44,172 nucleotides of DNA from an uncultured bacterium (GTDB lineage Bacteria; Bacillota; Clostridia; Lachnospirales; Lachnospiraceae), in NCBI GenBank assembly GCA_945949875.1, contig CAMFGH010000012.1, positions 1 through 44,172 of the forward strand, written 5' to 3'. Each line of letters opens with the position of its first letter. Within the stretch, counting starts at the first letter, position 1. The notes under the pieces were generated by a model. The model worked only from the letters and a program-made list of their open reading frames with translations. It was not told where the DNA came from and did no database searches. The position numbers were made by a program, and so were the translations under genes. Below, in pieces: positions 1 through 44,172 of this stretch.

Positions 1-428
1 GTAGCCTTTAGATTCTGAAAAAACAGAATACTACTATCAAACCTCAGAACCAATCCGATAAAATCTATAATACAGGTTTTGCTGATCTGATTGATTATTG
101 TGATAGCCATCTGGAAAATCACTATTTTCTGGATGCCGGTACACTGCTTTATTACCGTGGAAGTGCTTATGCTGCAAAGCCATTTCATCCCCGTAATTCC
201 CTGATTACCGGTTGCTGGTATTCCGGTGCCCCGGTATTATATGACCGCATCGCTGAGTATGCTCCTCAGAATATGGATATTTATCTGGTCGTATCACCGG
301 ATCTGGTTTATCAAAAAGAAGCTGTACTTGCCTACTTTGAAGAATGGCGGGGGGCTGCAGCCACTTACGAAGAATCTTTTACCGTCTCCAATGGTGGCAC
401 GTATGAGGTTTATGGTTTCCATCTATAA
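1..428 (+). pseudogene. C-terminal fragment of a multi-pass membrane protein, apparently frameshifted
   Basis: The frame ending in TAA at 426-428 encodes about 135 residues that match the C-terminal extracytoplasmic part of the protein at 1130-2956: both share RGSA, then PRNSL(I/V)TGCWYS, and end with S(N/H)GGTY. Reading this frame upstream meets a TAG at 9-11. Residues encoded by bases 1-15 in another frame (VAFRF) align with VSFKS of the paralogue, so one base seems to be missing near 16-17. Only the 3' end of the gene is in the window, so whether the full gene is dead, or the shift is a sequencing error, cannot be settled. The intact relative suggests a membrane protein of surface-glycan metabolism. 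There is a strong terminator after the stop. Confidence 0.7.
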
Positions 429-444
429 TTATGATTCATCTTAT

Positions 445-484
445 AAAGTGCGAAATTATCTGTGAAAATAATTTCGCACTTTTT
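445..484 (+). terminator. Rho-independent terminator after the left-edge gene
   Basis: A perfect 15-bp stem (445-459 with 468-482, containing AAAGTGCGAAATTAT) encloses an 8-base loop and ends in a T run. It lies 16 bases after the stop codon at 428. Confidence 0.9.
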
Positions 485-491
485 CAAAAAA

Positions 492-513
492 TTCGTATCT
501 TTTCGTATCTTTT
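492..513 (+). repeat. 11-bp direct repeat, two copies
   Basis: TTCGTATCTTT occurs twice in tandem, at 492-502 and 503-513, just after the terminator and upstream of the Spo0A-like gene. No function is evident. Confidence 0.6.
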
Positions 514-515
514 CA

Positions 516-527
516 TTCTCCGACAAA
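516..527 (-). promoter_or_regulatory. Possible 0A box (Spo0A site)
   Basis: The minus strand reads TTTGTCGGAGAA, which agrees at 10 of 12 positions with the Spo0A-box form TTTGTCGAATAA. It sits about 120 bases before the start of a gene encoding only a Spo0A-type DNA-binding domain, which would allow auto- or cross-regulation. A single site of this quality can occur by chance. Confidence 0.3.
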
Positions 528-648
528 TACTGTAGGATTACTCTTGTAAAAACGGATTTTTTACAGTACTTAACAACTTGAAACAATTTTATTTGTCTGT
601 AATTGTATGACAGACGAGGGATCTACAGGTAAAAAGGGGGATTTTATT

Positions 649-1026
649 ATGGATCTGAAAGAAATGAACAGTGTTGAACTGGAAAAGTATGTCACGAAAA
701 TCATGCTGGATATGGGGGTGCCTGCCCACTTAAAAGGCTATCACTATCTGCGTGATGCCATTATTCTATCAGGAAAAGATATGGAAATCGTCAGCAGTGT
801 AACAAAACTCTTATATCCGACTGTTGCCAAGCACTTCAAAACCACGGATCAGAAGGTAGAAAGAGCGATTCGAAATGCCATCGAAGTATCCTGGTCCAGA
901 GGCAATATCGACACCTTTGAAGAACTGTTTGGCTATTCTGTTGGTTGCGGAAAAGGTCGCCCGACCAACAGCGAATACATTGCCAGAATTGCTGATAAAA
1001 TACGACTTGATTTAAAAGCCGTTTAG
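649..1026 (+). CDS. Stand-alone Spo0A C-terminal-type DNA-binding protein (no receiver domain)
   Basis: This 125-residue protein consists almost entirely of the Spo0A output domain. GVPAHLKGYHYLRDAI, then TKLLYPTVAKHF, then VERAIRNAIEVSWSRG (the DNA-recognition region) and GKGRPTNSEYIARIADKIRL follow the family order. The phosphoacceptor receiver domain and linker of true Spo0A are absent. The start at 649 is chosen because a strong purine-rich site (AAAAGGGGG, 632-640) lies 8 bases upstream; an earlier in-frame codon at 607 has none. The gene is transcribed alone: a terminator precedes it (445-484) and another follows it (1053-1080). It probably binds 0A-box DNA without phosphorylation control, either as a constitutive regulator or as a competitor of full-length Spo0A; the role is inferred. 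Confidence 0.9.
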   Translation: MDLKEMNSVELEKYVTKIMLDMGVPAHLKGYHYLRDAIILSGKDMEIVSSVTKLLYPTVAKHFKTTDQKVERAIRNAIEVSWSRGNIDTFEELFGYSVGCGKGRPTNSEYIARIADKIRLDLKAV

Positions 1027-1052
1027 CGTCAAAATAGAAGAAAGCGACCATG

Positions 1053-1080
1053 AGGCTGTTTCGCTAAGAAACAGCCTTTT
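1053..1080 (+). terminator. Rho-independent terminator after the Spo0A-like gene
   Basis: A 10-bp perfect stem, AGGCTGTTTC (1053-1062) with GAAACAGCCT (1068-1077), has a 5-base loop and is followed by T residues. Confidence 0.9.
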
Positions 1081-1129
1081 GTGTTATAGATTATTCCTTC
1101 TATACAAGGAATCTTGTTCGGAGATTTTG

Positions 1130-2956
1130 ATGAAAAATATATTGAATAACGACGTAAAAAAGAAATGTATCATATTCCTATCTCTTATCATAGCGGGATT
1201 TTGGATTCTGTTAATCTATACCAAAACCGGCATCATTTTTGAAACCAATGATGACCGTTATATTTCCGAGATTCTTTCCGGCATCTTGACCGGATCTCCG
1301 GAGGCACATACCACCCATGTTAATTATTTGCTCTGCCTTCTCCTGATGCTTTTGTACCGCATCACCGGAAACGTTGCCTGGTATGGGTGGATGCTGGTTC
1401 TGTGCCAGATTTTCTGCTATACAGTCTTATGTTACCTTTTTCTGAAAAAATGGGGTACCTTCTCTCTTCCTCTCTATTTTGGAATCCTCTTTTCCGGATT
1501 CTATATGACCGGACTATTACAATATACATCCACTGCCGCACTGCTTGCAGCAACCGGTTATGCCTGTTTTTATCTGATCGATGATTCCCGAAAAAGCCTG
1601 GGGGTATTCTTCGTATCAGAGATGTTAGCCTTTTTTATTCGCCGCCAGGCTATGCTGATGATTCAGCCACTGGGTATGCTCACCCTTCTTGGTTTGATGC
1701 TCTCAGATAAGATGACTTTTATCTCGAAAGTGGACGATAAAACGGAGAAATCCCGGTTTGACACCAAAAAATATTTTACCAATTCCTTTCTAACAGATTA
1801 TATCCGTCAATGTATGATTCCGGTGATCAGCCTGCTTCTAGCCCTTGTAATAGGCATTCTGGGAAATTATATTGGCTATCATTCTGCCGAGTGGAAAGAA
1901 TATCTGCGTTTCAATGTTGCCCGGGAAGAAATGTTTGATTATTACGGAACTCCGGATTATACCTCTGCCAAAAACATTTTGGATCGTTATCAGGTGTCCG
2001 AGGCCCAATATCTTTCTTTTTGTAATTTTACCATTTTAGAAGAAAACCTCTCCGCCGATTGTCTAAGAGAACTGGCTGATCTGGCAAAAGAACAGTATGT
2101 TGCCGAACGTGGAACCTCTGATTTGGTTCATATGAAAAACTGCGTGGTTTCTTCCATCCGGGGATATCTTAGTGACGAGTATTGGCAGATCAGTCGAATT
2201 GCTGTAGTACTTTGGGTTCTTCTGGTCCTGAGTATTCTTTGTTTCCGCGAATTCACCTATCTCTTTCCTGCCATTGGATTATTTATCGGGCGGACCATCA
2301 CCTGGACCTACCTGCTTTATCGTGGACGGGTTCTTGCCCGGGTAGTGATGCCGATGTATGTGTGTGAAATTATCCTTCTGGTTATGATGCTTGGGTGTAT
2401 TTTGTTTTATGACCGAGCAGTAAAGCCCTCATCTGATGCACGGTCATCTGTGGGAAGATCTGCCATGGTTTTATTATGTAGCCTTTTGTTTTTGTTTGTA
2501 TCTTTTAAATCTGGAATGATGCAGTATCGATATGTAAAAGAACAGAATCAGGCTCAGTCCATATTTGTCCAAAGCTTTCCGGAGCTGCAGGGATATTGTT
2601 TATCCCATCCGGAAAACCACTATCTAATAGAGGCACAATCACTGGGCTACTATCGGGGAAGTGCTATATCACCTGCACTGTATCAACCGCGCAACAGTCT
2701 GGTTACCGGCTGCTGGTATTCCCCCAGCCCACATATGAAAGAAAATTGGAACCGCTATATTGTGGATTCCAAAAAGACAGGCTCCCAGCCTGGGAAAGCC
2801 CCATTATATTTTATTGTTGCAGATGGGCAGGATGACCGGATAGCACCGATCCTGACTTATTTGACCGAATACACCGGACATCCCAGCACACTGGTTGATC
2901 AATTTACAATTTCCCACGGGGGAACATATCTGGTATATTGTTATCAGTTACAGTAG
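1130..2956 (+). CDS. Large multi-pass membrane protein, GT-C-like
   Basis: A 608-residue protein with many hydrophobic segments. After the first membrane segment there is an acidic stretch (FETNDDRYISEIL) of the kind that carries catalytic acids in the first outside loop of GT-C glycosyltransferases. A soluble part near residues 240-330 and a C-terminal extracytoplasmic part (from about 470) complete it. The C-terminal part is paralogous to the fragment at 1-428. ATG 1130 is preferred: GGAG (1120-1123) stands 6 bases ahead, whereas the longer frame would begin with TTG inside the terminator. The CotH-family gene follows after 31 bases, so the two are probably one transcript. A glycan-transfer or polymerising role is inferred; no family was recognised with certainty. 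Confidence 0.7.
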   Translation: MKNILNNDVKKKCIIFLSLIIAGFWILLIYTKTGIIFETNDDRYISEILSGILTGSPEAHTTHVNYLLCLLLMLLYRITGNVAWYGWMLVLCQIFCYTVLCYLFLKKWGTFSLPLYFGILFSGFYMTGLLQYTSTAALLAATGYACFYLIDDSRKSLGVFFVSEMLAFFIRRQAMLMIQPLGMLTLLGLMLSDKMTFISKVDDKTEKSRFDTKKYFTNSFLTDYIRQCMIPVISLLLALVIGILGNYIGYHSAEWKEYLRFNVAREEMFDYYGTPDYTSAKNILDRYQVSEAQYLSFCNFTILEENLSADCLRELADLAKEQYVAERGTSDLVHMKNCVVSSIRGYLSDEYWQISRIAVVLWVLLVLSILCFREFTYLFPAIGLFIGRTITWTYLLYRGRVLARVVMPMYVCEIILLVMMLGCILFYDRAVKPSSDARSSVGRSAMVLLCSLLFLFVSFKSGMMQYRYVKEQNQAQSIFVQSFPELQGYCLSHPENHYLIEAQSLGYYRGSAISPALYQPRNSLVTGCWYSPSPHMKENWNRYIVDSKKTGSQPGKAPLYFIVADGQDDRIAPILTYLTEYTGHPSTLVDQFTISHGGTYLVYCYQLQ

Positions 2957-2987
2957 TTTTTAATTTATATAAAAAGGATTTCCTGTC

Positions 2988-4619
2988 ATGAAGTTTGACC
3001 AAAAGAAAAACATACAACTATATATCGTCGCTGCTCTCACAGTGCTTCTCCTTTTTCTTTTGGGATACTTTGAGTTTTTTTCGCAGAAAGAGAGTTTCTT
3101 TTCTGTGCCTGTATTAAAAGGAACTCCTGCCACTGTGGAAGAGAATGTCCCGGAGAATTTAGTTCTTCGCTTTAATGGACTAAATCTTCCGTGGGATAAA
3201 GAAACGGGGTTGTACTATTTATCCCAAAATATGAATACCGATTCCTGGCAGGGTGCTCTTTCCTTAAACTCAAAAGACTATTATCTTTATTTTGCCCCGG
3301 ATGAGATGCTGAATGATAAAACTATGGCCATAGAATCCGGCCATATCTTTACTTTATATGCCCAAAAAGAGGACTGTTATTATCCTCTTTCTCTTACTAT
3401 TTCCGGGCTTCCGGTTATTTCCATGGCTTCTTCCTATGAAGAAACCCCTGTCTATGATGAAAATGATGTGGATAACTATTATTACAACTCCGAGACCCGT
3501 GTATATGGGGATATTGCGATATTCAATGCCAATCCCTCTTCCGGAAGAATGGAGACTTTTTCAGATAGCCTGTGCTATCACGAAAGAGGAGCTACCTCCG
3601 CCATTTTCCCGAAGAAAAACTATGCCCTGAAGCTATTAAAAGAAAGTGGTAAAAAGCATTCAGTTTCTCTCTTTGATCTGCCCGAAAGTGCCGAATGGAA
3701 GCTGATCAGTATGTTTACAGATCGCACCAAATTGCGTGATATGGTATCTCTGAAACTCTGGAAAGAAATGGCGGATGGGGAGTCTGCTTTTCAGGAGCAG
3801 GGGGCCGATATGTCTTATTGCGAGGTGCTGTTAGATGGCGAATATCTGGGATTATACGGTGTCCTTTATCCCATTGATGAAGACACACAGACCTTAAATG
3901 AAAAAGATATTCTCTATAAGATTCTGGCAGAAGATCCACCTTCTGAAAGTGCGTTTCAATATACACTGGATAACTGTTATGCTGTCAGTTATCCGATTCG
4001 TCTGCGTTACCCCAAAGGTTACCAGCAGACAGAAGAGATTCTGCCGTATTGGGAACCTATGCGCGCCTATCTGACCTATGGGTACTGGCAACCGGATGCC
4101 AATCTTTTCTCCCAGCTGCTTGATTTAAGAAATGTGGCAGACTTTTATATTTATCTGCAGACCACCTCTGCTTCAGATAATCAGTTTAAGAACACATATA
4201 TGCTTTCCAGATACCAGGAAGATCGAAATGCATATACTACCTATATCATCCCCTGGGATATGAACTATAGCTTCGGAGATCAGTATATCTATGACAGTTC
4301 TGTTCTTTATACTGCTTTTAACGATGATCCCAGTGTAATCTATATGGAAAGTGGCTTAAAACAGCTGTTTGATGAAAACATCGCCGGAGCAAATGATATT
4401 TTAATGTCTAGGTACTCGGCTTACCGCCAAAACACATTAAGCACGGAGCATATACAAAATCTTTTTCTGGAGTATTCTGATTTACTGGTCTGCAGCGGTG
4501 CTTTAGCCCGGGATAGTGAAAAATGGCCGGACAGCAGAAATACAACGGATTTGAATGCACTCTTAAACTATGTGGAAAAACGGATGGAATTTCTGGATGG
4601 GTATTTTTTAGGGGAGTGA
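2988..4619 (+). CDS. CotH-family protein (membrane-anchored)
   Basis: 543 residues. One N-terminal membrane segment (about 12-30) anchors an extracytoplasmic domain. CotH-family features are in order: HERGATSAIFPKKNYALKL, an EWKLISMFTDRTKLRD segment, then YCEVLLDGEYLGLYGV and later IIPWDMNYSFGD, with the metal-binding type Asp. CotH proteins are atypical protein kinases, first known from spore coats and also common as surface proteins in gut Clostridia. The gene follows the membrane protein at 1130-2956 by 31 bases and has an AAAGGAT site before its ATG. Its last 12 bases overlap the 3' end of the convergent gene. The substrate is unknown; kinase activity is inferred from family membership. 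Confidence 0.82.
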   Translation: MKFDQKKNIQLYIVAALTVLLLFLLGYFEFFSQKESFFSVPVLKGTPATVEENVPENLVLRFNGLNLPWDKETGLYYLSQNMNTDSWQGALSLNSKDYYLYFAPDEMLNDKTMAIESGHIFTLYAQKEDCYYPLSLTISGLPVISMASSYEETPVYDENDVDNYYYNSETRVYGDIAIFNANPSSGRMETFSDSLCYHERGATSAIFPKKNYALKLLKESGKKHSVSLFDLPESAEWKLISMFTDRTKLRDMVSLKLWKEMADGESAFQEQGADMSYCEVLLDGEYLGLYGVLYPIDEDTQTLNEKDILYKILAEDPPSESAFQYTLDNCYAVSYPIRLRYPKGYQQTEEILPYWEPMRAYLTYGYWQPDANLFSQLLDLRNVADFYIYLQTTSASDNQFKNTYMLSRYQEDRNAYTTYIIPWDMNYSFGDQYIYDSSVLYTAFNDDPSVIYMESGLKQLFDENIAGANDILMSRYSAYRQNTLSTEHIQNLFLEYSDLLVCSGALARDSEKWPDSRNTTDLNALLNYVEKRMEFLDGYFLGE

Positions 4620-6431
4620 TTTCTTATAAATCACATAGTCCTCATTCGCATACTGAATGAAATACTCCGTATCTAACAGTTCCTGATTCTGCAGATAGAT
4701 AGATTCATAGGACTGTTCCAGCCAGTCGCCTCGCAGGTTCTCATCTTCTTCCAGTGAGAACACCAGATATCCGGCATCTGCTACGATTTCATCTGAATAC
4801 ATGGCAAAGTTCACACCAAAGCCTGCCGGTATGCTGCAGATTAGTTTTGGCTCCATGGTATATAAAACTGCGGTGTTTTCCCACCGTAGCTCCTCTAGCG
4901 TTACCCCGGCTTTCGAACCAGTGCTTTCTTCCGTGGCTTTGCCATCTACTGAGTCTTTTCCATCTTCTAGCGTAAGCACCATGGCATTTTCCAGCTTTCC
5001 TGCTAAATCATCCCACTCTTTTCTCGTCTCAGTCGTAACATAGCGTTCTGTATTAAAATCCGGCATGTTCTTCGGCACATACAGCATTCCGATTGCATAA
5101 CAAATCAAACCCGCCATATACCATTTTCTATCTGTCATCTGTGCTACAAAAACAAGAGAAAACAGGACGACAATTCCCAATCCCCTGTAAAAGGTAAATG
5201 CTTCCAAAGAATATACCGTGATATACATGAAAACAAATATTGCCACGCTATAGGCTACGGTCAGACAAATCTGCCGGTCTTTTTCCCAGAAATCCGAACC
5301 AATATTCTTCTTCCAGTCGTCACTCTGCTCCAAATCGGATCTTTGCACCGAATTAGAATCTTTTCCCAGAGCAGATTTCCGTAAAGAATCCCCGCTCTTT
5401 CCCATTACACTTTGGAACCAAGACCACAACAGATATGCCAATGGTACAATCACCATAATCCCCAAGAATGCTACAAACCAGTGGAACATACCATATCCTG
5501 TCATGGAACGAAAGCAATTCCACAGATCCAGTACCCCTACTTTGAACATCCAAAGAAATGTTCTGATTGCTCCCATCACATCTTTTTTCTGTAATGCCTC
5601 AAGCAGTATTTCAGTTTTGTAGATATTATAATTGCTGGAAATCAAATGAAGGAGATAATAGCTTCCACCTGCCACAACTGCCATGGAGAAAAAGGAAACC
5701 ACTACTTTCTTCCACCATTTTTTATGCTTCATAATAGCAAACACATAAACCGGAATGGCAAATGCAAAGAAAATATAGATCTGAATCGTAATCAATATAT
5801 AAATCGGCACTATTACATAAGCAAAGAGCCTGTTTATGTTCTTTTCTTCTTCAAATAACAAACGCAAAAGCATGGCTGCCAATAGAATTCCCAGACCATA
5901 TCGGAGTACTTCCGACATAATAGTATTCATATACAGCCATAAATGACTGGACAGGGCTTCCAGTAAAAGAAGTCTGAAAATGTTCTCCCGGTCAGGCTTT
6001 AGAATCAAAAGCACCAAAGCATTTACGATACACAAGAAAACTACATTGGCAACAGCAACCGAACTATAATTCCAGCCAAACATCATTCCCCATAAGGCGT
6101 ATGGAAACAAAATAGCCGGACTCCATGCTCCGCCGGTTCCAAGAATGGCATGTCCTCCGGAAAATCCCCAGTACCCTTTCGATGCACCGGTTCCAAGCCA
6201 GGTCTTGATCAGTTCATAGTAAGCTGCTTCGTCATTCCATTGCGGCATCGGAAGAGGAGTATTACCGGTTTTACAATAATAAAACAGAGAAACTACCCCA
6301 TACATACACGCCGGAAGTAAAATAAAGAATAACGCCAAAACAGGGAGACTTAAGGCTTTAAGTCTCCCTCTAAATGAAGTTTGTTCTTTTTTTACCAAAC
6401 ATTCTGAAGCAGTTGTCATTGTTCTATCCAC
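4608..6431 (-). CDS. Multi-pass membrane protein, GT-C-like, paralogue of the 7628-9274 protein
   Basis: 607 residues with about ten or more membrane segments. The first outside loop has QWNDEAAYYEL followed by GYWGFSGGH and AWSPAILFPYALWGMMFGW; the protein at 7628-9274 shares this block (TWNDELFYYKL, GYFGFNESH, AWSPLLLL, GLLFGW). Both end in an extracytoplasmic tail with P-GFG-N. A long polar loop with many Ser, Asp and Lys lies around 350-390. The Asp-Glu pair in the first loop suggests a lipid-phosphate-sugar-dependent (GT-C) transferase; acceptor and sugar are unknown. The first codon is GTG at 6431 without a clear ribosome site; ATG at 6419 is an alternative. It is the last gene of the rfbD-fkp operon and overlaps the convergent CotH-family gene by 12 bases. 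Confidence 0.7.
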   Translation of the reverse strand: MDRTMTTASECLVKKEQTSFRGRLKALSLPVLALFFILLPACMYGVVSLFYYCKTGNTPLPMPQWNDEAAYYELIKTWLGTGASKGYWGFSGGHAILGTGGAWSPAILFPYALWGMMFGWNYSSVAVANVVFLCIVNALVLLILKPDRENIFRLLLLEALSSHLWLYMNTIMSEVLRYGLGILLAAMLLRLLFEEEKNINRLFAYVIVPIYILITIQIYIFFAFAIPVYVFAIMKHKKWWKKVVVSFFSMAVVAGGSYYLLHLISSNYNIYKTEILLEALQKKDVMGAIRTFLWMFKVGVLDLWNCFRSMTGYGMFHWFVAFLGIMVIVPLAYLLWSWFQSVMGKSGDSLRKSALGKDSNSVQRSDLEQSDDWKKNIGSDFWEKDRQICLTVAYSVAIFVFMYITVYSLEAFTFYRGLGIVVLFSLVFVAQMTDRKWYMAGLICYAIGMLYVPKNMPDFNTERYVTTETRKEWDDLAGKLENAMVLTLEDGKDSVDGKATEESTGSKAGVTLEELRWENTAVLYTMEPKLICSIPAGFGVNFAMYSDEIVADAGYLVFSLEEDENLRGDWLEQSYESIYLQNQELLDTEYFIQYANEDYVIYKKSLP

Positions 6432-6487
6432 ATCATCATTCTTTTATATATCAAATATATTGCACAGATTATTCAAATGATTTTTAT

Positions 6488-7420
6488 CTAAATTTCCTCT
6501 TTGGCAATATAAATCGGTCTTTTCTTTACTTCCATATAAGCTTTCGATAAATACTGTCCAATGATTCCCATGCAGAACAACTGTACACCGCTGATCAGGC
6601 AAAGAATACAGATCATGGATGGCCAACCGGAAGTAGGGTCTCCAAATACCAGCGTCTTAACAATAATCGCAATAATCATAATAAATGCAAGCACGCAGAA
6701 TAAAATACCCATAACGGATGCAAAGGCAAGGGGTGCTGTGGAAAATGCCATAATTCCTTCTAAGGAATAAATCAGCAGTTTCCAAAAAGACCACTTAGTA
6801 GTACCCTTTTGTCTTTCCACATTTTCGAATTCCAGCCATTTGGTCTCAAATCCTACCCAGCCATAAATACCCTTGGTAAAACGGTTATATTCTTTCATGG
6901 ATAAAATAGCATCCACCATTTGACGTGTCATCAATCTGTAATCTCTGGCTCCGTCCACAATCTCTGTTTTGGAAATCTTATGCATCAGACGATAAAACAT
7001 TCTGGCAAAGAAAGAGCGGATTGGCGGTTCTCCTTTTCTGGTTACACGTCTGGTAGCTACCGAATCATAGCCCTCTTCCTCAATGTAACGAAACATCTCC
7101 GGAAGAAGTGACGGTGGATCCTGCAGATCCACATCCATGGTTACCACATAGTCACCTTTTGCATGTTCAAATCCAGCATACATACCAGCCTCTTTCCCAA
7201 AATTTCTGGAAAAAGAGACCATATGCACTTTTTCATCTATTGTATGAAGTTTCTTGATCTCATCTACCGTATGATCTTTGGAACCATCATCAATATAGAT
7301 GATTTCATAATCCAGATCCTTTTCTTCAAAAAATGGCTTATTCTTAATAAATTCTGTATAAAAATCAGCCACGGTTTCTTCTTCGTTATAACAGGGAACG
7401 ATCACGCTCAGTAGTTTCAT
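6488..7420 (-). CDS. Polyprenyl-phosphate glycosyltransferase, GtrB/DPM1-like (GT2)
   Basis: 310 residues. An N-terminal GT-A domain has LSVIVPCYNEEET, YIDDGSKD and the metal-binding MDVDLQDPP (about 95-103); RKGEPPIRSFFARMFYRL and KWLEFENVERQKGTTKWSFW follow. Two C-terminal membrane segments (about 225-300) are typical of GtrB/CsbB-type enzymes, which move a sugar from a nucleotide donor to undecaprenyl phosphate on the inner face of the membrane. The ATG at 7420 is chosen because GAGGAG (7428-7433) is 7 bases away; the ATG at 7426 is too close to it. GT-C-like genes flank it on both sides of the operon and would be the natural users of its product. No GtrA-type flippase gene is visible nearby. 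Confidence 0.9.
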   Translation of the reverse strand: MKLLSVIVPCYNEEETVADFYTEFIKNKPFFEEKDLDYEIIYIDDGSKDHTVDEIKKLHTIDEKVHMVSFSRNFGKEAGMYAGFEHAKGDYVVTMDVDLQDPPSLLPEMFRYIEEEGYDSVATRRVTRKGEPPIRSFFARMFYRLMHKISKTEIVDGARDYRLMTRQMVDAILSMKEYNRFTKGIYGWVGFETKWLEFENVERQKGTTKWSFWKLLIYSLEGIMAFSTAPLAFASVMGILFCVLAFIMIIAIIVKTLVFGDPTSGWPSMICILCLISGVQLFCMGIIGQYLSKAYMEVKKRPIYIAKEEI

Positions 7421-7627
7421 ACTCATTCTCCTCGACTATAAAATCATAGAATCGTATTTGTAAATATCAATTTGTATATATCAATCACTACTTATCAATT
7501 TTCACTTATCTGGTTTCTAGTATAAAGCCTTTCCAATCTTCTTTCAACTGATTCTATTTCAGTATCATTCCAATTCTTACTTTGGTATTTTCAGACGAAT
7601 CTATCAGCATTCCGATTCTGCCCATTC

Positions 7628-9274
7628 TCATTCCGTCCTCATATCATACACTACCAGTCTGTCACATACTCCGATTCTTTTTCCACCGGCTTCTATACAA
7701 CGTTTCTCAAACGCTCCGCCCGGAGTGGTTCCGATATACCGGCTTTGCAGCTGTTCCAGATTGGCATCCATATATCCGCCATCACACAAATTAATTCCAA
7801 AACCTGTAGGCACTGCATAATACGCACCAAAGTCAACGGTTCTGGTCTGTCCGTCCACAGAATCCCATACCGTCCAAATGACAGTGTTGTCATAGCTTGG
7901 AGCATCTGCAGTCAAACGCATTTCCTTCTCCAGTTGTTTTTCCAGCTGCGCCAGATCTGCCACATGTTCTTCGGTCTGATAAGGCAGTGCAAATTCATAA
8001 GGAACATCTGCCCGTCCAACTAAAATCACCAGAAACAAAATGCATAAGATTCCGGAAATCCTATAGCGCTCTTTTTCCTCCCAAAACGGAATCAGAAACA
8101 GGCATCCCACAATATAAACCAACGTATGCCGGCCGCCCTCCTGAATACGATACATCAAAAGGTCTGCCACAAAAAATCCTGCCATGCAAAGAAGTATCTG
8201 AACTTCCAGCAAAAAGCTGCCATCTGTTTCCTGTTTATAAGACTGTTTTAGCCCAATCACTACCTTCAGCAGAAAAATCAGAAACAACATCAGAAAGATC
8301 AGATAATAGCAACCGGCTGCGCTATCCTGCTGTCCCTGGAAAAACAGGTTATCTCCCATCAGCCGAAATACTGTCCGCAGGGAATCTACCAATTTCCATA
8401 AGGTATATTTAATCCCGGCAAGCAGCCCATCCGTAAAATATGTTTTGATCCAATCGGTATAAAATAAATCGGTCAAATAGGGGGCACTGAAAAAATGATT
8501 TACAGCCCAGTAAACAGCTACTGTCACACATCCAAGCAGTAAAGTTACCGTTTCCACTATGGATACACGATGTACTCTGTTATTTTGCTTTCCATCAGAA
8601 CCTTCACATTTCAAAGTTCTCTCTTTCTTCCACAACACATAAGGTGTCAGAAACAGCAAAATCAGATAAGGACGCATCCATGTCATAAGCATGACAAGTA
8701 CAAACATTCCCACTACTTTTTTTCTATCATATTTCTTCCCACAGCTTATTGACAGTCCCAGAAAAAGAATCAACAAAGCAAATAGTTCTGTTTCCGGAAT
8801 GCAGGACAACGTGAATCTGGTGATCGGAGTAAATGCACCATATAAGCAGACTATCGCCAGAATCTGTTTCCAGGTTGGTCTGGTCCATAATCCAAATAAA
8901 AGTAATGCAATTGCCAGAAATGCCATATTACAAAGAAACGGAGACAGAAGATTCCACCCAAACAAAAGCCCCCAGATCACCCATGACAGCAGAAGAAGAG
9001 GACTCCAGGCTGCAAAAGAAAGGTATAAGCCATGGCTTTCATTGAATCCAAAATACCCCTGAGGATATCCGAAATTCACCACATTTTCCGTCAACTTATA
9101 ATAGAACAGTTCATCATTCCATGTGGATGCAGGGAGGTATAAATCACTTATCCCTTTTCCATCCATCAAACATCTGATAACCGCATAGAAAACAGGCAAG
9201 AGAGCCAGTATGACTGCTCCTGCCAGAGTTTTACCCTTTTCTGTTTTCAGATATTTCTTCATGGATTCCATCAT
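7628..9274 (-). CDS. Multi-pass membrane protein, GT-C-like
   Basis: 548 residues, around ten or eleven membrane segments and a C-terminal extracytoplasmic tail (from about 430) with VPTGFGIN. The first outside loop carries STWNDELFYYKL, where the Asp-Glu pair matches the usual position of GT-C catalytic acids. It is a paralogue of the protein at 4608-6431. The start at 9274 lies 11 bases after the fkp stop, with a purine-rich AAAGAAAG before it, so it is co-transcribed with fkp. A gap of 207 bases separates it from the GT2 gene downstream. The likely job is transfer of a lipid-linked sugar to a surface acceptor; this rests on topology and context only. Confidence 0.7.
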   Translation of the reverse strand: MMESMKKYLKTEKGKTLAGAVILALLPVFYAVIRCLMDGKGISDLYLPASTWNDELFYYKLTENVVNFGYPQGYFGFNESHGLYLSFAAWSPLLLLSWVIWGLLFGWNLLSPFLCNMAFLAIALLLFGLWTRPTWKQILAIVCLYGAFTPITRFTLSCIPETELFALLILFLGLSISCGKKYDRKKVVGMFVLVMLMTWMRPYLILLFLTPYVLWKKERTLKCEGSDGKQNNRVHRVSIVETVTLLLGCVTVAVYWAVNHFFSAPYLTDLFYTDWIKTYFTDGLLAGIKYTLWKLVDSLRTVFRLMGDNLFFQGQQDSAAGCYYLIFLMLFLIFLLKVVIGLKQSYKQETDGSFLLEVQILLCMAGFFVADLLMYRIQEGGRHTLVYIVGCLFLIPFWEEKERYRISGILCILFLVILVGRADVPYEFALPYQTEEHVADLAQLEKQLEKEMRLTADAPSYDNTVIWTVWDSVDGQTRTVDFGAYYAVPTGFGINLCDGGYMDANLEQLQSRYIGTTPGGAFEKRCIEAGGKRIGVCDRLVVYDMRTE

Positions 9275-9285
9275 AATAACTTTCT

Positions 9286-12200
9286 TTAGATAAACTCACT
9301 ATCCCAGACATCTACACCATTATCCTGGAATACTTCATGTAGTCTTCTGGATAATTGCTCTTTGGTAATACCCTTTTTCAGAATTACCTGTAAAAATCCG
9401 CCACCACCGGCACCTGCAATGAACCTGCCATCTATCAGATCTTCGCATGCTAAGAAAATCTGATCAATACAAGTATTGGTAGCTCCCATATCCAGCTGCT
9501 TTGACAGTTCCCAATGTTCATTGAAGAGTTCTGCCAGTTCATCGATATCACCTTTTTCCAAGGCTTTCTTCATCTTTATAGCAACCGGTTTCATATCCGA
9601 AAGTGCCTGCACAGATTCTGTTCTTCCACCGATATAGTTACCTACTACTTCACGAAGCAGGTTTCTGGCAAGTCTTCTCTGTCCAGTGTAAATCAAAGCA
9701 AATCTTTGCTGCAGTTCTGCCATAGCTCGTTCCGGCACTGCCAAATGTTCTACCTGAATATTCTGATCAATACCTGCTTCTGTGGTGATAAGCTTAATAC
9801 CATTCGTCAAGCCACCAACCTGATCCTGCCAGCCGCCACCGGTACTCATAATCTGTTCCATGCAGAGCACAATATCATACAGTGCATTATCACTGCAGTC
9901 TAACCCTAAAAACTCATGTAAAGCCTTTACACAGGCTCCGGATAATATACTGCTTGTACCCAGACCGGATCCTTTTGGTATGCCAACCACCTTGGTAGAA
10001 AGATAGATACCACCACTCAATCGGCTTAAGATTTCTTCTAAGGTTTCTTCTCCTTCTAATGGCACTACGCCACAGGCAATGAGTGCTGCTTTATGAAGGG
10101 CAAAGAAGTCATAAGGATTGTGGCAGTCACGAATTTCCTCTGTGGTGCTGCAGATTCCTTCTACACCAATGTCTTCACTGGCAAACTCAATGTGAAGTTT
10201 CTCCAGTTTTCTTACTTCCACCTGAACCGGAAGCATACCATTAAGCTTCAATGCTGCATTTAATACCAGTCCACCATTCTCATTGCAATAGGGTGGGGTA
10301 TCGGTCCAGCCGCCACCCCAGTTCACACGAACCGGCAGTTTGACTTCTACCTGATCTTTTTCTATATGGTAAGCTTTATTATCTCTGATATATTTTCTGC
10401 TGTTTTCATAGATTGCTGTTCCAATGGCATCAAAGCAAAGTCGCTCCGGCACATCATAAGTAATCTCTTCTTCTCCATCCAGGAAAACTCTATTTTCCTT
10501 TTTCATATATCTGGATAGTGCATAATAGATACGAACCTGAATAGGCAGTTCCCGTTTCTCTGCCTGTTCCATCAGCATCTCATATTTTACCTGATCAATG
10601 CCCACTGTGCCAAATACAGAAAGCGCCTCTTCATAGGCCGCCTTATTTTCCAGCTTCTCAACAAATCTCTGTACCAGTATCTGGTCTTCTAAGCCTGTTC
10701 TCCAAGGTAAAATGTAGCTTACATCTGCCTGATTAAAAGAAGAATACAAGCTGGTTCTTTCCATGGTTAGCCAATTAGCAACCGATGGACTTGGCTCTCT
10801 TCTCTCAGACATCTGCACTAAATGTAAAGACTGCTCCACTGCTTCTTCCATGGTGTTGCAAACAGGATAAAGGTTTGCAAACCAAAGGTAGGCTTCCTGA
10901 TCCGGCCAAATCTCCTGCACAGAAATACGATAGTAATCCATCATATCCTTCAATTTGCCATACAGGAAATCTGTATTATCTTCCAATTTCCCTTTCGGAT
11001 TATCATGGATACCATAAATACGCACGGTATATTTTCCGTTTTTCAACTTGATGCCATGGAGCACAACCTGCGGTGGAATATTTTCCCCTTGCAGTCTGAT
11101 ATTGGAAAGAATGGCTTTTTCACCCACCTGGGTTTCCGGCCCAACATAGGAATCTTCCAAATAGGCAGCTTTTCCTATGACTGCTCTGGAAGAAATCAAG
11201 CTGTTATGTGCTGCATAATGGGTTGCTTCAGCCCGATTGGTACAAATCTGTTTGCCCCAATCCAGGAATTCATAATCTTCTACCAGATTCGTCACCAAAT
11301 CCAGCAGCTCTCTTGTGGTTCCAAAATGAATGAACTCAGCCGGCGCAAGGCAGATTACTTTCATGCTAAAGTCATGAATGGCATCCCAGATTTTCTCACG
11401 ACAGGCTGCCAGTTCATCGCAAAAGCTTCCTTCCGGTGCTTCTTTATAGAACTCTTCCAGAGTAGAATCCTGTGCCAACGGATACAGGAAATCCCCGTAA
11501 AAACTGATGCGGGCTTTTTCGTTCACAAAGCTATCGAATTTATCTTTATCTACTATATGATCTGTACTGATCAGAGAGAATAATGCTCCTAAAAGCTCCG
11601 GATCCAGCATGACAGCTCCGGTATCCAGGTCCACATTTCCCTGTTCATTGACAGCGCCCCATTTTTCCAGCTGCTGTTCCGACTGCTTATGAAGGAACCG
11701 TTTTACCATACCATGTCCGTCATTTAAGAACACGCCATGGTCCTTTCCGGTACTCACATGCTCTTTGATGGAAATCGCTGCTGCTCCTCTGTACTGTAAA
11801 TCAATCTGCAGTGCATTAAATAAAAGCAGTACATCTCCGGACATCACCAGCATACCGCCCTGCATTCTGCCTGGAATACCTGCAGTAGCTACCATGAATT
11901 CATCAAACAACGTAGATGGTCTACCATTTGGCAGTTCTCTGGGTACCGGAGAAAACAGCTTTCCGCAGGCACTATACTGTGGCACACGTTTGGAATCTCC
12001 ACCGGAATGGATGACTAAGATTCTCTTTTTCAAAACATCCACGGTGCCTTCTGTTTCTACTAAATATTTCAGCACATTGAAGGTAGCGCCACCGGAGCCC
12101 ACACGTTTTCCGTCCGGATCCGGAAGTACAGCATAATGAGTCTTTTTCGCCAAAAGACCGTGCTCTACCCGGTATTCCATTTCTCTGCGATAAGCTTCTG

Positions 12201-12345
12201 CCTGATCTTCATTTGACGCAGTCAGAATAATATAATCCCAATAAATAAAGGATTTCTTACGAAGAGATCTTCTATAATCTTCCCAGGCATCTAAATAGCT
12301 CTGGCGAAGAAATAAGTGTTTCATTTTAGAATAGCTGATAGACAT
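9286..12345 (-). CDS. fkp: Bifunctional L-fucokinase / GDP-L-fucose pyrophosphorylase
   Basis: 1019 residues, close to the size of known bacterial Fkp enzymes. The N-terminal half is the L-fucose-1-phosphate guanylyltransferase: GSGGAT (about 83-88) and IHSGGDSKRVPQYSACGKLF (about 113-131) form the nucleotide-binding signature, followed by a left-handed beta-helix-like segment (ISSRAVIGKAAYLEDSYVG). The C-terminal half is a GHMP kinase: VNWGGGWTDTPPY (from about 674), GIPKGSGLGTSS (from about 788) and GAGGGGF (about 978). It converts free L-fucose to GDP-L-fucose in the cytoplasm. ATG 12345 is preferred because AAAGGAG (12351-12357) stands 5 bases upstream. It lies downstream of rfbD in one operon. 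No fucose transporter or obvious fucosyltransferase is visible, so the acceptor is unknown. Confidence 0.93.
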   Translation of the reverse strand: MSISYSKMKHLFLRQSYLDAWEDYRRSLRKKSFIYWDYIILTASNEDQAEAYRREMEYRVEHGLLAKKTHYAVLPDPDGKRVGSGGATFNVLKYLVETEGTVDVLKKRILVIHSGGDSKRVPQYSACGKLFSPVPRELPNGRPSTLFDEFMVATAGIPGRMQGGMLVMSGDVLLLFNALQIDLQYRGAAAISIKEHVSTGKDHGVFLNDGHGMVKRFLHKQSEQQLEKWGAVNEQGNVDLDTGAVMLDPELLGALFSLISTDHIVDKDKFDSFVNEKARISFYGDFLYPLAQDSTLEEFYKEAPEGSFCDELAACREKIWDAIHDFSMKVICLAPAEFIHFGTTRELLDLVTNLVEDYEFLDWGKQICTNRAEATHYAAHNSLISSRAVIGKAAYLEDSYVGPETQVGEKAILSNIRLQGENIPPQVVLHGIKLKNGKYTVRIYGIHDNPKGKLEDNTDFLYGKLKDMMDYYRISVQEIWPDQEAYLWFANLYPVCNTMEEAVEQSLHLVQMSERREPSPSVANWLTMERTSLYSSFNQADVSYILPWRTGLEDQILVQRFVEKLENKAAYEEALSVFGTVGIDQVKYEMLMEQAEKRELPIQVRIYYALSRYMKKENRVFLDGEEEITYDVPERLCFDAIGTAIYENSRKYIRDNKAYHIEKDQVEVKLPVRVNWGGGWTDTPPYCNENGGLVLNAALKLNGMLPVQVEVRKLEKLHIEFASEDIGVEGICSTTEEIRDCHNPYDFFALHKAALIACGVVPLEGEETLEEILSRLSGGIYLSTKVVGIPKGSGLGTSSILSGACVKALHEFLGLDCSDNALYDIVLCMEQIMSTGGGWQDQVGGLTNGIKLITTEAGIDQNIQVEHLAVPERAMAELQQRFALIYTGQRRLARNLLREVVGNYIGGRTESVQALSDMKPVAIKMKKALEKGDIDELAELFNEHWELSKQLDMGATNTCIDQIFLACEDLIDGRFIAGAGGGGFLQVILKKGITKEQLSRRLHEVFQDNGVDVWDSEFI

Positions 12346-12432
12346 GTTTGCTCCTTTATCCCATTCCATTTGGTTGCTCAATATAATCCTTCGCTTTATA
12401 CCAGTTTATACAGGTATGATCTGGCTTAAGGG

Positions 12433-13290
12433 TTATTTCCCCAGATATTCTGCAATAGCATCATGCCAGTCTGCGAATTTGAAATCTGTTGTCAGTCTGA
12501 GCATATAATTATCCAAAATAGAATAAGCAGGCCTCTTAGTAGGAGAACCAAATTCTTCTGTGGTAATATAATTTACCTTTGTATCTTTTCCGGCCAGTCT
12601 GAAAATTTCAGATGCAAAGTCTGCCCAGGAGCAGCTTCCTTCACAGGTTCCGTGGAAGGTGCCATAGTTCTCTGTTGGGAGCAGATAGTGGATAGCCTTT
12701 GCCAGTTCTGCAGCACTGGTAGGAGTACCGAACTGATCCTTTACCACTCCTACCTGATCATGAGTTTCTGCCAGTCTCAGCATGGTTTTCACAAAATTCT
12801 TTCCATCCCCGTAGAGCCATGCAGTACGGATGATAAAATAGTTCTGAGCAAAATCCCTTACGAAATTTTCACCGGCAAGCTTTGTTTTTCCATACATGCT
12901 GGTAGGACCTACTGCATCAAACTCTGTCAGTGCTTTATTTTCCGTACCCGGAAATACATAGTCCGTAGAAACATGCATCAGTTTTGCACCGGTTTCTGTA
13001 GCAGCAATGCTTAAGTTCCTAGGTCCAATGGCATTGATCTTGTATGCATTGTCCACATCTGTTTCACATTTATCTACATTAGTATGGGCTGCACAGTTGA
13101 TGATGGCATAGGGTTTTACTTCTCTTGCCAGCTTTAATACCTCATCCACATTTGTAATATCCAAAGGAGTGATTCCATCCCCCTGGAACACATCCGTATT
13201 GACAAGTTCTATATCTGTTTCTTTTGCATAAATCTGATTGATTGCTCTTCCAAGCTGTCCGTTGCATCCGGTTACAATGATTTTTTTCAT
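12433..13290 (-). CDS. rfbD: dTDP-4-dehydrorhamnose reductase
   Basis: 285 residues of the extended short-chain dehydrogenase family. The NAD(P)-binding motif GCNGQLGRAI is at the N-terminus, followed by AHTNVDKCE, the Ser/Thr-Tyr-Lys catalytic set (HVSTDYVFPG and MYGKTKLAGE) and FGTPTSA. It makes dTDP-L-rhamnose from the 4-keto-L-sugar. The ATG at 13290 starts directly with MKKIIVTGC; the longer upstream frame adds only a basic extension without a fitting ribosome site. It stands alone: rfbA, rfbB and rfbC are not in the window. It is the first gene of the rfbD-fkp-GT operon, and 87 bases separate it from fkp. Confidence 0.93.
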   Translation of the reverse strand: MKKIIVTGCNGQLGRAINQIYAKETDIELVNTDVFQGDGITPLDITNVDEVLKLAREVKPYAIINCAAHTNVDKCETDVDNAYKINAIGPRNLSIAATETGAKLMHVSTDYVFPGTENKALTEFDAVGPTSMYGKTKLAGENFVRDFAQNYFIIRTAWLYGDGKNFVKTMLRLAETHDQVGVVKDQFGTPTSAAELAKAIHYLLPTENYGTFHGTCEGSCSWADFASEIFRLAGKDTKVNYITTEEFGSPTKRPAYSILDNYMLRLTTDFKFADWHDAIAEYLGK

Positions 13291-13530
13291 ATTCCTTTTC
13301 CTCGCCTTTTGACTTCTATTCACTTTACTCATACATCTTCAACTTTTCCACGTTGAAATCTATCTGGTATCCATAAGATTGCTTTCATCCAATCTTTATT
13401 ATTCTAACATAATTTGCTATAGAAAGAAACTTTTTCATGCTGCCTGTCATCTCTATTATGTAAGGATGCATAAGTTTATAAAATGTTTCGATTTAAAACA
13501 GTGTTTTTTGATGACTGTTTTTGTCACTTA

Positions 13531-13539
13531 TGTTACAAT
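13531..13539 (+). promoter_or_regulatory. Extended -10 promoter element for the DUF3048 lipoprotein gene
   Basis: TGTTACAAT fits the extended -10 form TGnTATAAT with one difference. It lies 45 bases before the ATG at 13584. The -35 region (around 13508-13516, TTGATGACT) is a weak match. Confidence 0.5.
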
Positions 13540-13583
13540 AAAGGTACTTATTGTAAAACAACACAAGGAAGAGAGGTAATGTA

Positions 13584-14741
13584 ATGAAGAGAATGCAAGT
13601 TCTCCTGATTGCAGGAATTATGACTGCTATCTGCCTGACAGGTTGCGGAAAAGACAAAGAAGAGCCCGCAAGTTCTGAAATCGAAAGCATCACTGTTCAG
13701 GAAGAAGCGATTCCAGAAGAAGAGGAGAAAACAGAAGAAGCAGAAGACGTTTATGTAGATGATGAAGAGCCACCGGCAGACGGTTATGTAAGAAGCTCTC
13801 TGACCAACCTTTGGGTACCGGAGGAAACAGCGAAATCCAGACCAATCGCCGTTATGATGCCTACCGATTCGGAAGCACAGCCTCAGTACAACATTGGTAA
13901 TGCAGGTGTCTTATACGAATGTATGGAAGAAGGCAGCATCTCCCGTCAGATGGCTATCATTGAAGGCTGGCAGGATATGGAAAAAATTGGTAACATCCGT
14001 AGCTGTCGTCGTTACTACATTTACATGGGTCTGGAATGGGATGCTATCATCGTTCACTTCGGTGGTGTATTCTACATGGAAGACTTAATCACCAGATCTG
14101 ATGTGGATAACATCTCCGGTACATCCGAATTTGGTACAGGCGGTGGCGCACCGGGAAGCAATTCCTTCTTCCGTTCCAACGATAAATCTGCACCACACAA
14201 CGCTTACAACAGTGGTGAGAACCTTACCAAAGCAATTGACAGTCTGGGTTACTCCAAAGAGCATAGAAGCGAATACTGGGAGCCTAACCACTTTACATTC
14301 ACTAATTCTTCTCATCCAAATACTCTGGAAGATTACAGTGAAGCAAAAACTGCTACAAAGATTGATTTATCCGATGTATTCCCTGTAACAAAATCTTATC
14401 TGGAATACGACGAAGAATCAGGCACTTACAAAAAATGGCTGCACAACATCGAGCAGGTTGATGCTGCTACAGGCGAACAGCTCAGCTTTGCAAACGTTAT
14501 CGTCCAGATGACAAATTCTGCAGTACTGGATGCAAAAGATTACAAAGAATTCCAGATGATCGATAGCGGAAGATCCGGTTACTACTTCACAAAAGGTAAA
14601 TGTATTCCGATCACATGGACAAAGACTTCTGATTATGCTCCTACAAAGTATTATGATAAAGCCGGCAACGAAATCGTATTAAATACCGGTAAGACATACA
14701 TTGCAGTAGCTCAGGAAGGTACAACTGTGAAATTTGAATAA
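13584..14741 (+). CDS. YerB-like lipoprotein (DUF3048)
   Basis: 385 residues. The N-terminus is a lipoprotein signal with lipobox LTGC, so Cys22 would be lipidated. A Glu-rich linker (about 28-70) leads to the DUF3048 domain: RPIAVMMPTDSEAQPQYNIG, VLYECMEEGSISRQMAI, a conserved IRSCRRYYI segment and VIVQMTNSAVLDA. The family is common in Firmicutes and its molecular role is unknown; it is an extracytoplasmic membrane-bound protein. GAGAGG (13571-13576) is 7 bases before the ATG. An extended -10 element lies upstream and a hairpin follows the stop, so it is a single-gene unit, divergent from rfbD. Confidence 0.88.
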   Translation: MKRMQVLLIAGIMTAICLTGCGKDKEEPASSEIESITVQEEAIPEEEEKTEEAEDVYVDDEEPPADGYVRSSLTNLWVPEETAKSRPIAVMMPTDSEAQPQYNIGNAGVLYECMEEGSISRQMAIIEGWQDMEKIGNIRSCRRYYIYMGLEWDAIIVHFGGVFYMEDLITRSDVDNISGTSEFGTGGGAPGSNSFFRSNDKSAPHNAYNSGENLTKAIDSLGYSKEHRSEYWEPNHFTFTNSSHPNTLEDYSEAKTATKIDLSDVFPVTKSYLEYDEESGTYKKWLHNIEQVDAATGEQLSFANVIVQMTNSAVLDAKDYKEFQMIDSGRSGYYFTKGKCIPITWTKTSDYAPTKYYDKAGNEIVLNTGKTYIAVAQEGTTVKFE

Positions 14742-14754
14742 TGGTAACTTTTAC

Positions 14755-14789
14755 AAACCGACTTTCAATTCATGCTTGGAAGTCGGTTT
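14755..14789 (+). terminator. Terminator-like hairpin after the DUF3048 gene
   Basis: A 10-bp perfect stem, AAACCGACTT with AAGTCGGTTT, encloses a 15-base loop. The following tract (ATACTATG) is poor in T, so termination may be partial and the next gene may be read through. Confidence 0.6.
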
Positions 14790-14814
14790 ATACTATGAAT
14801 AAAAGTAAAAGAAA

Positions 14815-16818
14815 ATGAATGTAAAACAAGTTAGTAATGATATGAATAACATGAAAGACAAACGAGAAACACGATTTAAGAATATCGAACTATATGATTG
14901 GATTTGGATTGGAATACTAGCTTCAGAAATCCTGATTTGGTTTTTGGTCATATGGAAAAGACCCTATATCATGGATCCAGATGCAGGAAAATTGTATAAT
15001 CACATGGCTCAAATTTGGAAGAACAAAACCTTGTTCCTTCCCGATTGGATGTACGTTTCAACAGGAGAATGGGATTGCGCCTCTACTATTGCTCTTTTGG
15101 TATATGGAATAACTAAGAATACTGTCACCTCATTTCAGATTGCAAATGTATGTAATATCATCTTATTTTCTACAATCATATTAGAACTATTCAGTTGTTT
15201 GAACTATAAAATCAAGTACGGTTGTATGACTGTGGCATTTCTATTATTGCCTTACGGATGGGGTATGTTAGATTATGCCAATATGCTATTCTTTAACGGA
15301 GAGCAGTATATTTATAAGGTTTTACTGCCTATATGGTTTATTGCCATCATGAATGTCCCAAAAACTCTTCGTAACAAATGGTGGAATCATCTTCAATGCG
15401 TGATTTTTCTACTATTAGTATTTTTGAATGCTTCTTCAAGTGGGGCCTATGTTTTCATCACTTCCATTGCTGTAATCATGTTGTGCAGAATCATTCGTCT
15501 CATCGCAGAAGACGAAAAGCAATTTTACTGGTTGCGAATTATCTTTCCCACATTTCTTATGACCTTTTTGGGTGTATGGTTACAGAAAGTCAAAGGCATT
15601 TCCACCAAGTCATCCTTTGTATCCATGATACAAAGAGATACTTTTTTTGATCATATGCGAGATGTTGTCTTAGAGTTTTTAGATATATTACATGTTATTC
15701 CAAGAGAGGAAGTTTCCCCATTTTCTCCCAACGGAATCGGTTTTGTATTGAAATTTATCTTGCTTATTCTCATTGTTGTCTGGGGCGGAAAGAATTTTTC
15801 AAAAGTATTAGGCATTCAACCATTGATCAATACCAATGACAGAATGGATTCCTATTATCTGCAAAAACAGGTCCAAGCTGAATTAGTCACTATTTTTCTT
15901 GTAAGTGTGATCATTCAATTTTTCACAATAACCAGTGCCAGGTATTGGTTGGTAGGTTTTATTTGTTTAGCATTAGCTGCCTTTATGAATATAGCTGGTC
16001 AAATGTCACTTTGCGAAACTTGCAAGAAAGTATATTTATTAATTTCCGGAGGCATCGTATTCTACTCACTTCTTCTTAATACCATATTGTGGACTCAATC
16101 ATATGAGTATCTGAACAAACCGGAAATGAATTATTATAAAACAATAAAGCAATTGGCAAATGATTCGGGTTCAGGAACAGTTGTTTTTGTGAACAATTCA
16201 GGAGCAGCAGAAGAAGCCAGAGGCTTCGATCCGGACCGAATCTATATTAACTATGCTGCAGATTACAGCTCTATCCAAGTCTACGATACCTATTTCTGGC
16301 AAAGCGAGAACAGTCGGTTGACAGACAAACATTTACTGGTCGCCACCGAGCACGGTGGACTGTCACTCATCCCAGAGAAATATCATCCATACTATCAACT
16401 GGTTGCGGATTTTGGTGAAGGCTGGAAAGTCTATTTCTCTGAAGTGAATCACTTTGACGGGGATGTAGGGTTACATGGAAGATCCTATGGAGTAGATTAT
16501 CCTACAAGTCCGGGATATGAATGGGTAGGCGATACATTTTACAGCGCAGAATATACTGCCGAAGATAGTAGTTATCGTATTTCTTTTCCCTACGATATAC
16601 GAAAAGAAGGCTATGAATCCTTTTATCATGGTTCAGAACAGGTGGGTATCATCCGTCTGACCTATCTGGATGATAGCACATGGGAAGAATATCCAATTCA
16701 GGGAGATGAAAAGGTAATTGAGTTAGAAGTTCCTGCAAATAAGCGCGCCACTTTTTCTATTGAGATGAATGACGATTGCAGAATCGGTTTTGATAAAATA
16801 GAGTTTGTTAAGTTATAA
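14815..16818 (+). CDS. Multi-pass membrane protein, GT-C-like, with a large extracytoplasmic C-terminal domain
   Basis: 667 residues. After a membrane segment near 28-46 there is an outside loop with YIMDPDAGKLYNHM and a second with TGEWDCAST; acidic pairs here match the GT-C plan. Around ten further membrane segments run to about 425. The remaining 240 residues are polar, with FVNNSG, FDPDRIYINYAADYSS and a beta-rich end, and should lie outside the cell. The gene is more AT-rich than the fkp operon genes. The ATG has only a weak purine-rich site (AAAGAAA). It lies 73 bases after the DUF3048 stop and ends at a strong hairpin. A role in cell-surface glycan assembly is inferred from topology and neighbours; no named family was recognised. 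Confidence 0.7.
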   Translation: MNVKQVSNDMNNMKDKRETRFKNIELYDWIWIGILASEILIWFLVIWKRPYIMDPDAGKLYNHMAQIWKNKTLFLPDWMYVSTGEWDCASTIALLVYGITKNTVTSFQIANVCNIILFSTIILELFSCLNYKIKYGCMTVAFLLLPYGWGMLDYANMLFFNGEQYIYKVLLPIWFIAIMNVPKTLRNKWWNHLQCVIFLLLVFLNASSSGAYVFITSIAVIMLCRIIRLIAEDEKQFYWLRIIFPTFLMTFLGVWLQKVKGISTKSSFVSMIQRDTFFDHMRDVVLEFLDILHVIPREEVSPFSPNGIGFVLKFILLILIVVWGGKNFSKVLGIQPLINTNDRMDSYYLQKQVQAELVTIFLVSVIIQFFTITSARYWLVGFICLALAAFMNIAGQMSLCETCKKVYLLISGGIVFYSLLLNTILWTQSYEYLNKPEMNYYKTIKQLANDSGSGTVVFVNNSGAAEEARGFDPDRIYINYAADYSSIQVYDTYFWQSENSRLTDKHLLVATEHGGLSLIPEKYHPYYQLVADFGEGWKVYFSEVNHFDGDVGLHGRSYGVDYPTSPGYEWVGDTFYSAEYTAEDSSYRISFPYDIRKEGYESFYHGSEQVGIIRLTYLDDSTWEEYPIQGDEKVIELEVPANKRATFSIEMNDDCRIGFDKIEFVKL

Positions 16819-16837
16819 CTTTGCTGTTCTAAATCAA

Positions 16838-16880
16838 CATTAGAGAAACCGAGCAAAACTTTTGCTTGGTTTCTCTAATG
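16838..16880. terminator. Long hairpin between convergent genes
   Basis: CATTAGAGAAACC (16838-16850) pairs with GGTTTCTCTAATG (16868-16880), and the stem continues with near-perfect pairing of AGCAAAA and TTTTGCT. It lies between two converging genes and could stop transcription on both strands, although neither side has a long T run. Confidence 0.7.
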
Positions 16881-16887
16881 TCTAACC

Positions 16888-18081
16888 TTAAACTACAGTT
16901 TCATTCTTCTTTTTTATCTGATACACAAAGTAAATCAACACCCCAAAATAAACCGCCAAATTAATTGCTGCAAGCACCGAGAAATTTGTTGGCATATCTT
17001 CCAAAGTAACTCCATAAATATGAATCATCAGTCCTTGCAATGTTACTGCCGGTACTATCAGTTTCCAATCCAGGAAAGCCAGCACAATAATCAATGTTTC
17101 ACAGAAGAACATGTACCTGTCATGAATACATGCAAGGAATATACATATGGTATAGAACGTGATGAATGCAAACAGCAGGCATTGCAAACGATCCATATTT
17201 TTTCCATACACATAAGCAAAAACAAGCAGTAAAATCAGCATTACCAGAGTAAATATAATGGTACTGCCTTTCAGATATTCGAACATCCCTTCCACATTGG
17301 TTCCCAAAAACAGATTCCAAAACAAAGGATAATTTTCAAATAGTCTTTCCGAATTACCAACCTGATCAAAGTATACCGTAAACACCTCTCTAATATCTCG
17401 TCCCATAATAATTGCAGGCAAATCAACAACAATCATGGTAATCGGCACAATGAGAAAGTTCAAAATAGAAAAGCGTTTCTTGTACAACCAGTACCACAAC
17501 AAAAATGGCATTAAGAAAAGAGCCTGAAGCTTAAATGAGAAGGCTAATCCATACATCAAAAATGCTGGTACATATTTTTCTTTGATGAGGAAGTACAAAC
17601 ACCAAATCAAAAATGAGGAATAAATGGCGTCACACTGCGCCCACATAGAAGAATTGATAAATACCACAGGTGCACAAAGAACCAGTCCATAGCAACATAT
17701 AGCTTGCCATTTTCGATATATCGACTCACTCATTTCATACACAATTGCTCCAGCACCAATGGCTAAAACCAAATCAAAAAAACAAGAGAAAATCTTAATC
17801 TCGAATAGTGCATTATTAAAAGGAATATATACGATAACAGACAGAAACTCCTGATAAGCTATTGCATAATTACCCACCTGTTGCTTTAACAAATGCACTC
17901 CACCCCAATTAGCAAAATCAGAATACCAATGCAAAAGACAATCAGCTGCATCGTCCGATACATATTGTCTCGGAAAATATCGGATGACACATCCTAAAAT
18001 CGTCAAAACAATCAGCACAATCCATTCTAAATGGCTTGTTAAAAAGGCTTGTACCTTTTCTTCCCATTTACAAATTTTCAT
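16888..18081 (-). CDS. Multi-pass membrane protein, GT-C-like mannosyltransferase type
   Basis: 397 residues with about ten membrane segments. The first loop carries YVSDDAADCLLHWY (about 40-53) with an Asp pair. SSMWAQCDAIYSSFL (about 144-158) and GLAFSFKLQALFLMPFLLWY then KKRFSILNFLIVP follow. The same three blocks occur in the N-terminal half of the protein at 32022-34154, so the two are paralogues. This arrangement resembles lipid-linked-sugar-dependent transferases; sugar and acceptor are unknown. AGAGG lies just ahead of the ATG. It follows the protein at 18180-19427 by about 98 bases on the same strand and was probably transcribed with it. The converging gene ends at the shared hairpin 16838-16880. 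Confidence 0.72.
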   Translation of the reverse strand: MKICKWEEKVQAFLTSHLEWIVLIVLTILGCVIRYFPRQYVSDDAADCLLHWYSDFANWGGVHLLKQQVGNYAIAYQEFLSVIVYIPFNNALFEIKIFSCFFDLVLAIGAGAIVYEMSESIYRKWQAICCYGLVLCAPVVFINSSMWAQCDAIYSSFLIWCLYFLIKEKYVPAFLMYGLAFSFKLQALFLMPFLLWYWLYKKRFSILNFLIVPITMIVVDLPAIIMGRDIREVFTVYFDQVGNSERLFENYPLFWNLFLGTNVEGMFEYLKGSTIIFTLVMLILLLVFAYVYGKNMDRLQCLLFAFITFYTICIFLACIHDRYMFFCETLIIVLAFLDWKLIVPAVTLQGLMIHIYGVTLEDMPTNFSVLAAINLAVYFGVLIYFVYQIKKKNETVV

Positions 18082-18179
18082 TTTCCTCTTCTCCGTCTAT
18101 TATATGTTTTCATTTTTTACTTCTCATAAAGCGACTTTTATTTCTCATGAGATTTCGCCCAATAGTTCTGTATTATCAA

Positions 18180-19427
18180 TTAAGCCTCGACAATAATATC
18201 AGTTTTACGCATTTCCTGTACAAGCAAATAGCAAATATAGCAACCTATTATAACATTTGTGACTGCCACTAAAACTGTAGGATCAAAATTTCCCAATATC
18301 CTTGGGAATTCTTCTCTCACCTTTCCAAATATACCATAGAACATGAGTAGATTACAGTTATAGATCAAAATGGTGTAAATCATCATCCACTTATGTCTGT
18401 CGGTCTTTGTTTCCATATACAATGCAATAGCAAGAAATGCTCCTACAAATAAATGTGTTTCATGAACATTGGTTCCAAATAAGTAATATAATATATAAAT
18501 TGCCAGGGACGCTTTCAAGAACAGTACGTAATCCTTCTTTTTCGCCATACATGTAAGAATCAAAATACCCAAAAAGGCAATCCAAAAAATATACTTAAAT
18601 GCCAACAGCTTGTCCATTTCGGTATGCCAAATAATTTGTACTTCTCCCGTCATGCCATGCATTCGCTCATACACATACTGCACCAGCCATCCAAAATTCA
18701 GTCCATATGGCGCCACATTTCCGGAGTCTCTGGATAATGCACACACAATAGAATCCCAGAACATATCTTTATATACGATCAAAATCGGCACTAACGGGAT
18801 CAGCGCACCAAGTCCCATATATATAATGGATTTCCAGTCGATTTTCACCTTTTTCTTATCCATATCCAGTGAAATAAACAGGCATACTACAACCGGCATG
18901 ATAATCAGCGGCTGATATTTAATCAGGCACCAAATGCACAGGGACAATCCCATAAGTACTTTATGCTCCATTTTTTTCATCTGAGAAAATGCCCATATAC
19001 CAAATGGAAATGTGATGATGTCCAGATAACCTTCTGTCGAGGATACTAAAAATGCAAGAAAAACGAGAACGCCGGCCATGCTATCCTTCCAAAACTTTTT
19101 CCCACATATACATGACAGAAACAGGAAGCTTAACACGGTAACACGGATCGCCATCAATGGAGGATTCGCACAGAAAGCCAAGCACTTAGATACGACATAT
19201 AAGAGCAGTGGTAAAATGGGTGGATACATATCTGCATTGGCACCAAACCCCTGTATAACTCCGTACTTTTCAGCATTTTCCAACCATCCGATAAAAAAGT
19301 CCACATCGGAGGCGCCTCTGGCATTTACAAAGGAAATCAAAATCGACGCAATCATAATCAGGAGTAGAAAGAAAAATACTTTTTCCTCTTTGGGATTGTT
19401 TTGATTTTGATTTACTTCTTTGCTCAT
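18180..19427 (-). CDS. Multi-pass membrane protein, GT-C-like
   Basis: 415 residues with nine or ten membrane segments. Outside loop 1 has ARGASDVDFFIGWLENAEKYG, where Asp residues occupy the usual GT-C position, followed by ANADMYPPILPLLLYV. A conserved-looking IKYQPLIIMPVVV lies near residue 175. The layout resembles the neighbour at 16888-18081, but the sequence similarity is low. The ATG at 19427 is preferred over 19439: GGAG (19434-19437) lies 6 bases ahead and would be inside the longer reading. It is probably the first gene of a two-gene unit. Function beyond membrane glycosyl transfer is not visible. Confidence 0.7.
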   Translation of the reverse strand: MSKEVNQNQNNPKEEKVFFFLLLIMIASILISFVNARGASDVDFFIGWLENAEKYGVIQGFGANADMYPPILPLLLYVVSKCLAFCANPPLMAIRVTVLSFLFLSCICGKKFWKDSMAGVLVFLAFLVSSTEGYLDIITFPFGIWAFSQMKKMEHKVLMGLSLCIWCLIKYQPLIIMPVVVCLFISLDMDKKKVKIDWKSIIYMGLGALIPLVPILIVYKDMFWDSIVCALSRDSGNVAPYGLNFGWLVQYVYERMHGMTGEVQIIWHTEMDKLLAFKYIFWIAFLGILILTCMAKKKDYVLFLKASLAIYILYYLFGTNVHETHLFVGAFLAIALYMETKTDRHKWMMIYTILIYNCNLLMFYGIFGKVREEFPRILGNFDPTVLVAVTNVIIGCYICYLLVQEMRKTDIIVEA

Positions 19428-19642
19428 TCGGTTCTCCATTGTGGACTCTTTCTCAATTCAAAATCTAATCTATTGTACTCTTATTAAGTTATCATATTTT
19501 TCCATGCAGTTCAAATGTTTGTAAAATTATCCTTCCAATCCCAAAACATTATCATAGGAACATCTTGCTCAGACAAATGTTGGGAACAGCTGTCACAGCA
19601 ATGGTACAAATCAACCTATCTAGCCCACTATGTAATTTCTGT

Positions 19643-20215
19643 CTATAGAACTATAGTTTTGCATTTATCCTCTATCATGCCATCAATTATTTCTTTGTAA
19701 TCCTCAAGCATTTTTTCTTCTGTATGATTTTCCCAAATTGGATTTATTACTTTTATCACCAAAAATGTAAAAATAAAAATTACAATTAAGCATAATAATA
19801 GAAAAAGACTCAGAAATAGAATCACATTTAAAATGGACAATTCAATATGTTCTTCTGGCTTAATTATTGCCAAATTAATCAAAAAGTTAAAAGCTTCTGT
19901 AACAACTAATGTCATTAATATTGGAGTAGCGATATTTAGATAATTTTGACTTGGTTCCAAATTTCCGATTCGCTGGTTCAAATATCTACTAAATTCTTTC
20001 AATTTTTTGATAGGATACTTATCATACTTTTTGCAAATATATTGTTCCCATTCAGAATAAGTATTCATTTTCTCATCATCTTTAAGCTCTTGTTTTTTCT
20101 TCTCTTTGTTATTTATTCCACAAAGATAGCAATATATTTCTTTCTCTTTTAAATAGTCAAATCCATAATTATCTTTTCCTATTGTATTTACATTTCTTTT
20201 CTGTTTTTTGATCAT
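19643..20215 (-). CDS. Unknown small membrane protein, AT-rich
   Basis: 190 residues, not recognised. The N-terminal 75 residues are rich in Lys, Glu and Tyr and hold one CYLCG motif (an isolated Cys pair). Two or three hydrophobic segments (about 80-160) follow, and then an acidic tail (EEKMLEDYKEIIDGM). Composition is clearly more AT-rich than the genes on either side. It lies between the GT-C cluster and an IS110 remnant, which suggests transfer. ATG 20215 is chosen; an in-frame TTG at 20236 would fall inside a strong palindrome. The ribosome site is weak. Confidence 0.55.
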   Translation of the reverse strand: MIKKQKRNVNTIGKDNYGFDYLKEKEIYCYLCGINNKEKKKQELKDDEKMNTYSEWEQYICKKYDKYPIKKLKEFSRYLNQRIGNLEPSQNYLNIATPILMTLVVTEAFNFLINLAIIKPEEHIELSILNVILFLSLFLLLCLIVIFIFTFLVIKVINPIWENHTEEKMLEDYKEIIDGMIEDKCKTIVL

Positions 20216-20229
20216 ACTAATTCTCGTAT

Positions 20230-20261
20230 AATCCAATTATCCTTTTTAGGATGATTGGATT
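20230..20261. promoter_or_regulatory. Palindrome in front of the unknown small membrane protein
   Basis: AATCCAATTATCC (20230-20242) and GGATGATTGGATT (20249-20261) form a 13-bp stem with one mismatch and a 6-base loop. On the plus strand a T-rich tract follows, which would suit a terminator; on the minus strand it is in the leader of the gene at 19643-20215, where it could be an operator. Confidence 0.5.
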
Positions 20262-20339
20262 TACTTTTTCCTTTCCTTAATTTTCAATTACATTTAGAAC
20301 TCATATGCTCTAGTATAATACATAAAGTTCTGCGGATTT

Positions 20340-20497
20340 TTTTCTATATCCGTGCAACTTTGAAAGATTGAAATAGACCTAGGCAACAGCTTTTCATCTA
20401 TTCCTGGTAAATTAATAGTTAATGCCTGGCGTTTTATGTTTCGAGAATACACAGTCGAATCCCCTGTGATAAATACTTTTTAAAAAGGGTTAACATC
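20340..20497 (+). other. Possible IS110 left-end non-coding region (bridge-RNA area)
   Basis: The 158 bases ahead of the IS110 remnant have no gene. They hold short complementary arms, AGGCA (20381-20385) with TGCCT (20423-20427) and CACAG (20450-20454) with CTGTG (20464-20468). IS110-family elements carry a structured bridge RNA in the non-coding end before the transposase. Assignment here is by position only. Confidence 0.35.
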
Positions 20498-20794
20498 ATG
20501 CTCTATTTCGGAATTAATATTTCCAAACACAAATATGGCTGTTTCATTCTTAATCAGTCAGACGAAATTATTACAAAAAACTTTGTTTTCTCCAACAATC
20601 TTGAAGTTGTCAATTCTCTTAAAACACTTCTTTCTTTCCTTGCTAACCCTGATGAAACAAAAATATTTTTTGAAGCAGCCACAATCAATTCCTTACTTTT
20701 TGCAAATGCATTCATTTTCACCCTCCATCATTGTAATCGCCATAAAGCATTCCATTTTCTCAGTCAAAAAAGGACTATCTTTTCTCTAAAATAG
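20498..20794 (+). pseudogene. IS110-family transposase remnant (N-terminal part)
   Basis: The first 60 or so residues match the start of the DEDD (RuvC-like) domain: YFGINISKHKYGCFIL resembles the family's GIDVSKHKHD start, with the first catalytic Asp replaced by Asn, and IFFEA carries the catalytic Glu. After that the family sequence is lost (no GHY motif), and translation runs into a terminator and stops. A full IS110 transposase is around 400 residues. AAAGGG lies 8 bases before the ATG. The Asp-to-Asn change and truncation mean that it cannot be active. Confidence 0.72.
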
Positions 20795-20801
20795 TCCTTT
20801 T
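20768..20801. terminator. Bidirectional-looking terminator
   Basis: AAAAGGACTAT (20768-20778) pairs with ATAGTCCTTTT (20791-20801), with T runs on both strands. It lies downstream of leuA and also after the IS110 remnant. Read from the minus strand it is the likely leuA terminator. Confidence 0.75.
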
Positions 20802-20944
20802 CTGTATCATTATTATATTCTTTACAACCTCAAATTACATTTCTATTTTATAGGCTACTTCCACTAATTCTTTTTCAAAGATTTGTACCCTATTTTATAA
20901 CATATCTAATAATCCATATACATGCATCAGTTTCTTCATACATT

Positions 20945-22621
20945 TCATTCTCCCAGCCCCAGCCTGTTCATAGCAGAGAATATCGCTCTGATAGATGCTC
21001 TGGTAATATTGGAGCTTACACCAACACCATAGGTTACGCGTCCCGTCTCTACATCCAGCAGATGGATATAGGCAGCCGCCTGGGAATTGGAACCACTCTG
21101 TAAAGCGTGCTCTTCATAATCCAGGATCTTAATATCTACGCCCAGATCTTCGGAAAGCCCCCTCTTAACCGCATCGATAGGGCCGTTACCAATAGCTTCA
21201 AATCTTCTTTCCTCGCCATTTTTTGTATACAGAACGGAAACCTTTGTATCAAATTCAGACTGTACTTCACCACTCATATCTGTCACATGGAGCTGGCGGA
21301 AATGCAAAGGCTCTTTCTTCATCAGGTATTCTTCGCGGAAGTTTTCCATCACCTGATCAGGTGATACTTCACCTTGTTTTTCAGATACGCTTTGGATTAC
21401 ATTAGCGAACTCACGCTGCATACCCTTTGGAAGTTTGAATCCAAAGTAGGTGTCCATAACAAAGGCTACACCGCCTTTTCCGGACTGGGAATTGATACGC
21501 ACGATAGGCTCGTATTCTCTTCCGATATCTGCAGGATCGATAGGCAGATATGGCACCTGCCAGATTTCACTGTTTCTGTCCTTCATGGCTTTTACACCCT
21601 TATTGATGGCATCCTGATGAGAGCCTGAGAATGCAGTAAATACCAGCTTTCCTGCATAGGGGTGTCTTGGATGAATCGGAATCTTGCAGCATCTTTCATA
21701 TAATTCAATGATTTCATTGATATGCTCAATATTCAGCTTAGGGTCAATTCCCTGGGAGAACATATTGTAAGCAACGTTTAACACATCCACGTTACCGGTT
21801 CTTTCCCCATTTCCAAACAGGGTTCCTTCTACACGATCTGCACCTGCCAGCAGAGCAAGCTCTGTACTTGCCACACCGGTACCCCTGTCATTATGTGGAT
21901 GCACACTTAGGATGATGGAATCACGGTTTTTAAAGTGTTTGTTCATCCATTCGATCTGATCGGCATACACATTTGGTGTGTTCATTTCTACTGTAGATGG
22001 CAGATTGATGATCATGGGATTTTCCGGAGTTGGTCCCCATTCTTCCTGCACTGCAGTGCAGATATCCAGTGCAAAGTCCAGTTCGGTTCCGGTAAAGCTC
22101 TCCGGAGAATATTCCAGAACGATTTTACCCGGGAATTTAGCCGCACGCTCTTTGACCATTCGTGTTCCCTGAATAGCGATATCGATGATCTGCTCTCTGT
22201 CCATGCCAAAAACCACATCTCTCTGAAGGGTAGAAGTGGAATTATAAATATGTACCACAGCCTGTTTACATCCTTCGATGGATTCAAAGGTTCTGTCAAT
22301 GAGCTCCTCTCTGCATTGTGTCAGAACCTGTACCAGTACATCATCAGGAATCATTTTGCGGTCGATCAGCTGTCTTAAGAAATCAAATTCAATCTGGCTG
22401 GCTGCCGGAAATCCGATTTCAATTTCCTTGAATCCCAGTTTGCACAAATACTGGAACATCTCAATTTTTTCTTCTACGATCATAGGATCGATCAGAGCCT
22501 GGTTCCCATCTCTCAGATCAACAGAACACCATATTGGAGCCTTCTCAATTTCCTTATTAGGCCATTCTCTTTCCGGATAGTCTACCACCGGATTTTTTCT
22601 GTAACGCTTGTAGTTTAACAT
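20945..22621 (-). CDS. leuA: 2-isopropylmalate synthase
   Basis: 558 residues, the size of the longer (actinobacterial-type) LeuA class. The DRE-TIM barrel starts at WCSVDLRDGNQALIDP (about 32-47), metal-binding HPHND is near 241-245, and LFGNGERTGNVD follows. The C-terminal regulatory domain (about 430-555) ends with YGVGVSSNITRASIRAIFSAMN. The enzyme joins acetyl-CoA and 2-oxoisovalerate in the first step of leucine synthesis and is feedback-inhibited by leucine through this last domain. ATG 22621 is chosen because GGAGGG (22629-22634) lies 7 bases ahead. No leuB, leuC or leuD is nearby. No T-box or leucine-rich leader peptide was seen in the 110 bases before it. Confidence 0.95.
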   Translation of the reverse strand: MLNYKRYRKNPVVDYPEREWPNKEIEKAPIWCSVDLRDGNQALIDPMIVEEKIEMFQYLCKLGFKEIEIGFPAASQIEFDFLRQLIDRKMIPDDVLVQVLTQCREELIDRTFESIEGCKQAVVHIYNSTSTLQRDVVFGMDREQIIDIAIQGTRMVKERAAKFPGKIVLEYSPESFTGTELDFALDICTAVQEEWGPTPENPMIINLPSTVEMNTPNVYADQIEWMNKHFKNRDSIILSVHPHNDRGTGVASTELALLAGADRVEGTLFGNGERTGNVDVLNVAYNMFSQGIDPKLNIEHINEIIELYERCCKIPIHPRHPYAGKLVFTAFSGSHQDAINKGVKAMKDRNSEIWQVPYLPIDPADIGREYEPIVRINSQSGKGGVAFVMDTYFGFKLPKGMQREFANVIQSVSEKQGEVSPDQVMENFREEYLMKKEPLHFRQLHVTDMSGEVQSEFDTKVSVLYTKNGEERRFEAIGNGPIDAVKRGLSEDLGVDIKILDYEEHALQSGSNSQAAAYIHLLDVETGRVTYGVGVSSNITRASIRAIFSAMNRLGLGE

Positions 22622-22685
22622 GCTCTTTCCCTCCACAAAATTATCTTTTTTCTATAAATGCTTTCTTCATTTCATAACCAAAATG

Positions 22686-22717
22686 CAAAAAATAAGCCCA
22701 TGGAATACATGGGCTTT
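22686..22717 (-). terminator. Rho-independent terminator after the HPr gene
   Basis: AAGCCCATG and CATGGGCTT form a perfect 9-bp stem with a 5-base loop; on the minus strand it is followed by ATTTTTTGC. It separates the HPr gene from leuA. Confidence 0.88.
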
Positions 22718-22731
22718 ACTTTGCGTATATG

Positions 22732-22995
22732 TTACTCTCCTAAACCGCTTTCGATGGCTTCCACCAAAGTTTTCAGGGCTTCCGCTTCATCTTCACCTTC
22801 GCAGTTGATCGTAATCTCATCTCCGCACTTTACACATGCTCCGAGCACACTAAGTACACTCTTTGCATTCGCTGTATTCTCACGATATGAAAAAGTTATT
22901 AAAGATTTGAACTGCATAGCTTCCTTACATAGGATCCCTGCTGGTCTTAGATGTAGCCCTGTTGGGTTTTTAATTACAACCTTCTGACTAACCAT
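22732..22995 (-). CDS. ptsH: HPr-type phosphocarrier protein
   Basis: 87 residues, standard HPr size. His15 sits in PTGLHLRPAG, the site phosphorylated by enzyme I in the sugar PTS, and Ser46 in NAKSVLSVLG is the HPr-kinase site. Both are present, so this is closer to HPr than to Crh (which lacks His15). The family's usual LG(V/I) following the Ser46 helix is replaced by LGACVKCG. GGAGG lies 9 bases ahead of the ATG. It is a single-gene unit: glmM is 200 bases upstream and a terminator follows the stop. ptsI is not in the window. The main ptsH may be elsewhere. Confidence 0.9.
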   Translation of the reverse strand: MVSQKVVIKNPTGLHLRPAGILCKEAMQFKSLITFSYRENTANAKSVLSVLGACVKCGDEITINCEGEDEAEALKTLVEAIESGLGE

Positions 22996-23023
22996 AGCTT
23001 GCTACCTCCCGATTTATCGTTAT

Positions 23024-23042
23024 ATGCTCACCCCCTGAGCAT
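23024..23042 (-). other. Hairpin in the HPr gene leader
   Basis: ATGCTCA (23024-23030) and TGAGCAT (23036-23042) form a 7-bp stem with a loop of five identical bases (C on the plus strand). It is about 15 bases ahead of the GGAGG ribosome site. It may affect translation or mRNA stability. Confidence 0.45.
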
Positions 23043-23197
23043 GAAATACTTCTCATATGAAAGAAAGATATGTATTTCTGTGAAACATACTACTCTTCAT
23101 ATATTCTTTAACTATCCAAATTATAACATTATTTACCTGTACATACAAGGCTAATCTTAGAAAGAAAAGCCGGAGTTCTCCACGCCATACTTCATGA

Positions 23198-24547
23198 TCA
23201 GAACATAATATCCTGAATCAGATTTGCCAGCTCCTGAGCTTCTTTCTGGATCTGCTGCTGGTCCTTTCCTTCGATCATGACACGTACCAACGGCTCTGTT
23301 CCGCTTGGTCTGATCAGCACCCTGCCTTCGCCTGCAAATTTTTCTTCCAGTTTGGCAATAGCTGATGCGATTTCCGGATATTCCATATAGCGGTCCTTCT
23401 TATGATTTGCAACCTTGGCATTTACAAGGGCCTGTGGGAGCACCTGCATGATGCTGGCCAGCTCTGAAAGAGACTTTCCTGTTTCCACTACCACCTGAAG
23501 CAGATGAAGGGCACTCAAAAGTCCATCTCCTGTTGTATTTTCATCCAGGAAGATGATGTGTCCGGACTGCTCACCGCCCAGATTGGCACCGATTTCTCTC
23601 ATGCGTTCCAGAACGTATCTATCGCCCACCTTTGTTACTTCCATTTTGATATCATTGGCTTTTGCCATCAGAGTAAAGCCAAGATTGGACATTACGGTAA
23701 CCACGATGCTGTCAAGCTTCAGTTTTCCCTGACTCTTCATATGGTTGCCCACGATCGCCATGATCTGGTCTCCGTCCACCACCTGGCCTTTTTCATCCAC
23801 TGCCAGAAGTCTGTCAGCATCCCCGTCAAAGGCAAGACCCAGATCTGCTTTTTCATACACGACTCTGGCCATCAGCTCTTCCATATGAGTGGAGCCACAA
23901 TTGGCATTGATATTGGTTCCATCCGGCATATTATGGATGGCTACCACATTGGCACCCAGTTCCCGAAGTGCTTCTACCGAGGTATAGTAGGATGCGCCTT
24001 CTGCACAGTCTACTACAATTTTCAAACCGGAAAGGTCCACATTCACAGACTGTACCGCATGGTTGATATATTCTTCTCTGGCATCGGTACGGTATTTGAT
24101 TTTCCCTACTGCAGGACCGGTAGGAAATTTTATACCTGCCATATTGTTTTTGATGACATCTTCAATCTCATCTTCCAGTTCATCCGGAAGCTTATATCCG
24201 TCTCCATTGAAGAACTTGATTCCGTTAAACTCCACCGGATTATGGGAGGCAGAGATTACAACCCCTGCATCCACTTTATATTTTCTGGTCAGATAAGCCA
24301 CTGCCGGTGTGGGAATGACTCCTACATAAATACAGTTGGCACCTACAGAGCAGGCACCTGCCATTAATGCATTGGCAAGCATATCCCCGGAGATTCTGGT
24401 ATCGCATCCTACCATGATCGTTGGTTTATGCTCTGTTTCTTTTGTCAGTACGTATGCGCCTGCCTGCCCCAGCTGCATTGCAAGAGCCGGCGTCAGTTCT
24501 TCATTTGCCACACCACGTACTCCATCTGTTCCAAATAATCTAGCCAT
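23198..24547 (-). CDS. glmM: Phosphoglucosamine mutase
   Basis: 449 residues, full length. FGTDGVRG is at the start, the phosphoserine loop ISASHNP is at about 98-104 with active Ser101, metal-binding DGDADR is near the middle, and the phosphate-binding [12 protein letters not shown] lies near the end. It turns glucosamine-6-phosphate into glucosamine-1-phosphate for UDP-GlcNAc and peptidoglycan synthesis. GAGGG precedes the ATG by 7 bases. It follows cdaR by about 86 bases, in the conserved Firmicute order cdaA-cdaR-glmM; GlmM is known to bind and restrain CdaA in other Firmicutes. Confidence 0.97.
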
Positions 24548-24633
24548 TTTTCAGCCCTCATTTTTCTCTCATATTATTATATACATACCATAAGCAACCT
24601 CTCAAAAGCTGCTTAAGAAACACGAATCCAAAA

Positions 24634-25941
24634 TTACTCTTCTTCCGCTACTACCAGATTCATATAGACCGGATTGGTAAGTCGGGTATGTTCCGGATTG
24701 TTAAAGGTCAGTTCCACATGGTAGATACCCGGTACAAGCTCTGTCATTTCCTGCTGCCGCATCCATCCGGTCACGTCAACAGTAGCCTCCAGATTTCTCG
24801 CATTCAGTCCACTGACAACAGAATGTATACCGGTAATGGAAACCGTATAAGTTTCCGGAACATTTTCTATTTCACAGCGATATCCTTCCGGAACATTTGT
24901 AATGCGGATTTTTTCTCCATCCAACTCATATTCTTCCGTGGTTTCCCGTTCAATACCTACAACCACATGTGCTTTTCCATCAAAGCTGCTGTCAGCCACC
25001 CGGGTATTTTCAGGCAGATAGTCTTTGATATTTACATAAGTTTCAAAGTCTTCCGTAGCTCCGGTTACATCCAGTACTTCTGCCGGAATCTGAATCTCAC
25101 CGATATTGTTCAGAACGCTCTTACGTCCGGCGATTTCAACATAATTCAGACTGCTTGTGATCTCTCCGGTGAGTCCGTAGCCTTCTGCCGGAACCGTATC
25201 CGTTGTAAAGGTGATCGGAACTGTCTTCCTGGAAAGGATCTCGATGGTAACCAGAACATTTTCCGGTCGTTTTTCTAGGTTTCCTCCGGTGATTTCTTCT
25301 CCCTCGCCATTATAGAGGCGTACCTGGGAGCTGGCAGTGATATCGCTGGTAAATCCGGACAAGGTACTCATATCCACCTTGATGCCTGCAGATTCAATCT
25401 GGTCAACCAGGGATTCCGGACCGGAAATTCGGATCAGGTTCTGGTCTGTCGATACGTTGCCCACCATATAGCCATCCGGTGCTTCACCTTCCACGCTGGT
25501 CTGAAGTACCAGAGATTTGGATTTCATATTTTCAATATTTACTTTAACACTGTCGATGCTGCCTCGAATGCTGCTGATCTGACTGCTGTAACGGGATACC
25601 GAAAAGTCAATGGAAATGGTATTCACACTATTTAACTTGCTCATATCAGCAGTAGCTATGATATCGGATTTATCAATATTCTGGATAACCGATTTGGGTG
25701 CCTGAATGGTAACCTTCGACACCACATCCGTTCCATCCAGTACTTCATAAATCATTCCCTGACTGGTGATCATATCCCCATTTTCAATGGTAACCGGAAT
25801 ATTGGACCAGCTGTATCTTATGGTCGGATCATTTACATTTACTACTACCAGCCAAAGTGCAACAGCAAAAATGAAAGAAGCTACTTTAAGTCCCCAGTTT
25901 CTGGTCAGCACTTCGAGAAAGCTATTATTATTTCGCTTCAT
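24634..25941 (-). CDS. cdaR: CdaA regulatory protein (YbbR domains)
   Basis: 435 residues. An N-terminal membrane segment (about 17-34) is followed by YbbR-type extracytoplasmic repeats: NIPVTIEN, later VEGEAPDGYMVG, PVTFTTDTVPAEGYG-like and a last repeat near 340-430 ending in LVVAEEE. CdaR sits outside the membrane and modulates CdaA. The gene starts inside the 3' end of cdaA (14-base overlap), so translation is probably coupled. About four repeats are visible, the usual size in Clostridia. Confidence 0.93.
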   Translation of the reverse strand: MKRNNNSFLEVLTRNWGLKVASFIFAVALWLVVVNVNDPTIRYSWSNIPVTIENGDMITSQGMIYEVLDGTDVVSKVTIQAPKSVIQNIDKSDIIATADMSKLNSVNTISIDFSVSRYSSQISSIRGSIDSVKVNIENMKSKSLVLQTSVEGEAPDGYMVGNVSTDQNLIRISGPESLVDQIESAGIKVDMSTLSGFTSDITASSQVRLYNGEGEEITGGNLEKRPENVLVTIEILSRKTVPITFTTDTVPAEGYGLTGEITSSLNYVEIAGRKSVLNNIGEIQIPAEVLDVTGATEDFETYVNIKDYLPENTRVADSSFDGKAHVVVGIERETTEEYELDGEKIRITNVPEGYRCEIENVPETYTVSITGIHSVVSGLNARNLEATVDVTGWMRQQEMTELVPGIYHVELTFNNPEHTRLTNPVYMNLVVAEEE

Positions 25942-26812
25942 TTTTTGTCCTGCCTTTCCAGATAATACGTTTCTTTTCTTCTGTTACTTTATCCTGAATC
26001 GAAGCGAGCTGCTCTCGAAGCTGCTCTGCAGTTAATCCTCTGTACAATTTTCCCAGATGTGCCACACTGATCTTACCGGTCTCTTCCGATACAATGACTG
26101 TCAGGGAATCTGTAACTTCCGATACCCCCACACCGGCACGATGTCTGGTGCCCAGTTCTTTGCTCAGTTCCATATTATCCGAAAGAGGCAGATAACAGGT
26201 GGCTGATACCACACGGTCACCCCGCACAATAATAGCACCGTCATGTAACGGTGTATTATGCTCAAAAATGTTGATCAGAAGCTGACTTGATACAATAGCA
26301 TCTATATCGATTCCGGTTCTCTCATATTCACTGAGCCGCTGGGTATGCTCGATTACAATAAGCGCACCTGTTCTGGCTTTGCCCATCTCTACACAGGCCT
26401 TTACGATCTCATTAATTGTCTTATCTGTAAAATTACCGGTGGTAGGTGTCCTTAGGGCATCCAGCTGGAAGATATTGGAGATGATATTGGTCTGCCCCAG
26501 ATTTTCCAGTGCTTTTCGAAGCTCCGGCTGAAGGATCACAATGATCGCAATCAGGGCCAGACTACCCAGTCTGGTGGCAATCCACAGAATCGTAGTCATC
26601 TGGAAATAAGCGGCGATCAGAAGGAACGCCAAAATAACCAGGACACCCTTTAAAAGTGCCCAGGCGCGCGTCTCCTTCACCCATACCAGCATCGCATAAA
26701 TCAGAAGGGTAATGATGATAATCTCTACCACATCAGTTATTGTAATGGATGTCACGGTAGGAATATGAAGATATTCCAAATATTCACCTATATACGTGGA
26801 AATCTCTTGCAT
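25928..26812 (-). CDS. cdaA: Diadenylate cyclase CdaA (DAC domain)
   Basis: 294 residues. Three N-terminal membrane segments (about 28-95) lead to a DAC domain with the catalytic PLHDGAIIV (DGA at about 191-193) and ELGTRHRAGVG (RHR at about 223-225). It joins two ATP into c-di-AMP, the messenger controlling potassium, osmolyte and cell-wall balance. AAGGA lies 9 bases ahead of the ATG at 26812. cdaR overlaps its end and glmM follows. No c-di-AMP riboswitch was seen near it. Confidence 0.96.
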   Translation of the reverse strand: MQEISTYIGEYLEYLHIPTVTSITITDVVEIIIITLLIYAMLVWVKETRAWALLKGVLVILAFLLIAAYFQMTTILWIATRLGSLALIAIIVILQPELRKALENLGQTNIISNIFQLDALRTPTTGNFTDKTINEIVKACVEMGKARTGALIVIEHTQRLSEYERTGIDIDAIVSSQLLINIFEHNTPLHDGAIIVRGDRVVSATCYLPLSDNMELSKELGTRHRAGVGVSEVTDSLTVIVSEETGKISVAHLGKLYRGLTAEQLREQLASIQDKVTEEKKRIIWKGRTKNEAK

Positions 26813-26846
26813 GTTCTTATGTCCTTATCTTTTCTCTCTTAAATAA

Positions 26847-26873
26847 TGCCCGGCCTGCTTCGCCGACCGGACA
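26847..26873 (-). terminator. Weak terminator-like hairpin before cdaA
   Basis: A GC-rich segment with self-complementary CCGG ends and a CTTCG-type loop lies in the 113 bases between the upstream unknown gene and cdaA. The stem is imperfect. It may end part of the upstream transcript. Confidence 0.3.
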
Positions 26874-26925
26874 CATTTTTTCTTTTACAATACAGATGAT
26901 CTATTTTTTATAAAAGTTTACTGTA

Positions 26926-27870
26926 TCATGCTTTTCTTTTTTTCTTTTGCGTATTGATCCTTTTCACTGTCCTGGAAGTTTTACTTACATTGATCTTCGG
27001 AACTGCTTTTACATAATAGTAATAGTCATCATCTTCAAACTGCACGTTCTCCGTTCTGCTGTAATCCAGATGGAACGTCAAAAATTCCACTATCTTCGCA
27101 ATTCCTGCTGCAATAATGTTGCCGAAAATAATACCTACAATACCGATATCGGTATCCATAACCAGATTTCCCAACAGCAGTGCCAACATCTGAACCATTA
27201 CACCTGCGATGATCGCAATGGTCCAGGAATGATCGATGGCCATTCGTCTCATCAGATACACCACAATCAGCGTAAATGCAAATGCTGCAATTACCACGAT
27301 CATGGTTTTGTTATTCAGAAGTCCATCCACCACATAACGGAACCGGGTAGACAGTTCTTCCGTTTTCAGCGCCATCAATGCCTGTGCATTCTGGGTAACA
27401 TAGTGAATCACATAGTATACGATCACACCACATGCTACAGAAACTACCGATGCAGGCGTTGCCAGAAGTCCCATACAGATCGGAATCACATAGGGGATCT
27501 TAAGGAAAAAGAACATGGGTAAAAGAAGTACCACCAATGTATCTTTCGGTGCAAAACGGAAATACAGTAAAGCCAGCAGCAGAAACAGAATAACTGCTAT
27601 CAGCGCACATTCCAGAGAAAGCGCATAGAAGTGCAGTAAGATAAACAACCCTGCACACACAATAATGAAATTCACCGGCATAAAGGAACACATAAGAGCC
27701 ACGACCATAACAACTGAAAAACTATCAATCTTTGTCATGTAGCCGGTAGAACGGTTGATCATCACCAGCGCAGCCAGCGCCAGAAGAAACTTTCCGAGTG
27801 GCTTTAAATATACTTCATACTTTCCTATGAAATTTTTAAGCCCCTCTTTTGCCAATAACAATTGCGTCAT
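26926..27870 (-). CDS. Conserved-looking polytopic membrane protein of unknown function
   Basis: 314 residues with seven or eight hydrophobic segments (from about 25 to 265) and a polar basic tail. FEDDDYYYYVKAVPKINVSK near 275-295 is an unusual Asp-Tyr-rich run, and the end is RTVKRINTQKKKRKA. No family was recognised. The start is well supported: AAAGGA lies 7 bases ahead, and the upstream gene stops only 12 bases before. It lies in the same direction as the cdaA cluster, which begins 113 bases downstream. A role linked to the envelope is possible from its neighbours only. Confidence 0.75.
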   Translation of the reverse strand: MTQLLLAKEGLKNFIGKYEVYLKPLGKFLLALAALVMINRSTGYMTKIDSFSVVMVVALMCSFMPVNFIIVCAGLFILLHFYALSLECALIAVILFLLLALLYFRFAPKDTLVVLLLPMFFFLKIPYVIPICMGLLATPASVVSVACGVIVYYVIHYVTQNAQALMALKTEELSTRFRYVVDGLLNNKTMIVVIAAFAFTLIVVYLMRRMAIDHSWTIAIIAGVMVQMLALLLGNLVMDTDIGIVGIIFGNIIAAGIAKIVEFLTFHLDYSRTENVQFEDDDYYYYVKAVPKINVSKTSRTVKRINTQKKKRKA

Positions 27871-27882
27871 TACTTCATCCTT

Positions 27883-28275
27883 TCAGGCCTCTCTGTTATA
27901 CAGAGCATTCAGCTTTTTCAGATTACCGTAGTAGGCTTTTAAGCTTTTCTTGGCCTTTGCATAGCGAAACGCATATACCGCATACGTAAGAAGGGCATAT
28001 GCCCCCATGATAATCAGGTAGTTTTTCGCTAAATTTTTGATATATTCTACTAAATCCATCTGATACAGGTTTTTCATAAAACTTTCCAGATCATACAGAA
28101 TGTAGGCAGCATAGATGATGATCAGGGCTATCGTCACACTGATCACCGCTTTCAGAACCTGAAATCCCAGATAATCACTTCGAAAATAGCTGGCAATGGC
28201 AACGTGGCGTTTTCCTTCCCCATCTTCGTATGCCTGCATTTTAGTCATTAAAATCACTTTTTCTTCATTAATCAT
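27883..28275 (-). CDS. Small membrane protein of unknown function
   Basis: 130 residues. Two hydrophobic segments lie at about 42-62 and 84-102, with a polar N-terminus and a basic Lys/Tyr-rich tail (YAKAKKSLKAYYGNLKKLN). No family was recognised. GAGAGG stands 8 bases before the ATG at 28275. Its stop is 12 bases before the next membrane protein, so they form a pair. It follows the tandem repeat array after the yvyF-like gene. Confidence 0.72.
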   Translation of the reverse strand: MINEEKVILMTKMQAYEDGEGKRHVAIASYFRSDYLGFQVLKAVISVTIALIIIYAAYILYDLESFMKNLYQMDLVEYIKNLAKNYLIIMGAYALLTYAVYAFRYAKAKKSLKAYYGNLKKLNALYNREA

Positions 28276-28303
28276 TGATCAGGCCTCTCCGCAATCTTTC
28301 TTC

Positions 28304-28378
28304 TCCTACAGGAGCAATCCCTACAGAATCAATCTCTACAGGATTATTTCCTACAAGATTATTTCCTACAGGAAACGC
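28304..28378 (-). repeat. 15-bp tandem array, five copies, with an in-frame stop codon in each
   Basis: Plus-strand units such as TCCTACAGGAGCAAT and TCCTACAAGATTATT repeat exactly every 15 bases from 28304. The complement of the yvyF-like stop (CTA) falls at 28306, 28321, 28336, 28351 and 28366. The last copy forms the true end of the gene, so its final codons (Leu-stop) are duplicated into the intergenic region. Confidence 0.88.
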
Positions 28379-28770
28379 ATTCTGTTTCCATCTCTTGTAG
28401 ACTTTCTGACAGGATCTTCCATGGTTTTTGCCGGAGTAATGGAGCTTTTCAAACCATTTGCCAGTTCTGCTTTACATTTATCACAATACCGCCCGGACTT
28501 AATCGTAGTTCCGCAAAGTTCGCATGCAATACCGATCATGCTGTCGTCTGCAAATTCCAGTCTTTCTTCACGAATCCACTGATAAATCTGCTGTACATCA
28601 ACATCACAGGCCTCTGCCACTTCCGGAATATTTGCTCCTTTATGTTCATGTACATATTTCTTAACGTTCTGAAAAACCTGCTCCATCTCATCTTTGCATG
28701 CAGGACATAAAACAGGGCCTAACACATAGTTAAATATTCTGCCGCATTTTTTACAGTTACGTACATTCAT
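28366..28770 (-). CDS. yvyF: YvyF-like flagellar-operon zinc-finger/HTH protein
   Basis: 134 residues. It begins with a zinc ribbon (CKKCGRIFNY, then CPAC), followed by a MerR-like helix-turn-helix segment (NIPEVAEACDVDVQQIYQWIREERL, about 47-72) and a second Cys set (CELCG, then CDKC). This matches the YvyF/TIGR03826 family, which sits between comFC and flgM in Bacillus. ATG 28770 is chosen because GGAGG lies 8 bases ahead. It overlaps the comFC end by 14 bases, so the two are coupled. flgM does not follow here. The 3' end continues into a 15-bp tandem array. Confidence 0.85.
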   Translation of the reverse strand: MNVRNCKKCGRIFNYVLGPVLCPACKDEMEQVFQNVKKYVHEHKGANIPEVAEACDVDVQQIYQWIREERLEFADDSMIGIACELCGTTIKSGRYCDKCKAELANGLKSSITPAKTMEDPVRKSTRDGNRMRFL

Positions 28771-29533
28771 TCTCTTGTCCTCCACTCAGTATCTCTTCCC
28801 GACCTATCGCTATGGATATATAGTATATTCTTTCCACTCCATGCTGTTTTAACACCTTGGCACAATGGTCAATTGTGCTGCCTGTTGTATAAATGTCATC
28901 AATAACTATAGTCGATTTACATTTTACATCATTTCGGCCTATTTTGAAAGCGTTTTTCAAATTATTTTGCCTTTGCCTGTCATCCAGCAGTTTTTGTGGA
29001 AGGGTTTTTTTCACCCGTTTCAGCAAATGGGTCTCTACCGGTATCCCCAGATAAAATCCGATTTCTTTCGCCAGCACTTCGGCCTGGTTGTATCCTCTTT
29101 GTGCCTTTCTGCTGCGATGGATCGGGACCGGCACCAGTGCATCCACCTCCCATTTTTCTATGACATCTTTTAAATGATATGCGATCTGCCTTCCATAAAA
29201 TCTGGCATATTCCCGTCTTCCCGCATATTTAAACCGGTACATAGAGGGCGCAATGCTCCGATATTCCAGCAGTGCTCTGCCTTTGTTATAGTAATGTGGT
29301 TTTTTCCGGCAATCCAGACAATACTCGTAAGCCGGGTCGTTGATATGTTTCCCGCAGATCAGACAGCGGGGTTTTTTTACATAGGATAATTTCGGAAGAC
29401 ATTCCGGACAGATGAGTCTGCCGGGTAACAGCAGCTCATCGCAGATAGGACATCTGGGCGGGTAGATAAGGTCCAAAGTTAAGGACCATATCTTACGCAC
29501 CCAGCGCCAGATTGTTTTTCTCTTTTTTCTCAT
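28757..29533 (-). CDS. comFC: ComFC-type phosphoribosyltransferase-like protein
   Basis: 258 residues. N-terminal zinc-binding Cys pairs are in CPICDELL, CPECL, CLICGK and CLDCRKK (about 28-75). The phosphoribosyltransferase fold follows: VDALVPVPIHRSRKAQRGYNQAE and the PRPP-loop-like VIDDIYTTGSTI (about 212-223). ComFC is linked to DNA uptake and DNA processing in competent Firmicutes. The 3' end overlaps the yvyF start. A weak purine-rich stretch precedes ATG 29533. comFA is not adjacent; recD2 lies 257 bases upstream, separated by a long inverted repeat. Confidence 0.92.
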   Translation of the reverse strand: MRKKRKTIWRWVRKIWSLTLDLIYPPRCPICDELLLPGRLICPECLPKLSYVKKPRCLICGKHINDPAYEYCLDCRKKPHYYNKGRALLEYRSIAPSMYRFKYAGRREYARFYGRQIAYHLKDVIEKWEVDALVPVPIHRSRKAQRGYNQAEVLAKEIGFYLGIPVETHLLKRVKKTLPQKLLDDRQRQNNLKNAFKIGRNDVKCKSTIVIDDIYTTGSTIDHCAKVLKQHGVERIYYISIAIGREEILSGGQENECT

Positions 29534-29579
29534 ATTTTTCTTTTTCTTTCTCTCTTTTGTGCCTGTTACGATGCTGGGC

Positions 29580-29790
29580 GCAAAAAATCATTTACAGCTT
29601 ATCGATGGGCAGAATACACAAGATAAGATTGTCAATATGACTTTGCGCTATGGAGATGAGACTCTAAAATCGTGGAAGCCATTGCTGAACACGATTTTTG
29701 TTCTTTGAGGCTCATCGGAGTGATTAGCGCAAGGTCATATCGACAACTTATCTTGCGTATTCTGCCCTTTCAAATTCAATGGTTTTTTGC
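29580..29790 (-). repeat. Long imperfect inverted repeat (giant hairpin) between recD2 and comFC
   Basis: The core arms run from GGGCAGAATAC at 29607 to its complement ending at 29767. They pair over most of their length, with small internal loops and a central loop near 29675-29688 (GAAGCCATTGCTGA region). GCAAAAAA at 29580-29587 and TTTTTTGC at 29783-29790 extend it outward with weaker pairing. Read as minus-strand RNA, two arm differences become G-U pairs and one is a mismatch; on the plus strand there are two mismatches and one wobble. It may be an RNA element or a MITE-like repeat. Confidence 0.8.
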
Positions 29791-32034
29791 TCACAGCATC
29801 TCCCGGATACGCATATCCAAAGAAGAATATCTCCTGTTTTCATTTACATTGTCAATCATATCCTGAACTGTCTGCGAAGACCCCAGTATTGTCACGCAGT
29901 CCCGGGCTCTGGTCACTGCAGTATACAGAAGATTCCGGTTAAACAGCATTTTCGGTCCCGACAAAAGCGGCATAACCACTGCCGGATACTCTGAGCCCTG
30001 GGATTTGTGTATGGTTACCGCGTATGCCAGTTCCAGTTCATCCAGTCCGGAAAACGGATATGTCACTCTTCGGTGTTCGTCAAATTCCACCACCAGGCTG
30101 CTGTCAAACTCACGGATTTCCCGCACGATTCCCACATCACCGTTAAACACGCCAAGCCCCCGGTCAATGGGAATATTATATCGGGACACCACTTCCCATT
30201 CCAGCTGATAATTGTTTTTGATCTGCATGACCTTATCCCCTTCCCGGAACAAGGTGCTTTCCCCCACCGCGTGTTCCTTTTTGGCCGGAGATGGAGGATT
30301 GATGTATTCCTGCAGAATCCGGTTCAGCGTCTCCGCTCCGAGACTGCCCTTCCGCATTGGCGTAAGTACCTGCACATCCATTGGCTCTGCCTGCACATAA
30401 CGGGGCAGTTTTTCCGTAATCAGCTGTACCATATGTTTATATATGACATTTACGTCATTTCTTTCCAGAAAGAAGAAATCCCTGCTTTTATTATCCAGAG
30501 GAATGTGTTCTCCACGATTGATATTATGGGCATTGACCACAATATCACTTTCTCCTGCCTGCCGGAAAATCCTCTGCAGGATCACCGTAGGGAAGGCATC
30601 ACTGGCGATCAGATCATGAAGCACCTGACCCGGCCCCACACTTGGAAGCTGGTCCATATCCCCTACCATGATCAGCCTGGTTCCCGGCGCAATGGCTTTT
30701 AAAAGGGCCTGGAACAGGAAAATATCCACCATGGACATTTCATCCACAATGACCACATCCGCTTCCAGGGGATTCTCACTGTTTCGTTCAAACCTGGCCG
30801 ACCTTCTGGAGGTGTCTTCTATTGCCGCTCCGTTGATCTCCAGCATGCGGTGAATGGTTCTGGCTTCGTATCCGGTGGCTTCTGTCATTCGCTTTGCAGC
30901 CCGGCCGGTGGGTGCTGCCAGAAGAATATCATTCCCTTCGCCCTCAAAGTAGTGGATGATGGTATTTATGGTAGTGGTTTTGCCGGTTCCCGGTCCTCCG
31001 GACAGGATAAAGACTCCATGGTTTAAGCTTTTCAGCACTGCTTCCCGCTGCAGCTCATCCAGCTCCATTCCCAGTTGCTGTTCCAAAGAACGGATTTTCT
31101 GTAGCTGGTACTTTTCTTCCGAAGGCAGAAGCCCCCTGTCATTTCCCACTGCATCGTTGAGATCCAGCAGCATTCGTGCACAGCTCATTTCTGCATAATA
31201 GTAGGTAGATGCATAAACAAGCCGGTCATTTTCTCCCGGTTTTATCACCACTTTCTGGTCCATCATCAGATTTTCCAGCTGACCTTCCAGAGAAGAAGGC
31301 GAAAGGCCCAGCAGTTCTGCTGCTTTTTTCAGAAGGATCTGTTCCGGCAGATAAATATGTCCCTCTCCGGAGGCAAGAAGCAGGATATAGAGGATTCCGC
31401 TCCGGATCCGGTAATCGGAATCGGTATGAATGCCTATTTTCCCTGCGATCTCATCCGCTATCTTAAAACCGATTCCGGAGATATCCTCCGCCAGTTTATA
31501 GGGGTTTTCCCGCATAACGCCATAAAGCCCCATTCCGTATGTATTGTATATCTTCACCGCCAGGGTATTGCTGATTCCGTACTGTTGCAAAAAGACCATC
31601 GCATCACGAAGGTCTTTCTTTTCTTCCATCTGAACTGCTATTTCCCTGGCTTTTCTTTCGGAAATGCCTTTGATCTCAGAAAGCCTTTCCGGTTCCTCCT
31701 CCATAATGCGGAATGTATCTTCTCCAAATTTTCTCACGATTCTGGCTGCCAGTGCCGGACCGATCCCCTTAATGGCACCGGAACCCAGATAGCGTTCCAT
31801 GGACAGGGCATCGTCCGGTGGGACCACTTGAAAAGATGCTACTTTAAACTGTCTTCCATAGAGCGCATGTTCTGTATATTCTCCGTGCATTTCCAGATTT
31901 TCGCCGGGCTCTGCATGACTCAGATTGCCGACGCAGGTCAGCTCTTCCCCATCCGTTATGACCACCATAACGGTATAGCCCGTTTCCCCACTCCGATATA
32001 TCACATGATCTATATAACCTTTTACGATTTCCAA
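29791..32034 (-). CDS. recD2: RecD2 ATP-dependent DNA helicase
   Basis: 747 residues. The N-terminal OB-like region begins MEIVKGYIDHVIYRSGETGYTV when the TTG at 32034 is used; GAGG (32043-32046) lies 8 bases ahead, so this is preferred over the longer reading from 32076. Helix-hairpin-helix segments (IKGIGPALAARIV, EIKGISERKAREI, ISGIGFKIADEIA) lie at about 85-200. Superfamily 1B helicase motifs are: Walker A GGPGTGKTTT (about 346-354), VDEMSMVD, IHKSQGSEYP and YTAVTRARD. It unwinds DNA 5' to 3' in repair without RecBC. The gene overlaps the end of the upstream GT-C-like gene by 13 bases. A giant inverted repeat follows its stop. Confidence 0.94.
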   Translation of the reverse strand: MEIVKGYIDHVIYRSGETGYTVMVVITDGEELTCVGNLSHAEPGENLEMHGEYTEHALYGRQFKVASFQVVPPDDALSMERYLGSGAIKGIGPALAARIVRKFGEDTFRIMEEEPERLSEIKGISERKAREIAVQMEEKKDLRDAMVFLQQYGISNTLAVKIYNTYGMGLYGVMRENPYKLAEDISGIGFKIADEIAGKIGIHTDSDYRIRSGILYILLLASGEGHIYLPEQILLKKAAELLGLSPSSLEGQLENLMMDQKVVIKPGENDRLVYASTYYYAEMSCARMLLDLNDAVGNDRGLLPSEEKYQLQKIRSLEQQLGMELDELQREAVLKSLNHGVFILSGGPGTGKTTTINTIIHYFEGEGNDILLAAPTGRAAKRMTEATGYEARTIHRMLEINGAAIEDTSRRSARFERNSENPLEADVVIVDEMSMVDIFLFQALLKAIAPGTRLIMVGDMDQLPSVGPGQVLHDLIASDAFPTVILQRIFRQAGESDIVVNAHNINRGEHIPLDNKSRDFFFLERNDVNVIYKHMVQLITEKLPRYVQAEPMDVQVLTPMRKGSLGAETLNRILQEYINPPSPAKKEHAVGESTLFREGDKVMQIKNNYQLEWEVVSRYNIPIDRGLGVFNGDVGIVREIREFDSSLVVEFDEHRRVTYPFSGLDELELAYAVTIHKSQGSEYPAVVMPLLSGPKMLFNRNLLYTAVTRARDCVTILGSSQTVQDMIDNVNENRRYSSLDMRIREML

Positions 32035-34154
32035 ATCAAATTCCTCACTGATAATACAACTGCTGCCACATAGCATACTACAATGGCGATGGCAGGCAGG
32101 ATAGGATTCTCATATAAAAACGTACCATAATCCAGAATGATCGCCATCTGGAGCACTGCCATAACCGGTATCCATTTCACATCCTTCAGGCATCCGAAAA
32201 TGAGTACAACCACAAAGGGATACAGCATCCATATCTCCGGCGTCCCCCACAAGAACAGTTTCTGCATGCACTGCATCATGGAATATCCGCAGAACATTCC
32301 AGGAAAAGAGACTAAAACTCCCGTCAGAACAACAATGGGAAGTCCGTTCCCCAGATTCAGCTCTTTTCGGTCTTTCTCCGTATGGCAGCATACAAAAAAT
32401 AATACGATAAAAATAAGGTAATGTCCCAGAAGTGCCCATGCAAATCCCAGCAGGATATAGGCCGCCATGTCATGGCCTTTTTTCTGGATTATAAACGCAA
32501 TCAGAAGCAGAGAAATCGCCAGACTGTCCAGATGCCCCCAGATCACACCATTTAAAAATACCGAGGGCAAAAACAGCATCAGCAGGTATGCGATCAGTCC
32601 TCTCTCCTGTTTATACCTTTCTCCACTCAGCACTTTGCAAACATGGGGCATCAACATCGCTGCCAGAATATCTCCGCCGATACATAGAATCTTCACCAGG
32701 AAAAACAAAGTTTTTTCTTGTAAAAAAGAAATATGCTCTATGCAGAATGTCAAAAACGACATAATTGTCATGTAGAATGTGGTGTGATGATTTCCTTCCA
32801 CCTCAATCAGATTAGGCAGATAATCCGGACTCATGCATTCTATCATCGGTTTTCTGACCCAGACAGCGATCACGGTAAGCAGAATATAGGCAATCAGGAA
32901 CAGATGCCGGTTCACAAAGTCGATCACTGTGTTCTCTACCTTTGTGGTGCGGTATATCACGTTCAGGTCTTCTCTGATGAAAAACAGTTCTCCCTCCGGT
33001 TCTCTCCAGGTTTTTACCAGGTGCCAGGTCATCATTCCCAGGCACAGCAGATAGGCAAAGGCGATCCACCTGTCGTCGATAATATGCCTGGCAAAGGTCA
33101 CCTGCAGATAAGCGATATAGCTTCCGGCACCGATGATAACCGCGTACAGCCCGCATCTTCGATCCAGAAATGCATATAAAATAGCGATCACTTCCAGAAG
33201 CATGCCATAGCGTTCATGCATGCATGGCAGAAAGCACATCATCACCAAAACACTCCAGTACAGGAAAAGCAGCCACTTTTTCTCGTCTGTTTTTTCTGTT
33301 CTGCGGATTACCATCACGGCAAATACGCCCAGTACCGCAATGATACCAAACTGAGCCACTCTGGAAAAAATATAGTATGGAGCTTCTCTGAAAAATGCCC
33401 AGAAATTTGGATAGAAGACATACAGATATGGATACCGCCCCAGCTGTCTCAGATAGACAGAAAACGGTACAAAAACAGAGCATCCTCCCAGGATCGCCGG
33501 TATGCATAATAGTTCCATCACCACCGGAACAATCAGAAAATGCAGCAGGGAAAAACGCCTGTTTTTCCAATAATAGATAACCAGCACAGGCAGAATCAAT
33601 ACTGCCTGCAGTTTAAAAGAAAACGCACAACCCAGAAGGATCATCGCCAGAACCGGCCTGTCCTTCAACAGCGCATAGATCATATAAAGCAAAAATGTGA
33701 CATAAATGAAATCGCACTGTCCCCAATACCCACCATTCAGAATAGCTGACGGATAAAGCAGCAGTGCACTGTATGCATAAACAAAAAAGCGGTTCTTTTT
33801 TTCACCGGATATGAAGTGACTGACAATAAGTCCTCCGGCTACCGCGCCCATGTACTCAAAGAAAATCGAAAAAAGCTTTACTTTGATAATGGTACGTCCC
33901 GGCAAATAGTTGAGCAGCCAAAGTACCGTAACATATGGCATATTATAATCGCCATCGTAGGTAGACAGGATGCTCACACCATATCCTGTTTTCATAGAAT
34001 CAGACCATGGAATCAGGCAGGTTTCAATATCTGCAGTAATGTGTTCTATTCCAAGCCACCGGATCCAGAAGGCCACCACACTGACCAGCAGAAATACACC
34101 TGCGCAGATATATTTATTTGTCTGTTCCCTTCCCAATTTCTGATTCTGTATCAT
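32022..34154 (-). CDS. Membrane protein with two GT-C-like halves in tandem
   Basis: 710 residues with around twenty membrane segments. The first half (about 1-380) is a paralogue of the protein at 16888-18081: HITADIETCLIPW (about 38-50), GGYWGQCDFIY (about 141-151), then CAFSFKLQAVLILPV and RRFSLLHFLIVP. The second half (about 410-710) repeats the plan with changed residues: MSPDYLPNLIEVEG, then FLPSVFLNGVIWGHLDSLA (WGHLD at about 539-543) and LGFAWALLGHYLIF. The second module may have lost or altered function. No named family is certain. A hairpin lies just before its start and recD2 overlaps its end. Confidence 0.72.
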   Translation of the reverse strand: MIQNQKLGREQTNKYICAGVFLLVSVVAFWIRWLGIEHITADIETCLIPWSDSMKTGYGVSILSTYDGDYNMPYVTVLWLLNYLPGRTIIKVKLFSIFFEYMGAVAGGLIVSHFISGEKKNRFFVYAYSALLLYPSAILNGGYWGQCDFIYVTFLLYMIYALLKDRPVLAMILLGCAFSFKLQAVLILPVLVIYYWKNRRFSLLHFLIVPVVMELLCIPAILGGCSVFVPFSVYLRQLGRYPYLYVFYPNFWAFFREAPYYIFSRVAQFGIIAVLGVFAVMVIRRTEKTDEKKWLLFLYWSVLVMMCFLPCMHERYGMLLEVIAILYAFLDRRCGLYAVIIGAGSYIAYLQVTFARHIIDDRWIAFAYLLCLGMMTWHLVKTWREPEGELFFIREDLNVIYRTTKVENTVIDFVNRHLFLIAYILLTVIAVWVRKPMIECMSPDYLPNLIEVEGNHHTTFYMTIMSFLTFCIEHISFLQEKTLFFLVKILCIGGDILAAMLMPHVCKVLSGERYKQERGLIAYLLMLFLPSVFLNGVIWGHLDSLAISLLLIAFIIQKKGHDMAAYILLGFAWALLGHYLIFIVLFFVCCHTEKDRKELNLGNGLPIVVLTGVLVSFPGMFCGYSMMQCMQKLFLWGTPEIWMLYPFVVVLIFGCLKDVKWIPVMAVLQMAIILDYGTFLYENPILPAIAIVVCYVAAVVLSVRNLIWKS

Positions 34155-34167
34155 TCTAAAACGTTTC

Positions 34168-34195
34168 CATTCCCCTGTTTATCGATCTGGGAATG
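34168..34195 (-). other. Hairpin just upstream of the double GT-C-like gene
   Basis: CATTCCC (34168-34174) pairs with GGGAATG (34189-34195) around a 14-base loop. On the minus strand it covers a GGGGAATGG stretch ahead of the ATG at 34154. It could be an end signal for the flagellar genes or affect translation of the next gene. Confidence 0.4.
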
Positions 34196-34215
34196 TTATA
34201 ACACCTTTTCCTGTA

Positions 34216-34581
34216 TTACTCTGTCCCGGGAATATCGTAGTTCCTTTTCATGGAATCATACAACTTCTGGGCAATTCCCAGGTTTCCGGATTCTGTGATT
34301 TTTGAAGCCATTTCCTGAACCAATCCATCTTTTATGAAATCCTGGGAGGTAGATATGGCAGAGGTGGAAGCCTCGCCCATGCCCATCAGATCCACGTTCT
34401 TCATCACTTCATCCATGACCATTTCTACCAGATATTCCTCAAACTGCTTGCAGGCATTCATCATCTCATCATCGGTAGCAGTCTTCTGATCCACACCGGA
34501 AATCTGATTCATTTTCGATGCAGCCTCTGTAGATGAAGTCAAATATTTTGTATAATTCGAAGATAATCCGCCAAGATCCAT
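34216..34581 (-). CDS. FlgJ-like rod-binding protein
   Basis: 121 residues. ACKQFEEYLVEMVMDEVMKNV (about 43-63) matches the rod-binding domain of FlgJ, and FIKDGLVQEMASKITESGNLGIAQKLYDSM follows, as in the family. The muramidase domain of long FlgJ is absent, as in many Firmicutes. It helps assembly of the flagellar rod. GGAGG lies 7 bases before the ATG. It follows flhP by 116 bases, part of which is a tandem array. It belongs to the mbl-flhO-flhP unit. Confidence 0.88.
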   Translation of the reverse strand: MDLGGLSSNYTKYLTSSTEAASKMNQISGVDQKTATDDEMMNACKQFEEYLVEMVMDEVMKNVDLMGMGEASTSAISTSQDFIKDGLVQEMASKITESGNLGIAQKLYDSMKRNYDIPGTE

Positions 34582-34639
34582 TTATGTACCTCCAAATTTA
34601 TCCTCTTTTTGTCGCTTTACCTGCCGGATATCCGGTCAC

Positions 34640-34712
34640 TTACTGTTTCAGCTGATTTATGCGTTAGATTACTGTTTCAGCTGATTTATATGTTAAATTA
34701 TTGTTTCAGCTG
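34640..34712 (-). repeat. 29-bp tandem array continuing from the flhP 3' end
   Basis: TTACTGTTTCAGCTG begins units at 34640 and 34669, and TTATTGTTTCAGCTG begins the last at 34698, which is the flhP stop codon. The period is 29 bases. The last codons of flhP (QLKQ-stop) are therefore copied twice into the intergenic region. Confidence 0.88.
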
Positions 34713-35516
34713 GTTTGCCTGCCCCATCATGGTATCGGTGGTTGTGATGGCTTTGGAATTCAGTTCGTAAGCTCTTTGTGCAACGATCAGATTTACCATT
34801 TCATCTGCCACCTGTACATTGGATGCTTCCAGATATCCCTGGCGAATCAGGCTTTTCTGAATACCGGTAGCTGTGGATTCATTGATAGCAGCACCACTGG
34901 CTGCTGTGACAGAATATAGGCTGTCTCCTTCTCTTTCCAGACCGGAAGGATTCCGGAACTGGTAGACACCGATTCTGGGACCTATTGGTTTCAAATTATT
35001 ATTAGCGTCCGGATAGCAGATTGCACCATCGGAATCAATTTCGATTCTGCTGGCCATATAGTTGCTGCCCAGCGAAATCGGTGCACCGGTGCTGCTAAGT
35101 ACCGGAAGTCCATCGGAGTTGGTAAGGGTAACCCCGCCGTTATTATTGATCGCCCAGACAAAACTACCGTTTCTGGTATAGTAAGTCTGTCCGTCTTCTC
35201 CTCTTACTGCAAATAATCCGTCACCCACAATTGCAAAGTCTGTGTCATTCTCTGTAGCAGTTAATTCTCCCTGCTCAAAAATGGACGTGATAGCTGCACT
35301 GCGGACACCCAGTCCCACCTGTGCACCTACCGGTTTAGTCTCTCCATTTGCAGAAGTTGTTTTCGTCTGAAGATTTTGATATAAAAGGGATTTAAACTGA
35401 TTCTGTTGTGATTTATATCCCGTTGTATTTACATTGGCCAGATTGTTGGCGATTGTATCCACATTGGTTTGCTGTGCCAGCATCCCGGATGCGGCGGACC
35501 ATAAACTTCTTACCAT
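34698..35516 (-). CDS. flhP: Flagellar hook-basal body protein FlhP (FlgG family)
   Basis: 272 residues, a typical distal-rod/hook-type protein. ANNLANVNTTGYK (about 23-35) is the conserved N-terminal helix motif. A central insertion (about 100-200) follows, and the C-terminal QGYLEASNVQVADEMVNLIVAQRAYELNSKAI matches the axial-protein end. GGGAGGG lies 6 bases before the ATG. Gene order with mbl and flhO matches B. subtilis. Its 3' end is repeated in the following spacer. Confidence 0.92.
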   Translation of the reverse strand: MVRSLWSAASGMLAQQTNVDTIANNLANVNTTGYKSQQNQFKSLLYQNLQTKTTSANGETKPVGAQVGLGVRSAAITSIFEQGELTATENDTDFAIVGDGLFAVRGEDGQTYYTRNGSFVWAINNNGGVTLTNSDGLPVLSSTGAPISLGSNYMASRIEIDSDGAICYPDANNNLKPIGPRIGVYQFRNPSGLEREGDSLYSVTAASGAAINESTATGIQKSLIRQGYLEASNVQVADEMVNLIVAQRAYELNSKAITTTDTMMGQANQLKQ

Positions 35517-35544
35517 GTCATTCCCTCCCTATGTACTACCCTTT

Positions 35545-35673
35545 CTACTGTGTTTCCTGCTTCTTCTGCCGATTCTGCTGTCTACTGTATTTCAGCTTTT
35601 CTGCCGATTCTGCTGTCTACTGTATTTCAGCTTTTCTGCCGATTCTGCTAACTACTGTATTTCAGCTTCTCTA
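35545..35673 (-). repeat. 35-bp tandem array after flhO
   Basis: CTGCCGATTCTGCTG starts units at 35566, 35601 and 35636 with a period of 35 bases; a partial copy of the CTACTGT segment lies at 35545. The CTA that is the complement of the flhO stop (TAG) occurs in each unit within CTACTG, and at the stop itself (35671-35673). The final step to the gene is 19 bases, so the gene end shares only the CTACTG part. Confidence 0.85.
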
Positions 35674-36453
35674 CTGCACCCTTCCAATCTGGGTTGCGGA
35701 AATCTGCAGGGAATCATCATATGCCTGTATCACTTTCTGATTTGCTTCATATGCTCTGGTAATCGTGATCATTTCGACCATTTCCGATACCGTCTCCACA
35801 TTGGAAGCCTCCAGAAATCCCTGATGTACCTGACAGTCCGGGGTCTTTCTCGTTGCCCCTTCTACCTCGGTATATAAATTCTCTCCGTACATTTCCAGAT
35901 AGTTATAATCTTCAAAATCATTAATCTGCAGCGTAGCCCTCAGGGTTCCATCCTGATATATTCTGCCCTGTCTGTCTATGGTGGTCTGCTGCGCTGTGGT
36001 ATTTAGCTGAATATGCTGTCCATTGGCTCCAAGAACAAAATCGCCATCCTGGGTCACCAGATAGCCATCCTGGGTCATGTTAAAATTACCATCTCTGGTA
36101 TACATGGTAGAAGTGTTACCTTCTTTGTCCTGAAATTCTATGGTAAAAAATCCTTCTCCGGAAAGTGCCAGGTCAAAGGTATTATCTGTGGTCTTAAAGG
36201 CTCCCTGTGAAAAATCTCTGTAGGTTTCTCCCAGTTTTACACCCAGGTTCATACTTCCGATGTGTTTTGCATCTACACCGGGGGTACTTTTGTCTTTGAT
36301 ACGGAATGCCAGAACATCACTGAATGCCTGATTCGTCACCCCTTCTTTTTTAAATCCGGTGGTATCTGTGTTCGCCAGATTGTTGGTGATGATGTCCATT
36401 CTTTTCTGCTCATTTCTCATGCCCGTGTAGGCAGTGTACAAACCTTTTACCAT
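35671..36453 (-). CDS. flhO: Flagellar hook-basal body protein FlhO (FlgG/FlgF family)
   Basis: 260 residues. The N-terminal TNNLANTDTTGFKKEG (about 23-38) and the C-terminal QGFLEASNVETVSEMVEMITITRAYEANQKVI mark a rod/hook axial protein. The middle (about 90-190) forms a variable domain. AGAGGG lies 8 bases ahead of the ATG. It lies 57 bases after mbl, in the Firmicute order mbl-flhO-flhP. It is exported by the flagellar type III system and built into the rod. Confidence 0.91.
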   Translation of the reverse strand: MVKGLYTAYTGMRNEQKRMDIITNNLANTDTTGFKKEGVTNQAFSDVLAFRIKDKSTPGVDAKHIGSMNLGVKLGETYRDFSQGAFKTTDNTFDLALSGEGFFTIEFQDKEGNTSTMYTRDGNFNMTQDGYLVTQDGDFVLGANGQHIQLNTTAQQTTIDRQGRIYQDGTLRATLQINDFEDYNYLEMYGENLYTEVEGATRKTPDCQVHQGFLEASNVETVSEMVEMITITRAYEANQKVIQAYDDSLQISATQIGRVQ

Positions 36454-36510
36454 CTGCTATACCCTCTACTGCTAACCTTCTGCGCTATTTTCTTTCCGGA
36501 TGTGGCGTTT

Positions 36511-37503
36511 CTATTCCTCTCTGTAACCTGCCAGGAATTCTACATAACGTCCGGTACCGATTGCTACTGCTGTCATAGGGTCTTCTGCTGTCATCGTGTT
36601 GATTCCTGTCTTATCACAGATCAGCTCTTCCAGTCCACGAAGCAGACTGCCGCCGCCGGTAAGAACGATTCCACGGTCCGCAATATCTGCAGCCAGCTCC
36701 GGTGGAGTTTTCTCAAGCACACCGTGAATGGCTTCTACGATCTGAGAAGTAGTCTCTTTCAGCGCTTCTTCTGTTTCTTCGGAAGAAACACGAATCGTAT
36801 TCGGCAGACCGGAAACCAGATTACGCCCTCTGACATCCATATAGTCCGGCTCTGCTCTATGAAAAGCAGACCCAATTTTAATTTTAATATCCTCTGCGGT
36901 TCTTTCACCAATCAGAAGATTATGTTTTTTACGCATATAACGAACAATTGCTTCATCAAAGTCATCACCGGCTATTTTTACGGAAGCACTTACTACGGTT
37001 CCGCCCAGAGAAATCACTGCAATATCTGATGTACCACCGCCGATATCTACGATCATATTTCCGCATGGTTTGGAAATGTCAATGCCTGCACCGATTGCTG
37101 CGGCAATAGGCTCTTCAATAATGGAAACCTCTCTGGCTCCTGCCTGATACGTAGCATCTTCTACCGCTTTCTTTTCTACCTCGGTTACACCACTTGGTAC
37201 GCAGACAGCAATTCTTGGTTTTCTCATGGTTCTTTTGCCAAGTGCTTTCTGAATGAAATATTTCATCATTTTTTCCGTTACAGTGTAATCGGAAATAACA
37301 CCCTGTCTAAGTGGTCTTACTGCCACGATATTACCGGGTGTTCTACCAAGCATCAATCTGGCATCCTCACCGATTGCCTTGATTTTGTTAGTGTCTCTAT
37401 CGAATGCTACTACGGAGGGCTCTTTTAAAACGACTCCTTTTCCTCTGATGTAAACCAGGATACTGGCAGTACCCAAATCGATTCCGATGTCTGTATATTG
37501 CAT
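36511..37503 (-). CDS. mbl: MreB-like actin homologue Mbl
   Basis: 330 residues of the MreB family. The phosphate-binding loops are GIDLGTASILVY (about 7-18), VDIGGGTSDIAVIS (about 157-170) and GIVLTGGGSLLRGLEEL (about 280-296). It forms membrane-bound filaments that guide side-wall synthesis. Mbl rather than MreB is suggested by linkage to flhO/flhP and by the absence of mreC/mreD. AAAGGGG lies 7 bases before the ATG. Confidence 0.9.
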   Translation of the reverse strand: MQYTDIGIDLGTASILVYIRGKGVVLKEPSVVAFDRDTNKIKAIGEDARLMLGRTPGNIVAVRPLRQGVISDYTVTEKMMKYFIQKALGKRTMRKPRIAVCVPSGVTEVEKKAVEDATYQAGAREVSIIEEPIAAAIGAGIDISKPCGNMIVDIGGGTSDIAVISLGGTVVSASVKIAGDDFDEAIVRYMRKKHNLLIGERTAEDIKIKIGSAFHRAEPDYMDVRGRNLVSGLPNTIRVSSEETEEALKETTSQIVEAIHGVLEKTPPELAADIADRGIVLTGGGSLLRGLEELICDKTGINTMTAEDPMTAVAIGTGRYVEFLAGYREE

Positions 37504-37641
37504 ATGTTTACCCCTTTCTGTGGTATCTATATCATGTTGATTATTCCCGTTTTATTCTGTTCTTAACCCGTTTAAGAGCAGAAAGCGCTATTTTCGAACA
37601 TACAAAATATTATAAACCACAAAAGAGGATTTTCAAAGGGG

Positions 37642-37705
37642 TTTTTTATAAAGTACAAAATTCAGTGGGTACATTTTTTATAAAGGAAAACTTCAGTAGG
37701 ATTTT
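37642..37705 (-). repeat. 32-bp direct repeat, two imperfect copies
   Basis: TTTTTTATAAAG begins copies at 37642 and 37674; both continue with a variant of AAA-TTCAGT-GG. It lies between a terminator and mbl. Similarity is moderate beyond the first 12 bases. Confidence 0.55.
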
Positions 37706-37713
37706 TAAAACAG

Positions 37714-37749
37714 AAAAGGACGCAAAATAAGATATCCCATTCTGCGTCC
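37714..37749 (-). terminator. Terminator of the secreted duplicated-domain protein gene
   Basis: GGACGCA (37718-37724) and TGCGTCC (37743-37749) form a 7-bp GC-rich stem, with further weak pairs inside. On the minus strand the hairpin is followed by TTTTCTGTTTT. Confidence 0.75.
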
Positions 37750-37859
37750 CTGCTCTTTTAACATCCTTGTAATGATATTATCGGATCAAGTTCTATAAAA
37801 CTTTATAGTATTTTATAACTATTCAAAGCCATTCATGTAGTTCTGAATAGTTACGTCAT

Positions 37860-38948
37860 TTAGAAAGTACCCTTAGCGCCCCAGAGAATCGCAAAGTTGC
37901 GGAACTGGTTGGTATCGAAGGAAACGGTACTATCATTGATATCAATATCCTTCATGATGGTTACAGAACCGTCTCCGTTCAGAATGGCTACTGCGTAGTC
38001 TGCATATACCGGATAGTCAAACGGAACCGTTACAGTCAGACGAAGCTTCTGGCTGGTCTGGTACACACGGTTATTGTGTCCATTTGTCAAAATCAGATCA
38101 AAGTAAGACCAGCTTCTGGCACCTGCTTTCAGCGCTGCAGCCTGAATAATTGCCTGAGCATCCGATCCGGGTACGGTATCTACGATTTCGATTTTCGTCT
38201 TTCCACCAACTACATTCTGTACGGTTGCTGCATCTGTTACCATACCAATAGAGTATACCTGGTGACAAGCTGCACCTGCAGATACGGTTGTTCCTACATA
38301 TTTTGTATAGTTGGAAAATGTAAGGTCATCAATTGCTGTCGGGCTTAAGAAACGATATGCGTTGAATGCGCCTTTTGGACCTGTGATCAAAGCCCATGTA
38401 TCAAAATAAGCAGAATCCACAGTGATGGTATCATTATTCATGCCATCCAGGTCTCCCAGAATCTCCAGATTTCCGTCTCGTTTGATGCTGATAAACGCAT
38501 AATCTTTTGTGGTATCGCAGCCACTTGGAAGTGTCATGGCAATTCGAAGTGGGCTGTTGGTTGCATCAATATCATTGTGCCAGCCATTCTTGTCAATATA
38601 TGCTTCCAGATCCATATCCAGAATCTTCACAACACTTGCACCCAGAGAAGCTGCTTTCTGGTTGAACATCACGCGGGCTTCATTTCCACACGCACTCTGT
38701 GTTACGTTCATTCGTACGCCCATGTTCAGTTCCATCTGTTCCCAGGAAAGACCTGCATATCCCTTGGTTGTATTTGGTGGTGTGCAAATGCTTACTTTCG
38801 CAATATCTTTTACACTGTTATAGGTATAGACTCTTGCTGAGTTCCAATTATCAAAAGCATTTACTTCCAGTTCTGCCTGGGGCATAAAAAAGACTCCGGC
38901 TGCCATCACGGTTGCCATAATTGTGGCAATCAGTTTTTTTGCTTTCAT
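37860..38948 (-). CDS. Secreted protein with a duplicated C-terminal-type domain
   Basis: 362 residues. A signal peptide (about 1-31) ends near VNA, so the mature protein probably starts FDNW. Two copies of a roughly 60-residue module lie at about 134-195 and 302-362: each starts with LR(I/L)-(T/V) and P, includes a central D(Y)AF or DYAV strand, a D-N-D-T/S-VS turn and ends F-ALI-GPKGAF or FAILWGAKGTF. No family was recognised. The ATG at 38948 follows GGGAGG by 6 bases; the longer reading starts with TTG. A single-gene unit, with a terminator at 37714-37749. It is likely released outside the cell. Confidence 0.75.
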   Translation of the reverse strand: MKAKKLIATIMATVMAAGVFFMPQAELEVNAFDNWNSARVYTYNSVKDIAKVSICTPPNTTKGYAGLSWEQMELNMGVRMNVTQSACGNEARVMFNQKAASLGASVVKILDMDLEAYIDKNGWHNDIDATNSPLRIAMTLPSGCDTTKDYAFISIKRDGNLEILGDLDGMNNDTITVDSAYFDTWALITGPKGAFNAYRFLSPTAIDDLTFSNYTKYVGTTVSAGAACHQVYSIGMVTDAATVQNVVGGKTKIEIVDTVPGSDAQAIIQAAALKAGARSWSYFDLILTNGHNNRVYQTSQKLRLTVTVPFDYPVYADYAVAILNGDGSVTIMKDIDINDSTVSFDTNQFRNFAILWGAKGTF

Positions 38949-39005
38949 AAAATACCTCCCGTAATTTATCTTTTTCAAAAATTTGCGACAATTTGTTTTA
39001 ACATT

Positions 39006-39016
39006 TTTGTCAAATA
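39006..39016 (+). promoter_or_regulatory. Possible 0A box upstream of the secreted-protein gene
   Basis: TTTGTCAAATA differs by one base from TTTGTCGAATA. It lies about 60 bases before the ATG at 38948, and a second site (TTGTCGCAA on the minus strand, 38983-38991) is nearby. Such short matches are common in AT-rich DNA. Confidence 0.25.
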
Positions 39017-39089
39017 TCTTTGCAAAACATCCTTGTCAGAACTAATTTACATAACTTGTTATTTCCAACATATCAAATCCGGAATACAA

Positions 39090-39125
39090 TTTCAAGATTT
39101 TTCCACTATTTTCAGGATTTTTCCA
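39090..39125 (-). repeat. 20-bp tandem duplication at the uvrA 3' end
   Basis: TTTCAGGATTTTTCCA (39110-39125), which holds the complement of the uvrA stop, recurs as TTTCAAGATTTTTCCA at 39090-39105, a 20-base step. The TCA complement of the stop is repeated in the spacer. Confidence 0.7.
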
Positions 39126-41964
39126 GCATTTTCTTAATATAGATTCCGGTATAGGATTTAGGATTTTCCGCTACTTCCTCCGGTGTGCCTTTGGCGATCA
39201 GGGTTCCGCCACCGTCGCCCCCTTCCGGTCCCATATCCAGAATATAGTCTGCAGTCTTGATCACATCAAGATTATGCTCGATCACCACTACGGTGTTCCC
39301 GCCATCTGCAAGCCGGTGCAGGATTTCGATTAATTTATGCACATCTGCAAAATGAAGTCCGGTGGTGGGTTCATCCAGAATATAAATGGTCTTACCGGTA
39401 CTACGTTTGGACAGTTCCGTAGCCAGCTTGATACGCTGGGCTTCCCCACCGGAAAGCTGTGTGGATGGCTGGCCCAGTTTTACATAGGAAAGTCCCACAT
39501 CATACATGGTTTCTATCTTCCGGTGAATGGACGGAACATTTTCAAAGAAATGCAGCGCTTCTTCCACCGTCATATCCAGCACATCATAAATACTTTTTCC
39601 TTTATATTTTACGTCCAATGTCTCTCTATTATAACGTTTTCCTCCACATACTTCACAAGGTACATATACGTCCGGAAGGAAATGCATTTCAATCTTAATA
39701 ATACCATCACCACTGCATGCTTCGCAGCGGCCGCCTTTTACATTAAAGCTGAAACGACCTTTCTTGTAGCCCTTCGCTTTGGCATCCGCAGTTGCTGCAA
39801 ACAGATCCCTTATCATGTCAAATACTCCGGTATAGGTAGCCGGATTGGATCTGGGCGTCCTTCCGATGGGAGACTGGTCGATGTCGATCACTTTATCCAG
39901 CTGCTCCAGACCAATGATATCGTCATGATCTCCTGCAATGGTTCTTGCACGGTTCAGTTCCTTTGCCAGATGCTTATATAAAATCTCATTTACCAGGGAA
40001 CTTTTTCCGGAGCCGGATACCCCGGTCACACAGGTCATGACTCCCAACGGAATATCCACATCAATATTTTTCAGATTGTTCTCTCTGGCACCTTTGACGG
40101 TAATAAATCCGGTAGGTTTCCTGCGGCTCTTCGGTACCGGAATCTTCAGTTTCCCACTCAGGTACTGCCCGGTAATGGACTCCGGAACCTTGCAGATTTC
40201 TTCTGCAGTACCCTGGGCAACCACTTCGCCGCCATGAGAGCCGGCCCCCGGACCGATATCCACAATATGGTCTGCAGCCCACATGGTATCTTCATCATGT
40301 TCCACCACGATCAATGTATTACCCATATCCTTCAGGTTCTTAAGGGTCTTTAACAGCTTATCGTTATCCCTCTGATGAAGCCCGATGCTTGGTTCATCCA
40401 GAATATAGCACACCCCTACCAGCCCTGACCCAATCTGGGTAGCCAGACGGATACGCTGGGCTTCTCCACCGGAAAGGGTTGATGTTGCTCTGGAAAGAGC
40501 CAGATAATCCAGCCCCACATCATTCAGGAATCCCACTCTGGCACGAATTTCTTTTAAAAGCTGTTTTCCAATCAGCTCCTGCTGTTTGGTAAGTGTCATG
40601 CCTTCCAGGAATTTTTTCAGGTCACCTAAGGACAGAGATGTAATCTCATAAATATTTTTATCACAGACCGTAACCGCCAGAGACTCCAGCTTCAGTCTTC
40701 TTCCCCCACATAATTTACATGGAGTGATCCGCATATATTCTTCATATTCTGCTTTCGATGCTTCCGAATAGGTCTCACGGTAACGCTGCTCCACATTTTT
40801 GATCAGCCCCGGAAAAGCAGTGGGATAAACCCCTTCTCCACGCTGCCCTTTATAATGCACGTTCACTTCTACCCCATTCGTTCCATAAATCAGCATATGA
40901 CGCACCTGTGGAGAGAGTTCCTCATAAGGGGTATCCAGGCTGAAATCAAATTTTTCCGCCAGAGCCCGAAGTAGTGCATTACTAAAGCTTCCTTTATCTT
41001 TGCTGGACTGCCAGCCCATGACCTGGATGGCTCCTTCATTCAGGCTCAGTTTTTCATCCGGGATCATCAGGCGGGGATCAAATTCCATCTTATAACCCAG
41101 ACCGGAACAGTCCGGGCAGGCACCGAAAGGATTATTGAAAGAGAAACTTCTTGGTTCGATTTCGCTGATACTGATTTCACAATCCGGACAGGCAAAATTC
41201 TGAGAAAAACTTAAGGTGTCTCCCCCAATCACATCCACTTCTGCCAGACCATCCGCCAATTCCAGAACACTTTCCAGGGAATCCGTCAGACGTTTCTCAA
41301 TCCCCTCCTTTATGACAAGTCTGTCAACTACCACTTCTATATTATGTTTAAAATTCTTTTCCAGTTTGATCTCTTCCGAAAGATCATACATATTTCCATC
41401 CACACGGACGCGGACATAACCGCTTCTGCGGGCGCGGTCCAGTACTTTTGCGTGCTCCCCTTTTCGTCCCCGGACAACCGGTGCCAGCAATTGTATCCTG
41501 GTTCCCTGTTCCATGGCCATGATATAATCCACCATTTCATCCACCGTGGTTTTATGGATTTCCCGTCCACATTTCGGACAGTGTGGAATCCCGATTCTCG
41601 CATACAGCAGACGGAAATAGTCGTAAATCTCCGTTACCGTTCCCACCGTGGAACGGGGATTTCGATTGGTGGATTTCTGATCGATGGAAATAGCCGGTGA
41701 CAGCCCTTCTATCTTTTCCACATTGGGTTTTTCCATCTGGCCTAAAAACATACGGGCATAAGAAGACAAGGACTCCATATATCTTCTCTGTCCCTCTGCA
41801 TATATGGTATCAAACGCCAGAGATGACTTCCCGGAACCTGACAGACCTGTCAGTACCACAAATTCATTTCTGGGAATATCCACATCGATCCCTTTCAAGT
41901 TATGTTCATTTGCACCGCGGATCTTTATATATTCTTTGGGGCGCATTTTTATATTTTCTGACAT
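39112..41964 (-). CDS. uvrA: Excinuclease ABC subunit A
   Basis: 950 residues, standard length. Two ABC-type ATP sites are present: [15 protein letters not shown] near the start and [12 protein letters not shown] near 640, with [12 protein letters not shown] and [12 protein letters not shown] signatures and zinc-finger Cys sets ([24 protein letters not shown]). It scans DNA for damage with UvrB. ATG 41964 is chosen: GAGAGG lies 5 bases ahead. A longer reading from 42051 adds a low-complexity Gln/Lys-rich stretch. It follows uvrB by 67 bases as one operon. Its last codons are duplicated in the following spacer. Confidence 0.97.
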
Positions 41965-42031
41965 GATTACCTCTCGTTCCTCTTTTCGTTTCTGATCATT
42001 CTTTTGTTCATGATCCTTATTTGATGATTGT

Positions 42032-44020
42032 TCATCTCCTGTTTTGCTCATATATCTTTTTCAATTCGATCATCCTGTCACGAAGTGTGGCTGCTGTTTC
42101 GAAATCCAGATCCGCTGCTGCCTTCTTCATTTTCTTTTGTACATCTGCAATCAGCTTCTCCAGTTCTTTTGAATCCATGGATTCCGGATCCTTTTCAAAC
42201 TTCACTTCTTCTGCTGCAATGGTCTTGGAAATGCTGATCAGATCCCGAACCGCTTTCTTAATGGTCTGGGGTGTGATTCCATGGGCTTCATTATACTCCT
42301 GCTGAAGTTTCCGTCTACGTCTTGTCTCATCAATCGCAGCCCGCATGGAATCCGTCATGGTATCTGCATACATCAAAACATGCCCTTCTGCGTTACGGGC
42401 AGCACGCCCGATGGTCTGAATCAAAGAAGTTTCTGAACGAAGGAATCCCTCCTTATCTGCATCCAGTATGGCTACCAGAGAAATTTCCGGAATATCCAGT
42501 CCTTCCCTCAGCAGGTTAATACCCACAAGCACATCAAACACATCCAAACGCATATCACGAATAATCTGCGCTCTTTCCAGTGTATCCACATCCGAGTGCA
42601 AATATTTTACCCTGACCCCTACTTCCTTTAAATAGTCGGTCAGGTCTTCTGCCATTCGTTTGGTTAACGTTGTTACAAGTACTTTATTATGTTTCTCAAC
42701 TTCTTTACGAATTTCAGAAAGCAGGTCGTCAATCTGGCCCTCCACCGGTCTGACAATCACTTCCGGATCAAGCAGTCCGGTGGGTCTGATGATCTGCTCG
42801 GTACGAAGCAGTTCATGCTCCTGTTCATATTTGGACGGAGTCGCTGAAACAAACAACATCTGGTCAATATGACTTTCAAATTCTCCGAAGTTCAGGGGCC
42901 TGTTATCCAGAGCCGACGGAAGCCGGAATCCATAATCCACCAGCGTTGTTTTCCTGGAACGGTCTCCTGAATACATGGCTCCAATCTGTGGAATGGTCAT
43001 ATGGGACTCATCTATGATAATCAGGAAATCATCACCGAAGAAATCCATCAGTGTATAGGGTGTGGCGCCTGCCGGCAATCCGTTCAAGTGTCTGGAATAA
43101 TTTTCAATACCGGAACAAAATCCTGTCTCACGGAGCATCTCAATATCAAAATTGGTACGTTCCGAAATGCGCTGAGCTTCCAGAAGCTTGTCTTCGCTCT
43201 TAAAAAACCGAATCCGTTCTTCCAGTTCTTTCTCTATGTTGACACAAGCCTCATTGATTTTTTCCTGAGAAACCACATAATGGGATGCCGGAAAGATCGC
43301 AATATGATTCAGGGATGTTTTCGGTGTTCCGGTAAGTGGATCCACCTCCATGATCCGATCGATCTCATCCCCAAAGAACTCAATCCGGATCAGGCTGTCT
43401 CCACCCTGGGCCGGATAAACCTCTACAGTATCTCCACGCACACGGAAGGTTCCCCTTTCCACATCCAGATCGTTTCGATTGTACTGGATCATGATCAGTT
43501 CCCGGATCACCTCATCCCGGTCCTTCTGCTGTCCGGGGCGAAGGGAAACGATCAGATCCTGATATTCATCCGGGCTTCCCAATCCATAGATGCAGGATAC
43601 AGAAGCCACTACTATCACATCTTTTCTTTCCGAAAGGGAGGCTGTGGCCGATAATCGAAGCTTATCAATTTCATCATTGATCGACGAATCTTTCGCAATA
43701 TAGGTATCGGAAGAAGGCACATAGGCTTCCGGCTGATAATAATCATAATAGGACACAAAATACTCTACCGCATTCTCCGGGAAGAACTCCTTGAATTCTC
43801 CATAGAGCTGCCCGGCCAGTGTTTTATTATGTGCTATGACCAGCGTCGGTTTGTTTAGTGCTGCAATAACATTCGCCATGGTAAAGGTCTTACCGGATCC
43901 GGTAACGCCCAATAGTGTCTCAAACTGGTTACCAGCTTTAAATCCGTCTACTAATTCTTTAATGGCCTGTGGCTGATCACCGGTGGGCTGATATTCGCTG
44001 TGTAATACGAATTTGTCCAT
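42032..44020 (-). CDS. uvrB: Excinuclease ABC subunit B
   Basis: 662 residues, full length. [15 protein letters not shown] is Walker A (about 36-50), [21 protein letters not shown] is the beta-hairpin used in damage checking (about 93-113), DESHMTIPQ is Walker B, and [10 protein letters not shown] is motif VI. The C-terminal UVR motif (from about 620) binds UvrC. GGGGAG lies 6 bases before the ATG. A 15-bp array occupies the region just upstream. Confidence 0.97.
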
Positions 44021-44045
44021 TCTTTTCTCCCCGTTTTATATATAT

Positions 44046-44172
44046 CTGCTTTTTATGTTCCTGCTTTTTATGTTCCTGTTTTTATATGTCCTGTTTTTTA
44101 TATTCCTGCTTTTTATGTTCCTGCTTTTTATGTTCCTGCTTTTTATGTTCCTGCTTTTTATGTTCCTGCTTT
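44046..44172 (-). repeat. 15-bp tandem array upstream of uvrB, running off the window
   Basis: CTGCTTTTTATGTTC repeats with period 15 from 44046 to the window edge, about eight and a half copies, of which copies three and four (76-105 of that kilobase) are degenerate. On the minus strand each unit includes a TAA, in phase from unit to unit. The gene before uvrB lies outside the window; by analogy with other loci here this may be its duplicated 3' end. Confidence 0.85.

Follow-up and report, generated by a model that had tools for sequence, protein, structure and literature searches.

The short tandem repeats found at gene ends in a 44,172-nucleotide stretch of a Lachnospiraceae genome (the window) most likely reflect, at a probability that we place around 0.75, a lineage-specific and genome-wide rise in short tandem duplications that is filtered by purifying selection, with arrays across stop codons representing its harmless edge. 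We thus abandon the idea of a class of selected 3'-end arrays in favour of a measurable load of the lineage, in which intergenic tandem arrays are some eight- to ninefold above the level of the genus.

Tandem Repeats Finder (TRF) recovered all five arrays initially described between positions 28304 and 44172, with the same differing periods of 15, 29, 35, 20 and 15 bp. Four of them lie on or touch the stop codons of minus-strand reading frames, whose stop-side ends are located at 28366, 34698, 35671 and 39112. The first (28304-28373, 15 bp, 4.7 copies) extends over the stop (28366-28368) of a yvyF-like frame of 139 residues (28366-28785), which scores 111.1 bits against the NCBIfam model TIGR03826, below its cut-off of 124.15, and the in-frame TAG appears again in all four later copies. 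The second (34640-34716, 29 bp, 2.7 copies) covers the stop of a FlgG-like flagellar gene of 272 residues (34698-35516), here called flhP, and its TAA is found again in the repeat copies. The NCBIfam search assigns this protein to the FlgE/F/G subfamily (220.6 bits, cut-off 70.25), with the FlgG model TIGR02488 as best match just below its threshold (248.7 bits, cut-off 252.75). The third array (35544-35672, 35 bp, 3.6 copies) begins, in the bounds given by TRF, inside the stop codon of flhO, of which it takes in just the final two bases, and TAG recurs in its later copies. flhO is a FlgF-family gene of 260 residues (35671-36453; NCBIfam, 191.8 bits, cut-off 178.5). The fourth (39090-39133, 20 bp, 2.2 copies) spans the final codons and the stop of uvrA (39112-42051, 979 residues; NCBIfam NF001503, above cut-off).

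The fifth array (44046-44172, minus strand, 15 bp, 8.5 copies) is located 25 bp upstream of the start of uvrB (42032-44020, minus strand, 662 residues; NCBIfam NF003673, above cut-off) and runs to the end of the contig. It had been placed where the 3' end of the preceding gene should be, an assignment that is probably incorrect. A match to it at 94% lies at the start of another contig (C60, positions 1-70), and this common array would, as sole basis, make C60 the neighbour of the contig carrying the window (C12). In that arrangement, the next gene on the same strand would terminate some 0.94 kb farther along and would have its own 35-bp array.

To place these arrays in context, we turned to the genome at large. 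The scan covered 1.23 Mb in 61 stretches of the 2.76-Mb metagenome-assembled genome (MAG; 163 contigs, 86.8% complete), retaining TRF entries with a score of at least 50 and a period of 9-100, whereas a score of 45 and a period of 7 had served as lower bounds for relating the arrays of the window and C60 to gene ends. Genes were called with an in-house dicodon caller, which, with no more than 50 kb of E. coli sequence as training set, made 30 predictions, 29 of them matching the 47 listed stops and the remaining one the annotated stop of elfC that is absent from this list. Since all 30 predictions were real stops compared to 47 listed, the precision of the caller is high and its recall low; looser settings led to the same conclusions. 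The sample contains 260 arrays, equivalent to 21.1 per 100 kb. In the comparison suggested by the initial annotation, stops are overlapped more often than shuffled positions (42 arrays compared to 9.8 expected at random, a number reached in none of 1000 shuffles), and intergenic arrays are similarly in excess (109 compared to 32). The impression that genes elsewhere are not clearly affected held within the window but not genome-wide, as 38 of the 42 stop-overlapping arrays lie outside of it. Among the intergenic gaps, 123 of 914 (13.5%) bear arrays, a count that takes only the 139 of 260 arrays between two called genes and hence includes 40 rather than 42 stop overlaps. Coding, stop and intergenic arrays are alike in their periods (10-84 bp, median about 20), their copy number (median 2.7-2.9) and the imperfection of their copies (median matches 82-85.5%), and the wide spread of match percentages, from the 60-70 bin up to 100%, suggests a sustained process. 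The classes differ in the share of unit lengths divisible by three, which is 101 of 104 in coding regions, 11 of 42 at stops and 35 of 110 between genes.

The proposal that duplications recur at gene 3' ends and form a class apart is not supported by the refuting comparison that the initial annotation itself had named. Arrays cover 38 of 937 stops (4.06%) and 4.71% of intergenic bases (P = 0.40), compared to 5 of 933 starts (0.54%) and 0.76% of coding bases. We also used a conditional null for tandem duplications, which keeps arrays out of coding interiors, starts and a leader of about 20 nt. In gaps of up to 400 bp with starts and 20 nt protected, overlaps with stops number 29 compared to 27.5 expected (n = 86), looser gene calls give 31 compared to 29.5 (n = 93) and with 25 nt protected the numbers become 27 and 27.0, so that the excess is gone. 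The outcome depends on how much is protected and which gaps are admitted. If starts but not leaders are protected in gaps of up to 400 bp, 33 overlaps exceed the expected 25.1 (P = 0.015). For high-scoring neighbours (both above 40), 18 overlaps compare to 14.1 with 20 nt protected (P = 0.076), 19 to 14.2 with 15 nt (P = 0.039) and 21 to 10.1 with starts unprotected. For gaps of up to 1000 bp the corresponding values are 34 and 28.8 with 20 nt (P = 0.082), 35 and 28.0 with 15 nt (P = 0.030) and 36 and 29.2 with 20 nt if a 20-bp repeat family described below is kept in (P = 0.038).

Such residual excess in less protective or stricter subsets would be expected if a site-directed process, acting for example at sites of transcription termination or of conflict between transcription and replication, favoured gene 3' ends on top of the general load. 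Array coverage also reaches its maximum of about 10% at 20-60 nt downstream of stops, compared to about 3% at 100-300 nt, and the arrays cluster within the 16 kb described above (P = 0.0007, uncorrected). Clustering over the window is mild, with a probability of 0.028 for at least four of its 29 stops before correction for the choice of window. We nevertheless regard this process as unlikely, in view of the excess in the main set that vanishes upon protection of starts with 20-25 nt and with looser gene calls, and of arrays within genes, whose density per sampled base is 3.6-fold that of the genus, so that the rise extends beyond gene ends. Once avoidance of starts and leaders is assumed, stop codons do not clearly stand out as targets, and there may be a modest additional pull towards 3' ends beyond the general load.

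Tandem stop codons, additional stops located just past a gene, are known to serve as back-up, and the arrays resemble them in placing further stops 3' of genes. Selection for repeated stops as safeguard against readthrough or frameshifts would be in line with the stop triplet kept in every full later copy of the yvyF, flhP and uvrA arrays and with 45 of 62 later-copy triplets (in 32 arrays) that are still stops of some kind. However, the exact conservation of later-copy stop triplets amounts to a fraction of 0.570, compared to 0.629 for the remaining triplets of these arrays (Wilcoxon P = 0.58; 32 of 42 arrays), the coverage of stops does not exceed that of intergenic bases and only 1 of 572 stops is covered in the genus sample. 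The repeated stops, in contrast to genuine back-up codons, thus carry no sign of selection, and we consider this account very improbable. A role as mRNA 3' feature, either as RNA structure or terminator, is not supported, since folds with z < -2 relative to mononucleotide shuffles are seen for 9 of 42 stop arrays and for 18 of 120 gene ends sampled without arrays, and no Rfam family matches at gathering score in 28000-44172.

Among the genomes sampled, the high load is restricted to the present lineage. In eight genomes of the same genus, arrays were found in 9 of 551 gaps (1.6%), compared to the 123 of 914 described above (P = 3e-17), and they contain 0.55% of intergenic bases compared to 4.71%. 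Loci of 70 named relatives, mostly Lachnospiraceae and including some not titled as such, show arrays in 21 of 687 gaps, and genomes of the same family in 1 of 39 (G022), 2 of 38 (G012), 0 of 14 (G016), 0 of 6 (G017), 0 of 13 (G019) and 1 of 12 (G010). Inspection by eye of 13-14 relatives per gene revealed no array at the ends of yvyF, flhP, flhO and uvrA. In ten loci of other bacteria (L093-L102), we find 7.1 arrays per 100 kb compared to 21.1 here and arrays in 5 of 59 gaps, a higher share, which is unreliable because only 51% of bases are called coding there. The compared stretches were picked by the number of their contig or from the surroundings of the flagellar locus rather than at random, three loci (L187 of G014, L230 and L231 of G016) were left out of the gap comparison and one locus (L023) is apparently identical to a contig of the genus set (G006:C13), each having 105,271 bases, making the two sets overlap slightly.

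The fragmentation and incompleteness of the MAG could raise the suspicion of an assembly artefact, and weak selection could have let minisatellites build up by drift at an unchanged mutation rate. Both appear rather unlikely: copies with median matches of 82-85.5% are hardly a product of assembly errors, the sharp frame filter and the avoidance of starts demonstrate that selection is effective, and the closest genome of the genus as judged from its FlgG-like protein (G002, 80%), which is of similar size, bears arrays in only 1 of 66 gaps.

The notion that the arrays are not one mobile repeat stands for most of them but not for a 20-bp REP/MITE-like family of 9-11 arrays (9 by filter, 11 of 156 non-coding units by clustering), none in the window. 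Its members form inverted pairs with common outer ends, and a Y1_Tnp frame is located between two copies. In REP/RAYT systems, short repeats whose ends are inverted are likewise accompanied by a Y1-type transposase, a likeness which is limited to this family. A looser family has units of 52-53 bp (L003:287, L003:507, L009:14460, L118:9759). The other 145 non-coding units show a weak similarity beyond dinucleotide shuffles, with 43 of 10,440 pairs scoring at least 15 (20-22 in shuffles) and 17 scoring at least 17 (3-4 in shuffles), one of the latter being the same array on both contigs. Although these features are those of dispersed elements, one or few mobile repeats are a most improbable source of the arrays in general, given the small size of the 20-bp family and its absence from the window, and the composition of the remaining excess pairs, which are mostly A/G-rich units with short common words. 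Among the top 25 hexamers listed, those in at least four units all originate from the 20-bp family. Because units are slightly alike beyond this family, some arrays may not have been generated locally.

A rise in tandem duplications filtered by selection would account for these observations in the following way. Short tandem duplications would arise at a raised rate, with replication slippage or template switching as the most likely mechanism, and the majority of arrays would apparently derive from sequence already present at the site. This agrees with the independent slippage offered as one explanation by the initial annotation, which fits the data with the mechanism itself being inferred. 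Purifying selection would then sort the products, leaving almost only frame-keeping units within genes and very few arrays over starts and the adjoining leader, whereas intergenic and stop-spanning arrays would be tolerated. Tolerance across stops is plausible because the first copy usually still terminates the gene correctly, and stop arrays would therefore be the presumably neutral edge of the general intergenic load instead of a dedicated feature.

Bacterial VNTRs and minisatellites are likewise short tandem arrays between genes, and mycobacterial MIRUs share one common unit family, whereas the present units mostly vary between gaps and the load extends over the entire genome. Beggiatoaceae provide another case of a single bacterial genome with numerous direct repeats between genes, in which one heptamer (TAACTGA) is repeated mostly just upstream of starts (PMC4679880), unlike the present units, which mostly differ and avoid starts.

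The closest parallel is provided by the tandem repeats of archaeal Borg elements, which are described as pervasive head-to-tail arrays within and between genes (PMC9879509), with units divisible by three in ORFs and mostly not between genes (14-38%). Borg units are described there as strongly A-enriched, perfectly repeated and virtually all unique per genome, and the arrays, which can end contigs, as residing on a linear extrachromosomal element with PolB and being nearly absent from the host (PMC9879509). The present arrays are similarly pervasive in and between genes (260 in 1.23 Mb), keep frame in genes and largely not between them, can terminate contigs and are nearly absent from relatives, as Borg arrays are from their host. 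They differ in their mostly imperfect copies, a slight A-enrichment (37.6% in stop and 39.5% in intergenic arrays compared to 36.7% in array-free gaps) and their location on a bacterial chromosome beside housekeeping genes and without a match to PolB. The uniqueness of units gives neither a clear match nor a clear contrast, in view of the 20-bp family, the looser family of 52-53 bp and the modest similarity among the other 145 units.

It is conceivable, at somewhat less than even odds, that the replication or repair machinery has turned into a sustained tandem-duplication mutator, a cellular counterpart of Borgs in which arrays would emerge independently all over the chromosome, widen intergenic gaps, alter some C-termini and add repeats to proteins, and whose cause would be neither PolB nor the plain loss of the PolA 5'-nuclease, the MutS family, SbcD, RecJ or ExoVII. 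PolB (PF00136) has no match in the MAG or the eight other genomes of the genus. The search for a missing repair gene was negative, with the PolA 5'-nuclease domain, MutS_V family, SbcD, RecJ and the large subunit of ExoVII all matching above cut-off in the MAG, and its PolA frame, though partial, shows good alignment to its counterparts in three relatives. Ku is without match in the MAG and equally in seven of the eight other genus members, Y-family polymerases show two matches compared to one to three in other genus genomes and the window itself encodes a RecD2 (NCBIfam). Should an altered replication or repair protein be responsible, the species and its array-poor sisters would constitute a natural experiment on how short tandem duplications are suppressed and on whether Borg repeats require a Borg-encoded enzyme. 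With regard to microhomology at the ends of duplications, the 45 perfect two-copy repeats display a mean end match of 5.9 bases, but most reside inside larger eroded arrays, with only 5 of 38 being isolated at periods of at least 12.

The five tandem arrays that the initial annotation had named in the window (contig C12, 1-44172, of a MAG of 2,760,650 bases in 163 contigs, 86.8% complete) were all recovered by TRF with periods of 15, 29, 35, 20 and 15, and the first four, ascribed to the ends of yvyF, flhP, flhO and uvrA, include or touch the stops of open reading frames ending at 28366, 34698, 35671 and 39112. The fifth, upstream of uvrB, whose product has closest relatives mostly titled Lachnospiraceae, extends to the contig end and finds a 94% match at the start of contig C60. 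The next gene on the same strand of C60 encodes what we take, by recognition and without family search, to be an Mfd-like protein; if both contigs adjoin, it ends near base 993, where a separate 35-bp array overlies its stop, with the gene end falling in the second copy. The fifth array, initially noted where the 3' end of the preceding gene was expected, would in this case be intergenic rather than a duplicated gene end, as part of about 1 kb of intergenic DNA containing seven arrays with periods of 12-52 (L003:1-1038, the start of C60) and ending in the array at the Mfd-like stop. The flagellar and repair stretch of the window also contains a RecD2 helicase gene (29791-32076).

We scanned 61 stretches of the genome (1,233,671 bases; 975 genes called by a purpose-written script) with TRF at a score of at least 50 and periods of 9-100. 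Of the resulting 260 arrays, 103 are genic and 109 intergenic, 42 overlap a stop codon, 5 overlap a start codon and 1 falls outside these classes, compared to 204 genic, 32 intergenic, 9.8 stop and 10 start arrays expected from random placement (1000 rounds), with a further 3.5 over stop and start together. The excess at stops is real, and that in intergenic regions is equally real. The proposed enrichment at gene ends holds against random placement (42 vs 9.8) but not against intergenic DNA: once the nine arrays that belong to a dispersed 20-bp element are set aside, array coverage is 4.06% for stop codons (38 of 937) and 4.71% for intergenic bases (no difference, P = 0.40), compared to 0.76% for coding bases and 0.54% for start codons (5 of 933), the latter being strongly avoided (P = 1e-13).

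In a further model, each array was treated as a tandem duplication that could fall at any position within the gap in which it lies, for gaps no longer than 400 bp. When starts were left unprotected, 33 stop overlaps were observed vs 19.1 expected, and with starts alone protected 33 vs 25.1 (P = 0.015). Upon protection of starts and the 20 nt preceding them, a leader length of our choice standing for the Shine-Dalgarno region, the numbers are 29 vs 27.5 (P = 0.36), in agreement with looser gene calls (31 vs 29.5). Counter to the absence of an excess, restriction to high-scoring neighbours gives 18 vs 14.1 (P = 0.076), or 19 vs 14.2 with 15 nt protected (P = 0.039), and gaps of up to 1000 bp give 34 vs 28.8 with 20 nt (P = 0.082) and 35 vs 28.0 with 15 nt protected (P = 0.030). 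A modest additional 3' preference is therefore possible.

Gene, stop and intergenic arrays are alike in median period (19.5-20) and copy number (2.7-2.9), whereas the period is divisible by three in 101 of 104 gene arrays, 11 of 42 stop arrays and 35 of 110 intergenic arrays, a pattern that a single duplication process followed by purifying selection on the reading frame would yield. Examples of such in-frame repeats, among the 104 gene arrays, are found at L007:7324-7521, L005:18800-18898 and L006:871-988. The gene end lies within the first copy drawn by TRF in 32 of 42 stop arrays and within the second in 8, so that the protein was probably unaffected by most duplications, and its C-terminus may have been altered by a few; the other two contain the stop only in part. 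Stop triplets in later copies are not better conserved than other triplets (0.570 vs 0.629; 32 arrays with few indels).

Arrays occupy 123 of 914 gaps in this genome, compared to 9 of 551 gaps and 1 of 572 stops in eight genomes of the same genus (768,713 bases sampled), where genic arrays are 3.6-fold less dense per sampled base. In 70 loci of named relatives, arrays are found in 21 of 687 gaps and overlap 3 of 721 stops. A 50-kb stretch of E. coli contains one array, and ten loci of other bacteria show arrays in 5 of 59 gaps, with poor gene calls (51% coding). By eye, no such array follows yvyF, flhP, flhO or uvrA in relatives (13-14 per gene, about 137 nt past the stop). The flhO-flhP gap, for instance, measures 154 nt in the present genome, compared to 14 nt in G002, the same-genus genome closest by its FlgG-like protein, and the median length of co-directional gaps is 171 bases where they contain arrays (99 gaps) vs 84 for all 805. 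Since G002 is similar in size yet array-poor, genome size does not explain the load, which among the relatives sampled is private to this lineage. The observation behind the proposed class of gene-3'-end arrays is real but was too narrowly framed, and little of the class survives; it leaves a lineage that carries an unusual load of short tandem arrays across its genome.

With respect to unit sequence, 11 of 156 non-CDS arrays have a 20-bp unit in common, arranged as inverted pairs with common outer ends, which is probably a REP/MITE-type element. Copies of the iteron GGACAAAAGGGCTATYCTRT are paired in inverted orientation at spacings of tens to hundreds of bases, and the outer ends resemble GTGGGGACGTTTCTTTTGTCC. 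Such elements reside on contigs C3, C4, C8, C15, C19, C22 and others (for example at about L013:12199-12729, L126:18560-18945 and L010:772-1067), and the iteron core has 36 matches with at most one mismatch in this genome, vs 2 for a reversed control pattern; 40 other genomes have 0-3 matches each. On contig C22, iteron copies at C22:8962 and C22:12213 are found on either side of a 338-aa Y1_Tnp open frame (C22:9469-9801). Among the other 145 units, 43 of 10,440 pairs score at least 15 (vs 20-22 in dinucleotide shuffles) and 17 at least 17 (vs 3-4), including a looser family of 52-53-bp units, the uvrB-side array, which was recorded from C12 as well as C60, and numerous A/G-rich units. Most arrays, although not all, thus look locally made. 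This second, looser dispersed family with 52-53-bp units (L003:287-459, L003:507-619, L009:14460-14607, L118:9759) has words such as TTTCACATGA and CATGGG in common.

Borg elements of archaea (PMC9879509) resemble this genome in that repeats in genes are frame-divisible and those in intergenic regions non-divisible, and in that arrays are nearly absent from the host there and from relatives here; in contrast, Borg copies are perfect, their units strongly A-biased and the carrier element PolB-bearing. We found no PolB in this genome, and the titles and abstract openings surveyed contained no report of a comparable load in a Lachnospiraceae chromosome, which is no proof of absence. As candidate causes, losses of the PolA 5'-nuclease domain, the MutS family, SbcD, RecJ and ExoVII were looked for and not found, all being present, and Ku is absent but equally so in most of the genus. 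Y-family polymerases are found in ordinary number. The cause could possibly reside in an altered rather than a lost protein, or in a gene from the portion of the genome that the MAG lacks. The open frame of the ExoVII large subunit encompasses 513 aa (C6:16076-16882), compared to 402-419 aa in seven of eight other genus members and 793 aa in the eighth (G008).
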